Assembly: GCA_013360295.1 (NCBI GenBank) | Contig: JABWCL010000025.1 | Span: 1 to 64,000 of the forward strand | Reading direction: 5' to 3' | Length of the DNA: 64,000 nt | Origin: Ignavibacteriaceae bacterium | GTDB taxonomy: Bacteria > Bacteroidota > Ignavibacteria > Ignavibacteriales > Ignavibacteriaceae | Part shown: positions 1 through 64,000 of the stretch, piece after piece | Numbering within the stretch: the stretch's first letter is position 1 | Layout of the letters: each line of letters starts with the position of its first letter | The notes under the pieces: generated by a model | Databases searched by the model: none | Seen by the model: the letters and a program-made list of their open reading frames with translations, nothing else | Told to the model about the DNA's origin: nothing | Program-made: the position numbers and the translations under genes

Positions 1-23
1 CGATGCACTGAGCCCGTCGAAGT

Positions 24-92
24 GGGAGGCCGGGAGGGGTTATCGAAACAAATATTAAGCAATCACTTATGGTACCGGCTCTGCTGGTTTAT
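24..92 (+). repeat. Dispersed 69-bp intergenic repeat, copy A
   Basis: This segment matches the reverse complement of 60123-60191 over 69 bases with four mismatches and no gaps that I can find by eye. It begins GGGAGGCCGGG and ends GCTGGTTTAT. It lies in non-coding DNA upstream of the first gene. The bases just before it (CACTGAGCCCGTCGAAGTG) resemble the short extragenic repeats common in Bacteroidota genomes. No ORF or terminal inverted repeat is associated with it, so it is a small dispersed repeat and not a complete insertion sequence. Confidence 0.8.
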
Positions 93-264
93 GAATTAAG
101 AATTAAAAATTAAGAATAATTTTTGTAGTTAAAAGTTAAGAGTTAATATCACCTTTTAACGCTTATACCTTTGGAGGGTACAGAAATTTATTGAAACTTG
201 TTATTAATACTATTTAAAATGTAAACCATTGATCATACGTTCTTAAAATAAATTATTTAATATT

Positions 265-1374
265 ATGATATCCGCTATTTTTTCCGTTTTTTTGTTTATA
301 CATTCACTGATTCATATCGTCGGTTTTGTGAAGGCAATTAAACCGGATGTGCTTCCGCAAGTGAAAATGAGTATTTCACGCCCCGGGGGACTGCTGTGGT
401 TCGTCGCATCTGATTTCCTCCTTTTTACTTTTGTTGCTTTTATCGCGGGTGTAGACTGGTGGTGGATCCTCGCGATACCGGCGCTTCTTTTATCACAGGT
501 ATTAATTATCGTTTTTTGGAGCGACGCTAAGTTCGGCACACTTTTTAATGTCATCCTGCTGTTTGCAGTGATACTGGGTTATGGCACCTGGTCATTTAAC
601 AGAATGGTTGAAAATGATTTTGAAGCAATTAAGGTAAACTTGCCTGAAAAGATTCCTGTCATTACGGAAGAGTCAATCGGTTCACTCCCCCCTGTTATTC
701 AAAGGTGGATTATAAAAAGTAACGCCGTCGGCAAAGAGATTGCTTACAGTATTTTATTAACCCAATCGGGAAAAATGAAACCGGACACCGCAGGTGAATG
801 GATTCCTTTTATTGCTAAGCAATATTTTACAGTTCAGCAGCCGGCATTTATCTGGGCTGTTGATGTGGATATGATGCCGGGCTTCTTTCTTGCCGGCAGG
901 GATTACTTCAAAGACGGCAGGGGTCATATGTTAATTAAAGCGCTGGCCCTGGCACCGGTTGCCGACAGCAAAGGACCGGAAGTCGACCAGGGAACGATGC
1001 TCAGGTATATGGGGGAAATGGTGTGGTTCCCTTCCGCAGCACTTGCCTCATATATTAGATGGGAAGAAGTTGATTCAGTTACCGCTATCGGATATATGGA
1101 TATTGGAGGAATGGATGTAAAAGGTAAATATACTTTTTCTCCCGATGGTGATTTCATCCGCCTTGAGGCAGAACGCTATTATTACCGCGACACGGGTTCA
1201 ACACTTGAAACCTGGATAGTGGAAGCCAAACCCGACGGGTACAAGGTCTTCGAGGGAATCCGGATTCCCGCGGTTAATGAGGTTACCTGGCGTTTTAAGG
1301 ATGGTGATTATAAGTGGCTGAAATTAGAAATCACCGGTCTAAGTATTAACCCGGATATTGATTCTTTTAAATAA
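265..1374 (+). CDS. DUF6544-like membrane-anchored protein of unknown function
   Basis: A 369-residue protein. The first roughly 110 residues contain about three hydrophobic membrane segments, including one around the run VDWWWILAIPALLLSQV. The rest is a soluble domain with a conserved-looking stretch MLRYMGEMVWFPSAAL followed by IRWEEVD, which I associate with the DUF6544/DUF6920-type family of unknown function. The soluble part (about 140-369) ends in beta-rich sequence. The start at 265 is an ATG; no clear Shine-Dalgarno precedes it. It stands alone, with a 583-bp gap before the next operon. Function unknown; family assignment is from memory and moderately sure. Confidence 0.75.
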   Translation: MISAIFSVFLFIHSLIHIVGFVKAIKPDVLPQVKMSISRPGGLLWFVASDFLLFTFVAFIAGVDWWWILAIPALLLSQVLIIVFWSDAKFGTLFNVILLFAVILGYGTWSFNRMVENDFEAIKVNLPEKIPVITEESIGSLPPVIQRWIIKSNAVGKEIAYSILLTQSGKMKPDTAGEWIPFIAKQYFTVQQPAFIWAVDVDMMPGFFLAGRDYFKDGRGHMLIKALALAPVADSKGPEVDQGTMLRYMGEMVWFPSAALASYIRWEEVDSVTAIGYMDIGGMDVKGKYTFSPDGDFIRLEAERYYYRDTGSTLETWIVEAKPDGYKVFEGIRIPAVNEVTWRFKDGDYKWLKLEITGLSINPDIDSFK

Positions 1375-1675
1375 ATCTGAACCAGTTTAAACTAACGAAT
1401 CACTGACGTTTGGGGTAATGCCGGCACTTCGATACGTCCGGGCAAATTGAGAGCTGAATATCCTTCGGGGGATCCTATTGGGGAGCGACGGGGACTTTTC
1501 GGCAACCTCAGGTTCATCACCTAAAATATTTTTTCTTCCCAGGTGAGGTTTTCAATTTGGGTTCAATTTTTCAAACGATCTAATTAATACCAGCATTTTC
1601 GAAGGTGACAAACTCATATCCATAAGGAAGGTTCCTTCATACCCTTAATTAAACACAAGCCGCAAAATTGTTTAT

Positions 1676-1712
1676 AAATTCAACACTTCTTCAGCGCTAT
1701 AGTGTTGAATTT
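1676..1712. promoter_or_regulatory. Perfect 12-bp inverted repeat, possible operator
   Basis: AAATTCAACACT (1676-1687) and AGTGTTGAATTT (1701-1712) are exact reverse complements separated by 13 bases. A further half-site TTTCAACACT lies at about 1736-1745. The arms flank a TCAGCGCTA-containing loop. There is no T-run after it, so a terminator is less likely than a binding site for a dimeric regulator of the downstream redox operon. That role is inference. Confidence 0.4.
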
Positions 1713-1892
1713 CCCATCACTGTGGAGTTGAAAATTTCAACACTCATAAATCATTGTTTTATAATCATTTACACAATATGTTTAATTTTTCGCCAAATTC
1801 GCTGTAAGGAAATTCAACAATAATTTCATCCTCATCGAGTAACTTTTCAACAATAACCGCAAAAATAGGCTAAAATCAACGTTTTTACACTT

Positions 1893-1908
1893 CGGCACGG
1901 AATTTGAA
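1893..1908 (+). promoter_or_regulatory. Candidate sigma-54 promoter upstream of redox operon
   Basis: CGGCAC-N5-TTGAA occurs 50 bases before the first gene of the redox operon. It has the GG of the -24 element and the correct spacing, but the -12 element reads TTGAA instead of TTGCA/T, losing a usually invariant C. No good TAnnTTTG match is seen nearby. The call is therefore weak. Confidence 0.25.
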
Positions 1909-1957
1909 TATATAGGGTAAACTTTAACATACAATCATTTTATTTGGAGTATCTATC

Positions 1958-2620
1958 ATGGTCGCATTATTTGTAGTATTAACTTTCATCCTTTTCATCG
2001 CGATTGATTTCTTTGTATTGAAATCGCAGGGCAAGCAGCATCCGGCTTTTATGTCAGCTCACGTTTTTGACAGAAGCAGCATCTTCTTCCCGGCTGACGC
2101 AATGTTAGCAAAAGGCCACATGTGGCTTAAACAATTAAAAGACGGATTTGTCCGCCTCGGCATTGACGAATTCATTCTTAAGGCAACCGGCCCCTTCACC
2201 CTCAGCACGCTGAAGAAAGAAGGCGAACAGGTTCAGAAAGGTGAACCCCTAATGGTTGCTCAGTTCGGAAAACACTCTGTTACTTTCCGCTCCCCCGTTA
2301 ACGGCACAATCGGAAACATAAACAAAAACCTCGTTGGTAAAAAAGTTACTGATCCTTATGATACCGACTGGGCAGTTTCCTTCAGGCCTATAGATGGCGT
2401 TAACCAGCTTTTCTCTAATATGAAGAGCGGCAAGAAAGCCACCGAAATATTAAAAGATGAATTCAACCGTTTCAAGGATTTCTTAAGCTTCCACTCAGGT
2501 GAACCCGAATTAGCCGGTGTTACAATGGCTGACGGCGGAAATATTGTTGAGGGAGTTCTCAATAACTTCAACGATGAAACCGTTAGTGATTTCGAAAAGA
2601 AATTCCTCGATATCGAATAA
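1958..2620 (+). CDS. Membrane-anchored glycine-cleavage-H-like protein
   Basis: First gene of a four-gene redox operon. One N-terminal membrane helix (residues about 2-22) is followed by a lipoyl/biotinyl-like beta domain: GEQVQKGEPLMVAQFG, then SPVNGTIGNIN, the turn typical of GcvH. At the place where GcvH carries its lipoylated Lys (SVKA) this protein has SVTF, so classical lipoylation looks unlikely. The C-terminus has the motif AGVTMADGG, which is shared with the fourth gene of the operon. GGAG lies seven bases before the ATG. H-like proteins next to HybA/HybB-type subunits are known from several anaerobes, but their role is not clear to me; a structural or assembly part of the membrane complex is my inference. 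Confidence 0.75.
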   Translation: MVALFVVLTFILFIAIDFFVLKSQGKQHPAFMSAHVFDRSSIFFPADAMLAKGHMWLKQLKDGFVRLGIDEFILKATGPFTLSTLKKEGEQVQKGEPLMVAQFGKHSVTFRSPVNGTIGNINKNLVGKKVTDPYDTDWAVSFRPIDGVNQLFSNMKSGKKATEILKDEFNRFKDFLSFHSGEPELAGVTMADGGNIVEGVLNNFNDETVSDFEKKFLDIE

Positions 2621-2650
2621 TTCGTCTTATAGGTATAAGGAAAAATCGTC

Positions 2651-3418
2651 ATGGCAACAACTCAGAAAGCATTATTATTCGACGCTGTTCTTTGCGTAGG
2701 CTGCGGTGAATGTTACAACGCCTGCAAAGAAGTTAACAAACTCCCGGAAACAAACAGCGATCCATTAAAAGACCATCTTTCAAGTGAAACATACACTTCG
2801 CTGGAAGATCACAACGGAATATACAGCCGTAAACTCTGTATGCACTGCGTGGAACCTACCTGTGTAAGCGTATGCCCGGTAGGCGCGTTCACAAAGACTG
2901 AACTTGGCCCGGTTATTTATGACCAGGACAAATGTTTCGGATGCCGTTACTGTATGCAGGCGTGCCCGCACAACATCCCGCGTTATGAGTGGGACAGGGC
3001 TTTTGATCCGCGCGTACGTAAGTGCACCATGTGCTACGACAGAGTTAAAAACGGTGAAGCCACCGGTTGTGCTGATGCCTGCCCGGCAGAAGCAACAATA
3101 TTCGGCGATAAGGATGAACTTATTAAGATCGCGCGTCAGAGGATTGAAGATTCGCCTGATTCTTACTATCCCGAGATATACGGACTTAAAGAAGCCGGCG
3201 GTACAAATGTACTTGTTATCTCACCAGTTCCCTTTGATAAACTCGGATTCGCACGTAATCTTCCGCAGGAGCCGCTGCCAAATTACACGGCAAAAGCTCT
3301 TGAGAAAATCCCTGCTATTGTTTCAGTCGGCGGCGTATTCCTCGGCGGAATGTACTGGCTGACAAAACGTAAAAATGAAATTGCACGCGAAGAAAAGTCG
3401 AACGGAAAGGAGAACTAA
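2651..3418 (+). CDS. HybA-type 4Fe-4S ferredoxin subunit
   Basis: A 255-residue electron-transfer protein of the HybA/HmcB/NrfC group. Sixteen cysteines in four groups would hold four [4Fe-4S] clusters: CVGCGECYNAC (C15, C18, C21, C25), CMHCVEPTCVSVC, CFGCRYCMQAC, and the last group CTMC with its partner CADAC. A hydrophobic helix near the C-terminus (about residues 222-238, IVSVGGVFLGGMYW) should tie it to the membrane, as in HybA. No Tat signal is visible at the N-terminus (MATTQKALLF), so the side of the membrane on which it works is uncertain. Its stop is followed after one base by the ATG of the HybB-like gene, implying a stoichiometric complex that passes electrons to or from quinone. 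Confidence 0.9.
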   Translation: MATTQKALLFDAVLCVGCGECYNACKEVNKLPETNSDPLKDHLSSETYTSLEDHNGIYSRKLCMHCVEPTCVSVCPVGAFTKTELGPVIYDQDKCFGCRYCMQACPHNIPRYEWDRAFDPRVRKCTMCYDRVKNGEATGCADACPAEATIFGDKDELIKIARQRIEDSPDSYYPEIYGLKEAGGTNVLVISPVPFDKLGFARNLPQEPLPNYTAKALEKIPAIVSVGGVFLGGMYWLTKRKNEIAREEKSNGKEN

Positions 3419-3419
3419 A

Positions 3420-4541
3420 ATGAATAAGATAACTAACAACGCCTGGAAAATCATCGGTATTATTATTGTCGCGGTTGGACTGTATTCAACTGTTGTAAGG
3501 TTCACTCAGGGCCTCAAAGTATCCACCAACCTGAGCGATGCATTCCCCTGGGGAATGTGGATCGGCTTTGATATCCTCTGCGGAGTAGGGCTTGCGGCCG
3601 GCGGCTTTACTATATGCGCGGCGGTGTATATTTTCAATCTGGAAAAATACCACCCCCTCGTACGCCCTTCGGTCCTGACCGCATTCCTCGGTTATGTGCT
3701 GGTCATCTTTGGCCTGCTTTTCGATCTTGGCAAGCCGTATAATGTCTGGCACGCGATAATAATGTGGAACCCCCGTTCCGTAATGTTTGAGGTTGCCTGG
3801 TGCGTGATGCTATATACAACCGTTCTCTTCCTTGAATTCAGTCCGGTTGTTTTCGAAGGCCTTAAGTGGCAGAAATTACAAAAATTCATGAAAGCCGTAA
3901 CTATACCTTTGATCATACTCGGTATTTTACTTTCAACGCTTCACCAGTCTTCACTTGGGTCGTTATTCCTGATAATCCCCACGAAGATGCACCCGCTCTG
4001 GTATTCATCGTATCTGCCGTTATTTTTCTACCTGAGCGCTATCGCGACGGGACTCTCAATGGTAATCTTTGAATCGTACCTGAGCGCGAGGGCTTTCAAC
4101 AAGGGAATTGAAATGCACCTTCTTTCAAAAGTTGCATTTGCCAGTGTTGTTGTCCTCTTGCTTAACCTGGCTCTCAGAGTCGGCGATCTTCTCTGGAACA
4201 ATAAACTGGAATACCTGATCACATTCAGTGAAGCAGCGGTTTGGTTCTATGCCGAGATAATAATTGGAAGTATCATCCCTGCTTTTATTCTTCTCTCCAA
4301 GGAGAACAGGGAAAAGAAAACCATGCTCTATTTCTCTTCAGTGCTGATTATTGCGGGTTTCCTTTTCAACAGACTGAACGTAAGCATCACGTCAATTACA
4401 ACACAGACCGGCGTGGAGTACTTCCCAAGCTTCTACGAGATCTCCGTAACACTTATGCTGGTTGTGCTTGGTATGTACGCTTTTAAGCTTGCAGTGAAAT
4501 ACCTGCCGGTGTTTTCAGAACACGAAACAGCACACAAATAA
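3420..4541 (+). CDS. HybB/NrfD-family membrane quinone-interacting protein
   Basis: A 373-residue integral membrane protein with about ten hydrophobic helices, of the NrfD/PsrC/HybB family that exchanges electrons between an iron-sulfur partner and menaquinone. Family-like stretches include PWGMWIGFDILCGVGLAAGG near the N-terminus, DLGKPYNVWHAIIMWNPRS and HQSSLGSLFLIIPTKMHPLW. The open frame extends 15 codons upstream, but the ATG at 3420 is preceded by AAAGGAGAACTAAA, a good ribosome site, and sits directly after the HybA-like stop, so 3420 is chosen. No hydrogenase large or small subunit or molybdopterin oxidoreductase is encoded nearby. Confidence 0.9.
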   Translation: MNKITNNAWKIIGIIIVAVGLYSTVVRFTQGLKVSTNLSDAFPWGMWIGFDILCGVGLAAGGFTICAAVYIFNLEKYHPLVRPSVLTAFLGYVLVIFGLLFDLGKPYNVWHAIIMWNPRSVMFEVAWCVMLYTTVLFLEFSPVVFEGLKWQKLQKFMKAVTIPLIILGILLSTLHQSSLGSLFLIIPTKMHPLWYSSYLPLFFYLSAIATGLSMVIFESYLSARAFNKGIEMHLLSKVAFASVVVLLLNLALRVGDLLWNNKLEYLITFSEAAVWFYAEIIIGSIIPAFILLSKENREKKTMLYFSSVLIIAGFLFNRLNVSITSITTQTGVEYFPSFYEISVTLMLVVLGMYAFKLAVKYLPVFSEHETAHK

Positions 4542-4564
4542 TTTATTTCAGAAAGAATATTGAA

Positions 4565-5266
4565 ATGGCCGATAACAGTAATATGAGCAGTTTTGAAGGA
4601 TTGCAGTGCATCTGGATGAAATCCGGCCTTGTTGAATACAAACTATGCGACAAGAACTTCGACTGCGACAACTGCTACTTCCACTCAGTGATGAGGAATA
4701 AGCAGGCTGTTGTCGAAGACTCGAAGTACAATTATGTAAACAACCTGCTCCATACGATCACTTCCGCACAAAAAGAACGCGGAGTGATCTATATAAACGG
4801 CGGATTTACATTAAAGAAACTGTTCAACAACACTTATTTCATCGGCATTTCAAAGCTGATTACCGACCTGCTTAAAGTGGATTCTGTCACGGTCATTGAC
4901 AGCCACAAGAAAAACTATGAGCCGGGTGAACCTTTCCTGACGGTAACAGGATACTGGGGGACTAAAACAATCAACGCGCCATTCCGGTTTACAATGCTGG
5001 ACTTGAACACAAAGAGCGGTCCGTTCAAACCGGGTTCGAAGTGGGCGGGAATGATTAAAGTACAGGATGAATGCCTTAAGCCGCATATCAGCAGCGACGA
5101 TGACTACAAGGCAATGAACGCTGAAGTTTATAAAATAATTCTTGAAGAGACTCATACTGAACACTACGCGGGTCTGACCATGCACGACGGAGGCGCTCAT
5201 ATTGATTCTCTCGAGAAATTACTTGGGAAGGAATTGTTCGATAAAGTTTTGAGACTGCTTTTCTGA
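4565..5266 (+). CDS. CxxC-containing H-like protein, paralogue of first operon gene
   Basis: A 233-residue protein ending the redox operon, 23 bp after the HybB-like gene. Near the N-terminus it has WMKSGLVEYKLC, followed by FDCDNC, a cysteine motif (C-x5-C-x2-C) that I associate with H-like and sensor proteins in similar redox clusters. It probably binds a metal or acts by thiol chemistry. The middle (GEPFLTVTGYWG) resembles a much diverged lipoyl-like fold, and the C-terminus AGLTMHDGG matches the C-terminal motif of the protein at 1958. A broken copy of its last 40 codons plus downstream hairpin occurs at 12764-12953. Function unknown. Confidence 0.75.
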   Translation: MADNSNMSSFEGLQCIWMKSGLVEYKLCDKNFDCDNCYFHSVMRNKQAVVEDSKYNYVNNLLHTITSAQKERGVIYINGGFTLKKLFNNTYFIGISKLITDLLKVDSVTVIDSHKKNYEPGEPFLTVTGYWGTKTINAPFRFTMLDLNTKSGPFKPGSKWAGMIKVQDECLKPHISSDDDYKAMNAEVYKIILEETHTEHYAGLTMHDGGAHIDSLEKLLGKELFDKVLRLLF

Positions 5267-5284
5267 GCAGTACCATAAGACGAC

Positions 5285-5335
5285 CGGGCGTGGCCGCACC
5301 CTGCGGAGGGAAGCTGCGCCCGTTTTATTTTTAAA
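5285..5335 (+). terminator. Nested hairpin and T-rich tail after redox operon
   Basis: CGGGCG (5285-5290) pairs with CGCCCG (5317-5322), and an inner hairpin CCGCA/TGCGG (5294-5298, 5302-5306) lies within it. TTTTATTTTT follows. In the relic copy at 12905-12942 both stems carry compensating changes (CAGGTG/CACCTG outside), which supports selection on the folded form. It is either the operon terminator or a small structured RNA. Confidence 0.7.
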
Positions 5336-5533
5336 TGATCCCAACTCCAATTATTTTCATTATCATATTGGCCGTTAAATCTTAGCCGCCATCCAAAGAA
5401 TTCCCTGATTAAATATCTGTTTTTAGTTCAGAAGTTGAAATTTCCACAGCATATTGAGCAAATTTGAGGCTGGAAAGGAACCCGGTCCGGGTACCTGATT
5501 AGTTGTTGGAGTAGCATTAACTTTCTCCGCGGT

Positions 5534-6328
5534 TCAATCCCGCTTGGGTACAATTACTTTGACGGAGAGCTCAATTTTTGTTTCAAGTATTTCATTCTCT
5601 TCTTCCTGCCTTTTGATGTAATCTTCAAACATTTTTCTTTTATCCGGATACTGAACCATCAATTCCTCACACCTTTTTACAAGCCTTTTGAAAATATCTT
5701 CATTAGATCCGGCTATTTCCTCCCCCCTGATCAGAAGTTCATCCGCTACCTCCATCCCCGCTTCGGTTATCTGACGAGCTATTTCAGATTTTCGTTGGAT
5801 TAACGGATGTTTCAGGCTGCTCTCATCGCTGATGAAACCGTCATCAATTATTATTTTCCCTTTTGTGCTGAGACATTTCTTTAATGATTCAAGAGTGGTA
5901 CGGTAATCCCCAAGTACAGGTCCGATAGAACCGAGAATGATTACATCAAAATTCCTGAGTGAATGGACTTCTTCCCGGATATCACCCTGAATGAATTCAC
6001 ACAGGTGTGAGATATTCATCTCTTCGGCGCGACGGACTGCACGCTCAATGAATTCTTTTACGGCGTCAATGCCCAGGCACCGGCACCCTAACGCGGCGCA
6101 AAGTTTCAGCGATACCGCTCCCTTGCCGCAGCCAAGATCAAGAACTCTTATGTCAGGGTAATCAGAAAAGTGCTTCTTAACAATCTCGAGTATCATCTCA
6201 GGATCACTGCCGATTTCTTCAAGATCCTGCAGTATATAAGGAAGAAACGGAAAGAGTCCCTTATCCGCTCCGTCCATTGCGGTTACAACACTCTCTTCAA
6301 GCGAAACTTTTTTGTTTCCGGAGTTCAT
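5534..6328 (-). CDS. Class I SAM-dependent methyltransferase
   Basis: A 264-residue Rossmann-fold methyltransferase. Motif I is VLDLGCGKG (about residue 60), followed by the acidic end of strand 2 (CLGIDAV), FIQGDIRE as the motif II region, and FDVIILGSIGPVLGD as motif IV. The C-terminal third (about 190-264) is charged and helical (KRQEEENEILETKIEL). Its ATG directly abuts the stop of the methyltransferase at 6329-7090, so the two are probably co-transcribed and translationally coupled. The substrate cannot be told from sequence. Confidence 0.85.
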   Translation of the reverse strand: MNSGNKKVSLEESVVTAMDGADKGLFPFLPYILQDLEEIGSDPEMILEIVKKHFSDYPDIRVLDLGCGKGAVSLKLCAALGCRCLGIDAVKEFIERAVRRAEEMNISHLCEFIQGDIREEVHSLRNFDVIILGSIGPVLGDYRTTLESLKKCLSTKGKIIIDDGFISDESSLKHPLIQRKSEIARQITEAGMEVADELLIRGEEIAGSNEDIFKRLVKRCEELMVQYPDKRKMFEDYIKRQEEENEILETKIELSVKVIVPKRD

Positions 6329-7090
6329 TTATCTCTCCGCGATAACAAGCATTTCGAAATCTTCAGTTGTGAGTTTATGCTCTCTTGAGAACTCTCCCAG
6401 CCTGGCTCCGTAAATATCAATTTTAGTAAACCCAATGCTCTTAAGCAGCCAGGTGATTTCACTCGGTACATAATACCGCTCATTACATTTCAGAGATAAT
6501 TTATTTCCGTCATCATCTTCAACTTCGGTGATATTATGATCCCTGAATGTCATCAGATCGAATGTATTGCTCCGGTACGTGGCATTCCCTTCCGCGGAGT
6601 TTTCGCTGCAGAATTCCTCGACGGAATGATAGAGCGGGAAAAGCCCGTTGAGTGTTGTGAAGATAAATTTACTTTTATTCTTCAGCGCCCGCGAAACGCC
6701 ACCCAGAATCTCGAAGTTCATTTCATCGGTCTCCATAAGGGGGAATCCTCCCTCGCAAAGCATTATCGCGGCATCAAATTCATTGTCGAACGGGAGTTCA
6801 CGGGCATCAAGGCAGAGGAAGTTTACCGGAAGGTTTTTCGCTGCGGATTTCTGCTTCGCGGCGTTTATTTGTGATCCGGAAAGATCAATTCCGGTAAGGT
6901 TATAGCCGCGCGCAGCAAGTTCGATGGAATGCCGCCCGGTACCGCAGCCTACGTCAAGGATAGCGAGGGACTTATTAAAATTAAGTTCTTTCTCAATAAA
7001 ATCACACTCCCCTAAAGTTCCGGAGGTAAAGTTTTCCTTATCATACTTTCTGGCATAGTTTTCAAACAGGGTTTCATACCATTGTTTCAC
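6329..7090 (-). CDS. Class I SAM-dependent methyltransferase
   Basis: A 253-residue methyltransferase with ILDVGCGTGRHSIELA (motif I), LTGIDLSG (motif II) and PFDNEFDAAIMLCEGGF (motif IV), the pattern of the ubiquinone/menaquinone-type Methyltransf_11/25 group. The start is a GTG at 7088-7090 (GTG AAA CAA TGG); no upstream ATG is available. It lies first in a two-gene unit with the methyltransferase at 5534-6328. The pair is not alike enough to be a recent duplication. Substrate unknown. Confidence 0.85.
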   Translation of the reverse strand: MKQWYETLFENYARKYDKENFTSGTLGECDFIEKELNFNKSLAILDVGCGTGRHSIELAARGYNLTGIDLSGSQINAAKQKSAAKNLPVNFLCLDARELPFDNEFDAAIMLCEGGFPLMETDEMNFEILGGVSRALKNKSKFIFTTLNGLFPLYHSVEEFCSENSAEGNATYRSNTFDLMTFRDHNITEVEDDDGNKLSLKCNERYYVPSEITWLLKSIGFTKIDIYGARLGEFSREHKLTTEDFEMLVIAER

Positions 7091-7168
7091 TGATGATCCT
7101 TTTTTTATTTTAAAGTTTATTTAACATCCGGCCGAGTTTCTCCGGCACGGGTTTGATCACTTTTCAAT

Positions 7169-10100
7169 TCAAGCCAGATAGCCGAGTATTTTCTTCTGAA
7201 ATTCAGCTTTGATAATTGGCTTACTGATAAAATCAGTACATCCGGCATTTAATGCTTTTGCCCTGTCTTCTACCGCGGAATAGGCTGTCTGTGCAATGAT
7301 CGGTAAATCCCGCCGTATCGCTCGGATTCTTCTTGTTGCCTCAAATCCATCCATTACGGGCATTTTAAGATCCATCAGAACAAGGCTGATCCCTTTTACC
7401 GATGTACATAACTCAACAGCCTGCTTCCCGTTAACAGCTTTAATTATCTGAAGTTCCAGCCCCTTAAAATACTCTTCAAGGAGAAGGGAGTTAGAAGCTT
7501 CATCATCCACGATCAGTACTATTTTATTTTTCAGCGTCTGAGTGTCCGGTTTGCCGGTCTCCACTTCTGTAAGTTTTATTTCCTCGGGGTCTTTACCGGC
7601 TGGCAGCATAAAACTAAACGTACTCCCCTTTCCCGGCTGCGAGGAGAGAGTTAAAGTTCCCCCCAGCAATTCGACATAGGCTTTAACAATTGATAATCCA
7701 AGCCCCGAACCGCCGTACTGACCCATCGTTTTCAGATCAGCCTGACGGAACGGAGTGAATATTACTTCCCGCATTTCATCATCGATACCAATTCCCGTAT
7801 CCTCAACAAATACTCTTACCGAATTATTTTCAGCGTCAAATCCAAGGTTAACGTAACCTGAATCGGTGAATTTAATTGCATTATCAACCAAATGTTTTAT
7901 TATCCGCTTCAGTTTAATATCATCCGACTCAATCATCAGCCTGTCGTGAGGCGCTTTAGCAGAGAAGTTGAATCTGAGATTTTTTTCACCGGCTTTAAGC
8001 GAAAGTTCCGAATAGACCTCATTACACAGATTAAAGAGGTTTGCCCGCCTTTTATAAACCCTGACCTGGCCGGTTTCGATTGTGGCTATATCGATAATGT
8101 CCGTCATTATTGAAAGAAGCTGATTTGAAGCTTGTGAAATTTTCTGTGTGTAACGACGGCTCTGTTCTGTTGCGGATACGGAGTCGTGCAGTAATTCAGA
8201 GAACCCGATAATCGCGTTCATCGGAGTCCTTATCTCGTGAGAGATGTTATGAAGGAATGCTGTCTTCAATCTGTCATTTTCTTCTGCTTTCACTTTTGCC
8301 GCAACCAGTTCATTTTCCGTACTTCTTCTGGACCATAGATTGACAAGCATGTTCGCGTAAATAAACAATAATTGCTGTTCAAGTTCTGAAGAAAAGTGAT
8401 GTGTGCGGACATAATCAAATCCGACGAACCCAACAAAACGCCCCTCCATCATCATCGGGATAATGAAGCAACTGACAATATCCTGAGACTGTAACACACT
8501 CTTAGTGTAACCCTGTGGCATAGCGCCAACATCCGGAGTATTAAACGCCTCACCTTTAATAAAGCTTTCATACATATCATCTCCCAGCGGAATATTCTGC
8601 AGCAGATCTTTCTGACACTCTATTCCCTCCCTGCACCACTCATAAGTGTTCGAACACCGCTTATTCTTTTCATCAAAGTCAAATATGTATGAACGGTCGG
8701 CACCGACAAATAATCCAATCCTTTCGAGGGAGCTGCCAATCTCTGATTCAACATCTTTAAGCGGCAGATTGATAAAAGATGTGGAAAACTCAATAAGAAG
8801 TTCTCTTAACTTCGAATGTTTGATCAGTTCATCTTCCGCAACTTTACGCTCAGTAATATCGCGGATAACATATACAATTCCGTTTGGCTGACCGTTTGAG
8901 TCAAGAATGACATCACCATTCACTTCACAAACCAAAGGAGTGCCGGGACTAAGGTTAAGCCTGTACTCCCTTGGCCCTAAAGATCTTTCAAACATCAGTT
9001 TTGTATTCTCAATAGCCCTCTCCCTGTCTTCCGCATCTACAAAGGACAGAATATTTTTCCCCAAAAGGGTCTCCTTTGATAGGAAACTATACTTGCGCAG
9101 CGGCGGATCATTCACAAAAATAATTTTCCCGGTAAGATCTGTTCTGATAATAATATCGGGGACGGTCATTATCAATTTACGGTGAATTTCTTCACTCTGC
9201 TTTAACGCGTCTTCAGCTTTTTTCTTCTCGGTAATATCTCTTGCAGAACCAACTACCCCGATCAATTCCCCATTATCATTAAACAGCGGCGCCTTATGTA
9301 CATCAAGATACAAGAATTCTCCCTTTACATTCCCATATTCTAAAAACTGAAGTTGCCTCCTCTCTTCCATAGTCTGGGTATCGGAGTCCATACAAAGTTC
9401 ACCAAATGTGTGCCAATCCGGATCTTCGGGATGAGAATTCCGTTCACGCTCGGCAAAGAAGAGATCTGTTTTCCCTTTAGGCTCATCAGTATCTTTAGCG
9501 TTCAGAAGTATGTCGCATAGAGCTTTATTCGCAAAAATATATTTTTTATCAAGATCCTTCGCCCAAATCATATCCGGCATAGTATCGGCCATTAGTCGGA
9601 GAACCGTATAAAGATTGTGATAATTCTGTTCACTTTCCTGAAGAGCTTTTTCGGTCATCTTCTTTCTGGTAATATCACCAGCAACTGCGATAACAACTTT
9701 TTTCCCGAAATAAACTCCCGGAGACAGTCTCACTTCTTTAAGGAACACCGAACCGTCGGCTTTTTTTCCCCAAAATTCAAACACCTGGCTTTCTCCATCA
9801 AACGCTTTCTTATGCATAGCGGCAACAGCTTCAATGTCATTCATCCCGTCGGCGGATAAGAAATCGGGTGTTTTTCCCAATATTTCCTCGCGCGGCATTT
9901 GATAGGTTTTAACAGCTGCATCATTCACCGCAAGGAATACTCCCCGCTCATCCTGTACGTATATGGATTCGGAAATACTATTGATAAGGCTGAGCATAGT
10001 TTCCTGTGTCTGGCGGAGTTTTTCCTGCACATTCTTATGTCCGGTTATGTCCCTTCCAATTACGAAAAGTCTATTCCGGCTTCCGTCCCCGTTAAAAAGC

Positions 10101-10531
10101 GGTATCTTTAACACATCAAAAATGAATGTTGAGCCGTCCGGTTTAAATATAACTTCTTCAAACCTTGAAGCTTTTCCCGCGCGCCAGGCTTCTTCATCAC
10201 TCGCTTCACAAAGCAAAAAAGCATCTCTGTAAACCGGATGGGCAATCGCGGCAAGCTCCGAACTTGTTTTTCCGCTATAATCAATATTTGTAAGGGAAAA
10301 TAACTCAATGGCCGCCCGGTTAAGCTCAAGCCAGCGTCTACTGCCGTCCTTTAAACAAATAATATCCGGAGATGATTCGAAGATCACCCTTAGTACAGAC
10401 TCATCGGCGTTCAGCCCCCCCGTCATATCGGTTTGATCAGGGACTGGCGTGCGAGCCGAGGTATCTGTTTTATGCCGGAGTTCATCTGCTTCCAGCGACA
10501 ACTGCTCTTTAGTTTTCCTTTTGTTTGCCAT
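7169..10531 (-). CDS. Hybrid sensor histidine kinase, 4 PAS-GAF-HisKA-HATPase-REC
   Basis: An 1120-residue cytoplasmic hybrid kinase without membrane segments. Four PAS/PAC units fill residues about 45-165, 170-290, 305-440 and 445-565, each ending in a DIT(G/R/E)xK linker. A GAF domain covers about 575-735. The H-box HNISHEIRTPMNAI places the phosphorylated His at H765. The ATPase has an N-box (LVDNAIKFT, about 881), G1 (EDTGIGI) and G2 (GGSGLGLSIVK, about 940). A receiver domain fills about 1004-1120 with acidic pair D1009-D1010, phospho-acceptor D1054 (VLMDLKMP) and Lys in FISKP. It has no output domain and no adjacent regulator, so phosphate must pass to a partner encoded elsewhere. The input signal is unknown. 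Confidence 0.93.
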   Translation of the reverse strand: MANKRKTKEQLSLEADELRHKTDTSARTPVPDQTDMTGGLNADESVLRVIFESSPDIICLKDGSRRWLELNRAAIELFSLTNIDYSGKTSSELAAIAHPVYRDAFLLCEASDEEAWRAGKASRFEEVIFKPDGSTFIFDVLKIPLFNGDGSRNRLFVIGRDITGHKNVQEKLRQTQETMLSLINSISESIYVQDERGVFLAVNDAAVKTYQMPREEILGKTPDFLSADGMNDIEAVAAMHKKAFDGESQVFEFWGKKADGSVFLKEVRLSPGVYFGKKVVIAVAGDITRKKMTEKALQESEQNYHNLYTVLRLMADTMPDMIWAKDLDKKYIFANKALCDILLNAKDTDEPKGKTDLFFAERERNSHPEDPDWHTFGELCMDSDTQTMEERRQLQFLEYGNVKGEFLYLDVHKAPLFNDNGELIGVVGSARDITEKKKAEDALKQSEEIHRKLIMTVPDIIIRTDLTGKIIFVNDPPLRKYSFLSKETLLGKNILSFVDAEDRERAIENTKLMFERSLGPREYRLNLSPGTPLVCEVNGDVILDSNGQPNGIVYVIRDITERKVAEDELIKHSKLRELLIEFSTSFINLPLKDVESEIGSSLERIGLFVGADRSYIFDFDEKNKRCSNTYEWCREGIECQKDLLQNIPLGDDMYESFIKGEAFNTPDVGAMPQGYTKSVLQSQDIVSCFIIPMMMEGRFVGFVGFDYVRTHHFSSELEQQLLFIYANMLVNLWSRRSTENELVAAKVKAEENDRLKTAFLHNISHEIRTPMNAIIGFSELLHDSVSATEQSRRYTQKISQASNQLLSIMTDIIDIATIETGQVRVYKRRANLFNLCNEVYSELSLKAGEKNLRFNFSAKAPHDRLMIESDDIKLKRIIKHLVDNAIKFTDSGYVNLGFDAENNSVRVFVEDTGIGIDDEMREVIFTPFRQADLKTMGQYGGSGLGLSIVKAYVELLGGTLTLSSQPGKGSTFSFMLPAGKDPEEIKLTEVETGKPDTQTLKNKIVLIVDDEASNSLLLEEYFKGLELQIIKAVNGKQAVELCTSVKGISLVLMDLKMPVMDGFEATRRIRAIRRDLPIIAQTAYSAVEDRAKALNAGCTDFISKPIIKAEFQKKILGYLA

Positions 10532-10923
10532 AATACTCAGGGTATCATATTTTATGTTTTTGAATAATTTATTTTATTTTCGTGCTCATCCGGGGTCCGG
10601 CGGCAATTTATCTTTGGTATAAATGTCCCCCTTAAGCAATTTCCGGTTGGTTGACTCTGTCAATTATAAGGGGAGTTATCATAAAATGTATCAGCGATTA
10701 ATAAATCAGTTTTAGCAGTCTGACAAAACTTATGTTTCTCAGATTACTCTTCCTAAATCTTAATGTAAACATTAAACTAGAATTCAACAAACACGTAAAA
10801 ACTTAATGTGCTTAACAACACTCGATAATTAGCACAAACATACAAATCACGAAAGCAGGCCTGCTGACTTAACGTGTTAAACAATCTGCCAACCGGCCAT
10901 AAAGAAGTATCCCCGGAAAAAAT
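10532..10923. other. Intergenic, no gene seen
   Basis: This 392-bp AT-rich gap lies upstream of the hybrid kinase (minus) and downstream of the CorC-like gene (minus). A CCCCTTA/TAAGGGG pair occurs at 10628-10634 and 10667-10673, with a 32-base loop too long to be a convincing terminator. Nothing else was recognised. Confidence 0.5.
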
Positions 10924-12252
10924 CTAAAGGGAATCCAGGCTTTCCGCTGACATCCCCGCTTTAACTGCCTGATCTACCGCCCGGACAGTCAGTATTGTGC
11001 TCCGGTGTTTTTTAAGAACCGAGAACTCATAACCATCAGCGGTAATTTTATCTTTCACTCCGGGAATCTGTCCGCACTTTACCATCAGATAACCGGCTAA
11101 GGTTTCGAAATCATTTTCTTTTTTCAGCGGGCGGGGTAATAGTTCGTTTATGTCATCAAGCATCGCGGAGGCTGTTATGATATACGTGTTTTCGCCTGTC
11201 TTTTCAACCGCCGGTAATTCATTGTCTGATTCATCCTGTATCTCGCCGACAAGTTCCTCAAGAATATCTTCCATTGTTATGATGCCTTCCGTACCGGCAT
11301 ATTCATTTACAACGAGCGCCATCTGCTGATGTTTAGCCTGAAACTCGGTCAGCAGCGTTCCTATGCTCTTGATCTCCGGAACTACAAGTATCGGGCGCAT
11401 TATCTGCTTCAGATCGGGTTTCCCCTGCTTCCTCAGTTCAAGAAGAATATCTTTAAGATAAACCAGCCCAATGATATTATCTTTATTCCCTTCGTAGCAG
11501 GGTATTCGGGAATAACCTGCTTCGATCGTATCTTCCAGCGCTTTATCATTAAAGCTGCTTACGTCCAGAGCGAAAATGTTTACTCTAGGAACCATCACCT
11601 GCTTGGCAGTGTGTTCGGAAAAATCAAAAGCATTTCTAATGATCTTGTATTCTTTCTCATCAATTTGCCCGCTTTCCTGCCCCTGATAAACAAGGTATTT
11701 TAATTCTTCGCTGCTATGCACATCCGAACCGCGAGCAGGCTGAATATTTATGCTCCTCAAAATAAAATTCGCTATTCCGTTCAGAACCCAGATGAACGGG
11801 GTGAAGACAATATGGAAAAATCTCAGCGGATATGACACAAACAACGTGGTTTTCTCCGAGCGCTGAATGGCAAGTGATTTGGGCGTCAGTTCGCCGAAGA
11901 CTATATGCAGTATTGTGATGAAGGCAAATGCCACCGGCAGCGCTATTTTATGCGCCAGTTCCGGATTTGGGGCCACCCCGAAAAGATGCATCAGATCAAG
12001 GATTATTTTCGACACAACCGGTTCACCAATCCACCCAAGCCCGAGACTCGCCAGCGTTATCCCCAGCTGTGTTGCCGCAAGATAACTATCAAGATGCGCC
12101 ACAATCTGTTTCGATAGTACGGCGAATCTGTTCCCCTTCTGCGCCTTCAGTTCAAGCTGGGAAGCTCTTACTTTTACTATGGCGAATTCAGCCGCGACAA
12201 AAAAGCCGTTCAGAGAAACAAGAAAAAGAGTGAGTAGTATGTCTAAAAACAT
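10924..12252 (-). CDS. DUF21-CBS-CorC/HlyC-type membrane protein (CNNM family)
   Basis: A 442-residue inner-membrane protein of the CNNM/CorB/hemolysin-C group, proposed to act in divalent cation (Mg2+/Co2+) transport. The DUF21 membrane domain comprises about residues 1-190, with the characteristic NGFFVAAEFAIVKVR and SLGLGWIGEP. Two CBS motifs follow (about 205-330; SRIPCYEG and VVNEYAGTEGIITMEDILEELVGEI), then the C-terminal CorC/transporter-associated domain (about 350-430; DDINELLP). The frame is open to a TTG nine codons upstream, but the ATG at 12250-12252 begins right at the first membrane helix and is preferred. It stands alone. Confidence 0.9.
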   Translation of the reverse strand: MFLDILLTLFLVSLNGFFVAAEFAIVKVRASQLELKAQKGNRFAVLSKQIVAHLDSYLAATQLGITLASLGLGWIGEPVVSKIILDLMHLFGVAPNPELAHKIALPVAFAFITILHIVFGELTPKSLAIQRSEKTTLFVSYPLRFFHIVFTPFIWVLNGIANFILRSINIQPARGSDVHSSEELKYLVYQGQESGQIDEKEYKIIRNAFDFSEHTAKQVMVPRVNIFALDVSSFNDKALEDTIEAGYSRIPCYEGNKDNIIGLVYLKDILLELRKQGKPDLKQIMRPILVVPEIKSIGTLLTEFQAKHQQMALVVNEYAGTEGIITMEDILEELVGEIQDESDNELPAVEKTGENTYIITASAMLDDINELLPRPLKKENDFETLAGYLMVKCGQIPGVKDKITADGYEFSVLKKHRSTILTVRAVDQAVKAGMSAESLDSL

Positions 12253-12452
12253 CAAAAATAGTACAAGATTGTAATTCAAACTTACAAAAAAAATTGTGAT
12301 AGCGGATTAGGTGTATTACAGAAAATAATGCAAAAATCATCAGGCCTGTACCGGTTCACTTTCCGATACTATGCCACTTCCTGATCAGTCCTGTTTAATT
12401 ATCTGAGCGTAGGCTTTTTAGGGGGAGTTCTTTAAAGTACTCTATCTGAACA

Positions 12453-12671
12453 ATGGGTATTCTGGCAATAAAGAGAAAGAACCTGGAGACAAGGCGCACT
12501 GCTCAAGCTTCGCCTGCAAATACTTATGCCAGGATGGTGATCCGCGAAAGCATTGTATTGCTGAATATAGACGACCCAGGTGCGGAGAGCGTACTCAATT
12601 ATCTGTCCTATAAGGTGAAAGCGGCGGCGGTAATAATTATCACCAGTCTGAGAGTTTTCGGCCAGCTTTAA
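12453..12671 (+). CDS. Unrecognised 72-residue ORF, possibly a remnant
   Basis: The frame starts at an ATG and encodes 72 residues with a hydrophobic C-terminal half (KAAAVIIITSLRVFG). I do not recognise the family. No ribosome site is visible and it lies in DNA carrying at least one relic, so it may be a fragment or chance ORF. It is listed because its C-terminal half has a protein-like composition. Confidence 0.2.
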   Translation: MGILAIKRKNLETRRTAQASPANTYARMVIRESIVLLNIDDPGAESVLNYLSYKVKAAAVIIITSLRVFGQL

Positions 12672-12763
12672 TCTTGGTGAATTAAATCCCTGAGAAATTC
12701 CATATTAAAGACCTCCAAGAAACCCGCCATATTCCATACTCACCTTCGCAATCATGCCGGACC

Positions 12764-12953
12764 GAGGAGACTCACACTGAACATTATGCCGGAATAACGC
12801 TGCATGACGGAGGGAAAAAGGCAGACAGGTTAGAGAAGCTGCCTGGCAAACAAAACTTAAATAAACTATTAACACTGCTGCTCTGAGCAGTTCCATAAGA
12901 CGATCAGGTGTGACCGCGCCCCGCTGAGGAAAACTGCACCTGTTTGATTTTTA
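12764..12953 (+). pseudogene. Relic copy of the 3' end of the redox-operon gene at 4565-5266 plus its hairpin
   Basis: Bases 12764-12886 translate to 40 residues plus TGA and align without gaps to the last 40 codons of the gene at 4565-5266 (shared ETHTEHYAG, then LHDGG versus MHDGG, then LEKL). The alignment continues through the stop into the downstream hairpin (CAGGTG/CACCTG at 12905-12910 and 12937-12942) and T-rich tail, at a constant offset of 7620 bases. Homology ends abruptly at 12764; no start, no H-like domain and no cysteine motif remain. It is therefore the surviving end of a deleted or partly duplicated second copy. The many third-position and compensating changes show that it is old. 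Confidence 0.85.
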
Positions 12954-13441
12954 ATCAGTACGATATGATGGGAACACGGAGGAAAGAGATCAGCCCGTAT
13001 CAGAGTAATTTCCACATCAAATCCATCCCGCTCACCCTTAATGATTTCGATGTAATTTTCCACCCTCACTGCAACTTGTTAGGTTATGGGGACGTTAAAA
13101 ATCAATTCATCACTACGAATCCCCCATCGAATTGTTTCGATTTATTTCAATTTCCCGGTATTTATTTTTGTGCTTTCCGTCACAATTGTTGGTGGGAATC
13201 TTTTGTCTAAAAAATTTCAGTGTTTTTAATTGGAATTAAATGTGGTTTTATTTAATTTCACATCGTGTTACGAATAATTCCCTCCTTTAACTTTAGATAA
13301 GATCAACATAACAACTGATATAGAAACAGTCTGAAAGCTGTTTTTATATAGGTCAAAATTGCATAGTTCTTTCAAACCACTGAAATTTATTGAAATTTTT
13401 AGCGGTTGACAGATGATGTTTTTTGAGCTTGAACATTAGAA

Positions 13442-13461
13442 TGTCTGATTCCTATCAGACA
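13442..13461 (+). other. 8-bp hairpin with 4-base loop upstream of giant gene
   Basis: TGTCTGAT-TCCT-ATCAGACA is a perfect hairpin about 220 bases upstream of the giant secreted protein. No T-run follows, so it could be an operator or a leader RNA structure. Role unknown. Confidence 0.35.
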
Positions 13462-13551
13462 GCCGGGACAAAATTGCTGGCACCATAGTCGCTCCGGTAA
13501 TTACTGAGTTTCAGGCTAAAATTTATCCTGAATGGAAAAGGAGGTGTTTTA

Positions 13552-13644
13552 GTGCTCAAGCCCAACTTTAAACAATTTGATCTCATTGATACTGTATTTC
13601 ACAAGCCCCCTTTGAAGGCAGTATTGAATTATTTATGGCAGTGA
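13552..13644 (+). CDS. Possible 30-residue small ORF with strong ribosome site
   Basis: A GTG at 13552 follows AAAAGGAGGTG at 13536-13546, a near-perfect Shine-Dalgarno, and opens a frame of 30 codons ending TGA at 13642-13644, 38 bases before the giant gene. Strong Shine-Dalgarno sequences are unusual among the neighbouring genes, which makes this notable. The peptide (starting LKPNFKQFDL) has no family I know. It could be a leader peptide, a small protein, or chance. Confidence 0.3.
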   Translation: MLKPNFKQFDLIDTVFHKPPLKAVLNYLWQ

Positions 13645-13682
13645 CTTTATAATAGGTATTAAATCATTAACAAAGGCAAAAT

Positions 13683-16600
13683 ATGATAAACAGTGGTAAA
13701 GAATTAAGAATCAAATTTATTTTACCCTTCCAGATAGTTTGTTTTATAATTTTTCTATCATCGTCGTTATTCCCTCAGTATCAGGTTATAGGGATAAACT
13801 CGTCCGGTAGTAACGTGATTTCTCCTGAGGGTCCCGTGAAATCTGATCATAACTACTCGATTTTTGAAACAATATACGGAAGCGGAGAGATCGGGAGAGA
13901 AGGTACAATTGAAAGAATCGCTTTCGGAAGGAACAGCTATAACGGAGACCATAATTATGATAACATTAAAGTGTATCTGAAACAAGTTAATGCCGGAAGT
14001 TATCCCGATAACCAACCTCTTGATACGTCCGGTTTTACGCTTGTTTACGACGGGCCTTACTCGTCCACCGAAGGTTGGAACTGGATTCCATTTACAAAAC
14101 ATTTTTACTACAATGCGCAGCAGAATTTAGGTGTTTTAATTATTAAATCTGATTCTATAGGGCATGGGGAAGCAAACTGGTACGTAAACCCGTCTTCCAC
14201 ATCAAAGTACTCTCGTTCCAATCATTCGAATGTTTCTATTCCCACTAGTTTTGCCTATACAAGAAATAAAAGGCCATCAGTTTTAATGTTATTCCGGAGT
14301 TCTCCTACTCCGCCGGTATTGGTCTCCCCGCTAAACAATTCTGTGGGCCTGTGGAATCCGATTAGTGTAAAGTGGGAAAAATCGGGCGGCGCATCAAGAT
14401 ACTGGCTGCAGGTAAGTTCCGATTCACTATTCCTTTCGCAATCAACGGATATAATGGTCGTTAATGACAGTATGGTTACCGACACCACTTTTTTACTTCC
14501 TCCTGAAACATTCTACGATGGAACAAAAAAAATATTTTGGAGAGTAAAAGCTGTCAATTCACTCGGAGCCACTGAGTGGAGCCCAACATACAGATTTACA
14601 ATTGTGGGTAATCCGAGTGTCCCAGAAATTGCGCGTCTTGTTTCACCGTATAATAATTCGAAGGGATTAGTGAACCCGGTTGATCTGAAATGGAGGAAAT
14701 CGAAAAGAGCAGAAAAATATATAATTGAGATTGCCCGTGATAGCCTTTTTTCCAACATCCATAAAGTTGATTCAGTTCTCGCGGCAGATACAACATATTC
14801 CATAAATCTACCTGATTACGGCATAACCTACTATTGGCGGGTAAAAGCAAAAAATATTTCCGGCGAGGCAAGCGCAGAAGTATTTAAGTTCAAGATGCTG
14901 GGGAATTCTTATCCCGTTACATTGATTTCCCCGGCAAATGCTTCAACTCAGCAGCCGCCTTCGGGCTTATTACTAAAGTGGAGTAAACCGGTTGAGAGGA
15001 TAGAATCCATTCTGGGTTACCAACTTCAGGTTTCGGTTGATTCATCATTCGGCGTTATAGACATAAATGATTCAACACTTACCGATACTACGAAGTTGGT
15101 TAATGGACTGGATTTCCCGAGGAAACATTTCTGGAGAGTCAGGGCGAAGAACCTGGCCGGCTGGGGAGACTGGAGCGCCGTCTGGTCATTCTCAACAAAA
15201 ATCGCCATACCTCATCCGCCGGTATTACTGAGACCTCAGAATTATTCGACTGAATTATGGCGCCCCATTGATGTTTACTGGAGAAAAATTTCGGGAGCAA
15301 ACAGGTACTGGATACAGGTTAGCAATGATTCGCTTTTCAGGAATCAGTATCCGTTAACTGTAATTGTTGATGACAGTATGTTTACAGATACCGTTAAGCG
15401 AATGCCTGATGATCTTTTTTGGGCTAGTGGCAAGACTTATTACTGGCGCGTTAAGGCAATGAATGAACTTGGTTCGGGAGAATGGTCTCAAGTCTTCCGC
15501 TTTACCACGAGAACACAACCGGCGGCGCCTCAGCTGATTTCGCCGCCAAATGGAGTAATGGGCCAGCCAACTTCGGGAGTGACTTTGTTGTGGAACAGTG
15601 TAATAGCAGGCGGCACAGGTTATATTGTCAATTATGAGTTAGAAGTTGCGACCACACCTAATTTTACCTGGGGCACATTTGTTTTTCAACAGTTTGTGTC
15701 AGGAACAATCAGAGGCCTGAATAATCTTGCACCTCAGAAGAAATACTACTGGAGAGTAAGAGCATGGGATGAGATCACGAATGGGATATGGAGCGAGGTA
15801 AGGTCCTTTACAACAATGCCGACATCACTTCCCCCGGCTCCGGTTCCGGCATGGCCTCAGAGTAATGTCAATGAGATGCCATTGACGGTAAGTCTGATCT
15901 GGAGGAGTGTCCCGGCTGACAATTATCAATTTCAGGTTGCCACCGATTCAACCTTTAGCAGTAGTATAAGAAATGACAGCACTATTGTGGATACAACTTT
16001 TCTGTTAACCAATCTTTCGGGTTACACCAAATATTACTGGAGAGTCAGAGCAACAAATTTACTGGGCACAAGCAACTGGAGCCAGGTATTTAACTTTAAA
16101 ACTATCGGCGTTCCATACGCAGGAACCCTTGTCCTTCCGGCAAATAATTCGGTTAATGTGTCTCCGCGAAATCTGATTTTTAAGTGGACAAAACCAAGAG
16201 AACGAATAGAGGCAATACAGAGATATCAGCTTCAGATTTCTTATGATTCGCTATTTACTACCGCAGTTTTCGATAATTCATCCATACCCGATACGATGAG
16301 AACAGTCAATACTATTTTGTATGGTATGAATTATTTCTGGCGTGTAAGAGCGCTGAATGGCGCCGGATGGGGTGACTGGAGTGCTTATTCCCGATTCAGC
16401 ACGGTCGAAAATATCAAAATAACAGCTCCTGTTGGCGGAGATACTCTTCTTTCAGAGAAAAATTATGAGATAAAGTGGCTTCCGTCAATAGCTGATACGG
16501 TCAGAATTGAACATAGTCTCGATGGCGGACTCACGTGGCAGATTATTTCCGCGAATTACCCGGCTCAGTCAGGCAAATTTATCTGGCGCGTTCCGACGGT

Positions 16601-19600
16601 AAAGACAGCAGCAGGCCTTATACGGATTCAGGCTACAAACAATCCTGATCTGATAGCTTTATCCCCCGGTGTTTTTAGGATTATCTCAAGCCGGCCTGAG
16701 ATCACACCTGCAGCCGCTGGTGAGCCGGTTTATGATCCTCCATCGGGTTCAAACGCGACAGTTTTCCGATTCAAGGTGATGTATCAAAGCGATGAGAACA
16801 AACCTCCTCGTATCGGTTTTCCCCGTGTTGTACTTGATTTTGACGGAGACGGAGTTATTGAATACGGTGAAGGTGAAGGCGCTTTCACGATGATGGAAGC
16901 GAACAGACTTGACCTCAATTATGCAGATGGTAAAATATTTATTCTTGAAAAAAATCTACCGGTTGGTAATAATCACAGACTCAAATTTGAATCGGTTGAT
17001 ACTGATGGGGACACCTCGTCCGGTTCTCAGCAGTTATTAAACTATTTTGCAGGTCCAAATGTTAGAACCTTGCCGAATATTTCTCTTTTCTCTGATGATC
17101 TCATCATAACCTCGTCAAACAACACTGTTGGTATGCCAACGAAAATCAAATTTTTTTGGAGGGTTTCTCCTTCGAATCAACCAATAACCGAGGATGTTAA
17201 ATTTGGTTTATATGTTGATGGTAATGTTGTTGATGAAGTAGTCTTTGCAGGGTTATATTCTCATACAGGGGAACATACATTCACATACACACCTCACTCA
17301 GCAGGGGTTAGGATCATCACCGTTAAGGCAGATGTCTTAAACGCTGTTGAAGAGTCAGTTGAATGGGATAATGAAGCTGGAACCACGGTTAGTATCGGCC
17401 CCAATCAGGTTAATTTAAATATTACTCAGACCGGCGGAGGCGATCCCGTACCGTTCACGGGGATGCCAAATACCGGATTCGATATAACCGGCACCTCTTA
17501 TTATCTTGGAATTTCCAACAAGCTTGAGTTGAATGACACATTAAAAGTAAAGGGTGGAAGGGTCACGGTTGCGGTGAATGGCAAAAATTATGTTGGGTAT
17601 ACAAATTCTGACGGTAAATATTCCGTGAACATTCCGGGACTGCCATCGGGTAGTTATCCGTATTCAGCAGTGATCTCTGACAATTTTCTGAGCGGCACAG
17701 TATTCGGTGACGTAGACATACTTAATCCGAATGCCGGAGGAGGCAATAATCAGTTTAAAGATGTCTCTCTCTCTGATCTGAATTTCTCCAAAACAAATCC
17801 AGTATCGGGAGAGAATACGATAATATCGGTCAAAACATCGAACACGGGCACCGAAACTTTGTCTAACGTACCGGTCTTTCTTTATGTGAATAATATCCTT
17901 AGGGACAGCTCGGTTACCGGAGTTCTGCAGCAGGGAGATCAGCAGTTATTAACTTTTACCCTTAACGTGCAAACGACCGGTGCAAATGAAATAAGAATAG
18001 TTGCAGATCCCCGGAATCAAATTGAAGAAATAAATAAAAACAACAATTTCCGGAACGGAATAATTACTGTTGAGCCGCTTTTACCTGATTTGGTTGTTTC
18101 GGATGTCAGTTACCCGGCGATACTGAAAATCAACCGGCCATTTATAATAAGAGCGAGAATTAAAAACACTGGCAACAGTCCTGTATCTACTCCGTTCTCT
18201 GTGATTTTTCAGGCAGGCGGTCAGAATTTTGGGCCTATTCTAATCCAGCAGCTTGGGGCAGGCATTGAAACTGAAGTTGAACAATCTGTGACTTTAAGCC
18301 AGCAGGGGAATATTGTTATCAGCGCTTTGGTTGATTCTGAGAATCAGATAAGTGAGGATAGCGAATTAAATAACAGGTTCGCAAGAATTGCAGAAATCAA
18401 ACCTTTGCTGCCGAATCTGGTCTTGAAACCAGGCAGTCTAACCCTGGTGCCCCCAAGGCCAGGGGCCGCAGACAGCATAAAATTCAGTGTCTCCGTAAAA
18501 AATGAGGGAGAAGTCAACTCACAGACTTCTGAACTCGAATTCAGTGTTAACGGCACTCAATTCAAAACAGTAATCCAGGTTTCTGGACTTAATGCCGGTG
18601 AGGAAACGGTAATTCAGTCAGTTACCCCTTTCATTAGCGGAATGCAGAGTGCGTTCACAGCATTAGCGAGGATAGATTTCCTTACGAATCAGGCGGAACT
18701 CTCGAAATCCGACAATATTGCCTCAACTGAATTCGTTACGGGTTCAGGCTCTGATCTTGCCATTGATTCATCCGGGAGCATCGTACCGGATATACTTTTT
18801 GTTAAGGCAGGTCAACAGGTAAATCTGAAAGCGCTTATCCGCAATGCCGGAGAAGTTGTAACCTCAGGAAAAGTAGAATTCTATTCTATTAATTCAGTGA
18901 TGCAAAGAAGCCTGATTAAGACTGTGCCAATACAACTTAATCCGGGTGAAAGTAATTTCACTGGCATAATTCCTTTTATCGTTCCCGCGTTACCTGTAAC
19001 TGTAAGCGCTAAAATAGTGAATACCCAACCGCAGGACGTTAACCTGACGAATAATGAAAATGTCAGAAGCTTCGGGGATATCCCGCCAGTGATAGCGGGG
19101 CTTGATTCTGTGAGTTTCAAAGAAGATTCAATGTTGGTATTGAATTTAGATAATTATGTTACTGATCCGGGAGATTCGCTAAATACACTGACCTGGAGTG
19201 TTGTTTCAAACGGAAATATCCTTGTTAGTCTCGATCAACAAACAAGGTTACTTGAACTTAAAGCGCCGCCCGATTACTACGGAACCGACAGCATCAGGAT
19301 ATCAGTCTCGGAAATCGGCGGTTCGGTAATTAGCAAATCAGTCTTTGTGAAAGTGGACCCGGTCATTGACTACCCCGGAGTACCGCAACCTTTATTCCCG
19401 TTGAGCGGAACCAGAGGCTTAATTTCGCCTGTTACCCTGACGTGGAATAAGAGTATAAAAACTGAATCATACCGTCTGCAACTCTCCTCAGACAGCCTGT
19501 TCAGTACGTTGATTATCAATGATTCGCTGATTACTGATACATCAAAGATAATCACTTCTGTTTCCGGATTTACACAGTATTACTGGAGGGTAAAGGGAAT

Positions 19601-22151
19601 TAACCAGGAGGCAGTTGGAGACTGGAGCGCCGTTTTTAATTTCAAGACTCTCGGCAATCCTTATGCAAGTAATCCTGTCACACCGGTAAATAATTCGGTA
19701 AATCAGCCAATCAATACGCTTACATTTATGTGGACTAAAGCCAAAGAGCGGATTGAAACTATCCAGAGGTATCAGTACCAATTGGCAAATGATACTTCAT
19801 TTGCTTCAATTGTTGTGAATGATACCACACTGACTGATACTATGAGAACAGTAAGTAACCTCGATTACCTCACCAATTACCACTGGAGAGTTCGAGCTTC
19901 GAACGAAACTGGCTGGGGTGACTGGAGTGAAAGCTGGTCATTTACGACGATCATAGAAAAGCCGGCTTTACCTCTTCTCGCTCAGCCGGGTAATAATTCC
20001 ACTATGCAGATTCAGCCGGTTACGGTTAGCTGGAATAAGTCTGCCAGATCTGAAAAATATACTTTGCAGGTGAGTGATAACCCTGCATTTGCAACACTTA
20101 TTGTTAACGATACAACACTGGGTTCAGGCGATACATCAAGAGCGCTGCCCCAACTGGTTTCTCCTCAGACATATCACTGGAGAGTGAAAGCACGAAATAC
20201 AGGAGGGGAAAGTGATTACTCTGCCGTATGGAATTTCCGCACACTAGGATTGCCTCTTACGGTAACTCCTGTTCAGCCGGCAGAAAACAGTGTAAATCAA
20301 CCTACAGCCAGCCTCAGCTTCATTTGGAGAAAGGCAGGAGAGCAGACACTTATAACATCGAAGGGTGCGGGAAGCAAAAAACAATCCAGAGGCGACGGGG
20401 AAGAAGAAACATCAGTCAGTAGAAACAGCAGCAGCGCTAAAGGTGCAAGAATGAATGGCTCATCCGGATCGGTTACTGAAGGAGGAGAGAATATTTTAAG
20501 GTACTGGCTGCAGGTGAGTAATGATACTTCAGGAAGTAATTTCTTTTTTAACGACAGCACACTTACTGACACAGTTAAGAATCTTTCCGGTCTTGCATAC
20601 TCCACAGATTACTACTGGAGGGTGAAAGCGCAGAACGAAACAGGCTGGGGAGGCTACTCCCAGTGGATAAAGTTCAGGACGATCGTTCAGAAACCCGGTG
20701 TTGTGGTTCTCGCAGCTCCTCAGAACAATGCTCAGGGGCTTGTTAATCCGGTTACATCCACCTGGAACAAAAGCCTCAGGGCCGAGGGATACAAACTACA
20801 GGTTTCTGCGGATTCTCTCTTCGCAACTACTCTGGTGAATGACAGTACAATTACTGATACAAGTAAAATACTTCCGGCTTTAGCAAACTTCACTCGATAC
20901 TATTGGAGAGTGAAGGCGTACAATGTTGGCGGAGAAGGTGAATGGAGCAGTGAATTCAGTTTCAGGACGCTTGGCAATCCTTATGCAAGCAATCTTGTTT
21001 CACCCGCGAATCAGTCGGTCAATCAGCCTGTAAACGGACTTGTCTTTAAGTGGAACAAACCGGCAGAGAGAAGAGAGGATTTACTCGGCTATCACTATCA
21101 GTTGTCCTCTGATTCGCTCTTTGCCGCGACGGTTATTAACGATACAACACTTGCAGATACAATAGTAACAGTTAATGACTTAACCAACCTTACGACCTAC
21201 TACTGGAGAGTAAGAGCAAAGAATCAGGCGGGCTGGGGTGACTGGAGTGATAAATGGTCCTTAAAAACAATTGTATCCAGCCCGGGTCAGGTGACTCTTG
21301 TTTCTCCCGCGAACAACTCCACCGATCAGGCTCTAAGGCCTCAGTTCGGATGGAACAGAATACAGGTTGCCGAAAGATATCGCTTTGAACTTGCCGCGGA
21401 TCAGAACTTCCAAAATATTGTGGTTCTTGACTCGGTGATGTCGGATACTGCTAGGAGCCTTACCTCAGACCTGAACTGGAACACAAAATATTATTGGAGA
21501 GTGAAGGCTGTAAATGTAGGGGGCGCTGGGAGTTACTCGGCTATATTTAATTTCACCACAAAGAAACAGCCCGTGGCTGCTCCTACAAATCTGCAGGCAA
21601 TTTGGCTGGCGAGCGGAAGAGTAAGACTTCACTGGAATGATAACTCCTCAAATGAGGCTGGTTTTATCCTTAGCCGTAAGACAGGTGATACTTTGTCCGC
21701 AAATCAGTTTGTTATTCTGACTACGCTTGACTCAGGCGCTACCGAAGCTTTTGATTCAACGGCACTTCAGACAACACTCTACACTTATATGATAACCGCA
21801 TATACTATTGATTCGATGTACGCTAACAGTAATATGGCAGTGATTCAGACGGGAACGGGAGTGAATGATGAACTCGCGGGCAGACCAACAGAATATCGGT
21901 TGCACCAGAACTATCCCAATCCGTTTAATCCAGGAACAACAATCCAGTATCAGATACCTGAAGCTGGATTTGTTACCCTGAAAGTATATGACCTGTTAGG
22001 GAACGAAGTGGCGGAACTAGTGAACGCTGAAAAGGAACCTGGTTACTATGAAGTGAAGTTCAACGCGGATAAACTTGCCAGCGGAGTATATCTTTACAAA
22101 CTGCAGGCAGGCAGTTTCTCTCAGACGAAAAAATTCTCACTGCTTAAATGA
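13683..22151 (+). CDS. Giant T9SS-secreted FN3/CARDB adhesin-like protein (2822 aa)
   Basis: A signal peptide (about 1-31, ending SSSLFPQ) precedes a beta-sandwich-like N-terminal domain (to about 205). Seven fibronectin-III-like domains follow (about 206-915), each with the strand YYWRVKAxN and ending WSxxFxFxT. Then come mixed beta domains with a Ca-type DFDGDGVIEYGEGEG loop, a carboxypeptidase-regulatory-like domain (about 1250-1350), four CARDB-like domains (about 1354-1800, typified by KNTGN/KNEGE), a cadherin-like domain (about 1800-1894), eight more FN3-like domains (about 1895-2732), and a type-A sorting domain (about 2733-2822) with QNYPNPFNPGTT and SGVYLYKLQAG. The sorting domain implies export by T9SS and surface attachment. 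Likely role: adhesion or surface scaffold. One FN3 unit (residues about 2220-2270) carries a polar, low-complexity insertion. It shares its FN3 pattern closely with the protein at 31089-36464. Confidence 0.9.
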   Translation: MINSGKELRIKFILPFQIVCFIIFLSSSLFPQYQVIGINSSGSNVISPEGPVKSDHNYSIFETIYGSGEIGREGTIERIAFGRNSYNGDHNYDNIKVYLKQVNAGSYPDNQPLDTSGFTLVYDGPYSSTEGWNWIPFTKHFYYNAQQNLGVLIIKSDSIGHGEANWYVNPSSTSKYSRSNHSNVSIPTSFAYTRNKRPSVLMLFRSSPTPPVLVSPLNNSVGLWNPISVKWEKSGGASRYWLQVSSDSLFLSQSTDIMVVNDSMVTDTTFLLPPETFYDGTKKIFWRVKAVNSLGATEWSPTYRFTIVGNPSVPEIARLVSPYNNSKGLVNPVDLKWRKSKRAEKYIIEIARDSLFSNIHKVDSVLAADTTYSINLPDYGITYYWRVKAKNISGEASAEVFKFKMLGNSYPVTLISPANASTQQPPSGLLLKWSKPVERIESILGYQLQVSVDSSFGVIDINDSTLTDTTKLVNGLDFPRKHFWRVRAKNLAGWGDWSAVWSFSTKIAIPHPPVLLRPQNYSTELWRPIDVYWRKISGANRYWIQVSNDSLFRNQYPLTVIVDDSMFTDTVKRMPDDLFWASGKTYYWRVKAMNELGSGEWSQVFRFTTRTQPAAPQLISPPNGVMGQPTSGVTLLWNSVIAGGTGYIVNYELEVATTPNFTWGTFVFQQFVSGTIRGLNNLAPQKKYYWRVRAWDEITNGIWSEVRSFTTMPTSLPPAPVPAWPQSNVNEMPLTVSLIWRSVPADNYQFQVATDSTFSSSIRNDSTIVDTTFLLTNLSGYTKYYWRVRATNLLGTSNWSQVFNFKTIGVPYAGTLVLPANNSVNVSPRNLIFKWTKPRERIEAIQRYQLQISYDSLFTTAVFDNSSIPDTMRTVNTILYGMNYFWRVRALNGAGWGDWSAYSRFSTVENIKITAPVGGDTLLSEKNYEIKWLPSIADTVRIEHSLDGGLTWQIISANYPAQSGKFIWRVPTVKTAAGLIRIQATNNPDLIALSPGVFRIISSRPEITPAAAGEPVYDPPSGSNATVFRFKVMYQSDENKPPRIGFPRVVLDFDGDGVIEYGEGEGAFTMMEANRLDLNYADGKIFILEKNLPVGNNHRLKFESVDTDGDTSSGSQQLLNYFAGPNVRTLPNISLFSDDLIITSSNNTVGMPTKIKFFWRVSPSNQPITEDVKFGLYVDGNVVDEVVFAGLYSHTGEHTFTYTPHSAGVRIITVKADVLNAVEESVEWDNEAGTTVSIGPNQVNLNITQTGGGDPVPFTGMPNTGFDITGTSYYLGISNKLELNDTLKVKGGRVTVAVNGKNYVGYTNSDGKYSVNIPGLPSGSYPYSAVISDNFLSGTVFGDVDILNPNAGGGNNQFKDVSLSDLNFSKTNPVSGENTIISVKTSNTGTETLSNVPVFLYVNNILRDSSVTGVLQQGDQQLLTFTLNVQTTGANEIRIVADPRNQIEEINKNNNFRNGIITVEPLLPDLVVSDVSYPAILKINRPFIIRARIKNTGNSPVSTPFSVIFQAGGQNFGPILIQQLGAGIETEVEQSVTLSQQGNIVISALVDSENQISEDSELNNRFARIAEIKPLLPNLVLKPGSLTLVPPRPGAADSIKFSVSVKNEGEVNSQTSELEFSVNGTQFKTVIQVSGLNAGEETVIQSVTPFISGMQSAFTALARIDFLTNQAELSKSDNIASTEFVTGSGSDLAIDSSGSIVPDILFVKAGQQVNLKALIRNAGEVVTSGKVEFYSINSVMQRSLIKTVPIQLNPGESNFTGIIPFIVPALPVTVSAKIVNTQPQDVNLTNNENVRSFGDIPPVIAGLDSVSFKEDSMLVLNLDNYVTDPGDSLNTLTWSVVSNGNILVSLDQQTRLLELKAPPDYYGTDSIRISVSEIGGSVISKSVFVKVDPVIDYPGVPQPLFPLSGTRGLISPVTLTWNKSIKTESYRLQLSSDSLFSTLIINDSLITDTSKIITSVSGFTQYYWRVKGINQEAVGDWSAVFNFKTLGNPYASNPVTPVNNSVNQPINTLTFMWTKAKERIETIQRYQYQLANDTSFASIVVNDTTLTDTMRTVSNLDYLTNYHWRVRASNETGWGDWSESWSFTTIIEKPALPLLAQPGNNSTMQIQPVTVSWNKSARSEKYTLQVSDNPAFATLIVNDTTLGSGDTSRALPQLVSPQTYHWRVKARNTGGESDYSAVWNFRTLGLPLTVTPVQPAENSVNQPTASLSFIWRKAGEQTLITSKGAGSKKQSRGDGEEETSVSRNSSSAKGARMNGSSGSVTEGGENILRYWLQVSNDTSGSNFFFNDSTLTDTVKNLSGLAYSTDYYWRVKAQNETGWGGYSQWIKFRTIVQKPGVVVLAAPQNNAQGLVNPVTSTWNKSLRAEGYKLQVSADSLFATTLVNDSTITDTSKILPALANFTRYYWRVKAYNVGGEGEWSSEFSFRTLGNPYASNLVSPANQSVNQPVNGLVFKWNKPAERREDLLGYHYQLSSDSLFAATVINDTTLADTIVTVNDLTNLTTYYWRVRAKNQAGWGDWSDKWSLKTIVSSPGQVTLVSPANNSTDQALRPQFGWNRIQVAERYRFELAADQNFQNIVVLDSVMSDTARSLTSDLNWNTKYYWRVKAVNVGGAGSYSAIFNFTTKKQPVAAPTNLQAIWLASGRVRLHWNDNSSNEAGFILSRKTGDTLSANQFVILTTLDSGATEAFDSTALQTTLYTYMITAYTIDSMYANSNMAVIQTGTGVNDELAGRPTEYRLHQNYPNPFNPGTTIQYQIPEAGFVTLKVYDLLGNEVAELVNAEKEPGYYEVKFNADKLASGVYLYKLQAGSFSQTKKFSLLK

Positions 22152-22227
22152 TTGGTGAAAGGGGGAAAGAAAAAAGTACAGGTAATCCTGGAAAAATTAC
22201 TTTATCTAAAAAGCCAACGCTGTTTAG

Positions 22228-22254
22228 GCCCGGAAGAAAAATTTTCTGCCGGGC
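22228..22254 (+). terminator. GC-clamped hairpin after giant gene
   Basis: GCCCGG and CCGGGC enclose AGAAAA-A-TTTTCT, giving an almost continuous stem of about 13 pairs with one A-G mismatch. It lies 77 bases past the stop of the giant gene. There is no U-tract after it, so it may act as an mRNA 3' end structure or a weak terminator. Confidence 0.5.
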
Positions 22255-22467
22255 ATTCACTATAGAGTGGGTTTTCCTGATAAAATAACCCCGCGAATTA
22301 GTGGTGGAAATGATTAAGGTAAACCCCTGAATGAACCGCGGCGGGACACCATTCCTCCTCTCCTTTTGAATACAATTATCTGAGAAAAGGAGGGACTAAA
22401 ACCAGATGAATGATACCGGATGAAAATCTTCTCCGGTTTGCTGAATTTCCCCGTACCGGCTGCTCAA

Positions 22468-22505
22468 ACAAAAAAATCCCCTGTGAGTAAAACCAACAGG
22501 GGATT
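22468..22505 (-). terminator. Intrinsic terminator of the VOC-SRPBCC pair
   Basis: AATCCCCTGT (22475-22484) and ACAGGGGATT (22496-22505) form a perfect 10-bp stem with an 11-base loop. On the minus strand it is followed by a run of T (plus-strand A-run 22470-22476). It lies 46 bases downstream of the SRPBCC stop. Confidence 0.85.
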
Positions 22506-22551
22506 AAACATTAATGTTTTATCATAATTTTTCTCAATTAATCAATTGCAT

Positions 22552-22977
22552 TTAAGACTCACAGTAATTTTTGAAATTATTCAAAATCATCTGCCACCCC
22601 TGCTGCTGGAGTTCCCTTGAATTAATACTCTCGGGATCGAAAGTTTCCGTGACGATTGTTTTATTGTCCGCGGTTTCAAATCTCAGGGTAACTTTCCTTC
22701 CGTCGGCAATTTCATATTCAATTGTTTTATGAGGCTCGATCAGTTTATATTCCCCCTCAAAATCAAATCCCATACTCCCGTCTTTTGCTTCCATCCTCCA
22801 GTTTAATTTGCCCCCGGGACGCAGATCATTTTCGGCGCGCGGGCAGCACCAGTCATCGCCCGCGAAGTTCCAGTTAACAATATGCTCCGCTTTAGTCCAC
22901 TTTTCCCATACATCAGCTAGACCGGAATTAATTCTGACTTCTACTGTAATAGGTTCGGATGAGTTTACTGTGCTCAT
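22552..22977 (-). CDS. SRPBCC/AHSA1-type protein
   Basis: A 141-residue START/SRPBCC-fold protein of the activator-of-Hsp90 (AHSA1)-like group: ITVEVRINSGLADVWEKWT at the N-terminus, then WNFAGDDWCCPRAENDLRPG, GFDFEGEYKLIEPHKTIEY and WQMILNNFK at the end. Such proteins bind small hydrophobic ligands; many bacterial members have no known role. The frame is open 38 codons further upstream, inside the VOC gene, but AGGAGAAGGTATAAT precedes the ATG at 22977, so that start is chosen. It begins one base after the VOC stop, a coupled pair often seen for these two families. Confidence 0.85.
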   Translation of the reverse strand: MSTVNSSEPITVEVRINSGLADVWEKWTKAEHIVNWNFAGDDWCCPRAENDLRPGGKLNWRMEAKDGSMGFDFEGEYKLIEPHKTIEYEIADGRKVTLRFETADNKTIVTETFDPESINSRELQQQGWQMILNNFKNYCES

Positions 22978-22978
22978 A

Positions 22979-23416
22979 TTATACCTTCTCCTGACAATTG
23001 AACATCCACTGTACTCCGTATTTATCCGTGCAGCTTCCATAGTAGTCGCCCCAGAACATTTCCTGAAGATCCATTTCGATCTTTCCGCCATCGGCTAATT
23101 TATCAAATAGCGCTTTTGTTTCACCGCGTGTATCCGGGGAAAGCATTATATAAACGTGATTACCAAAATTGACTTTGAATCCCATTGATTCCGGCGCGTC
23201 GCTGCCCATAAGGAGATGGCCGCCGAGAATGGGAAGCGCTGTATGCATAATCATATTTTTAGTATCCTCCGGAAGCGGCGGCATTCCTTCCTGCGGGGGC
23301 ATTGACCCGAACCGGACCGGCTCGGCAACAAACTCTCCGCCGAAAACGGATTTGTAAAAATTAAATGCTTCCTCGGTGTTGCCGGGGAAATTAAGATATG
23401 TACTTACTGCTGACAT
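22979..23416 (-). CDS. VOC-family (PhnB-like glyoxalase-fold) protein
   Basis: A 145-residue vicinal-oxygen-chelate-fold protein of the PhnB/DUF1428-like group: STYLNFPGNTEEAFNFYKSV at the N-terminus, GGEFVAEPVRFG, HTALPILGGHLLMGSD in the middle and EMFWGDYYGSCTDKYGVQW near the end. Members are often annotated as 3-demethylubiquinone methyltransferase-like or glyoxalase-like, mostly without proven activity. The frame opens 24 codons further upstream, but those codons are not family-like, and AAGAGGC precedes the ATG at 23416. It is paired with the SRPBCC gene. Confidence 0.88.
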   Translation of the reverse strand: MSAVSTYLNFPGNTEEAFNFYKSVFGGEFVAEPVRFGSMPPQEGMPPLPEDTKNMIMHTALPILGGHLLMGSDAPESMGFKVNFGNHVYIMLSPDTRGETKALFDKLADGGKIEMDLQEMFWGDYYGSCTDKYGVQWMFNCQEKV

Positions 23417-23593
23417 AGCTGTGCCTCTTATTGAAATGAAAAAATGAAGGGGGAATATTAGAGAAATAATTCTTAAGTGCAAGTGCAAATATCAGTATGA
23501 GTATTTTATCTGAGATGAAACCCGGAATAGTGACTTTATGGCGGCATTTCATAACGGGAATTTTTCTGATCATAATTTCCGCTTTGTTCCCTA

Positions 23594-23630
23594 AAATAAA
23601 AAAAGGAGAGGAATTTGCAGCCTCTCCTTT
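23594..23630 (-). terminator. Intrinsic terminator of perR-katG
   Basis: AAAGGAGAGG (23602-23611) and CCTCTCCTTT (23621-23630) form a perfect 10-bp stem with a 9-base loop. On the minus strand a T-rich tract follows (plus-strand A-run from 23594). It lies 50 bases past the katG stop. Confidence 0.88.
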
Positions 23631-23680
23631 CAGAAATTAATCAGGCATCAGTTTAATGAGCCGGTATTAACATTTTGTTC

Positions 23681-25882
<2,202 letters not shown>

Positions 25883-25907
25883 TTATTCCTTTCAATTAAT
25901 TATTGGT

Positions 25908-26363
25908 TTAGCTATTGTTTTTAGTTTGTGGTTTATTCTGTTTACTTCTGTCAATTCTTTTCCGGTCACCTGTAACCTGAAGTGTAATTCCTCTTACGTT
26001 AAAGCCCGCGATCTTTTTTCTCTTGAAATATTCCGAGAGCAGATGATCAAGTTCTTCATCAATATAATCGGTAATCTCACCTGTCTGGCTGCAGTAGAGG
26101 TGGTGGTGGTTTTCAAGGATCGGGTCATAACGGGTAATCCCCTCATCGGTCATAACCTTTTTGATAATCCCCTTATTCACAAAGGCCTCAAGCGTTTTAT
26201 AAACCGTGCCGGGAGCAATATTAGGATGCTTCTTCCGGATATATGTAATGATGGTATCCGCGGTCGGATGCGAAACCATACTGCTTAACGCATCCATAAC
26301 CGCCACCCGCTGGGGCGTGATCTTCAGTCCTTTGGAGGATAATTTGTTTTTGTCGTTATACAT
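25908..26363 (-). CDS. perR: PerR-like Fur-family peroxide regulator
   Basis: A 151-residue Fur-family repressor. The winged helix contains ITPQRVAVMDALSS and APGTVYKTLEAFV. All five regulatory metal ligands of Bacillus PerR are present at a constant offset of five: H32, D80 (TRYDP), H86, H88 and D99. The Asp at 99 (Glu in Fur) supports a PerR-type peroxide sensor using His oxidation. The structural zinc site is missing: C91-S-Q-T replaces the first CxxC and no second CxxC occurs in the C-terminus, which ends in a lysine- and asparagine-rich tail. It lies directly upstream of katG, and two palindromes lie just before its start. Confidence 0.88.
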   Translation of the reverse strand: MYNDKNKLSSKGLKITPQRVAVMDALSSMVSHPTADTIITYIRKKHPNIAPGTVYKTLEAFVNKGIIKKVMTDEGITRYDPILENHHHLYCSQTGEITDYIDEELDHLLSEYFKRKKIAGFNVRGITLQVTGDRKRIDRSKQNKPQTKNNS

Positions 26364-26369
26364 ATATCA

Positions 26370-26402
26370 ATTCTTAAATAAGAATAATTCTTACTTAAGA
26401 TA
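26370..26402 (-). promoter_or_regulatory. Tandem PerR-box-like palindromes and promoter of perR-katG
   Basis: ATTCTTA-AA-TAAGAAT (26370-26385) is a perfect palindrome, and TCTTA-CT-TAAGA (26389-26400) is a second, in the same helical region, 6 to 40 bases before the perR ATG. Both resemble the 7-1-7 AT-rich PerR/Fur box. On the minus strand a TTG (26422-26424) is followed after 19 bases by TATCTTAA (26395-26402), an imperfect match to the Bacteroidota TAnnTTTG element, so the second palindrome would cover the -7 region. This supports autorepression. Confidence 0.7.
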
Positions 26403-26622
26403 AAAGTAAAATTGGAATTAACAAAATTTGTTTTGCTTTTCACCAGCCAATGACCAGAGGAACGGACGTGGCTTGCGTTAAGGCGGACAGAGCTCAAGGG
26501 AAGACAGGGCTAATCGTTTCGCGCTTAGATTAAAAATTATATCCGTACTAAATAAATTCTTTCTTTCTATTCTCTCAATTTTCAACTAAATTTTCGGAAT
26601 AAATTTTTATTAATCCGGAGTA

Positions 26623-28017
26623 ATGATGCAATACAGAACTGAAACCGATACTATGGGACAAATTCAAGTCCCGTCTGATAAATACTATGGCGCGCAGACC
26701 GCCAGGTCACTGATGAACTTTAAGATCGGCGGGGAGACTATGCCGGTACCTCTGATCAGGGCGTTCGGTATCCTGAAGAAAGCCGCCGCGCTTACCAACC
26801 AGGAATTGGGTATCCTGCCGAAGGAAAAGGCTGACCTGATAGTGAAAGCAGCAGATGAAGTGATTGAGGGTAAACTGGCGGATCATTTCCCGCTTGTTGT
26901 ATGGCAGACCGGCAGCGGCACGCAGACCAATATGAACGTCAATGAGGTTATCTCCAACCGAGCGATTGAAATGACGGGCGGCACGATGGGAAGCAAAAAA
27001 CCGATCCACCCGAATGACGACGTTAACAAAGCGCAAAGCAGCAACGATACTTTCCCGACTGCTATGCATATCGCCGCCGTGGAGGAGGTATTCGCGCAGC
27101 TGATCCCGATGGTTACAAAACTGCGCGACGCGCTGGATAAAAAAGCAAAAGAATTTGACCCGATCGTTAAGATCGGAAGGACCCACCTGATGGACGCGGT
27201 TCCCCTTACGCTGGGACAGGAATTCGGCGGATACGTCCAGATGCTTACCGCGGGACTGGAAAGAATTGACGCCGCCCTGCCACGCCTCTATGAACTCGCG
27301 CTGGGAGGCACAGCTGTGGGCACCGGATTAAACACCCATCCCGAATTCGCTGAAAAAGCAGCCGCAAAAATAAGCGAACTCACCGGAAAGAAATTTGTCA
27401 GCGCACGTAATAAATTCGAGGCGCTCGCTACACACGACGCCCTCGTCGAGTTCCACGGTGTTCTTAAGACTCTCGCCGCTTCGCTGATGAAGATAGCCAA
27501 CGATATCCGCTGGCTTGGCTCAGGGCCGAGATGCGGGCTTGCCGAACTTCTCCTCCCCGAAAACGAACCGGGGTCTTCAATCATGCCGGGCAAAGTCAAT
27601 CCCACTCAGTCCGAAGCAATGACTATGGTCTGCGCGCAGGTATTCGGCAATGATGTCGCGGTAAACTTCGGCGGCGCAATGGGCAACTTTGAACTGAACG
27701 TATTCAAACCCGTAATAATTTATAATGTACTTCAGTCAATTAAACTGATCGCGGATGCCTGCGACAGTTTCACGGAGCACTGCGTTGACGGAATTGTTCC
27801 GAACACGGAGATGATAAAGAAACACCTCAGCAACTCCCTTATGCTTGTAACTGCTCTGAATCCGCATATCGGCTATGACAACGCGGCTAAGGCTGCCAAA
27901 AAAGCACACAAGGAAAACACCACACTGAAACAGGCTGTTGTTGAACTTGGGCTGCTGACCGAAGAGCAGTTCGATAAGTTTGTCCGCGCTGAGGATATGA
28001 TCAAACCGGGTTTGTAA
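26623..28017 (+). CDS. fumC: Fumarate hydratase class II
   Basis: A 464-residue class II fumarase that interconverts fumarate and L-malate in the citric acid cycle. It is an oxygen-stable, iron-free homotetrameric enzyme of the aspartase/fumarase superfamily. The superfamily signature [11 protein letters not shown] lies at residues 317-327 (catalytic Ser in the SS pair), with [14 protein letters not shown] at about 96, [11 protein letters not shown] at about 139 and the catalytic His in [10 protein letters not shown] (H188). Two ATGs occur at 26623 and 26626; either could be used. The gene stands alone and is followed by a strong intrinsic terminator. Confidence 0.96.
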
Positions 28018-28037
28018 AAAACTTAGTTTAACTCCTT

Positions 28038-28080
28038 AAAAGCTGTATCAGGAGATCACGCTGATACAGCTTTTTCTTTT
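28038..28080 (+). terminator. Intrinsic terminator after fumC
   Basis: AAAAGCTGTATCA (28038-28050) and TGATACAGCTTTT (28062-28074) form a perfect 13-bp stem with an 11-base loop and a T-rich tail, 20 bases past the fumC stop. Confidence 0.95.
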
Positions 28081-28191
28081 TAAATACACCGCGGATTCAG
28101 ACATATTTATTAGACTTTGATGATCCCGGTGCTTATTTTTATGTTAGTTGATTGCATTGAAAACATATTTAATACCGGCTTTACTTTACAG

Positions 28192-29214
28192 ATGAAAGAA
28201 ACCATACATAAACTGAATCTGACAAACCTCCCGACTCCTTTAGAGCCCGCGGATTCACTGGCGAAATATCTTGGCTTAAGCTCTCTCTTGATAAAAAGGG
28301 ACGATATGACCGGCCTGGCAGGCGGAGGAAACAAAGCAAGAAAACTTGAGTTTGAACTGGCGGATGCTGTAAGCGGCGGGTATGATACCCTGATTACCAT
28401 TGGCGGGCAGCAGTCCAATCACGCACGGATGACAGCCGCAGCGGCACGGAAACTCGGAATGGATGTCAAACTTGTCCTCGGTGGCGAGGACTTCACTGAA
28501 CTGAAAGGCAATATGCTCCTTAACGCGATGCTCGGCGCGGAGATGCGCTACATTGACGGGAGTGATGAAGACGATGACCTTATTGCGCTGATGAATATGT
28601 GGATGAAGGAACTGGACTCTGAAGGAAAAAAAGTCTACCAGTTACCGATCGGAGGCTCAACGCCGCTTGGTTCACTGGGATATTTTTACGCTATGAAAGA
28701 AATAAGCGATCAGACAGGGACTCCCAATCTTCAGATAATTCTTCCGGTTGGCTCTTGCGGTACTTTCGCGGGCTCTCTGCTTGGCGCGAAAGTTTTTATG
28801 CCGGAAGCGAGAGTTACAGGGATAAGCATTTCACGAAAAAAAGAGAATATTCTTGAAAGAACGATGTCACTCATCAGGGGGAGCGCTGAGCTGCTGGGTA
28901 TTGATAATCCCGTCAGCGCGGAGGATTTGATCATCTTAGATAATTACCACAAAGCATACGCTGAGCCTGTCAAGGAAGCAGAAGAGGCGATCAGAACCGC
29001 CGCGCAACTTGAAGGGCTGATCCTTGATTATATATATACCGGTAAAGTAATGGCGGCTCTTTTTGATCTTACCGCGCGCGGGCACTTTGATAAAAATATC
29101 CCTGTGCTCTTTCTTCACACAGGCGGACTTCCGATCGTGTTTTCCGGGAAGCAAAAGATTCCGGCAGGCAACATCTGCAAAAAATATTCTTTAAGCGACA
29201 TACAAAGGAGCTGA
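28192..29214 (+). CDS. D-cysteine desulfhydrase / ACC deaminase-family PLP enzyme
   Basis: A 340-residue fold-type II PLP enzyme. Near the N-terminus RDDMTGLAGGGNKARKLEF holds the Schiff-base Lys (in GNKARK), followed by IGGQQSNHARMTAAAA, typical of the D-cysteine desulfhydrase / 1-aminocyclopropane-1-carboxylate deaminase family. GSCGTFAG would bind the cofactor phosphate, and FLHTGGLP lies near the end. The reaction is probably D-cysteine to pyruvate, ammonia and sulfide; ACC deamination cannot be excluded. The frame opens 25 codons earlier, but that part is hydrophobic and unlike the family, so the ATG at 28192 (family-typical MKETIHKLNL) is chosen. It ends one base before the next gene. 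Confidence 0.88.
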   Translation: MKETIHKLNLTNLPTPLEPADSLAKYLGLSSLLIKRDDMTGLAGGGNKARKLEFELADAVSGGYDTLITIGGQQSNHARMTAAAARKLGMDVKLVLGGEDFTELKGNMLLNAMLGAEMRYIDGSDEDDDLIALMNMWMKELDSEGKKVYQLPIGGSTPLGSLGYFYAMKEISDQTGTPNLQIILPVGSCGTFAGSLLGAKVFMPEARVTGISISRKKENILERTMSLIRGSAELLGIDNPVSAEDLIILDNYHKAYAEPVKEAEEAIRTAAQLEGLILDYIYTGKVMAALFDLTARGHFDKNIPVLFLHTGGLPIVFSGKQKIPAGNICKKYSLSDIQRS

Positions 29215-29215
29215 A

Positions 29216-30724
29216 GTGGAAAGAAATAAACACCTGACTTTGTTCATATCCATAATGATGTTTATGACTGCGGGGTCAGTATCATCGAAGGCATCCGTTC
29301 CTGACACCATAAAAATAAAATCACTGACCGAGCGTTTTTCTTCTTCAGATGCCGTCGTCCGTGTTCAGGCATCAGAAGAACTGATTAAGATTGGCGCCGG
29401 CGCCCTCCCCTTTCTGTGCAGTGCGTTAAAAGATACTAACGGACAGGTAAGAATTTCCGCCGCGATCACATTGTGCCGGTTTGGAGAGAAGGCCGCACCC
29501 GCTCTTGACTGCCTGATCTCAGGATTGATTGATAAAGAAAGAGTTGTAAGGCTTCAGTGCGCTTATGCCCTTCGTTACTTTAAGAATGAGAATGATCGGG
29601 TTGCAGCAGCCCTGAATAAATCTGTACGAGATAAGGATCTTCTGGTAAGAAAAACCGCGCTGAGATCTATGAAGATTGTTCATCCGGCATACTTTAACTC
29701 CGCGCCAGATATTAATAAAATAATCTCAGCCGCCGACAGCCTTATTCCGTTACTTAAGGCTGAACACAAAGTACCGGGCGTATCGCTCGTAATAATCAGA
29801 AATAATAAAATTGTACACACAGTTAACTCCGGAACCGCTGACTCGCGGACAAATGAACCTGTTGACAGCGAGACGATGTTTGAAGCTTGTTCGATGTCTA
29901 AGCCCCTTTTTTCATATATCGCTTTAAAGCTTGCGGAATCGGGTGAACTTGATCTTGATAAGCCTGTGTATAAATACTTTGACGACCCTGCGTTTATGGA
30001 ACAGCCTGAAAGGAAAAAGATCACGGCGAGAATGCTGCTCTCACACACCTCCGGCCTGCCTAACTGGCGGCTGGGCGAAGAAGATAATGAAGGACTGCTT
30101 CCGGTTTTGTTTGACCCGGGGCTGAAGTTCGGTTATTCCGGAGAGGGAATGTTTCTGCTCCAGAAAGTTGTGGAAAAGATAACTGGCGAATCTTTTGAAG
30201 AGTATTCAAAAAGAACATTGTTTGATCCGCTCGGGATGAAGCACAGCTCTTTTATTTACAAAGATGAATTTGACGCAAACATAGCCGCCGGCCATAATGA
30301 AGACGGGACATTCAGAAGCAAAACCTCATACGGACGGGCTAACGCGGGATACTCTCTCTATTGTTCGGCTGAAGATTACGCAACCTTCTTACTTGAAATA
30401 ATGAATAAAGAGAGGCGGGGGAAAAAGCTACTCTCTCAAAAGTGGCTTAACGAGATGCTTAAAAGGCAGTCCATTGCGAACATACGCGAACCTGTCGAGA
30501 GGCCGGGACGGGCAACATCATTTGAGGTTTACTGGGGGCTTGGATGGGGAATTAATTCAACATTGGGTAACGATATATACTATCATTCCGGTTCAAACGG
30601 ATCGGGATTCACCTGCTACAGCCAGTTCAATCCTGCAGAAGGCTCGGGAATTGTTATAATGACCAACAGCTATAATGGTGATTTGCTTTGGAAGAAACTT
30701 GTTGCGGAGATCGGCGATCTTTAA
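29216..30724 (+). CDS. HEAT-repeat / beta-lactamase-fold serine hydrolase fusion
   Basis: A 502-residue exported protein. The start is GTG at 29216, preceded by AAAGGAGCTGAA. A signal peptide (about 1-27) leads to two or three HEAT-like helical repeats (about 35-150; DTNGQVRISAAITLCRFG, DKERVVRLQCAYALRYF) and then a class C beta-lactamase/penicillin-binding-like domain (about 170-500). The active-site set is complete: S226-M-S-K229 (SxxK), Y307-S-G (YxN equivalent) and HSGSNG (KTG equivalent). The likely activity is a serine esterase or D-Ala peptidase in the periplasm, not antibiotic resistance. Only one base separates it from the PLP enzyme, so both are probably one operon, though no shared pathway is obvious. 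Confidence 0.85.
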   Translation: MERNKHLTLFISIMMFMTAGSVSSKASVPDTIKIKSLTERFSSSDAVVRVQASEELIKIGAGALPFLCSALKDTNGQVRISAAITLCRFGEKAAPALDCLISGLIDKERVVRLQCAYALRYFKNENDRVAAALNKSVRDKDLLVRKTALRSMKIVHPAYFNSAPDINKIISAADSLIPLLKAEHKVPGVSLVIIRNNKIVHTVNSGTADSRTNEPVDSETMFEACSMSKPLFSYIALKLAESGELDLDKPVYKYFDDPAFMEQPERKKITARMLLSHTSGLPNWRLGEEDNEGLLPVLFDPGLKFGYSGEGMFLLQKVVEKITGESFEEYSKRTLFDPLGMKHSSFIYKDEFDANIAAGHNEDGTFRSKTSYGRANAGYSLYCSAEDYATFLLEIMNKERRGKKLLSQKWLNEMLKRQSIANIREPVERPGRATSFEVYWGLGWGINSTLGNDIYYHSGSNGSGFTCYSQFNPAEGSGIVIMTNSYNGDLLWKKLVAEIGDL

Positions 30725-30822
30725 TCGCCACGGAAGCAGGCAATAAAAATATTATACCTGTTTTAACCGTATAAAAAACTCTGATTTATACTTATATTTG
30801 GATAAATTTATTACAGACTCTA

Positions 30823-31074
30823 TTGGATAACAGTTTATTAATAAAGCTCGCGGTGGTAGGCACGCTGATAGTTGTGCTCAACCTTCCTTTCGGCTACTGG
30901 CGGGCCAAGACAAAAAAGTATTCGTTTCAGTGGTTTATGGCGGTACACCTTTCCGTCCCGTTGGTTTATGCCCTGCGCGCCTTTGCCGGCGTCGAATGGC
31001 ACCTTATCACAATTCCCGTACTCGGAGGCTCATTCTTCCTCGGGCAATACCTGGGGGGCAGATTCCGTCAATGA
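30823..31074 (+). CDS. Small conserved-looking membrane protein
   Basis: An 83-residue protein with two or three membrane segments (LAVVGTLIVVLNLPFGYW; WFMAVHLSVPLVYALRAF; PVLGGSFFLGQYLGG). The only suitable start is TTG at 30823 (TTG GAT AAC AGT). The sequence has real-protein character with spaced charged residues, but I do not know the family. It is convergent with the large cohesin protein, whose stop lies 15 bases away. Confidence 0.65.
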   Translation: MDNSLLIKLAVVGTLIVVLNLPFGYWRAKTKKYSFQWFMAVHLSVPLVYALRAFAGVEWHLITIPVLGGSFFLGQYLGGRFRQ

Positions 31075-31088
31075 TTCCCCACATTTCT

Positions 31089-34000
31089 CTATTTAAGCAG
31101 AATCAGTTTTTTAGTTTGAACAAAAGCTTCCGCTCTGATCCTGTATAAATAAATTCCTGACGGAACGGTCGCTCCGTAATGATCCTTACCATCCCACCCG
31201 GCATTATAGCTGCCCGCGCTCAGCCTGCGAGAAACAAGAGTTTTTACCCGTCTTCCGGAAATATCAAAAACGGAAAGATCAACCATCGCCTCCCGGGGAA
31301 GCCCGAATTCAATCATCGTACTAGGGTTAAATGGGTTTGGATAATTTATGCCAAGATAGAAATCCGTGGGTATATTTTCGCTGCTGAATTCCTTGATTGA
31401 CGTAAGCGTGCGTACTACCGCGTAATTGCTAACTGCAGATACCGTATCGGAATTGTATGCCAAAACAAGATAGCTATAAAGAGTGGAGTCAGTTACATGT
31501 GTATCATAATAAACAGCAGCATTTTGCGCAACTGTATCTATATACTCCAACTGATTCACGCTCGTACTGTCCCCTTCTTTCCTCAAAATTATAAATCCAA
31601 GTTCATTATTCGAGTTATCGTTCCACGTAAGTTTTACCTCCCTGGTTGCCGCTGCGGAAGCAGTAAGGTTTGAAGGAGCCGCGATTGACTTTATTTCTGT
31701 TTTGAACCGCCACGTGTCAGAAAACGCACTATTTCCCGCGATATTAATACTCTTTACGCGCCAGAAATAAGTGGTCTTATGCTGCAGCGTATCCGCAAGA
31801 TAAGACGTATCAGTCAGAGTGGAATCGTTTATGACGAATGAACTGAAAATCGAATCAGCAGACAACTGTAAATGATATTTTTCCGTGTAAGCTGTCCTAT
31901 TCCAGATTAACAGCGGGGTTAAGGAAACACCTGTTGTATTGTTAACCGGATAACTTAATACAGGAACCGTAGGAACCGGAACAATGGTTCTGAAAGTAAA
32001 CCAACCGCTAAAGGATCCCCAACCGGCTTCATTACCGGCACATACACGCCAATAATAAGTTTTGTCGTAAAGCAACCCTGTAACTTGCCTTAAAGTATCA
32101 GTCAGAGCCGAATCAGAAACAACCGTGGCCCCCGACGTATCCATTGTAAGCACAAACCAGTACCGAATATTGCTTTTCTGATCATAAGCGCGTGTCCAGT
32201 TAAATAGTATATTCACTGACTGATTAACACTTCCATTCGGGGGATATAGGAGAGAGACGGTAGTCGGCACTCCGAGAGTCCTGAAATTCCAGGTACCGGA
32301 CACATTACTTACACCGCCCTGATTATAAGCTGATACCCTCCAGTAGTACTGAGTATAAGATGAGAGAGCGGGTAATACTCTGAATGTATCTGTAACAGCC
32401 GAATCAGCGAACAGAATCGTGTTAAATGTCTGTGAGCCGCTAACCTCAAGAATATAACCGGCCGCGCGGGGAGAAGCATACCACCTCAAAATTACCGGCT
32501 GAGAAACCTTTACACTGTTATTAACCGGAGAAGCAAGTATTGGTGCCGCCGGCTTCTCGATTATTGTAGAAAATCTCCATAGTTCCGACCAGTCTCCCCA
32601 ACCCGTTTCATTCAGAGCTCGCACACGCCAGAAATACCCCATACCGTAGCGCAGGTTATTTACCTGCGCTGAAGTATCTGTTAAGGTTGAATCATTTGTG
32701 TTTAATACAGCAAACAATGAATCCTCAGCCAACTGAAACTGATACTTGAGTATAGTTTCAATCCTTTCGGTAGCTTTTCGCCACTTAAAGATGATATTGT
32801 TCACCGGAAGATTCGCGGACTGATTAACCGGCAAAACCAGACTGACTGGATATGCGGAGCCAAGTGTTTTAAAATTCCAGATTTCACTCCACGTGCTTGA
32901 ACCACCTGTGTTATACGCCATCACTCTCCAATAGTGAGCTGTATAATTCGCTAATGAAGGAAGCAGTTTTAATGTATCTGTAAGCAGTGTATCTGAGTAG
33001 AGCACTGTAATGAATTCCGGACTTAAAGAGATCTGCAGTTTATACTTCTCTGCCCGCAAAGGCTTATTCCACCTAACCGTTATGGGCTGCAGCAGTCCGT
33101 TGCTATTGTTTGCCGGACCTGCAAGCACCGGAATCGTTGGTCTTTCAATTATTGTGGTGAAACTCCATACCTGGCTCCAGTCTCCCCACCCTGTTTCATT
33201 GCCTGCGCGGACACGCCAGAAGTATTTTGTGAGATAACTTAACCCGATTATCGACTTTGTTGTATCGGTCAGTGTGCTGTCATTGACTAAGAGAACGCCG
33301 AACAGAGAATCAGTTGATAACTGAAAATGATAATCAGTTATTGACTCAATCCTTTCCGTGGGTTTCTGCCATTTAAATGCAAGATCAGTAAGATTATTTA
33401 CGCTCTCGTTTGCCGGTTGTATAAGAGTAACACCATACGGACTTCCGATTGTCTTGAAATTGAAAACAACACTCCACCCGCTCTCACCGCCGATATTGAT
33501 TGCCTTTACTCTCCAGTAGTATTTAGTGTAGTCTGAAAGCGCGGGTAACTGCTTCAGAGTATCCGTCAGATCGGGAAATGTATTCGTAACCGATGCAAAG
33601 GCAGAATCGGTTGCGATTTCAAGCGTGTATTCCTCCGCCCTTGCCGACTTATTCCATTTCAATATAATTGGCTGTATTAATCCAACGCTGTTACTCGCGG
33701 GACTTGCCAATAACGGTGCGACGGGTTTCTCAATAATCGTTTTCAGGGTCCAGACTTGAGACCAATTCCCCCAACCTGTTTCATTAGAAGCCCGGACGCG
33801 CCAGTAATACCCAGTCCCGTAGCGCAGGTTAATTACCTGCACTGAAGTATCTGTTAAAGTTGAATCATTTGTGTTTAATACAACGAACAATGAATCCTCA
33901 GCCAACTGAAACTGATACTTGAGTATCGTTTCAATCCGTTCAGTCGCTTTTCTCCACTTAAAGGTTATACCGTTCACCGGAAGATTTTCGGACTGATTAA

Positions 34001-36464
34001 CCGGTGAAACTAAAGTGACGGGATATGCAGAGCCAAGCGTTTTGAAAGTCCATACATCGCTCCACGCACTCTCGCCTCCTGAGTTGATAGCTTTTATTCG
34101 CCAATAGTATTGGGTATAGAAACGCAAGTTGGTAACTGGAGCTACGGAATCTGTTAATAGTGAGTCTGCAAACGCTAATGAGGAAAAATTCTGATATTCG
34201 GAAACCTGAAGAAAATATCTTTCCGCTCGGGGTGATTTATACCATTTAACTGTAGCAGGGGGAATAACTCCATTTACATTATTAGCTGGGAATGCAGGTA
34301 CCGGAGCCTCAGGTTTTTGAATTATGGTTGTAAACTTCCAAATATCACTCCATTCACCGGCGCCGCCCTCATTCTCTGCCCGGACACGCCAGTAATAGTC
34401 TATCAGACATGATAGCTGTGGTGATGTGTAATTAGTATCGCTTAAAATTGTATCGGCTATTAATGTGTTGAAAGTCTGCACGGTTGATAACTGGAGCCGG
34501 TATTTAGCAGATCCGGCTGAAGTTCCCCACGTAAAAGAGGGAGTGATGCTTTGATTAACATCATTGTTAAGAGGAGCTATCAAAACAGGCTTCGCGGGAA
34601 CCGGATATACTGTTATGCTTCCGTTCTGAACCGCTTTTATGATATTCTGTGACTGAGCATTCGAGATGACGCCGCCGGAAAGCTCAACCGGAAATGTCCC
34701 GGATATATTACCAACCGCAAATTTTAATTCAGCAACTGTGCCGCTGTTTCCCGAAAAAGCCTGCTGCGAAAGTGAAAAAGCAAAAAGCCTGAATGTGTTT
34801 TCTGCGATAGTGCCAACATTCAGTATATGATCTGCCTTACGCGCAGTGAGAACTGCCGAGTTGTTTTTGTATAAAAACCCAGGAGGTAATTTTATGTCTG
34901 TCTGGAAAGCGACAAAACCCTCATAATTATTTATATCAATCTTAACCGTAACAGTATCCCCTGACCGCGTGTTCAGGTTCGGAACAACAATATAATTCGG
35001 AGCATAAGTATTAACGGATAAGTTTACATAAAACGGATCTTCATCGGGATCGTTGCTTCTTAAAATAAGGCGGGCAGCGTGAGTCCCTTTCTGATCTGCA
35101 TGAAAATAAACCTTAAATGATTTACTGCCTCCCTGAGGTATTATAAAAAGCGAGGAGTATTCTACTCGAAAAAGGGGATTTGACGATGTTATCTGATCAA
35201 CGCGGAGTGTATCTGATCCTGTATTGTAAAGAGTATATGTATAACTAAGGGTATCGGGCAGCGATACTTCACCAAGATCGATGTTCTGCTCACCGGAAAT
35301 ATCAGGTGAAACTATTGTGACAGAATTTCCGTAGGAAGCCGAAACCAGATTTGTTGATGCTGCACCGGTTATAAAAACAGAGTCGGGCTGTACATAATAA
35401 TTACCACCTGTGCCGTCAAGAGTTAATCCGATCTTCATCAGTTCACCGAGGGAATCAGCGAAAGTCATGTTCTGAGGAGAGAAAGCGATCACGCGCACTC
35501 TTCCGGGAGAAACTTCATTCACAGAAACAACGTGGTCATTCTTCCTTGATGAAAGTACCGCGCCGCCGCCGGAATACTTTACTACGGACGGAAGCAGAAG
35601 ATCAAACTGAATCCCCGTAAATGGCTCCATATTATTAACCGAAACAGGAAGATCAATTGCATATCCCGATCTTCCCGATGCCGTACCGAAGCGAAGTTCG
35701 TTTACCGCGAACGATGTGCCGCTGACATTTACAGTTACGACAGGTTCATCAGGGTCATTACTCAAAATCGTAACGGTTTCATTATAGGTTCCCTTTTTCA
35801 GCGATTTAAATTCAATATTTACCTGGTGGGTTCCGCCGGGTTGAATGGTCTTCGAGGTATCAGAATTTATAACAAAATATTTATCTGAAGAATAGATTCT
35901 GTTTATCTGGAGCGGGGTCGTTCCGGTGTTTGTGATGGTAAACGAATTAAATCCCGAAGTATACCACGGCACCCGTCCGTAATCTATCTGATTAAAATTC
36001 AGATCAATATCCGGAGAAAAGATGGTAACATTTCCGTTCGCGGAACCTGTAAGTATATTCTGAGACTGCGCATTACTGATAATGGGATTGATCAACAACA
36101 GGGGATATATGCCCGGCTTTTTACCGAGCTTAACTTTGAACGTAACCACAGCGCCGGTATTGCCGGTGAAGGGGGTTTGATTCAATGAGAACGCAATCAG
36201 CCGGAGCACATTTCCTGTAAGTAAACTTGCGCTGACTATATGCCCACTGCTTCTGGAAGTAAGCTGCGCGGTATTAGCGATAAAAGATATTTCGTTCGGA
36301 AGTTGAATATCCGTCTGAACCGCAACGAAGGCATCCGCGTTATTAACGTGTATCTTCACTGTAACGGTGTCACCTGCCAGACCGCTTGTGTCGGGAAGGA
36401 ACATCGTGTTCTGCGCGAGGGCATTAATGGTCAGTGTTAAAACTAATAAAATTATTTTTCTCAT
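31089..36464 (-). CDS. T9SS-secreted protein with three cohesin-like and eleven FN3 domains (1791 aa)
   Basis: Signal peptide 1-17 (ends INALAQ). Three cohesin-like beta-sandwich domains lie at about 19-150, 255-390 and 495-622. The first and third share GDTVTVKI, F(V)AxQTDIxLP, RLIAFSL/RLFAFSL and ISNAQSQNI; the second is more diverged. Between them are two HYDIN/ASPM-like Ig domains with SNDPDEPVV and SNDPDEDPF. Ten alternating FN3-like domains plus one canonical FN3 fill about 625-1690, and the C-terminus is a type-A sorting domain (INYPNPFNPSTM, then VPSGIYLYRI). It lies 62 bp downstream of the single-cohesin gene and two genes from the dockerin protease, and could act as a polyvalent surface scaffold that binds dockerin partners. 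The cohesin call rests on motif pattern; binding is inference. Confidence 0.85.
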   Translation of the reverse strand: MRKIILLVLTLTINALAQNTMFLPDTSGLAGDTVTVKIHVNNADAFVAVQTDIQLPNEISFIANTAQLTSRSSGHIVSASLLTGNVLRLIAFSLNQTPFTGNTGAVVTFKVKLGKKPGIYPLLLINPIISNAQSQNILTGSANGNVTIFSPDIDLNFNQIDYGRVPWYTSGFNSFTITNTGTTPLQINRIYSSDKYFVINSDTSKTIQPGGTHQVNIEFKSLKKGTYNETVTILSNDPDEPVVTVNVSGTSFAVNELRFGTASGRSGYAIDLPVSVNNMEPFTGIQFDLLLPSVVKYSGGGAVLSSRKNDHVVSVNEVSPGRVRVIAFSPQNMTFADSLGELMKIGLTLDGTGGNYYVQPDSVFITGAASTNLVSASYGNSVTIVSPDISGEQNIDLGEVSLPDTLSYTYTLYNTGSDTLRVDQITSSNPLFRVEYSSLFIIPQGGSKSFKVYFHADQKGTHAARLILRSNDPDEDPFYVNLSVNTYAPNYIVVPNLNTRSGDTVTVKIDINNYEGFVAFQTDIKLPPGFLYKNNSAVLTARKADHILNVGTIAENTFRLFAFSLSQQAFSGNSGTVAELKFAVGNISGTFPVELSGGVISNAQSQNIIKAVQNGSITVYPVPAKPVLIAPLNNDVNQSITPSFTWGTSAGSAKYRLQLSTVQTFNTLIADTILSDTNYTSPQLSCLIDYYWRVRAENEGGAGEWSDIWKFTTIIQKPEAPVPAFPANNVNGVIPPATVKWYKSPRAERYFLQVSEYQNFSSLAFADSLLTDSVAPVTNLRFYTQYYWRIKAINSGGESAWSDVWTFKTLGSAYPVTLVSPVNQSENLPVNGITFKWRKATERIETILKYQFQLAEDSLFVVLNTNDSTLTDTSVQVINLRYGTGYYWRVRASNETGWGNWSQVWTLKTIIEKPVAPLLASPASNSVGLIQPIILKWNKSARAEEYTLEIATDSAFASVTNTFPDLTDTLKQLPALSDYTKYYWRVKAINIGGESGWSVVFNFKTIGSPYGVTLIQPANESVNNLTDLAFKWQKPTERIESITDYHFQLSTDSLFGVLLVNDSTLTDTTKSIIGLSYLTKYFWRVRAGNETGWGDWSQVWSFTTIIERPTIPVLAGPANNSNGLLQPITVRWNKPLRAEKYKLQISLSPEFITVLYSDTLLTDTLKLLPSLANYTAHYWRVMAYNTGGSSTWSEIWNFKTLGSAYPVSLVLPVNQSANLPVNNIIFKWRKATERIETILKYQFQLAEDSLFAVLNTNDSTLTDTSAQVNNLRYGMGYFWRVRALNETGWGDWSELWRFSTIIEKPAAPILASPVNNSVKVSQPVILRWYASPRAAGYILEVSGSQTFNTILFADSAVTDTFRVLPALSSYTQYYWRVSAYNQGGVSNVSGTWNFRTLGVPTTVSLLYPPNGSVNQSVNILFNWTRAYDQKSNIRYWFVLTMDTSGATVVSDSALTDTLRQVTGLLYDKTYYWRVCAGNEAGWGSFSGWFTFRTIVPVPTVPVLSYPVNNTTGVSLTPLLIWNRTAYTEKYHLQLSADSIFSSFVINDSTLTDTSYLADTLQHKTTYFWRVKSINIAGNSAFSDTWRFKTEIKSIAAPSNLTASAAATREVKLTWNDNSNNELGFIILRKEGDSTSVNQLEYIDTVAQNAAVYYDTHVTDSTLYSYLVLAYNSDTVSAVSNYAVVRTLTSIKEFSSENIPTDFYLGINYPNPFNPSTMIEFGLPREAMVDLSVFDISGRRVKTLVSRRLSAGSYNAGWDGKDHYGATVPSGIYLYRIRAEAFVQTKKLILLK

Positions 36465-36526
36465 TTCAGCAATTCATCAATTTGTTTTTAAATGAGAAAC
36501 AATAACAAATAAAAGGCATCATACAG

Positions 36527-37570
36527 TTATTCATACGATATTGTTTTTACCGCATCTATAAAGCGCGTGTTACGAAGAATAAAAAGGTATATGCCTGCCG
36601 GTAATTTGTTCCCGGAATCGTCTCTTCTGTTCCATTTATAAATGTTATATCCGCGGGAAATATTCTGCAATTTTACGCTCTTCACTTCTTCACCGCTGAT
36701 ATTTGTAATTACCAGATTAACAGGATCAGTATGATCCGAATAAAATTTAATGGTCGTTTCAGAGGTAAAGGGATTAGGATGGTTTTGAAACAGGGCTAAA
36801 CCCTTCTCTGAGAAAGTCATACTTATCTCCTTCTCTCCGAGCAATGTCCTTGATCCCTTCGCATCTTCTTCCCACAGACGGTAGAGAATAGCGCCGGATA
36901 CTCCGCTTGCATCATCTGTTAAGCTGTATGACCGGGGGATGGTTGAAGTGCCGGATGCGTCCACGGCGAAAGAGCGGCACATTTCCGCGCTTTCGGTTAT
37001 GCGTTCGATATGGAAACGCAGCGCGTTTTCTTCGGTGGATGTTTCCCAGGTTAGGAGAATCTGATTATTCTCAGATTGTTCCGCGCTGAATGAAATCAAT
37101 TCAACTTTAACCACGCTGTCTATGATTGTTATGTATCCGTTTGACGATCCGGTGAGTATGTTCTGCGAATTAGCATTACTTATTACAGGACTGACAATCT
37201 CCATAGTGTATGTGCCTGTCTGGTTTCCCGCAAGGACACGAAACCTGGCGACCGCGCCGCTGTCGCCGGAAAATGTATTCTGATTCAGTGAAAAAGCAAT
37301 GAGCCTGACTGCATTTGGTGCTATCACCTGATAAGTGAATGCGTGGCCATTGTTTCTTTCTGTCAGCACGCCGGATCCTGCCACAGGTGTGAGCGCCGCG
37401 GGGAACTGAATATCTGTCTGGAAGGCAACAAACGGCTGTGAGTTTGTTATTTTCAACTCAACCGTGACCGTATCACCCCTGAATACAGTCGCATTACTCA
37501 GAGTCATAATATTCTGTCCGCTAACCACCAGAGAACAGAGCAGTAAAAATAAGAGCGTTTTTCTTTTCAT
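36527..37570 (-). CDS. T9SS-secreted single-cohesin protein
   Basis: A 347-residue protein: signal peptide 1-18 (ends LVVSGQ), one cohesin-like domain (about 20-150; GDTVTVELKI, FVAFQTDIQFP, VRLIAFSLNQ, ISNANSQNILTGS), an FN3-like module (about 155-250; LLTWETSTEENALRFHIER) and a type-A sorting domain (about 258-347; FQNHPNPFTSETTIKF, then PAGIYLFIL). Its ATG directly abuts the stop of the dockerin protease, so the two are translationally coupled and probably made in fixed ratio. The cohesin domain is clearly paralogous to domains 1 and 3 of the 1791-residue protein. The likely role is to anchor or present the protease at the cell surface. Confidence 0.85.
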   Translation of the reverse strand: MKRKTLLFLLLCSLVVSGQNIMTLSNATVFRGDTVTVELKITNSQPFVAFQTDIQFPAALTPVAGSGVLTERNNGHAFTYQVIAPNAVRLIAFSLNQNTFSGDSGAVARFRVLAGNQTGTYTMEIVSPVISNANSQNILTGSSNGYITIIDSVVKVELISFSAEQSENNQILLTWETSTEENALRFHIERITESAEMCRSFAVDASGTSTIPRSYSLTDDASGVSGAILYRLWEEDAKGSRTLLGEKEISMTFSEKGLALFQNHPNPFTSETTIKFYSDHTDPVNLVITNISGEEVKSVKLQNISRGYNIYKWNRRDDSGNKLPAGIYLFILRNTRFIDAVKTISYE

Positions 37571-40500
37571 TTATCTCACGAGAACCATTTTCTTCTGCGA
37601 GATAAAATTTCCGGCCTTAAGCTGATAGATATACACCCCGCTTGATACTGGCTGTCTGTTCAGGTTCACTGAATGCCAGCGCAGTTCATAGTATCCGGCT
37701 TTCTGAAAGTCACTCTTTTGTTCCCATATCTTCTCACCCATTATATTATATATAGATAACTCAACCCCTGCGTCTTCCGGTATACCATAACGGATAACTG
37801 TCTCGGGATTAAACGGATTCGGATAATTCTGATAGAGCACGTATTCAGTCGGTATGATGAATCCGTCATTAGAGAATTGAACATTAATCTGCTCGCCGCG
37901 CCTGTTTCCGGCAGTGACGGTCTCAAGTTTCGTTAAATGACCTTTGCTGATCCGGAAGAGTAAATCTTTCTCATCAGACTTTATAGTATTTCCATAAAAA
38001 CTATAGAAAATAATATTAATTGTATCTCCGGTTATACTGTACGCCATTTCCATTCCACTGGCAAGCGGACCAGCAATTATATTCGCGTCTTTTATGTCCT
38101 TGCCGGTGAGTCTGAACTGTAAACCTGCGATCGAGCTTCCGCCCGCGAGGTATGCGCCCTTTGCGTCAAATGTGAATACCGGGGCGCCCTCGCCTGATTC
38201 CTTATTAATGTTGCCGCTGCCCATAATAATATTTACGGTACCGACAATATCCAGCACATTCACAAGGTTATCCTGATTAACATCAGCAGCCTCAAAAATA
38301 AATGGCTGCGGGTTTTGATTCAGCAAATAACTGACCATCGTTGTAATGTCGAGAACGTTAACCGTAAGGTCACCGTTTGCGTCGCCGCGTGAGGCGGTAA
38401 GGGGTATGCTGCTCACGATCCGCGATGAATCTGATTCGCTGAAATCGGTACGGACTACTTTATAATAGTAATAGTATTTTTTATTCGGGATAACTTCAAA
38501 GTCGGTATATAGGGTATCGTTAATTAGCGTATTATTGATAAGAACCGGATCCGTAAATGTAGTGTCAGTTAAATGATCAAAACGGTAAATATTGTATCCT
38601 AAAAGATCTGTGAGTTCGGGGGGCGTGCTCCATTCGAGATAGACTTTACCGAGCCCTGCTGTTGCCTGAAATTCCGCCGACGCGGAACCTGCCGCGTCAA
38701 TAAGGAATTCGAAACGCATATCTTCATCAGGTATATCCCACCCGTCAGTATCTTTTCCGCCCGTTACACGTATCCGGTTAATTCCGTCTCCTGTCTGGAT
38801 TTTAACGGTTTTATAAACAGTATAGATTCTCCGGTTCGCTGACCAAAAGCCGTCTTCGTTAACAAAGTTGGTGAGGAACGGATAACGAACGCCAAAGCTT
38901 ACTGTCGGCGTGAAAGATGTATCCATCGCTTTGCTGTAGTAAATATCAAATCTGTGTTTACCCACGCCAACAGGATCGGCGGCATCGTCAAACGGATCTT
39001 TTCCGTTAACGTGGATTTTCCAAAGAACACCGTGCGCGGAATCGGTCGGCGCCTTTAAGAACGGGCTGAAGCGAATGCGCGGACGAAGCGGGTCTTCCTT
39101 GAAATCATAAACCATGTTTTCGATTTTCAAAGAATCTGATGTTCCCCAGTACTGGTGCTGCATATATTGGAAGTCCGCGGTGCCGTTAGTATTGAATTTT
39201 TCAAGATATATTTTCGCATCCTCATAAAACGTGCCGTTCCATACCTGCTTATATTTGTAATATTCGCTTATCCAGTTATTCTGCATATTCGGATCAGTAT
39301 GGTCGAAATATTCGTTAGTAGGCATCCTCAGGTTAATCATATTGTTGTAGTAATAATTACCTAAACTTGCCGAGTATAACCCTCCGCTCGGAGCGTAGAA
39401 AGAACCGGTAGTCGTTGGTGAGATAAAGTTATTCCTTTTCACATACGAACTTGACCATAATCCGTCATAGAATGAGCGGATTGTATTATCCACTACGCTG
39501 TCCGCGTAACCGATGGCAATATCATCGGAGATGAATTTGCAGTTGAAAATACTCGCGGGATTCTGCCCGCCTCCCGCGAGTGGCAGACGGAAATTCTCGA
39601 AGACGCAATAAGAAAATCTGTTTTTAATATTGTATTCAAAGTTTCTGAAAACAAAGATTTCGCTTACGGGCCCGGAAGAACCGGGGGGAATGTAAGCTTT
39701 AAAAACGATCATACTGTCGGGTGTGCCATCAGCGATAAGTTCACCGCTTATGGGTATACTTTTACCAGGATAGAAAGTGATCTGTGTGCCGGGTTTTATT
39801 ATTAACCGCCCGCCAACGCCAATCTTAAAGCTCTGATTTACGATGTAATTTCTGTTCGGGTAAAGGATCCTTGTTGAGTCGAGAACATCATACAGCTCTT
39901 CACCGTTTTCGGGTGTAATTACAAGTGTTCTTCTGGTTGTATCTGCGGCTCCATTCCACCACAGTTTTAAATTAAAAACTATATCTCTGCCGTGCGGCGC
40001 GTTTTCGCTGACTTTAATGAGGAGCGGGATCGCGGCGTCACGGGTAGCGTAAGAGCTCATACTGCCGACGGATATTTTATCCCTCAGTATCTTTGCCACT
40101 AAGGTATCTTCGAACTCCCCTAATTGAATTGACATAAAGGTACTGTCACACGCTCCTCCGGTGTTTCTGAGCCTGTACCATAGCTCAATCGTTTCTCCGG
40201 CGTCAACGCGTCCGTCTATATCGTTGCCCGGGATTGAGTCTGAGATCGTTAATCCCACAATATTCACCTGCGGCGGAGGAAGATAATTTAGCGAGTTATA
40301 AAGTTTTATATTTTCCTCGCTTGAAGCAATGAGTTTTGCCCACATCAGTTCAGGATTTTCCCCGGGTTTTAATTGCCGGTAAAGAGATATGCCTCCCGAA
40401 ACAAGCGGTGCTGCCATTGAAGTTCCGTTAAGAGCGCGGTAACCTCCATTAGGGACAGCACTTATAATTAATGCTCCGGGCGCCTTTAGCTCATAATTAC

Positions 40501-41803
40501 TAAGTTCTTTATACGCACTGTAAACCGGCCCGTCAGTATCAACGTTGCTGAAGTCCGCACGAAGCCCGCTTTCGTCTGTTGCTTCAATCCCCAAAACAAA
40601 TGAATAAGCAGCCGGAAAAAATCTGGCACAACCGCTCCCAGGACCAATACATCTGGAATCATTCCCCGCGGCAGCCACCAGAATACTTGTACCATACGCA
40701 TTTGCCAGGGCGGCTTCAAGGGTGAGCGACGCAGTATAACTGCCGAAGCTCATATTTATAATATCCGCGCCCATCCCGTGAGCATAAATTATTCCCCGGG
40801 TAATGGTTGCAAGATCGCCTCTGCCGCTGCTCTGAAAAACTTTAAGCGGCATTACCTTCGCGTGCCAATTGACGCCTGCAACACCAATTCCGTTATTGCT
40901 TTCCGCGGCGGTAATTCCCGCAACGTGTGTGCCGTGGCTATTATCATCCCTCGGATCATTGTCATTGTTGATCCAGTCCCACCCCCGCACGTCATCCACA
41001 TAACCGTTGTTGTCATCATCTATCCCGTTATCTGGGATTTCTCCGGGATTTGTCCAGATTTTGTTTTTAAGATCCGGGTGCAACCAGTCAACTCCTGTAT
41101 CGAGTATCGCGATTATCTGTGTGGTATCTCCCTTTGTGCTGTTCCATACCGCGTCAACCTGCGCAGCGGGTATTCCCCACTGCTGAGAATAAAGAGGATC
41201 GTTTGGGACTACCGATGTTATGCGGTTCGGCGATTTATTATCAGGGAATAGTTCGTGGTGTTCGCTAAGCCATTTGATCATTTCCGGTTCGGTTAACTCG
41301 GGCGAGAGAGGCATACTTTCAACTATTGATAAAATATAATTTGGCTCGGCATATTCTACGTTCACATCTTGTTTCAGCGCTTCGATCACTTCAAATATAT
41401 TGGTGTGTGAGTCACCGGTACTGATTTTGTAAATATTGTGGAGCGAGGGGATTTCAACCTTCTGTCCGCTGAATGACTTAAAATATTCGGGTTTGGCAGG
41501 TTTCGTTTCGCCCGCAAATACCCGTGCGGCTGATACTATTTTATACTGTCTGAAAATAATATCAGTTGAAGGATATCCGGTGGTAATAAACCCGGAAGTC
41601 TTGCCGAGATTTATTGCCGCTTCATTTCTGAACTTTACTATGATATCCCCCGGGACGAAATCGAATTTGGACGTTCGTTCGTCAATCCTGATGACATCAT
41701 ACTGGTTACTATTCGGATTATCCGGCGGGCAGTCAGGACAAGGCGTCTGGGCATTTAATAAAATGCTATAGAAAAATATAAACGAAAGGAAGGATAGTCT
41801 CAT
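37571..41803 (-). CDS. T9SS-secreted subtilisin-like protease with type-I dockerin
   Basis: A 1410-residue S8 serine protease. Signal peptide 1-19 (ends LLNAQ) and a propeptide (about 45-160) precede the catalytic domain with a complete triad: D235 (ILDTGVD), H290 (SHGTHVAG) and S462 (NGTSMAAP), plus oxyanion Asn in AAAGNDS. A CARDB-like module, a parallel-beta-helix-like stretch and an FN3-like module follow. Residues about 1140-1197 form a type-I dockerin with two complete 12-residue calcium loops (DANGDLTVNVLD and DVNQDNLVNVLD). Next is a half-cohesin-like segment (about 1207-1310) and a sorting domain (YQNYPNPFNPET, SGVYIYQL). An in-frame TTG lies seven codons upstream, but GTGGAG precedes the ATG at 41803, which is chosen. 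It is the first gene of the cluster. Confidence 0.92.
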   Translation of the reverse strand: MRLSFLSFIFFYSILLNAQTPCPDCPPDNPNSNQYDVIRIDERTSKFDFVPGDIIVKFRNEAAINLGKTSGFITTGYPSTDIIFRQYKIVSAARVFAGETKPAKPEYFKSFSGQKVEIPSLHNIYKISTGDSHTNIFEVIEALKQDVNVEYAEPNYILSIVESMPLSPELTEPEMIKWLSEHHELFPDNKSPNRITSVVPNDPLYSQQWGIPAAQVDAVWNSTKGDTTQIIAILDTGVDWLHPDLKNKIWTNPGEIPDNGIDDDNNGYVDDVRGWDWINNDNDPRDDNSHGTHVAGITAAESNNGIGVAGVNWHAKVMPLKVFQSSGRGDLATITRGIIYAHGMGADIINMSFGSYTASLTLEAALANAYGTSILVAAAGNDSRCIGPGSGCARFFPAAYSFVLGIEATDESGLRADFSNVDTDGPVYSAYKELSNYELKAPGALIISAVPNGGYRALNGTSMAAPLVSGGISLYRQLKPGENPELMWAKLIASSEENIKLYNSLNYLPPPQVNIVGLTISDSIPGNDIDGRVDAGETIELWYRLRNTGGACDSTFMSIQLGEFEDTLVAKILRDKISVGSMSSYATRDAAIPLLIKVSENAPHGRDIVFNLKLWWNGAADTTRRTLVITPENGEELYDVLDSTRILYPNRNYIVNQSFKIGVGGRLIIKPGTQITFYPGKSIPISGELIADGTPDSMIVFKAYIPPGSSGPVSEIFVFRNFEYNIKNRFSYCVFENFRLPLAGGGQNPASIFNCKFISDDIAIGYADSVVDNTIRSFYDGLWSSSYVKRNNFISPTTTGSFYAPSGGLYSASLGNYYYNNMINLRMPTNEYFDHTDPNMQNNWISEYYKYKQVWNGTFYEDAKIYLEKFNTNGTADFQYMQHQYWGTSDSLKIENMVYDFKEDPLRPRIRFSPFLKAPTDSAHGVLWKIHVNGKDPFDDAADPVGVGKHRFDIYYSKAMDTSFTPTVSFGVRYPFLTNFVNEDGFWSANRRIYTVYKTVKIQTGDGINRIRVTGGKDTDGWDIPDEDMRFEFLIDAAGSASAEFQATAGLGKVYLEWSTPPELTDLLGYNIYRFDHLTDTTFTDPVLINNTLINDTLYTDFEVIPNKKYYYYYKVVRTDFSESDSSRIVSSIPLTASRGDANGDLTVNVLDITTMVSYLLNQNPQPFIFEAADVNQDNLVNVLDIVGTVNIIMGSGNINKESGEGAPVFTFDAKGAYLAGGSSIAGLQFRLTGKDIKDANIIAGPLASGMEMAYSITGDTINIIFYSFYGNTIKSDEKDLLFRISKGHLTKLETVTAGNRRGEQINVQFSNDGFIIPTEYVLYQNYPNPFNPETVIRYGIPEDAGVELSIYNIMGEKIWEQKSDFQKAGYYELRWHSVNLNRQPVSSGVYIYQLKAGNFISQKKMVLVR
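38213..38386 (-). other. Dockerin type-I domain within the protease
   Basis: Two tandem EF-hand-like loops of the form DxNxDxxxNVLD, about 33 residues apart, each with Asp at positions 1, 5 and 12 and Asn at position 3, followed by helices (ITTMVSYLL and IVGTVNIIM). This is the standard dockerin pattern. It is listed separately because it is the expected partner of the cohesin domains in the two following genes. Confidence 0.9.
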
Positions 41804-42012
41804 TGTGCACTCCACACTATTCAAGCAGTGTTAATTGATGGTTGCTGATCTTCATAAAGATTCCAGGCTCTTAATGTGAAACCGGGTTGTAAGTTCCATT
41901 TGGAGAAATAATTAATCGACGGCTGTAAGGTAACAATAATTAAACTTATTAATTCAGTCAAAATAAAGAGCCGGATTTCCCTGCTTTTAATTGGGGCTTG
42001 GTTATACTGGCA

Positions 42013-42774
42013 TTATTCTTGCGCTTTTATTTCATTCCATATTTCGTCCATTTCTTCAAGCGTGCTGTCCGAGGGCTTTTTCCCTCTTTCAGCCAGTTTT
42101 TCCTCCACATAACGGAACCGCCTTTCGAATTTATGAATGGAGTTCCTTAACGCGTCCTCCGCGAACACCCCCGCGAAACGGGAGTAATTTGTAATTGCAA
42201 ATAATAAGTCGCCCAGTTCTTCCTCGATTTTCGCGTTGTCCCCTTCTTCTTCTGCCGCACGGAATTCTCTGATCTCTTCTTCCACCTTGTGCCACACATC
42301 TGCCTTTTCGCTCCAGTCGAAGCCCACCTTCGAAGCTTTTTCCTGCATTCTTTGCGCCCTCAGCAGCGCCGGCAAAGCTTCCGGCAGACCGTCAAGAACG
42401 GACTTTCTCCCTTCAGCCATTTTAATTTTTTCCCAGTTTTCTTTAACGTGGTCGGCATCCCTTACTTCGGTGTCCCCGAAAATATGGGGATGCCTGCGGA
42501 TAAGTTTATCCGTAATGCTTTGTATTACATCATCAATCGTGAACCCGGCGATTTCACCCGCCATTTCCGTGTGAAAGACAACGTGAAGCATTAAATCGCC
42601 CAGTTCCTTTTTAAGTTCTTCATAGTCGCCATCATCTATGGCGTGGACAACTTCGTAGGCTTCCTCAATAGTGTTTGTTCTGATTGACTCGTTGGTCTGT
42701 GCCTTATCCCAGGGACATTCCTTCCTTAAGCGTTTTACTATATTTACAAATTCGTTAAATTTACTGTCAGTCAT
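42013..42774 (-). CDS. mazG: Nucleoside triphosphate pyrophosphohydrolase MazG
   Basis: A 253-residue two-domain MazG, which hydrolyses (d)NTPs to monophosphates and pyrophosphate as a housecleaning enzyme. The N-terminal domain has LRKECPWDKAQTNESIRTN and the metal-binding EEAYEVVHAIDDGDYEELKKE, with GDLMLHVVFH. The second half repeats the fold (SKVGFDWSEK, VEEEIREF, EEELGDLLFAITNYSRFAG). Length is normal for the family. It starts with ATG at 42774 and is divergent from the RidA-family gene, with 91 bp between them. Confidence 0.95.
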   Translation of the reverse strand: MTDSKFNEFVNIVKRLRKECPWDKAQTNESIRTNTIEEAYEVVHAIDDGDYEELKKELGDLMLHVVFHTEMAGEIAGFTIDDVIQSITDKLIRRHPHIFGDTEVRDADHVKENWEKIKMAEGRKSVLDGLPEALPALLRAQRMQEKASKVGFDWSEKADVWHKVEEEIREFRAAEEEGDNAKIEEELGDLLFAITNYSRFAGVFAEDALRNSIHKFERRFRYVEEKLAERGKKPSDSTLEEMDEIWNEIKAQE

Positions 42775-42865
42775 TCGGTATTTACCTTTATTCAGCGTAT
42801 AATATTATTTTTTTGACGGTCATAAATATAACACAATTTTTAACCACTATCTGAACGGTCTTATT

Positions 42866-43324
42866 ATGTATTCTGAAAATCTTAAATCTCTCGGCATCAC
42901 GATTCCCGCCGCTCCTCTTCCACTCGCTGCTTATGTCCCCGCGGTCAAAACCGGGAAGTATGTTTATACATCCGGTCAGCTTCCGATGAAGGATGGTAAA
43001 CTTGCTTTCGCCGGCAGGGTCGGCGCAGATGTTTCTCAGGAGGATGGAAAACTTGCGGCGGAGATATGCGGTATAAACTGCATCAGCGCCGCGCTTACCG
43101 TGATCGGAGATGTTGACAAAATTGCCAGAGTTGTTAAGCTGACTGCTTTTATAAATTCAGCTGCCGGTTTCACATCCCAGCCTGAAGTTGCCAATGGCGC
43201 TTCTGAACTAATGATAAAGATCTTCGGTGACAACGGAAAGCACGCACGCAGCGCGGTGGGCGTAAGCGAGCTTCCGAGGAATGCCGCGGTTGAAATTGAG
43301 ATGATCCTTGAGGTGAAAGAGTAA
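42866..43324 (+). CDS. RidA/YjgF-family protein
   Basis: A 152-residue Rid-superfamily protein, in the subgroup with an N-terminal extension (LGITIPAAPLPLAAYVPAVK) seen in RidA-like proteins distinct from E. coli RidA. Core features are VYTSGQLPMKDGKL, the stretch AAEICGINCISAALTVIGD and ARSAVGVSELPRNAAVEIEM, in which the Arg of the usual active site (ARSAV) is kept. RidA members deaminate reactive enamines and imines; the exact substrate here is unknown. It probably forms an operon with the acyltransferase (12 bp away) and ruvB. Confidence 0.9.
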   Translation: MYSENLKSLGITIPAAPLPLAAYVPAVKTGKYVYTSGQLPMKDGKLAFAGRVGADVSQEDGKLAAEICGINCISAALTVIGDVDKIARVVKLTAFINSAAGFTSQPEVANGASELMIKIFGDNGKHARSAVGVSELPRNAAVEIEMILEVKE

Positions 43325-43336
43325 CTCTCTTTCCCG

Positions 43337-44434
43337 ATGACTTTAAGCGCAAAACGCAGCCGGGTAATCTTCCTCGACCTGATAAGGGCTTTCGCTGTAC
43401 TTATGATGGTGCAGGGACACACAGTTGATGTTCTCCTGTCGGATTATTACCGGAACCTTGAATCTTTCTTTTATTCCGCGTGGCAGTTCAACCGGGGAAT
43501 GACTGCCCCGCTTTTTTTATTTACATCGGGAATTACATTCACCTATCTTTTCAGGCTGCATAAAGAACCCTTCTCGAAAAATCCAAGGGTCAGGAAAGGA
43601 ATAAAGAGAGCACTACTGCTGATATTCATCGGCTATTTGCTAAGGTATCCGACCAGTACAATCGTTATTTTCGACGAGGTAACCCCGTACCAGTGGCAAT
43701 TATTTTTTTCTGTTGATGTGCTTCATTTAATAGGCTTCGGCCTCCTCTTTCTGCTCCTTATACTCTATTTAGCGGAGAGGACTAAACAGAGAGACTGGGT
43801 TGTATTTACCGCTTTCATCCTTATTAATCTCAGCCTTCACCCTTTCTTTGAGAATATTGACTGGACTTCTTTTATGCATCCGGCTTTTGCGGGTTACTTC
43901 TACCGGAAATCAGGATCGAACTTCCCCCTCTTCCCCTGGCTAAGTTATATTTATGCGGGCGGGATGCTCGGGAGCTATCTTGCGGATCATCCGGAAGTCT
44001 TTAAATCATTCAAGTTTACTTACCGGACTTTCATCATCGGTTTATCGCTGATACTGATTTCAATGTCCGGTACTATTTTTGAGAGAGTTATCCTGGGCAC
44101 TGATACATTCTGGACTTACAGCCCGATGCTTACGCTTCTCAGATTCGGAATTGTTATGCTCATTATCTCAGCGTTTGTCCTGACTGCGCGGAAGATGGAG
44201 ACTATCCCGAGAATAATAATCCTGCTCGGTAGAAATACACTGCTTATATACGCTGTACATCTGATAATTTTGTATGGCAGCCCGTGGAATCTGGGGATGG
44301 CCTATATTGCTACACACGGCTTCAACCTTCTCAATACGTTCCTCACCGTTATCCTGATGTGGTCGTTAATGATAGTAATGGTATATTTGCTGAACAGATT
44401 TCAGATTCGCAACAAACCAATTGACGCAGCTTAG
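43337..44434 (+). CDS. DUF1624/HGSNAT-like membrane acyltransferase
   Basis: A 365-residue integral membrane protein with about ten helices. It opens with RVIFLDLIRAFAVLMMVQGH, the signature of the DUF1624/heparan-alpha-glucosaminide N-acetyltransferase-like and acyltransferase-3 superfamily, including a conserved His in QGH. TAPLFLFTSGITFTYLF and LIYAVHLIILYGSPW are further family-like stretches. It probably transfers an acyl group to a cell-envelope sugar, but the substrate cannot be read from sequence. It sits between a RidA-family gene and ruvB with short gaps. Confidence 0.8.
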   Translation: MTLSAKRSRVIFLDLIRAFAVLMMVQGHTVDVLLSDYYRNLESFFYSAWQFNRGMTAPLFLFTSGITFTYLFRLHKEPFSKNPRVRKGIKRALLLIFIGYLLRYPTSTIVIFDEVTPYQWQLFFSVDVLHLIGFGLLFLLLILYLAERTKQRDWVVFTAFILINLSLHPFFENIDWTSFMHPAFAGYFYRKSGSNFPLFPWLSYIYAGGMLGSYLADHPEVFKSFKFTYRTFIIGLSLILISMSGTIFERVILGTDTFWTYSPMLTLLRFGIVMLIISAFVLTARKMETIPRIIILLGRNTLLIYAVHLIILYGSPWNLGMAYIATHGFNLLNTFLTVILMWSLMIVMVYLLNRFQIRNKPIDAA

Positions 44435-44452
44435 AAAACGAGTTAATAAGAA

Positions 44453-45484
44453 TTGAGTAAGAATACACGTAAACCCTCAGCGGTAAATCCCGTAACGGAT
44501 AATAAAGAAAAAGAATTTGAGACTTCGTTACGCCCTCTCAGGTTCAGTGATTTCAACGGGCAGACAAAAATAACCGATAACTTAAAAGTTTTCATAACCG
44601 CGGCCTTGAAACGCGAGGAAGCTCTCGATCACGTTTTACTCACCGGCCCTCCGGGTTTGGGTAAAACCACTCTTGCATACATCATCGCCAATGAAATGGG
44701 AGTGAAAATAAAAGCAACCTCCGGGCCTGTGCTTGAAAAACCGGGCGACCTTGCAGGAGTACTGACAAACCTTGAAGAACGCAGCGCTCTCTTCATTGAC
44801 GAAATACACCGCCTTAGCCCTGTTGTCGAAGAATTTCTTTACTCGGCGATGGAAGACTACAGGATTGACATAATGATTGACAGCGGCCCGAATGCACGTA
44901 CCGTTCAGATCAGCCTGCCGAAGTTTACGCTTATCGGCGCAACGACCAGGGCGGGTATGCTTACTTCTCCTCTGCGCGACCGTTTCGGTATTAAGTTCAG
45001 GCTCGATTACTATACCCCTGAACTGATTGACACAATCCTCCATAGATCATCGAAAATTCTCGATATAAAAATAAATAAAGACGCTTCCGCTGAAATCGCA
45101 AGAAGGTCAAGGGGAACACCGCGAATAGCAAACAGGCTGCTCAGACGAACGAGGGATTTTGCCGATTACGCCGATAAAGACACTATTGATTATGAAGTGG
45201 CGGCTAAGGCCCTCCGCGCTCTTGAAGTGGATGAGTACGGCCTCGATGAGATGGATAAGGAAATACTTAATACGATAATTGAAAAATACAGCGGCGGCCC
45301 CGTGGGACTTAATTCCCTTGCCGTCGCGGTGAATGAAGACCCCGGCACTATCGAAGAAGTTTATGAACCTTTCCTCATACAGCAGGGATTTATAAACCGT
45401 ACGCCCCGCGGAAGAGAAGCAACGGAACTCGCGTATAAACATATGAATAAAACCCGCAAAAATAAGCCCGAGACACTATTTTAG
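44453..45484 (+). CDS. ruvB: Holliday junction branch-migration ATPase RuvB
   Basis: A 343-residue AAA+ motor of the RuvAB complex. It has a Walker A motif [12 protein letters not shown], Walker [12 protein letters not shown], sensor 1 [20 protein letters not shown] with the arginine finger, and sensor 2 [16 protein letters not shown]. The C-terminal winged helix begins at about residue 255 ([19 protein letters not shown]) and ends [12 protein letters not shown]. The start is TTG at 44453 (TTG AGT AAG AAT), which gives the usual RuvB length. ruvA and ruvC are not in the window. Confidence 0.97.
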
Positions 45485-45517
45485 ACTATAGTAGAGAATG
45501 TAATTTTCCGTACTTTG

Positions 45518-45531
45518 TAGCTTATAAGCTA
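45518..45531. promoter_or_regulatory. 14-bp palindrome upstream of hipBA
   Basis: TAGCTTATAAGCTA is a perfect palindrome 112 bases before the hipB start and about 43 bases upstream of the -33 element. A related half-site TTGTAGCTT recurs at 45556-45564. It could be a HipB operator; this is inference from its position. Confidence 0.35.
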
Positions 45532-45573
45532 AGATATTATTGAATTTTAGCAATATTGTAGCTTTTTAATTAC

Positions 45574-45604
45574 TTGACAAACCAGGAAATATTTATTATA
45601 TTTG
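45574..45604 (+). promoter_or_regulatory. Consensus promoter of hipBA
   Basis: TTG (45574-45576), 20 bases, then TATATTTG (45597-45604) matches the Bacteroidota sigma-factor consensus TTG-N19-21-TAnnTTTG exactly. The same bases also read TTGACA-N17-TATATT, a canonical sigma-70 promoter. It lies 38 bases before the hipB ATG. Confidence 0.8.
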
Positions 45605-45642
45605 TTGCAAAGAGTATACAATTTTAGCCAAAAGGCAAGACA

Positions 45643-46002
45643 ATGTCACAAATAAGTTACAGACCCGAGCTTTTCAGTATGAGCGACAGTGCCATATTAA
45701 AAGAGATATGCGGTTCACTCAAAAGGATCCGGGTAAGTAAAAATATCTCCCAGAAGAAACTCTCCGAACTCACCGGGTTAAACCGTGTTACAATCAGCAG
45801 GCTTGAATCAGGAAGAGCCGCAAACCTGATAACCATCATCCAGATACTTCGGGCGTTAGACAGCCTCGATATCCTCTCCCCTTTTTTCAAAGAACCTGAA
45901 GTCAGCCCGCTGCTGATGTGGAAAGTCCAGGAGAAGCAGCGCGTCAGAGCATACGGCACTAAAAGAAAAACCACAAAAGAGCTCCCCGAAAGCGAATGGT
46001 AG
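45643..46002 (+). CDS. hipB: HipB-like XRE antitoxin
   Basis: A 119-residue Cro/C1-type helix-turn-helix protein. The HTH lies at about residues 22-75 (LKRIRVSKNISQKKLSELTG, then LNRVTISRLESGR). The C-terminal tail is basic (KEKQRV-like and TKRKTTKEL segments). Its stop overlaps the hipA start by seven bases, the usual antitoxin-toxin arrangement. By analogy with HipB it should dimerise, bind the operator and neutralise HipA. It is longer than E. coli HipB (88 aa), mostly because of the tail. Confidence 0.88.
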   Translation: MSQISYRPELFSMSDSAILKEICGSLKRIRVSKNISQKKLSELTGLNRVTISRLESGRAANLITIIQILRALDSLDILSPFFKEPEVSPLLMWKVQEKQRVRAYGTKRKTTKELPESEW

Positions 46003-47285
46003 CAAAAGTAATTATCTGGGATATGTTCGCGGGAGCAATTCTGTGGAACAGCGAACGAGGCTACGCTTCATTTGAGTATACAAAGGATTTCCTTGAGAGG
46101 GGGCTCGATTTATCGCCCGTGATGATGCCCGTTTCGGAAGCGCTCACAACAGGCAAAATATTTTACTTCCCCGCGCTGAACAAAGAAACATTCAAGGGAT
46201 TACCGGGGATGTTATCCGATTCACTCCCCGACAGGTACGGAAACAGGATAATAGACCGCTGGTTAGCCAAACAGGGGCGGACGCCCGAAAGTTTTAATCC
46301 CGTCGAAAGGCTTTGTTATATCGGAAAAAGAGGGATGGGCGCCCTTGAATTTGAGCCGGTACTCAGCAGGGCTGACAATAAATCTGAAAAGGTTGAAGTT
46401 GAAGAGCTGGTAAAACTCGCGAACGAGATCCTTAACGACAGAAAAGGCTTGAGAGTTAACATTAATAAAAAAGTTGATGAGGGTTTGCGGCAGATAATCA
46501 AAGTCGGAACCTCCGCGGGAGGTGCGCGGGCTAAAGCGATTATTGCATATAATAAGGATACAGGCGAGGTAAGGTCGGGACAGATTGACAATCTTCCCGG
46601 CTTCGAATACTGGCTGATCAAATTCGATGGGGTGCAGGATAATGAACTTGGCAGTCCGCGCGGGTATGGAAGGATTGAATACGCTTATAACAGGATGGCA
46701 AAAGACTGCGGAATTGAGATAGCGGAATCAATGCTGATGACGGAAAATAACCGCGCTCATTTTCTATCGAAAAGGTTTGACCGCGCAGGCACGGAAAAAG
46801 TCCATATGCAGACACTCTGCGGCATTGCTCATATGGATTATAACGAACCCGCTTCTTATTCATACGAGCAGGCTTTCCAGGTGATGAGGAGAATGAGGCT
46901 TCCCTACAGCGCCGCGGAACAGCTATTCAGAAGGATGGTATTCAACGTTCTGGCTCTTAACAGGGACGACCATACAAAAAACATCTCTTTCTTGATGGAT
47001 AAATCCGGCGCGTGGCGTTTGGCCCCCGCATACGATATAACTTTTTCTTTTAATCCCCAGAGCAAGTGGATCAGCAGGCATCAGCTTTCTGTCAACGGGA
47101 AAAGGGAAGCTATCAGCGACGAAGATATCTTATCGGTCGCAAAAAGTATGAACATTAAAAAGCCCGGGACTGTTCTTGACAGGGTGAAGGATGTCCTTGA
47201 CAGATGGAAAGAATATGCCGGGATGAGCAGGGTTGATGAGGAACAGGCTGATTATATATCCAAATTATTGCGCCAAAAACCCTGA
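45996..47285 (+). CDS. hipA: HipA-family Ser/Thr kinase toxin
   Basis: A 429-residue HipA kinase of full length, including the N-terminal subdomain (YASFEYTKDFLERG) that is split off in HipBST systems. The phosphate-binding/autophosphorylation loop is TSAGGARAK (172-180), the catalytic loop LNRDDHTKN has D324 and N329, and the metal-binding Asp is D347 in APAYDITFS. All kinase residues look intact, so it should be active. E. coli HipA phosphorylates glutamyl-tRNA synthetase and causes persistence; the target here is not known. hipBA lies between ruvB and kdsA without mobile-element remnants. Confidence 0.92.
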   Translation: MVAKVIIWDMFAGAILWNSERGYASFEYTKDFLERGLDLSPVMMPVSEALTTGKIFYFPALNKETFKGLPGMLSDSLPDRYGNRIIDRWLAKQGRTPESFNPVERLCYIGKRGMGALEFEPVLSRADNKSEKVEVEELVKLANEILNDRKGLRVNINKKVDEGLRQIIKVGTSAGGARAKAIIAYNKDTGEVRSGQIDNLPGFEYWLIKFDGVQDNELGSPRGYGRIEYAYNRMAKDCGIEIAESMLMTENNRAHFLSKRFDRAGTEKVHMQTLCGIAHMDYNEPASYSYEQAFQVMRRMRLPYSAAEQLFRRMVFNVLALNRDDHTKNISFLMDKSGAWRLAPAYDITFSFNPQSKWISRHQLSVNGKREAISDEDILSVAKSMNIKKPGTVLDRVKDVLDRWKEYAGMSRVDEEQADYISKLLRQKP

Positions 47286-47368
47286 ACTGCAAAAAATTGA
47301 TGTAAACAGTATCACTGAAAGTGATTATATAAATAATATATTTGTAACAATAAAATATTTCAGAGCAT

Positions 47369-48196
47369 ATGATAAAATTAATGAACTTTAATATCGGCGG
47401 CGGAAATCCGATCGTTTTGATTGCAGGACCCTGCGTGATCGAAAATGAAAAAATGATACTCGAAACCGCTGATGAAATAAAAAAAATCACAACCGGACTC
47501 GGTTTCCCTCTCATCTTCAAGTCAAGTTACAAAAAGGCTAACAGGACGAGCGGTAATTCCTTCACCGGGCTTGAGACAAATGAAGCGCTTAAGATACTCG
47601 GTAAAGTAAAAGAGGTTTTCGCGCTACCTGTTATTACTGATATTCACACCGAGCAGGAGGCTGAAGTTGCCGCGGAATACGTTGATGCTTTACAGATCCC
47701 CGCTTTCCTCTGCAGGCAGACAGACTTGCTGACTGCCGCGGGAAAAACAGGAAAGATTGTAAATATAAAGAAAGGGCAGTTCCTTGCTCCCGAAGATATG
47801 AAGCACGCCGCGGATAAAGTCATAAGAACCGGTAATAACAATGTAATGCTCACCGAACGGGGAACCACTTTCGGGTATCATAATCTTGTTGTTGATATGC
47901 GCTCTCTGGTTATTATGCGTAAACTTGGTTATCCGGTTGTTATGGACGCGACACATTCGGTTCAGCTCCCATCGAAGGGAGACTTCAGCAGCGGTGACCC
48001 GGAATTCATAAAGCCGCTGGCACGTGCCGCGGTTGCCATCGGTGTAGATGCCCTCTTTCTTGAAGTGCACCCGGACCCTTCTAAAGCTTTGAGTGACGCC
48101 GCCAGCCAGTTACCTCTCAGCGAATTAAAAGCGCTACTTGAGGAAATCAAAGAACTGGATGACCTGACCAAGAAAAATTATCTGAAGAAGATGTGA
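47369..48196 (+). CDS. kdsA: Kdo-8-phosphate synthase
   Basis: A 275-residue 3-deoxy-D-manno-octulosonate-8-phosphate synthase, which condenses arabinose-5-phosphate with phosphoenolpyruvate. It has LIAGPCVIENE at the N-terminus, FKSSYKKANRTSGNSFTG, VITDIHTEQEAE, IPAFLCRQTDLL, and the Kdo8P-type region VMLTERGTTFGYHNLVVDMR with MDATHSVQLP. C22 (in GPCV) would be the metal-ligand Cys of metal-dependent class II enzymes. Two ATGs (47369 and 47381) are possible starts. It heads a six-gene kds/lpt cluster. Confidence 0.96.
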   Translation: MIKLMNFNIGGGNPIVLIAGPCVIENEKMILETADEIKKITTGLGFPLIFKSSYKKANRTSGNSFTGLETNEALKILGKVKEVFALPVITDIHTEQEAEVAAEYVDALQIPAFLCRQTDLLTAAGKTGKIVNIKKGQFLAPEDMKHAADKVIRTGNNNVMLTERGTTFGYHNLVVDMRSLVIMRKLGYPVVMDATHSVQLPSKGDFSSGDPEFIKPLARAAVAIGVDALFLEVHPDPSKALSDAASQLPLSELKALLEEIKELDDLTKKNYLKKM

Positions 48197-48220
48197 TAAT
48201 TCACCGGATGTCTCTTAAAG

Positions 48221-48961
48221 ATGGCGTTTAATAAAAGGAAACTGAACAGCACCGAACTGAAACTTCTCTATGCGGTGCTTCCTGCTGAAAAACCAGCATA
48301 CAGTAAGTATCGCGAAACGATCGCGGGCTTGACTGTTATCGGATACGGGCGTTTTGGAGAGAATAACCTGATACTGGGCAATCCTGAAGATGAACCGGAT
48401 TTCACACTTCCCTCGTCTCCCGTGTTCTCATTCGGAGAAATGTGTTATGGTGATTCCTGTTTTGAGGTGACGATCCACGAAGAGGAGGAGGAGAAAATCG
48501 AGATTGAAATACGGGGCGCGGAGGCGGAAACACTGCCGGAAAGCGTCATATTTGATCAGATAAATTCGATCGCCTTTTATTCTCCCCGGAGGGTTCAGCC
48601 GGAATACGAACCAAGCCGGAAAATTGAATTAATTAAAGGTGAATTTTACTTATCTTTTATTATTAGTTTAAGAAAAATTATACTTACTGACCTGAAAACA
48701 GGATATAATGCCCTTATCCCCGTGTCCAATTTTTACAATGAACTTATGTTTGTAAAAAATATCAGGGATCCAAAAACCGCTCTTAATCCAAGGCTTCTTT
48801 TTGAGGCGCTTGGGAATTACACGGACCAGGATCTCGCGGATGCTTTTGTGTATTATAACAAGCTGTTCAGGCGTGCGACAATTAATCCACCTCAAAAGAA
48901 AAACAGCCCTCCCGTAAAGGAAGGGTTACTAAAAAAAATATTCAAAGGTAACCAGGAGTGA
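48221..48961 (+). CDS. Unrecognised protein within the kds/lpt operon
   Basis: A 246-residue protein that I do not recognise. It has no signal peptide or membrane helix. It begins with a helical, basic stretch (MAFNKRKLNSTELKLLYAVL), continues with beta-rich sequence (GLTVIGYGRFGENNLILGN), an acidic run around HEEEEEKIEIEIRG and a mixed domain (FYLSFIISLRKIILTDLKTG), and ends in a basic tail (LLKKIFKGNQ). It lies 24 bp after kdsA, and its stop overlaps the GTG start of kdsD by four bases, so it is translated with the Kdo genes. A cytoplasmic accessory role in lipopolysaccharide synthesis is inferred from position only. Confidence 0.75.
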   Translation: MAFNKRKLNSTELKLLYAVLPAEKPAYSKYRETIAGLTVIGYGRFGENNLILGNPEDEPDFTLPSSPVFSFGEMCYGDSCFEVTIHEEEEEKIEIEIRGAEAETLPESVIFDQINSIAFYSPRRVQPEYEPSRKIELIKGEFYLSFIISLRKIILTDLKTGYNALIPVSNFYNELMFVKNIRDPKTALNPRLLFEALGNYTDQDLADAFVYYNKLFRRATINPPQKKNSPPVKEGLLKKIFKGNQE

Positions 48962-49935
48962 CATCCGAAGAAATTATTGCCAAAGGTAAAGATGTTGTCC
49001 GGATAGAGGCTAACGCCGTAACCGGATTGCAGGAAAGTATTGATAAAAATTTTGTTAACGCGGTTGATACAATATTAAACTGCAAAGGAAGAGTTGTACT
49101 TACCGGAATGGGAAAGTCAGGACTAATAGCCCGTAAGATCGTCGCGACGCTCAATTCCACCGGCACACCCGCTATTTATATGCATCCTACTGACGCTCTG
49201 CACGGTGACCTCGGAATGGTCCGGTCGGATGATGTTGTGATTGTTCTTTCCAAAAGCGGGACCACCGAAGAAATTGTAAGCCTGGTTACGCTGATTAAAA
49301 GGCTTAAAGCGCCTGTCATTGGAATGGTAAGTGACCTGAACAGCAAACTTGCCAAAGAAGTGGATATAGTACTACACATTCCGATTAAAGAAGAAGCCTG
49401 CCCGCACGATCTAGCTCCCACTGCTTCAACGACGGCTTCACTGGTAATGGGAGATGCCCTTTCTGTTGTCCTGCTTGAAAAGCGCGGATTCACCGCGGAA
49501 GATTTCGCAATGCTTCACCCCGGCGGAAGTTTAGGTAAAAGGCTCTCGCTTAAAGTTGAAGAGATAATGATCAAAGGCGCTGATATTCCGATGGTCAACA
49601 CATCAACACCGCTGAAAGACGCCATTATTGAGATCACTTCGAAGAGGCTCGGCGTTACCTCCGTCGTGAACGATAACGGAATTCTTGTCGGGATCATCAC
49701 AGACGGTGACCTTCGCAGGCTCCTCGAAAGGACTCTCGACATCAAAGACCTGAAAGCCGCGGATATAATGACTAAAAACCCAAAAGTGATCGCCAGAAGC
49801 ATCCTTGCTTCCAGGGCGCTGCAGATGATGGAAAACTATAAGATCACTTCTCTGATAGTCGCAGATGAAAACAGGGTGCCAAAAGGGATTGTACATCTCC
49901 ACGACCTTGTCAACCTGGGATTAAAGATCAGATGA
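48958..49935 (+). CDS. kdsD: Arabinose-5-phosphate isomerase KdsD/KpsF
   Basis: A 325-residue enzyme converting ribulose-5-phosphate to arabinose-5-phosphate, the first step to Kdo. The SIS domain covers about 1-185 (LTGMGKSGLIARKIVATLNS, HPTDALHGDLGMV, LSKSGTTEEIVSL), and two CBS domains fill about 205-325 (GVTSVVNDNGILVGIITDGD and ITSLIVADENRVPKGIVHLHD). AMLHPGGSLGKRL is the family linker. The start is GTG at 48958, overlapping the upstream stop (GTGA). Its own stop overlaps the lptC ATG (ATGA). Confidence 0.96.
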   Translation: MTSEEIIAKGKDVVRIEANAVTGLQESIDKNFVNAVDTILNCKGRVVLTGMGKSGLIARKIVATLNSTGTPAIYMHPTDALHGDLGMVRSDDVVIVLSKSGTTEEIVSLVTLIKRLKAPVIGMVSDLNSKLAKEVDIVLHIPIKEEACPHDLAPTASTTASLVMGDALSVVLLEKRGFTAEDFAMLHPGGSLGKRLSLKVEEIMIKGADIPMVNTSTPLKDAIIEITSKRLGVTSVVNDNGILVGIITDGDLRRLLERTLDIKDLKAADIMTKNPKVIARSILASRALQMMENYKITSLIVADENRVPKGIVHLHDLVNLGLKIR

Positions 49936-50477
49936 GGCTGATTGTAATATTATTTTCGGCAGCGCTACTGCTGGTATCCGGATGCAAGGCTGAGAAAGTA
50001 AAACCGAAAGTTGACACAAAACTTGACGTTAAGGAAATACCCGCCCAGGAAAGCTGGAAATCCAAGATTCTCATTACCGAACAGGGACAGACACGCGCGC
50101 TGCTCGATGTGGGTCATCTGAGAATGTACACCTCAACACAGGAAACGATAATTGACAGCGGAATGAAAGTTGACTTCTATAATAATTTTGGTCAGAAGAC
50201 CACCACGCTCACGTCCAAGCGCGGCAGGATTGACGATAAATCAAAAGACCTTTATGCTTATGAAGATGTCGTAACCGTGAATGATAGCGGTGTCGTACTG
50301 AAAACCGAAGAACTAATGTGGAAGAATTCAGATCAGAAAATAAAAACAGATAAATTTGTAACGATCACAACGCCGACGGAGATATTGCAGGGTTACGGAT
50401 TTGAATCAGACCAGCATCTTCGCAATTACGTGATTTTCCGTATCACTTATATTACAAACAGCGGGCCGGCAAAGTGA
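49932..50477 (+). CDS. lptC: LPS-transport protein LptC
   Basis: A 181-residue periplasmic protein with a lipoprotein-type N-terminus (LLLVSGC, so Cys at about 18 would be lipidated), unlike E. coli LptC, which keeps a membrane helix. The rest has the OstA/LptC beta-jellyroll repeat pattern: LDVGHLRMYTSTQETIIDSG, VDFYNNFGQKTTTLTSKRG, KDLYAYEDVVTVNDSGVVLK, and LQGYGFESDQ near the end. It would pass LPS from LptB2FG to LptA. It overlaps kdsD and the next gene by four bases each. Confidence 0.9.
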   Translation: MRLIVILFSAALLLVSGCKAEKVKPKVDTKLDVKEIPAQESWKSKILITEQGQTRALLDVGHLRMYTSTQETIIDSGMKVDFYNNFGQKTTTLTSKRGRIDDKSKDLYAYEDVVTVNDSGVVLKTEELMWKNSDQKIKTDKFVTITTPTEILQGYGFESDQHLRNYVIFRITYITNSGPAK

Positions 50478-51895
50478 TCAGAATTTTATTAATCTGCGTA
50501 TTTATATTTTCCGCGCCACTGCTCTTCCCTCAGAATAATATGATTACCGTAATCGGAGATCAGCTTTACGGCAGAATGGAGAACGGGGAATCAGTGCGCG
50601 AGGTTGTCGGAAATGTAGTCCTCACCCAGGGAAACGTCAGGATCACCTGCAGCCGCGCGATACAGTATCTCGCGAGGAACAACGCGCATCTGATCGGGAA
50701 TGTCGTAATTACACAGGACTCTCTTACTATTCTCACCGATGAAGGTTTCTATTTTGGCAATGAGAAGAGGGCTTATTCCGACCGCGGCGTTAAACTGGAT
50801 GATAAAAAAGTAATTCTTACCGCAGGCATAGGTGAATATCTTTTTACGCCTCAGCAGGCTAATTTCAGCCGCGACGTCAAACTTACCGATACGCTCAGCG
50901 TGCTTACTTCCGCAAGGCTTACATATTTCAGGGAAATTGATAAGGCAATCGCGGTTGAACAGGTCAATATCATTGATACAAGCGGGAACATCATTAAGGC
51001 AGACAGCCTGATTAACCTGCGGAAGGAACAAATCACTTACGCGTTTTATAATGTCCGCGTCAGGAATCTCCGCGATAACTCACTCATAATGGGTGAGCAC
51101 CTGGAAGACTACAGGGAAAAAGGTTACTCGCTGGTTGACGTTAATCCGGTTTTTATGCAGGTTGACACGGTAAAAAATGAAAGCGATACAATAAAGGCGG
51201 GCGTAAAAGACAGGAAAGAAACTGATTCTTTGCTTCAGATTGATACGCTTGTTATCAGATCACTTGTGATGGAATCATACAGGACGGATACTTCCAATCA
51301 GTTCATCGCGAAGGATTCAGTACGGATACTGCGCGGCGGCTTTGCTTCTCACAATGATTACACAATTTATTATAAAGATAAAGAGACGATCGTCACCAAT
51401 AAGGTGAACGACTCCGCCGCTGTACCGGTAATATGGTATGACAATTCGCAAATGACAGGCGACTCGATTACCATCAGGCTCTCTGACCGCAGGATTGACC
51501 GAGTCTTTATCAACAACAACGCTTTTATGATTTCAAAAAGCGAAATCAATCCGCGCCGTTATGACCAGTTGACCGGTAAAAGAGTCATTATGAATTTCGC
51601 GGATAACCAGTTGAACAAAACCGAGGTTTACGGGAATGTTCTTGGTATTTATTTTATGTATGAAGAAGAAGAGCAAAACGGATTGATGAAGGCAAGCTCC
51701 CGCGAAGCTATAATATTTTTTGAAGAGAGAAAAGTCTCGCAGGTTAATCTCTACGGCGATCCGAATAGCGAGTATCACCCCGAGAATGTTGTTGAGGGGA
51801 ACGAAAAATCTTATACTCTCCCCGGATTCACACTATACGAAGGGCGTCCTACTATGGAGAACCTCTTTACAAAGAAAATCGGAAAAGTTTTTTAA
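50474..51895 (+). CDS. lptA: Long LptA/OstA-like periplasmic protein
   Basis: A 473-residue exported protein (signal peptide about 1-19, ending PLLFPQ) with OstA/LptA-type beta-strand repeats: NVVLTQGNVRITCSRAIQYL, GNVVITQDSLTILTDEG, VKLTDTLSVLTSARLTYF, AVEQVNIIDTSGNIIKADS. It is more than twice the length of E. coli LptA (185 aa), with a second half that repeats the pattern (DNSQMTGDSITIRLSDRRID). It could therefore span more of the periplasm or combine LptA with part of an LptD-like N-terminus. The start is GTG at 50474, overlapping the lptC stop. Symbol given by position and fold. Confidence 0.85.
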   Translation: MIRILLICVFIFSAPLLFPQNNMITVIGDQLYGRMENGESVREVVGNVVLTQGNVRITCSRAIQYLARNNAHLIGNVVITQDSLTILTDEGFYFGNEKRAYSDRGVKLDDKKVILTAGIGEYLFTPQQANFSRDVKLTDTLSVLTSARLTYFREIDKAIAVEQVNIIDTSGNIIKADSLINLRKEQITYAFYNVRVRNLRDNSLIMGEHLEDYREKGYSLVDVNPVFMQVDTVKNESDTIKAGVKDRKETDSLLQIDTLVIRSLVMESYRTDTSNQFIAKDSVRILRGGFASHNDYTIYYKDKETIVTNKVNDSAAVPVIWYDNSQMTGDSITIRLSDRRIDRVFINNNAFMISKSEINPRRYDQLTGKRVIMNFADNQLNKTEVYGNVLGIYFMYEEEEQNGLMKASSREAIIFFEERKVSQVNLYGDPNSEYHPENVVEGNEKSYTLPGFTLYEGRPTMENLFTKKIGKVF

Positions 51896-51906
51896 TTTAA
51901 AGATCT

Positions 51907-52665
51907 ATGAGTAATACTAAAGAAAAGAATAACTTTCAGACGCTTCACAGCAAAGACCTGGTTAAAATCTATAAAAAGAGGACTGTGGTTAATAAATCAA
52001 CTGTCTCCGTAACAAGAGGCGAGATAGTGGGGCTGCTTGGTCCGAACGGCGCGGGAAAAACCACGACTTTTTATATGATTGTTGGTATGATTCGTCCCAA
52101 TTCGGGGCACGTCTATCTTGATAATACTGAGATCACAACCATCCCGATGTATAAACGCGCGAGGATGGGGGTCGGCTACCTGCCACAGGAGGCTTCCATT
52201 TTCCGCAGGCTCTCCGTGGAAGATAATATTATGGCAATTCTCCAGATGTTAAAAATGACTAAGGAAGAACGAAAGGTAAAACTTGAGCAGCTGCTGGAAG
52301 ACTTAAATATTACCCACATAAGAAAAAACCTTGGCTTCCAGTTAAGCGGCGGCGAAAGAAGAAGGACTGAAATCGCGAGAACACTTGCCACTGATCCGGG
52401 CTTTATTCTTCTTGATGAGCCCTTCGCAGGCGTTGATCCGATCGCGGTTGAGGATATTATGACAATAGTGGCAAACCTTAAGAACCGCGGTATAGGCGTA
52501 CTAATTACCGATCATAATGTGCACGAAACACTCAGCATTGTCGATAAGGGTTACATTCTGATCAACGGTGTTATCTTCCGCCAGGGAACTGCGGAAGAGT
52601 TAGCAGAAGACCAGGAAGTCAGGAAATTATACCTCGGCGAAAAGTTTAAACTGGACCGGTACTGA
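51907..52665 (+). CDS. lptB: LPS export ABC ATPase LptB
   Basis: A 252-residue cytoplasmic ABC ATPase powering LPS extraction from the inner membrane. Walker A is GPNGAGKTT, the Q-loop region is [16 protein letters not shown] (typical LptB), the signature is [16 protein letters not shown], Walker B is [19 protein letters not shown], and the H-loop is [14 protein letters not shown]. It closes the kds/lpt operon 11 bp after the LptA-like gene. Its membrane partners LptF and LptG are not in the window. Confidence 0.95.
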
Positions 52666-53399
52666 CCGTACTCAACATCTGGCTCCAAATTTAATCAGCC
52701 TCTGCCGCCGGTTTTAGATCTGTTCTTTCACGGAAATTTACATCCGATGCAGGAGAGTTTAAATTATTACCCCCCCTCCACGATGCTTCAATTCCGCCTT
52801 TCCGGTGGAAAAATAAGTGCGCTTTAAAGTAAGATAATTTTTTATACATTTCCCTCAAGTTCCGGATTTTTTTGTATTCAGTCCTTTTGTAATATTATCT
52901 GACAGAAGGCAGTTGCGAAGACAGAATCTCAAAGATTTATCTAATAACCTGACCCGCAGACTGAGGCAAAATTATCGCACGGCTTCACCCCGATTGGTTA
53001 GGTGGTTTACCGGAACGAGCCCCCAGAGAATATACCTGGACAACATTTTATTATTCGCTGATTTTGTCTTCAAGAGAAGCATTTAATACAACTCTGTCAA
53101 ATTAATATTTAATTAGAAAAATATTAACTCTGTCTGCCGGATATCAGGAGTTGCCCTGAACATTCGGAAGTCAATTTACTCCGGGAACAAATTCAGAAGC
53201 TCTGGTAAGAGTTCGCAGATCCTGCAGGAGCTGCCTGGAATTGTTACCTGCCGGTTATTGGCGCAAATTTCATCAAATTTTCCTTTTGATGATTTTATAA
53301 AAACCGGCTGTTCACTCAGCTAACCAGGTGAATGCCGAATGTTAAATATTGGAGCTGTGAAGCGGCTCAATTTGCGATTATTAAATCAAAGAGTAATGT
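52666..53399. other. Intergenic, no gene seen
   Basis: This 734-bp gap lies between lptB and the pilin-like trio. All frames are closed by frequent stops and no tRNA, hairpin terminator or repeat was recognised. It is longer than most gaps in the window and probably holds the promoter and leader of the genes from 53400. Confidence 0.5.
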
Positions 53400-53879
53400 A
53401 TGCAGCAGTCATTTTTGGCGCTTGTGGCATTAGCAATACTGACCACACTAAGCCTGAATTTCAATAGTACAACATTGAATCAGACAACGGCTTCAATGAA
53501 TACAGAGGGGATAATTACAGCTACGGGCGCCGGACAGTCACTGATAGAGGAAGTTAAAGTTAAAGCTTACGATGAAGCAACCGTATCCGCGCATTGTTCG
53601 ACCACCGCCGGACTTACCAATCCGGCTTCGCTCGGCCCTGACGCTGGGGAAACAAACGTCAATCTCTTTGATGACGTGGATGATTTTGATAATTATTCTA
53701 CCACCGTTGCCACATCGCGCTTAGGAAATTTTAACGTGCGGTCCAAAGTTTATTATATAGATTATAATTACCCGGATGTTGAGCTCTCCGCTCAGAGTTT
53801 CACAAAAAGAGTAGACGTCACGGTTACAAATCAGTATATGACTGATACGGTGAATCTATTTATCATAATAGGATATTGA
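53400..53879 (+). CDS. Pilin-like/secreted small protein 1
   Basis: A 159-residue protein with an N-terminal hydrophobic helix directly after a very short polar start (MQQSFLALVALAILTTLSLN), followed by a soluble domain rich in Thr, Asp and Asn, with an internal stretch DDVDDFDNYSTTV. The layout resembles minor pilins or pseudopilins, although the classical prepilin peptidase site (G-F/M-T-x-x-E) is absent. It forms an apparent operon with the next two genes (gaps of 3 and 9 bp). Family not recognised; pilin-like is a tentative description. Confidence 0.65.
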   Translation: MQQSFLALVALAILTTLSLNFNSTTLNQTTASMNTEGIITATGAGQSLIEEVKVKAYDEATVSAHCSTTAGLTNPASLGPDAGETNVNLFDDVDDFDNYSTTVATSRLGNFNVRSKVYYIDYNYPDVELSAQSFTKRVDVTVTNQYMTDTVNLFIIIGY

Positions 53880-53882
53880 TTA

Positions 53883-54446
53883 ATGAATACAATTATAGAT
53901 TTAATCGGGTCAATGTTTATTGAGACCACTATCATACTTATAATAACTAACCTCAATATTCAGATGATGATCGCGACCCAGGAACAGATAAAGTCGAACG
54001 GAAGCCAGTACCTTGCTCTTGGCATGACTTCCACGATGGAATTTGACCTTTATAAAGTCGGGTACCGTGTCTCCGGCACGGAGAAGATCACCACTGCCGA
54101 TTCGACCTCATTCAAGTTTTACGCTGATATTGACAATAACTCCTCTGTTGATTCTGTTTATTACTATTTAAGCAGCCGCCCGTTCAATACGTCAACCGGT
54201 GAATACGCACTTTACCGGAAAGTGAATACGGAAAACCCAATGATTATTTCTTACACAAAAGAATTTAAGTTTACTTATTTTGATTCTCTCGGAACAAAAC
54301 TTACATACACTTCGCTTGCCGCCCCGGCAAAGAGAAATGAAATCGCCACAATAAATGTAACCTCCATTACAAGGTCCGAGGCCGGGCTTGGCAGCGATTA
54401 TCAAAGCACTGAGTGGACTAAAAAATTCCGCCCCAAAAATCTATAG
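53883..54446 (+). CDS. Pilin-like/secreted small protein 2
   Basis: A 187-residue protein with a hydrophobic N-terminal helix (IIDLIGSMFIETTIILIITN), then NIQMMIATQEQIKSNGSQY, an amphipathic helix as in pilin-like proteins, and a beta-rich C-terminal part (FYADIDNNSSVDSVYYYLS, YALYRKVNTENPM). It has a Glu shortly after the start of the hydrophobic stretch, as in pseudopilins. It is the middle gene of the trio. No known family was recognised. Confidence 0.65.
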   Translation: MNTIIDLIGSMFIETTIILIITNLNIQMMIATQEQIKSNGSQYLALGMTSTMEFDLYKVGYRVSGTEKITTADSTSFKFYADIDNNSSVDSVYYYLSSRPFNTSTGEYALYRKVNTENPMIISYTKEFKFTYFDSLGTKLTYTSLAAPAKRNEIATINVTSITRSEAGLGSDYQSTEWTKKFRPKNL

Positions 54447-54455
54447 AAGGACACT

Positions 54456-55601
54456 ATGGGCACAAAATCATTAATACTGGTCTTAGGAACATTAATACTT
54501 TTCAGCGTTGCGAGTTTTAATATCAACAGGAACCTCACTGACAGCCTGACTATGTCCGTTGATTATTACTCGGATACACAGGCGAGGAACCTTGCTTACA
54601 GCGCGTCGCAGATTGTCCTTAGCAGGATCGCGAACAGTACCGGCCTGTCATTCCGTTCCGCAAGCGGAACCAGATTGAGTCTCTTCGGCGGCTCTGTCAG
54701 TTACCAGACAAAGGACACTGTGGTCAGCGGTGACAGCGTTGTACAGGTAACAATCTACTCCACTTTTTTAAGCCGGAACAGCAGTCTTACGGCGTATGTG
54801 AGGAAACCAACTATTACAGTCGTTCCAGCAGCAACCCCTCCCGGCGTTAAAGGACTTGTAGCAAGCCGCGGAAATATCACTACATCAGGGAATATGACTG
54901 TTGACGGGCGAAACCACGATGCAAATGGTAATCTCCTCGGCGGCAGTACCGGAAGTTGGGGTATCTGGACTATGGGGACGATTTCACAATCAGGCGCGTC
55001 TCAAATTGGCGGTGCCTCTTCTGGAACAAATTACGCTCCTTCTAAACCCGCTAATTCAAACTCTGTAAAATCCGGGATGACTGGTACGGTGGCGACAACA
55101 CCTGATGAAGTAATGGGCGGCGCCTCCGGAGGATACCCTGAAGGAACACTTAAAGAGATTGCACAGGCGGCTCTCTCAGGCAGTCAGTATGTTACAAACC
55201 CGTCTTCTCTCTCATACCCCTTAAGCGGCGTTACATACGTAGAACTTCCCGCGGGAGGCACCTGGAACGGAGCTAACGTTAATGGATCGGGGGTACTTGT
55301 GGTAAGAAATACTGCAGGAGACGCGACAATATAAAACCTTAACACCGGGACTTTCAAGGGAATCATTATCGCTGACAATATCATACATATACACACTAAC
55401 ATTATTGGCGCGGTGATTGCATTGTCGCCCTCTACCAGCGGACACATCGGCAACGGGAACGGTTCAATCAGGTATTCAAGCATTAATATTCAAAACTCAG
55501 CAACAACAGCAGCTTCAGCGGCATCGTACCTGCATTCGAGTTTTAATACTAATTATGGATTTGGAAACACGCGGCTATTTCTGACCGGCTGGTATGAATA
55601 A
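54456..55601 (+). pseudogene. Pilin-like/secreted protein 3, interrupted by one in-frame TAA
   Basis: The frame begins MGTKSLILVLGTLILFSVAS (hydrophobic helix), followed by ARNLAYSASQIVLSRIANST (pilin-like amphipathic helix) and a Gly/Ser/Asn-rich beta region. A TAA at 55332-55334 stops it after 292 residues, but the same frame stays open for 88 further codons to TAA at 55599-55601. The downstream part is protein-like (GTFKGIIIADNIIHIHTNII, then IRYSSINIQNSATTAASAAS) and completes the repetitive beta pattern. One base change (for example AAA to TAA) would explain it. It is either a recent nonsense mutation, a sequencing error, or a real 292-residue protein with a dead tail. Confidence 0.7.
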
Positions 55602-55685
55602 TACGCCGGTAATTGATTATTTAAAGGGACCGCACCGCAGGCTCTGACAGGCAGAACTGCACCTTAATAACAAATAACCCAAATA

Positions 55686-57431
55686 TTACGTGGCAGATTC
55701 TCCTATCTGCTGGCGCCACATTGCATAATAGAGCCCCTTCTTTTCATTCAGCTCATTGTGGGTTCCCGTTTCGATCACTTTACCCTTCTCAAGTACATAT
55801 ATCCTGTCGGAATGTATAACGGTAGAAAGACGGTGCGCTATAAGTATAACGATCGTATCACGCCTTTTACAAATTTCTTTGATCGTATCCGTTATATCCT
55901 CTTCAGTAAGCGAGTCAAGCGACGATGTCGCTTCATCGAATATAAGCAGGTCCGGTTTACGGAGTATCGCTCTCGCAATCGAGAGCCGCTGCTTTTCACC
56001 TCCGGATACTTTCATCCCTCCCTCTCCGATTATTGTATCCAGCCCCTGTCCTCCTCTCGACAGGAGTGTTGTCGCGGCAGCCATCCTGAGCGCGTCAAGG
56101 CATTCCGCGTCCTTAGCGTCGGGCCGCACGAATAAAAGATTTTCCCGGATTGTACCTGCAAATAACTGTGCTTCCTGAGAGACGAATCCGATCCTTGAAC
56201 GCAAGCCGTCCAGATCAACCTGGTCGTGCGGAACGCTGTTATACATTATTTTTCCTTCAAGCGGCCGGTATAAACCGAGAAGGAGTTTCACGAGGGTGCT
56301 TTTCCCCGCGCCAGAGGGTCCGACAAAAGCTATGGTTTCCCCCGCTTTTACGCTGAAAGAAATATTTTTTATTGAGTGTTTTTCTGCTCCCAAATGCCCG
56401 AAAAACACATCCCTGAACTCCAGCTTTTTTACCGCATCAACCTTAACCGGTGATTCCGGCCTTGGTTCAAGAGGCTTCCTGACAATTTCTTCAAAATTAT
56501 TAAGAGATATCTCCGCTTCGCGGTAAATGTTAATGATATTCCCAAGTTCCTGCAACGGGCCGAAAATAAAAAACGAATAAATGAATAACGAAAAGAACTC
56601 GCCCACTGTGATCTGCTGAATGAATATCAGGTAGAGCATTACGAACTGTATCGCCGTCCTGGTGAAGTTGACAAAGGTTCCCTGAATAAAACTGAGGCTC
56701 CGGATGTAGCGTACTTTCTTCAGCTCAAGTTTTAATATTTTATCAGTTGTGGTATTGAGCCGCCCGATCTCCTGGTTTGCGAGCCCGAGGCTTTTAACCA
56801 GTTCTATATTTCTGAGTGATTCCGTTGTTGATCCCGCAAGCGCGGTAGTTTCGCCGACTATCTCCTTCTGAACTTTTTTGATCCTCTTGCTGAGAGTTGA
56901 ACTCATAAATCCGATCATCGGGACAGCCATAAAATAAATCGGGGCAATCACCCAGTGAACGGAAACAGCGTATATCGTTACGAATATTACCCCCACCAGC
57001 GTAGTAAAAAGTATATTAACGAATGAGGAGATGAGGCGCTCAACATCGGTCCTAACTTTCTGCAGTTTGCCAAGTGTTTCGCCGCTCCGCTGATCTTCAA
57101 ATACCTGGTAAGGAAGCCGCAGCGAGTGCTTCAGGCCGTCAGAATAAATTTCCGCGCCTATTTTCTGAGTGATTACATTTATATAATAATCCTGGAAGTT
57201 TTTCGCGACGCGGGAAACAAACGCCACGCCAACAGCAGCCAGAAGCAGAAGTGACACCCCGCTGATAAATTCCTCAGTAGTGTACTTGCTGAACTGAGTA
57301 GCGTACCTGTCTATCACATACCTGAAGATCAGGGGATCAAGCAGTGAAAAAACCTGGTTAACAGTGGCAAGGAAAAGAGCGAGGGAAATTAATTTCCACC
57401 GCCTCTTCAGGTAACTAAAAAGTATGCGCAT
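55686..57431 (-). CDS. ABC exporter, fused permease-ATPase (MsbA-like)
   Basis: A 581-residue half-transporter: six membrane helices (about 1-310) and a nucleotide-binding domain (about 330-575). Walker A is GPSGAGKSTLVKLLLGLY, the Q-loop is GFVSQEAQLF, the signature is VSGGEKQRLSIARAI, Walker B is LLIFDEATSSLD, and the H-loop is VILIAHRLSTV. It should work as a homodimer. Substrate is unknown; lipid, peptide or drug export is typical of the family. It lies 17 bp after aguA in the same direction, so it may be expressed with the putrescine genes. Confidence 0.92.
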   Translation of the reverse strand: MRILFSYLKRRWKLISLALFLATVNQVFSLLDPLIFRYVIDRYATQFSKYTTEEFISGVSLLLLAAVGVAFVSRVAKNFQDYYINVITQKIGAEIYSDGLKHSLRLPYQVFEDQRSGETLGKLQKVRTDVERLISSFVNILFTTLVGVIFVTIYAVSVHWVIAPIYFMAVPMIGFMSSTLSKRIKKVQKEIVGETTALAGSTTESLRNIELVKSLGLANQEIGRLNTTTDKILKLELKKVRYIRSLSFIQGTFVNFTRTAIQFVMLYLIFIQQITVGEFFSLFIYSFFIFGPLQELGNIINIYREAEISLNNFEEIVRKPLEPRPESPVKVDAVKKLEFRDVFFGHLGAEKHSIKNISFSVKAGETIAFVGPSGAGKSTLVKLLLGLYRPLEGKIMYNSVPHDQVDLDGLRSRIGFVSQEAQLFAGTIRENLLFVRPDAKDAECLDALRMAAATTLLSRGGQGLDTIIGEGGMKVSGGEKQRLSIARAILRKPDLLIFDEATSSLDSLTEEDITDTIKEICKRRDTIVILIAHRLSTVIHSDRIYVLEKGKVIETGTHNELNEKKGLYYAMWRQQIGESAT

Positions 57432-57448
57432 ATTTTATTGTGCTCGTC

Positions 57449-58504
57449 TCAGGCAGGGAGTTCGTGCGTCAGGCAGTGAAGCGTGCCAAGCCCCCAGACG
57501 AGGTCAACGGAATTTATTCCGACTGTCTTTCTTCCGGGGAATACTTCGCTTATAATACCGAGTGCGTCTTTATCACTTGGATCGTTGAATGTAGGAACGA
57601 GCACTGTGTTGTTCGCGATATAAAAATTCGCGTAGCTCGCGGGAAGCCTCATTCCGTCAAACCATAATGGTTCCGGCATAGGGAGCGGAATCACATTCAG
57701 TTTTTCTCCCGAGTGCAGTTTAATACCCTGCAAACGTTCTTCATTCTCCTTCAGGCGGGTGTAATTCTCGTCGTACTCATTTTTCTCGAGGCAAAGGAGA
57801 ACGGTATTTTTATTTACAAATCTGCAAAGGTCATCAATATGCCCGTGGGTATCGTCTCCGGCGATTCCCTTTCCGAGCCATATTATCTGCTCGATACCCA
57901 TATACTGCTTAAACACTGAAGTGTAATCTTCCGCGGTAAACCCGGGATTACGCACCTGCTGCTTCGGATCAAGCAGGCACTCCTCAGTAGTGAGCAGAGT
58001 ACCGTAGCCGTTTGAATCTATTCCGCCTCCTTCAAGCACAACGTGTTTATTATTGTATTCCGCTTTCACCACAGGTATTTTAATTTTTGATGCAAGCGAT
58101 GCCGGTATTTTATAATCCTTTTTCCAGTTATCATACTTCGCCCAGCCGTTAAAGCGGAAATGAACAGCTATCCTTTCGCCGCCGATATTGCTCACAAAAG
58201 CCGGCGAAGTATCCCGCATCCAGCTTCTGTCAGTATCACGAATAAGAAAATCAACATTATTTGTATCCGCATAGTTTTTCTTAAGCGCCGCGAGTATTGT
58301 GGCCTTCTGCTCTGCGCCGCGTGTAATTATAATCACTTTTTCATTATATGACAGCCTTTTAACTATCTCGGCGTAAACCCAGTGTATCGGCGTGAACTTT
58401 CCCGGCCAGTCGTTTTTGTTATGAGGCCAGGCGATTATCGTCGCCTCGTGTTTTTCCCACTCGGCAGGCATTCTCACCCCGTATAGTGATACATTCGTTT
58501 TCAA
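57449..58504 (-). CDS. aguA: Agmatine deiminase
   Basis: A 351-residue enzyme of the peptidyl-arginine-deiminase-like family that converts agmatine to N-carbamoylputrescine and ammonia. Features are MPAEWEKHEATIIAWPHN, DTDRSWMRDTSPAF, VLEGGGIDSNGYGTLLTTEE, GIAGDDTHGHIDDLCRFV and the catalytic Cys near the end in GLGTLHCLTHE. Length is normal. The start appears to be TTG at 58502-58504; an ATG eleven codons later (MPAEWEKHE) is the alternative. It is followed by the ABC exporter and preceded by aguB, 27 bp away. Confidence 0.94.
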   Translation of the reverse strand: MKTNVSLYGVRMPAEWEKHEATIIAWPHNKNDWPGKFTPIHWVYAEIVKRLSYNEKVIIITRGAEQKATILAALKKNYADTNNVDFLIRDTDRSWMRDTSPAFVSNIGGERIAVHFRFNGWAKYDNWKKDYKIPASLASKIKIPVVKAEYNNKHVVLEGGGIDSNGYGTLLTTEECLLDPKQQVRNPGFTAEDYTSVFKQYMGIEQIIWLGKGIAGDDTHGHIDDLCRFVNKNTVLLCLEKNEYDENYTRLKENEERLQGIKLHSGEKLNVIPLPMPEPLWFDGMRLPASYANFYIANNTVLVPTFNDPSDKDALGIISEVFPGRKTVGINSVDLVWGLGTLHCLTHELPA

Positions 58505-58531
58505 TTCAGTAACTCTCTCTTCAGCTAATAA

Positions 58532-59413
58532 TCAATCAATAAATCTTTTCGTAATATCGCCGTATGCGTCTATTCTTCTGTCCCTGTAAAAAGGCCAGTT
58601 TAATCTTATATCTTCCATCAAAGCAAGATCTATTTTCCCGGTCAGTATTGCTTCCTCGCCGGAAGGTGCCTCGGCAATTATTATTCCCTGCGGGTCACAT
58701 ATAAAAGATGTGCCCCAGAATTCAATGCCCGCCTGAGCCTCAACTGTCTTTTCAAATCCGGTTCTGTTGCAGGAAGCAACATAAATTCCGTTCGCCACTG
58801 CGTGTCCGCGCTGTACGGTCATCCACGCCTCTCTCTGCCTGGCGCCGTACTGTTCTTTCTCATAAGGATGCCAGCCGATAGCCGTAGGATAAAAGAGCAC
58901 GGAAGGGCCGGTAAGCGAAGTCAGCCTCGCTCCTTCAGGGTACCACTGGTCCCAGCAGATAAGCGTGCCAACTCTTCCGTAACCGGTTTCAGCCGAACGG
59001 AAGCCGAGATCGCCGGGAGTGAAATAAAACTTTTCATAATAAGCGGGGTCATCCGGTATGTGCATTTTTCTGTAAACGTCGGCTATACTTCCCGATTTAT
59101 CAATAACCACGGAACTATTGTGGTAGATACCGGCGGCTCTCTTTTCAAAAAGGGGAACAACAATGGCAACCCTGAGCTTCTTGGCGAGGGAGGTGAATAG
59201 TTCGGTTGAAGGGCCCGGAATGGTTTCCGCAAGCTTAAATAATTCTACATCTTCCTTCTGGCAGAAGTATTGCGAGCGGTATAGTTCGGGGAGGCAGATC
59301 ACCTGCGCGCCCTTTTTTGCTGCATCCTTCACCATTGAAGCAGCCTTCTTCATATTATCTTCGGGTTTCGGGCCGACCTGCATCTGCACCAGCCCTATTG
59401 TATAATTCTTCAA
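58532..59413 (-). CDS. aguB: N-carbamoylputrescine amidase
   Basis: A 293-residue nitrilase-superfamily enzyme that hydrolyses N-carbamoylputrescine to putrescine, CO2 and ammonia. The catalytic triad is visible: Glu in CLPELYRSQYF, Lys in YRKMHIPDDP and Cys in LICWDQWYPEGAR. GTSFICDPQGIIIAEA and LNWPFYRDRRIDAYGDI complete the family pattern. The start is TTG at 59411-59413 (TTG AAG AAT TAT), which gives the usual MKNYTIGLVQMQ beginning. Together with aguA it gives a complete agmatine-to-putrescine route. Confidence 0.95.
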   Translation of the reverse strand: MKNYTIGLVQMQVGPKPEDNMKKAASMVKDAAKKGAQVICLPELYRSQYFCQKEDVELFKLAETIPGPSTELFTSLAKKLRVAIVVPLFEKRAAGIYHNSSVVIDKSGSIADVYRKMHIPDDPAYYEKFYFTPGDLGFRSAETGYGRVGTLICWDQWYPEGARLTSLTGPSVLFYPTAIGWHPYEKEQYGARQREAWMTVQRGHAVANGIYVASCNRTGFEKTVEAQAGIEFWGTSFICDPQGIIIAEAPSGEEAILTGKIDLALMEDIRLNWPFYRDRRIDAYGDITKRFID

Positions 59414-59518
59414 CTCTGCTCTGATTTTATAAGTAAATATTTAACCCCGTAAAATAGAACTATAAGATAAGAATTAAAAACTAAATTGTGATCCGGTTAA
59501 CAGTATTAGTCGTGCGAT

Positions 59519-59917
59519 TCAGCGCTTATTATATTGTTTTATATAAGGAAGCGGTGAGGAAGTATCATACATCTTATTGGTTGCCCATACCTCGAGTAAT
59601 GAATATTTATAGACCAAGGCAAAAGAGCGGTATTTAATGAACAAATAAGTATAGTGAACCAGGATAAAGAGAGCTAACCCGACGGGAGAAAACAACCGGT
59701 ACTGCCTTACGTGCTCAAGTTCGTGCCTTAACAGCGGTTCCGAATACCTGTCTCTCCTGATAACAATGATGTTTAGCAGCGCCATACCCCAGGGGCGCAG
59801 TTTGAGGAGCCTGATCTCATCCACAAAAACTATCACCGGCGGAAAGATGAGCACATATCCCCACATAAGAAGATTCAGAAATAAAACAACCTGTATTTCA
59901 AGCAGTAACCATTCCAT
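59519..59917 (-). CDS. Small membrane protein with HExxH motif
   Basis: A 132-residue protein with two hydrophobic stretches at the N-terminus (VVLFLNLLMWGYVLIFPPVIVF) and one later (GLALFILVHYTYLFI). Between them RHELEHVRQY supplies an HExxH zinc-protease motif preceded by a loop, as in M48/M56-like minimal domains. Its short length leaves little room for a third zinc ligand, though the Glu in LLEVWA further on could serve. The frame opens 25 codons earlier, but the ATG at 59917 has ACGGAGA upstream and begins at the first helix. Proteolytic activity is unproven. Confidence 0.65.
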   Translation of the reverse strand: MEWLLLEIQVVLFLNLLMWGYVLIFPPVIVFVDEIRLLKLRPWGMALLNIIVIRRDRYSEPLLRHELEHVRQYRLFSPVGLALFILVHYTYLFIKYRSFALVYKYSLLEVWATNKMYDTSSPLPYIKQYNKR

Positions 59918-60346
59918 AAAAATTAATTCTCCGTATGGAAATATATTAACTTTACGAGTATATTTGATTGGCATTACACCCGGTTCAGGCAAAATAAAGG
60001 TATTTGGATTCAGAGGAATTAATTGCTTCGGATGAATATGCGGTAAAAATGTTTTACATCAAGTTTTGCACTGAGGAGCTGCTATACTCACATTAAGAAA
60101 GGTAAGTATAAATCCTTAATAAATAAACCAGCGGAGCCGGTACCATAAGTGATTGCATAATATTTGTTTCAATAACACCTCCCGGCCTCCCCTTTCCCCT
60201 GTGGGACAAGTGTAAAAATGGGGGGAGATTTTATTTCAAATTATAACCAATTTGCGCAGAATATTTTTTCTAACTACATAAATCCACCCGGCAAAAAACA
60301 CACGATAGTATTTTCTCCTCACCCGCGAAATGGGGCGCGAAGTAGT
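59918..60346. other. Intergenic with repeat copy B
   Basis: A 429-bp gap upstream of the HExxH gene and downstream of the SpoIID-domain gene. It holds copy B of the 69-bp repeat (60123-60191) and, just after it, a G-run (GGGGGGAG near 60219). No gene was seen. Confidence 0.6.
60123..60191 (-). repeat. Dispersed 69-bp intergenic repeat, copy B
   Basis: This is the reverse complement of 24-92, with four mismatches over 69 bases. Like copy A it lies in non-coding DNA. The high identity, far above that of the flanks, suggests recent spread or gene conversion. Confidence 0.8.
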
Positions 60347-61705
60347 TTAATACATTTTTACCAACTCGGATTTTTTGTAGTAATGTTTTAATATCGCATC
60401 AAAAGTTTTACCAAGGTTTGCCATCGCGACTGCGCCTGACTGACACATCCCGACGCCGTGCCCCCATCCGGCGCCCTGAATCAAAAATCCAATCTCGCTC
60501 CGGTCAACAATAAATGCGGAGCTTCTTAGCGGTGGTGTGAACATCTGTCTGATTTTCAGTTCCCCCTCAACTAAAAGCGTATCCTTTTCAAAAAGGAATT
60601 CAGCTTTAGTTATTCTTCCGGATGTGCCCCTGTTCAGGCTTCTTATATCCAGCAGATTTCCTTTCTCTTTACCGCCCGATGCCATCGTACTAATTTCGTC
60701 AACCGTAAATTCTCTTTTCCACCTGAAATTATTTTTACTCCATTGCGGTAATCCGGCGTTTGTTTCAGGATTACAGTATGACTGAGGGCTTGATAATATC
60801 CAGTCCCGGACCTTTTCATCATTACTTAAATCAATTGAGCTGGGTTCATTCCAATCGAAGCCTGATACCGCGTATGAATCCCAAACATACCTGTCAGGCC
60901 AGACATTTTTTATTAGTTCAGAGTGCCCTCCGCAGTTTGACGCGTAGTAGGCGCTAATGGGAGATTGATTTTCGAATACTACCTGTCCGCTCGTTTCAAT
61001 AACCGCCCGGTCAGAGATTTCAGTCCTTCTTTCATTTCCACCATAGACCTGGCACTCTACATCGGAAGTGAGGTCGTAATACTCCCCGCTGTATACTTTA
61101 GATTTTAATGCGGTCAGCGCTTCGGAACGCGCCGCGACCGCCTGTGCCTTAATCGCTTCAAGCGGGGAATCTCCTCCTATTTCGTAAGGAACAACCCCCT
61201 TTAAATATTCCTCAAGCGGCAACCCGATCACCACTTCAAAAATTTCTTCTTTGTTGACATAAAAAGACAGTTCCCCTCCGTATATTTTATCTTCTTTCCC
61301 TTCCCACCACCAACCCACGCCGTAGGGAACATCCTTAACCTTGAGGCTGGCGCCCGGATTTTTCCCTGTTAAAACAAAGCTTGTGCCGGAAAGAATTGCT
61401 TCTCCGTGTTTGTCTTTAGCCGCTATACTTCCGTTTTGTATTTGAAAGATAACTTCATTGCTGTCCGCGGAAAATCTTTTCCTGGTTTCACCTGAAGATA
61501 AAATCCACTCATCAAAAAATATGATTTTAACGGTGCCGGCTGAGTTCATCACCCTCACTCGAACGAAGGGCTCGCTCTCATAGAGCTGCCGTGAATTTAC
61601 GGATTGATGGGGGCGGGAATCCTCATACTTTATACCGGATTGCCCGAGAGATAATGCCGCAGATGCAATTAACAAAAGGCTGAGGAACAGCATAAAATCT
61701 TTCAT
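60347..61705 (-). CDS. SpoIID/LytB-domain exported protein
   Basis: A 452-residue exported protein of the SpoIID/LytB family, whose sporulation member is a lytic transglycosylase acting on denuded glycan strands. A signal peptide (about 1-21, ending ALSLGQ) precedes an N-terminal beta part. The SpoIID core has LPLEEYLKGVVPYEIG, the stretch EAIKAQAVAARSEALT, VYGGNERRTEISDRAV, YYASNCGGHSE and QGAGWGHGVGMCQSGAVAMA. The frame extends 31 codons upstream, but the ATG at 61705 follows GGAAGTATTT and begins the signal peptide. The organism need not sporulate; such proteins occur widely in non-sporulating Bacteroidota, probably for cell-wall turnover. Confidence 0.9.
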   Translation of the reverse strand: MKDFMLFLSLLLIASAALSLGQSGIKYEDSRPHQSVNSRQLYESEPFVRVRVMNSAGTVKIIFFDEWILSSGETRKRFSADSNEVIFQIQNGSIAAKDKHGEAILSGTSFVLTGKNPGASLKVKDVPYGVGWWWEGKEDKIYGGELSFYVNKEEIFEVVIGLPLEEYLKGVVPYEIGGDSPLEAIKAQAVAARSEALTALKSKVYSGEYYDLTSDVECQVYGGNERRTEISDRAVIETSGQVVFENQSPISAYYASNCGGHSELIKNVWPDRYVWDSYAVSGFDWNEPSSIDLSNDEKVRDWILSSPQSYCNPETNAGLPQWSKNNFRWKREFTVDEISTMASGGKEKGNLLDIRSLNRGTSGRITKAEFLFEKDTLLVEGELKIRQMFTPPLRSSAFIVDRSEIGFLIQGAGWGHGVGMCQSGAVAMANLGKTFDAILKHYYKKSELVKMY

Positions 61706-62245
61706 AAATACTTCCAGGATTTTAACATTATACAGCAAATAGATTTTGTAAAAATAATTTAACCGGATGCGGAAAAAAATTATTATTCCGGCTGACAATC
61801 ATTAGTGGATTTTAGTCACACAATGCACCAACGGATTAGCAGGATTTACAATATTTAAATAATTCGGTTCTGTCTTTCAGCGAAACTGCGTTCATACCGT
61901 TACGGACACTCCTTACTGTCAACCGTAAAGTATAAAACTCAGTTAATCTCCTTATCCCGCTCAAAATAGTTATTTTATTTCCGCACAGTAAATCTAAGCA
62001 AAGCTATATTACTGAGGAAACAGGCCGGTAAGCACTTATTATTAGCGGTATTGATAACGCTTTTTTAATACATAAACCGGGTATCATTATTTTTGCGACT
62101 GATATGAAGAATGCGCACGTCTTTCACTCTGCATTATTAATCCTTTTTCCCCGGCCGGGCGGGGAGGATTTCCGTATGGGGATAATATCTCAGGGATAAT
62201 TCCCAATTCTTCGTAAATTCGGACTTCTGATTATGATAATTTTTA
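61706..62245. other. Divergent intergenic region
   Basis: A 540-bp AT-rich gap between the SpoIID-domain gene (minus) and the ABC exporter (plus). No gene was seen. A GC-rich hairpin lies at 62139-62170, about 75 bases before the exporter start. Promoters for both directions are expected here but none matched the consensus clearly. Confidence 0.5.
62139..62170 (+). other. GC-rich hairpin upstream of ABC exporter
   Basis: CCCCG-GCCGGG-CGGGG forms a 5-bp stem, extended by AATCC/GGATT across an asymmetric internal loop. It lies in the likely 5' leader of the exporter gene. It could be a leader structure; there is no U-tract. Confidence 0.3.
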
Positions 62246-64000
62246 ATGGCATCCGACTACAAAGCTGACGAAGAAATATTAGGCAAGGCGTATGACGCTA
62301 AACTGATGCGCCGCCTGCTGGCATACGTTAAACCATACAAAGGGTATATTATTGCGGCAATACTGCTGAACATAGTCGTTGCCGCCCTGGGACCGGTACG
62401 CCCGTTCCTCACTAAAATCGCGATAGACGATTACATCGCGAAGAGTAATTATCACGGGGTAATACTCATCACCATCTTATTATTTGCCGCGCTACTGCTG
62501 CAGTCGGTCATACAGTATTTCCTCACTTATTATACACAACTCCTCGGGCAGAGGACTATCCTTGACCTCCGCACCCAGCTGTTCCGGCATACACAAAAGC
62601 TGGCGGTGCGTTTTTATGACAAGACCCCGATCGGAAGGCTTGTTACCAGGGTTACAAATGACGTTGAATCGCTTAATGAGCTTTTCTCTTCGGGTATTGT
62701 AATGGTATTCAGCGACCTGTTCATCATCGTGTGGATACTGATCTTTATGTTCAGTATGGACTGGGAGCTTTCGCTGGTCTCCCTCTCGGTCTTGCCGCTG
62801 CTGATCTACGGTACATTTTTATTCAGAAAAAAAGTAAGAGAGAGTTACAGGGATGTAAGGCTGCACCTCGCGCGGTTAAATTCCTATATGCAGGAGCATA
62901 TTACGGGAATGTCAATCATACAGATATTCAACAAAGAGAAAGAGGATCTAAGTAATTTTTCCTCCGTCAATAAGGATCATAAAACGGCAAACATCAACTC
63001 GATCTTTTACTATGCGGTCTTTTTCCCCGGTGTGGAGTTTATGAGTTCGCTTGCAATCGCGCTGATTATCTGGTACGGCGGAGGCGAGATCGTCCAGGGG
63101 AAAATGTCGCTCGGAGTGCTATTTGCTTTTATACAATTCACGGAAATGTTCTTCCGCCCGATCCGCGACCTCTCGGAAAAATATAATATTCTTCAGACCG
63201 CGATGGCGTCTTCAGAGAGAATCTTTAAACTGCTTGACGATAAGACGATGATCGAAGAACCGGCGGCTCCCGTTTCAGTCAGCTCACTGAAAGGAGAAAT
63301 TGAATTCCGGAATGTTTGCTTCGCTTATAACGGAGATGATCACGTGCTGAAAAATATTTCATTCAGGATAGAACCGGGGCAGACCTGCGCCATAGTCGGC
63401 GCTACGGGAGCGGGAAAGACAAGTATTATAAACATCCTTACGCGCTTTTATGATATAAACAAAGGCGAGATACTGCTTGACGGCGTTAATATTAAAAATA
63501 TGCGGAAGGAAGTAATAAACCAGAATATCTCGATTGTGTTGCAGGATGTGTTTTTATTCTCAGGCAGCATAAAAGAAAATATCGGAATGAACAATGAAAA
63601 CATTTCCGCGGATGATATAAAAATGTCGGCGGAGGCAGTCGGCGCTGCAGACTTTATTACCGCGCTGCCGGGGGGATATGACTACGCGGTAAAAGAAAGA
63701 GGCGCTACCCTGAGTGTGGGACAGAAGCAACTAATCTCCTTCGCGAGAGCCCTGGCGCACGACCCCAGGATACTCATCCTCGATGAGGCAACTTCAAGCG
63801 TGGATACCGAAACAGAAATAATTATCCAGAATGCGATAAGAAAATTACTTGCAGGACGCACATCCATAGTTATAGCCCACCGCCTTTCCACGGTGCAGAA
63901 TGCCGATAACATAATAGTGCTGCATAAAGGTGAGATAAGGGAAATGGGTACGCACCAGGAGCTTTTAGCGAAGAAAGGGATCTATTTCCGGCTTTACCAG
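62246..64000 (+). CDS. ABC exporter, fused permease-ATPase, cut by window end
   Basis: The frame is open for 585 codons from ATG 62246 to the last base, so the stop lies beyond the window. Six membrane helices (about 25-325) are followed by the ATPase domain (about 350-585): Walker A GATGAGKTSIINIL, Q-loop SIVLQDVFLFSG, signature LSVGQKQLISFARALA, Walker B ILILDEATSSVD, H-loop IVIAHRLSTV. The variant signature LSVGQ is typical of the YheH-like partner of heterodimeric exporters, but no YheI-like partner is directly upstream; it may follow outside the window. It is not a close copy of the exporter at 55686-57431. Confidence 0.92.
   Translation, partial: MASDYKADEEILGKAYDAKLMRRLLAYVKPYKGYIIAAILLNIVVAALGPVRPFLTKIAIDDYIAKSNYHGVILITILLFAALLLQSVIQYFLTYYTQLLGQRTILDLRTQLFRHTQKLAVRFYDKTPIGRLVTRVTNDVESLNELFSSGIVMVFSDLFIIVWILIFMFSMDWELSLVSLSVLPLLIYGTFLFRKKVRESYRDVRLHLARLNSYMQEHITGMSIIQIFNKEKEDLSNFSSVNKDHKTANINSIFYYAVFFPGVEFMSSLAIALIIWYGGGEIVQGKMSLGVLFAFIQFTEMFFRPIRDLSEKYNILQTAMASSERIFKLLDDKTMIEEPAAPVSVSSLKGEIEFRNVCFAYNGDDHVLKNISFRIEPGQTCAIVGATGAGKTSIINILTRFYDINKGEILLDGVNIKNMRKEVINQNISIVLQDVFLFSGSIKENIGMNNENISADDIKMSAEAVGAADFITALPGGYDYAVKERGATLSVGQKQLISFARALAHDPRILILDEATSSVDTETEIIIQNAIRKLLAGRTSIVIAHRLSTVQNADNIIVLHKGEIREMGTHQELLAKKGIYFRLYQ

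Follow-up and report, generated by a model that had tools for sequence, protein, structure and literature searches.

A probable surface-exported cohesin-dockerin protease cassette with type IX sorting tails in an Ignavibacteriaceae bacterium

Gene organization of the locus

The window analysed in this work, a stretch of 64,000 nucleotides from an Ignavibacteriaceae bacterium, harbors three minus-strand genes encoding a protease of 1410 aa (P0001, 37571..41803), a single-cohesin protein of 347 aa (P0002, 36527..37570) and a three-cohesin scaffold of 1791 aa (P0003, 31089..36464). The coordinates and gene order given for them in an earlier note on this DNA were exact, and the ATG of P0002 does directly abut the stop codon of P0001, with TAA followed in frame by ATG. 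The G+C content across the cassette (0.43-0.46) lies inside the range of the window; thus, composition gave no signal of recent transfer.

Domain architecture of the encoded proteins

P0001 displays a Peptidase_S8 domain (Pfam, aa 229-495, 170 bits) with intact catalytic residues (Asp235, His290, Ser462 and Asn381), which are invariant in 16/16 long P0001 copies. A conserved segment at aa 1010-1136, FN3-like by eye, precedes a type-I dockerin with two complete calcium loops (aa 1140-1196; 38216..38386, minus strand), each bearing V-L at positions 10-11. The HMM check proposed for this dockerin gave 33 bits with Dockerin_1 (PF00404, aa 1140-1186), over the cut-off of 22.9, and the description of a subtilisin-like protease with a complete two-loop type-I dockerin is therefore confirmed. 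Further, the AF2 model of the dockerin aligned with 6kg9 (Z 10.3, rmsd 2.2, 63 aligned residues), and a dockerin profile matched solved dockerins (2y3n_B, E 5e-4). Two dockerin proteins are over the cut-off in the own genome, namely P0001 and a protein of the C17 locus.

Just behind the dockerin lies a domain with a cohesin fold, overlooked in the earlier note (about aa 1206-1314, model residues 77-185 of the AF2 model; 37862..38188, minus strand), hereafter the cis domain. It was undetected by Pfam and by our in-house cohesin profile and was found by fold search: Foldseek matched its model to 2xdh (E 2e-6), and VIA-align gave Z 12.1 and rmsd 2.2 over 104 aligned residues, tied with other cohesins. 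The model of dockerin plus cis domain is of middling confidence (pLDDT 79, five models 69-79), with a pTM of 0.77.

P0002 begins with a signal peptide (by eye) and contains one cohesin at about aa 22-150. Pfam Cohesin, also among the HMMs proposed earlier, recognized P0003 and reported no match in P0002 at E<=1; the P0002 domain was found by a cohesin profile from which window sequences had been excluded (E 3.6e-11), and its AF2 model (pLDDT 95) aligned with the solved cohesin 6kge_A with Z 18.7 and rmsd 1.5 over 129 residues, which bears out the small protein with one cohesin-like domain previously described. Using whole P0002 as a phmmer query, nothing significant was obtained among PDB sequences (best E 0.21, one cohesin scaffoldin at 0.53). 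The window-type cohesin profile reached solved cohesins weakly (5n5p_A, E 2e-4; 6kgc_A, 0.018), and a profile of the whole scaffold matched mostly HYDIN-type chains.

The three cohesins of P0003 (about aa 22-142, 255-380 and 492-615) correspond to three Pfam Cohesin stretches (38.5 bits vs a cut-off of 24.1) and are also supported by the profile lacking window sequences. In the FN3 array, Pfam reported nine fn3 stretches, and ten aromatic-W-R repeat motifs were found in addition to one further FN3-like domain recognized by eye, in agreement with the proposed architecture of three cohesin-like and eleven FN3-like domains. Two HYDIN/ASH Ig domains (Pfam), which had been overlooked, separate the cohesins. 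Pfam reported no CBM families in P0002 or P0003 at E<=1, and no substrate-binding module in P0003. Cellulosome membership was ruled out, as GH and CBM domains were unreported by Pfam in the three proteins and the dockerin carrier is a Peptidase_S8.

Regarding export, TIGR04183 recognized T9SS tails over its cut-off of 23 in P0001 (aa 1327-1407, 35.6 bits) and P0003 (aa 1708-1788, 36.6 bits); the claim that all three proteins end in their own type-A sorting domain is thus clear for these two and borderline for P0002, with 23.5 bits for TIGR04183 and 17.2 bits, under the cut-off of 27, for Pfam Por_Secre_tail. Such tails are no mark of a special cluster, because the own genome encodes at least 150 of them (150 of 301 candidates scored); a search for the PorV family found 13 proteins over the cut-off in the same genome.

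Conservation of the cassette across genomes

The scaffold-side survey comprised 16 named loci, of which 13 (on 12 contigs) had enough upstream sequence, L201, L203 and L204 being too short. In 13/13 usable loci, the three-cohesin gene is preceded upstream by a P0001 homologue in the same orientation. The record titles of the loci name Caldithrix, Bacteroidetes/Bacteroidales and Neomarinimicrobiota, titles that may err because all are MAG contigs. Long P0001 homologues share 35-45% identity nearly end to end. A reverse test was carried out on 395 genomes of the phylum with a protease-only query without cohesin (A3, aa 1010-1198 region): strong matches were obtained in six genomes, the own genome counted, and all eight matched gene copies sit in clusters with cohesin genes. 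The scaffold query (A4) matched seven genomes, i.e., the same six plus G002 (Fisher p 1.4e-12 for co-occurrence). The survey of related genomes called for in the earlier note recovered the protease beside cohesin genes from both sides. Among the fetched order-level loci, 15 T9SS dockerin proteins exceed 1300 aa; a gene with an N-terminal cohesin lies no more than two genes downstream of 13 of them and upstream of one of the 15. In some clusters (L198/L200, L210, L225-L226), two to four protease genes are found beside cohesin scaffolds. L018 and L019 were left out of the locus comparisons, and the in-house profile found no dockerin in L170 and L182.

Cohesin and dockerin domains abound among the T9SS-exported proteins of this group, so that the genes might be neighbours by chance: among 41 genomes (own plus 40 relatives), Pfam matched dockerins in 25 and cohesins in 27, with no match to either in G001, the one congener searched. 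Of the matched places, all but 11 (5 dockerin, 6 cohesin) were fetched as loci. Incidental adjacency is contradicted by the conserved synteny, which holds on the same strand in 13/13 loci from the scaffold side and in 6/6 genomes from the protease side, and we deem it extremely improbable. A chance or annotation artefact was ruled out by this synteny and by the cohesin profile that excluded window sequences.

The cassette is a module conserved in distant lineages; cohesins and a dockerin joined to T9SS tails and a protease, as first noticed in the window, are therefore a recurrent set. This recurrence in distant bacterial groups suggests a protein-degrading complex on the cell surface. The protease and scaffold trees are partly discordant, which together with the sporadic spread (6/395) may allow for transfer or partner exchange.

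Dockerin conservation and pairing with cohesins

Mean pairwise identities were calculated by segment for 19 sets, with one protease per cluster. The dockerin was the most conserved segment (63%), followed by the catalytic domain (57%), scaffold cohesins 1, 2 and 3 (40, 46 and 34%) and the cis domain, the least conserved (24%); residues D1, N3, D5 and D12 were invariant in both dockerin loops (19/19). In a mirror-tree analysis of 16 loci, dockerin distances correlated with those of cohesins 1, 2 and 3 (r 0.50, 0.41 and 0.44), the cis domain (0.47), the scaffold Ig domains (0.35 and 0.40) and the catalytic domain (0.39); the signal is unspecific, as the dockerin tracks all of them alike.

These data bear on an intramolecular or head-to-tail arrangement, in which the dockerin would bind the adjoining cis domain, folding the tail or chaining proteases, and the trans cohesins would have other partners. 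Such an arrangement finds a basis in the clear cohesin fold of the cis domain, in a two-domain model whose pTM is compatible with some packing, in the frequency of chains with a dockerin followed by a cohesin (31/57 mapped dockerin proteins of the order, by profile) and in a mirror-tree correlation equal to that of the trans cohesins. It is quite unlikely, however, given that the least conserved domain lies beside the most conserved one, and that the protease adjoins trans cohesins in 6/6 phylum genomes that have it. X modules stabilise some dockerins as adjoining modules and, by analogy, the most likely role of the cis domain is to stabilise the dockerin beside it, not to serve as its main partner.

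Docking in trans is further favored by the loop dyad [VIL][LQ], present in 23/24 loci with window-type cohesins vs 2/47 dockerin loci without them (L178 and L180), counts to be read considering that dyad loci were picked by homology to the cassette and are not independent, since 20/23 carry a homologous protease, and L198/L200 and L225/L226 are one cluster each. The carrier belongs to the S8 protease family in those 20; the remaining three are a HYDIN-Ig protein (L194, whose dockerin was recognized by in-house profile and motif and unreported by Pfam) and two LRR proteins (L230 and L231, the latter dockerin scoring 21.8 bits, just below the Pfam cut-off of 22.9). The dockerin type associates with the cohesin type, even on these three non-protease carriers.

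The presence of same-type dockerins on HYDIN-Ig and LRR proteins beside same-type cohesins, the adhesin-like long FN3 stalk of P0003 and the lack of any substrate-binding module reported in it by Pfam would also fit a pair that builds a surface layer or stalk, with the protease as an interchangeable passenger (involved, e.g., in maturation or shedding) rather than a nutrient degrader. This alternative, itself compatible with docking in trans, is unlikely: S8 proteases are by far the usual carrier, their catalytic residues are invariant in the long copies, and several clusters contain more than one protease gene.

Proposed model

Synteny, conservation and the match of the recognition dyad make docking in trans the best reading, and the locus probably encodes a surface-exported cohesin-dockerin protease cassette. 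P0001, P0002 and P0003 would exit via Sec (signal peptides by eye) and then through the type IX system. With calcium, the subtilase dockerin would plug into the cohesins of P0002, a putative single-socket anchor, and of P0003, a scaffold whose three sockets alternate with Ig domains (cohesin-Ig-cohesin-Ig-cohesin) above a long FN3 stalk, presumably anchored by its T9SS tail. Several protease copies would thereby be held on the cell surface, where they most likely break down extracellular protein, both stoichiometry and substrate being what we infer. Each part of the cassette seems to bear its own anchor; since each protein has its own T9SS tail, docking would be unnecessary for surface retention. 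The 'proteosome' with up to four docking sites put forward earlier finds its putative sockets in the four trans cohesins and is incomplete in that the enzyme has a cohesin fold of its own.

A broader proposal is possible, although tentative: a mobile T9SS-exported plug-and-socket cassette across several phyla, in which a private V-L dockerin-cohesin pair would hold several proteases on a three-socket scaffold, the catalytic head could give way to LRR or Ig adhesins with the pair kept, and the cis domain would stabilise, gate or chain docking.

These findings would extend cohesin-dockerin assembly to a compact T9SS-exported protease cassette that is conserved among lineages which are for the most part uncultured. 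The about 20 natural dockerin/cohesin sets, all of a single subtype whose recognition residues are hydrophobic, lend themselves to specificity tests, and the pair might become a new protein-display system for Gram-negative surfaces.

Comparison with known systems

The top structural match of the cis domain, 2xdh, is a non-cellulosomal cohesin of the archaeon Archaeoglobus fulgidus, for which we know of no protease or T9SS context. Like the type I clostridial cellulosome, the cassette combines a two-calcium-loop dockerin with several cohesins on a non-catalytic protein, with the same folds; unlike it, T9SS tails replace S-layer or sortase anchoring, and the recognition dyad is V-L. Among the matches listed in our literature search, in which subscription journals are thinly covered, the cassette was undescribed in titles and abstract openings. 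The available portions of PMC8810776, PMC10266427, PMC6851124 and PMC3534657 describe no such system, the latter noting that M. roseus cellulase genes are without dockerin and scaffoldin domains.

Nevertheless, the novelty implied in the earlier note was too strong, given precedents in Planctomycetes and Cloacimonadota, compared here from the available portions of both reports (PMC6461901; PMC8542988). The planctosome of Nemodlikiaceae, from 2019, is likewise a cohesin-dockerin peptidase complex proposed for polypeptide degradation; it differs in its M12B and M14 peptidases, lamin-tail anchor and separate dockerin-cohesin adaptor, and its model as presented there is without T9SS (PMC6461901). 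Pfam reported no M12B/M14 metallopeptidase or lamin-tail domains in P0001, P0002 or P0003. The cellulosome-like complex of Ca. Stygibacter, from 2021, consists of a single scaffoldin of 3755 aa bearing CBM2/CBM3, together with GH18, GH57 and C25 enzymes (PMC8542988), unlike our three-gene cassette with Ig-spaced cohesins and CBM and GH unreported in its proteins. Both share a dockerin-bearing peptidase (S8/S53 in Stygibacter and S8 here, a family likeness by description) and a scaffoldin that combines cohesins with a C-terminal domain for surface anchoring, the one in Stygibacter being assigned to cell-surface attachment with a T9SS review cited, in a complex proposed to degrade proteinaceous material (PMC8542988).

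Organization of the gene cassette

Three consecutive genes occupy positions 31089-41803 of the minus strand in the order protease, one-cohesin protein and three-cohesin scaffold, the same layout that the earlier note had described. The protease P0001 (37571-41803, minus, 1410 aa) comprises a subtilase, a dockerin and a T9SS tail, with Asp235, His290, Asn381 and Ser462 invariant across the 16 long copies compared, the window copy among them. The single-cohesin protein P0002 (36527-37570, minus, 347 aa) follows the protease TAA with zero gap and in the same frame, its ATG abutting the stop as previously read, and the scaffold P0003 (31089-36464, minus, 1791 aa), which starts 62 bases after it, displays three cohesins spaced by two HYDIN/ASH Ig domains, about eleven FN3-like domains (eleven had been claimed) and a T9SS tail.

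T9SS sorting domains had been assigned to all three proteins; those of P0001 and P0003 were recovered, and that of P0002 was borderline. With 150 of the 301 candidates scored, the genome harbors no fewer than 150 T9SS tails, and 13 PorV-family proteins lie above cut-off, which makes predicted T9SS export ordinary in this genome. On the strand opposite to the cassette, window positions 13683-22151 (plus) encode a 2822-aa protein with a T9SS tail.

Domain evidence and structural models

The Pfam search proposed in the earlier note placed both the P0001 dockerin and the P0003 cohesins above the cut-offs. The cohesin claimed for P0002 was not detected by Pfam; a profile from which window sequences had been excluded matched it at E 3.6e-11, and its single-chain AF2 model (pLDDT 95.1, pTM 0.88) superimposed on the solved cohesin 6kge_A (Z 18.7, rmsd 1.5, 129 residues). 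A single-chain model of P0001 residues 1130-1326 (pLDDT 79, pTM 0.77) matched 6kg9 in its dockerin (Z 10.3, rmsd 2.2, 63 residues) and, directly behind it, displayed a predicted cohesin fold absent from the first account (hereafter cis; 2xdh, Z 12.1, rmsd 2.2, 104 residues; Foldseek E 2e-6).

Conservation of the cassette

The window cassette is one conserved module. Scanning named genomes with the cohesin-Ig-cohesin core of P0003 and its homologue from phylum genome G002 yielded 16 loci, and a P0001 homologue lay upstream of the scaffold on the same strand in 13/13 loci with enough upstream sequence. These lie on 12 contigs, L198 and L200 being on the same one, and the MAG record titles are Caldithrix sp., Bacteroidales, Bacteroidetes, Prolixibacteraceae and Neomarinimicrobiota; two Cloacimonadota contigs and a Draconibacterium contig were too short at the upstream end. 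As to the three-gene order proposed for survey, the small one-cohesin gene preceded the scaffold in 6/16 loci (L199, L200, L203, L206, L211, L212), a two-cohesin gene taking its place in L210.

Among 395 phylum genomes, a cohesin-free protease query matched strongly in six (E<=1e-82; own genome counted), all eight strong gene copies lying in clusters with cohesin genes, and weakly in three (E about 1e-16 to 1e-17): G232 and G307, where LRR proteins carry a similar dockerin, and G026, where no dockerin match was found at the locus. The scaffold query matched in seven, namely the six protease genomes and G002 (Fisher p 1.4e-12); in G002, a HYDIN-Ig protein lies upstream of the scaffold, with a dockerin found by our own profile and not reported by Pfam.

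Two to four dockerin proteases stand beside cohesin scaffolds in L198/L200, L210 and L225-L226. In L199 (9254-12133), L204 (1-3282) and L206 (4843-7929 and 8107-14529), the three-cohesin scaffolds, together with one more large protein in L206, bear a dockerin whose dyad differs (A-T or G-T at loop positions 10-11), resembling adaptor scaffoldins.

Dockerin specificity

Sequence comparison indicates that the P0001 dockerin likely docks in trans on the cassette cohesins. Within the protease family, conservation peaks in the dockerin segment, with a mean of 63% identity over 171 pairwise comparisons (19 sets, a single protease taken from each cluster), and is lowest in the cis fold (24%). Positions 10 and 11 of each calcium loop, which we take to read the cohesin as in known type-I dockerins, hold V (19/19) and L (17/19) in loop 1, and V, I or L followed by L (19/19) in loop 2. 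Across 71 dockerin loci, a [VIL][LQ] dyad occurred in 23/24 that have window-type cohesins (at least 40 bits against the corresponding profile), the exception being L204, a short contig whose only dockerin is on the scaffold itself. Among the 47 loci lacking such cohesins (all at 15.7 bits or below), two had this dyad (L178 and L180) and two had no readable dyad. The independence of the dyad-positive loci is low, because 20 of the 23 contain a homologue of the protease and, in two cases, a pair of loci comes from a single cluster. In L194, L230 and L231 the dockerin is on non-protease proteins, still adjoining window-type cohesins (44-157 bits). In L230 and L231 the carrier is an LRR protein that has a T9SS tail and a dockerin close to the window type (I-L dyad); the next protein is very long, with a window-type cohesin at its N-terminus.

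Mirror-tree analysis of 16 loci (three of 19 left out for partial proteases) gave no specific signal for the trans cohesins: the dockerin correlated with cohesins 1-3 at r 0.50, 0.41 and 0.44, with the cis fold at 0.47, the scaffold Ig domains at 0.35 and 0.40, the catalytic domain at 0.39 and the T9SS tail at 0.20. Controlling for the catalytic domain by partial correlation gave 0.41, 0.38 and 0.33 for the cohesins, 0.38 for cis, 0.32 and 0.30 for Ig, and 0.08 for T9SS. Protease and scaffold trees were partly discordant, which would be compatible with partner exchange and also with limited signal.

Dockerins and cohesins across the order

In the own genome and 40 relatives, Pfam dockerin matches (E<=0.001) occurred in 25/41 genomes and cohesin matches (E<=0.01) in 27/41. 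Iterated profiles seeded with Pfam matches mapped 57 dockerin proteins, window included, in 60 stretches from relatives around most dockerin or cohesin places (11 left out) and two own-genome stretches; a cohesin followed the dockerin in the same chain in 31/57, and lay on either side in 37/57. For the 52 dockerin proteins that lack a cohesin at the N-terminus, a gene encoding one there lay within two genes on the same strand downstream in 21 and upstream in 3, and for the T9SS proteins among them above 1300 aa in 13/15 vs 1/15 (counts uncorrected for contig ends); thus, dockerin protein then cohesin protein is a recurrent order. Heads of such dockerin proteins varied among the eight scanned: HYDIN-Ig, beta-helix, Ig or cadherin-like, or none recognised.

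Besides P0001, the sole own-genome dockerin above the Pfam cut-off is in locus C17 (L016, 8873-12043), with cohesin, dockerin and cohesin in one T9SS chain (dyads A-Y/A-L). At C43 (L017), three adjoining T9SS proteins carry cohesin domains (795-2639, 2656-5889, 5910-6731), the first two with two separated loops between cohesins that by eye resemble a split dockerin.

Comparison with known systems

Cohesin-dockerin peptidase systems have been reported or proposed before: Ca. Stygibacter reportedly combines a dockerin S8/S53 peptidase with a cohesin scaffoldin bearing a surface-anchoring C-terminal domain (PMC8542988), and a peptidase 'planctosome' has been proposed (PMC6461901). Relative to the available portions of these reports, what differs in the window cassette is its three-gene build, an Ig-spaced scaffold with no CBM reported, the V-L dyad of its dockerin, the cohesin fold behind that dockerin, and its spread.
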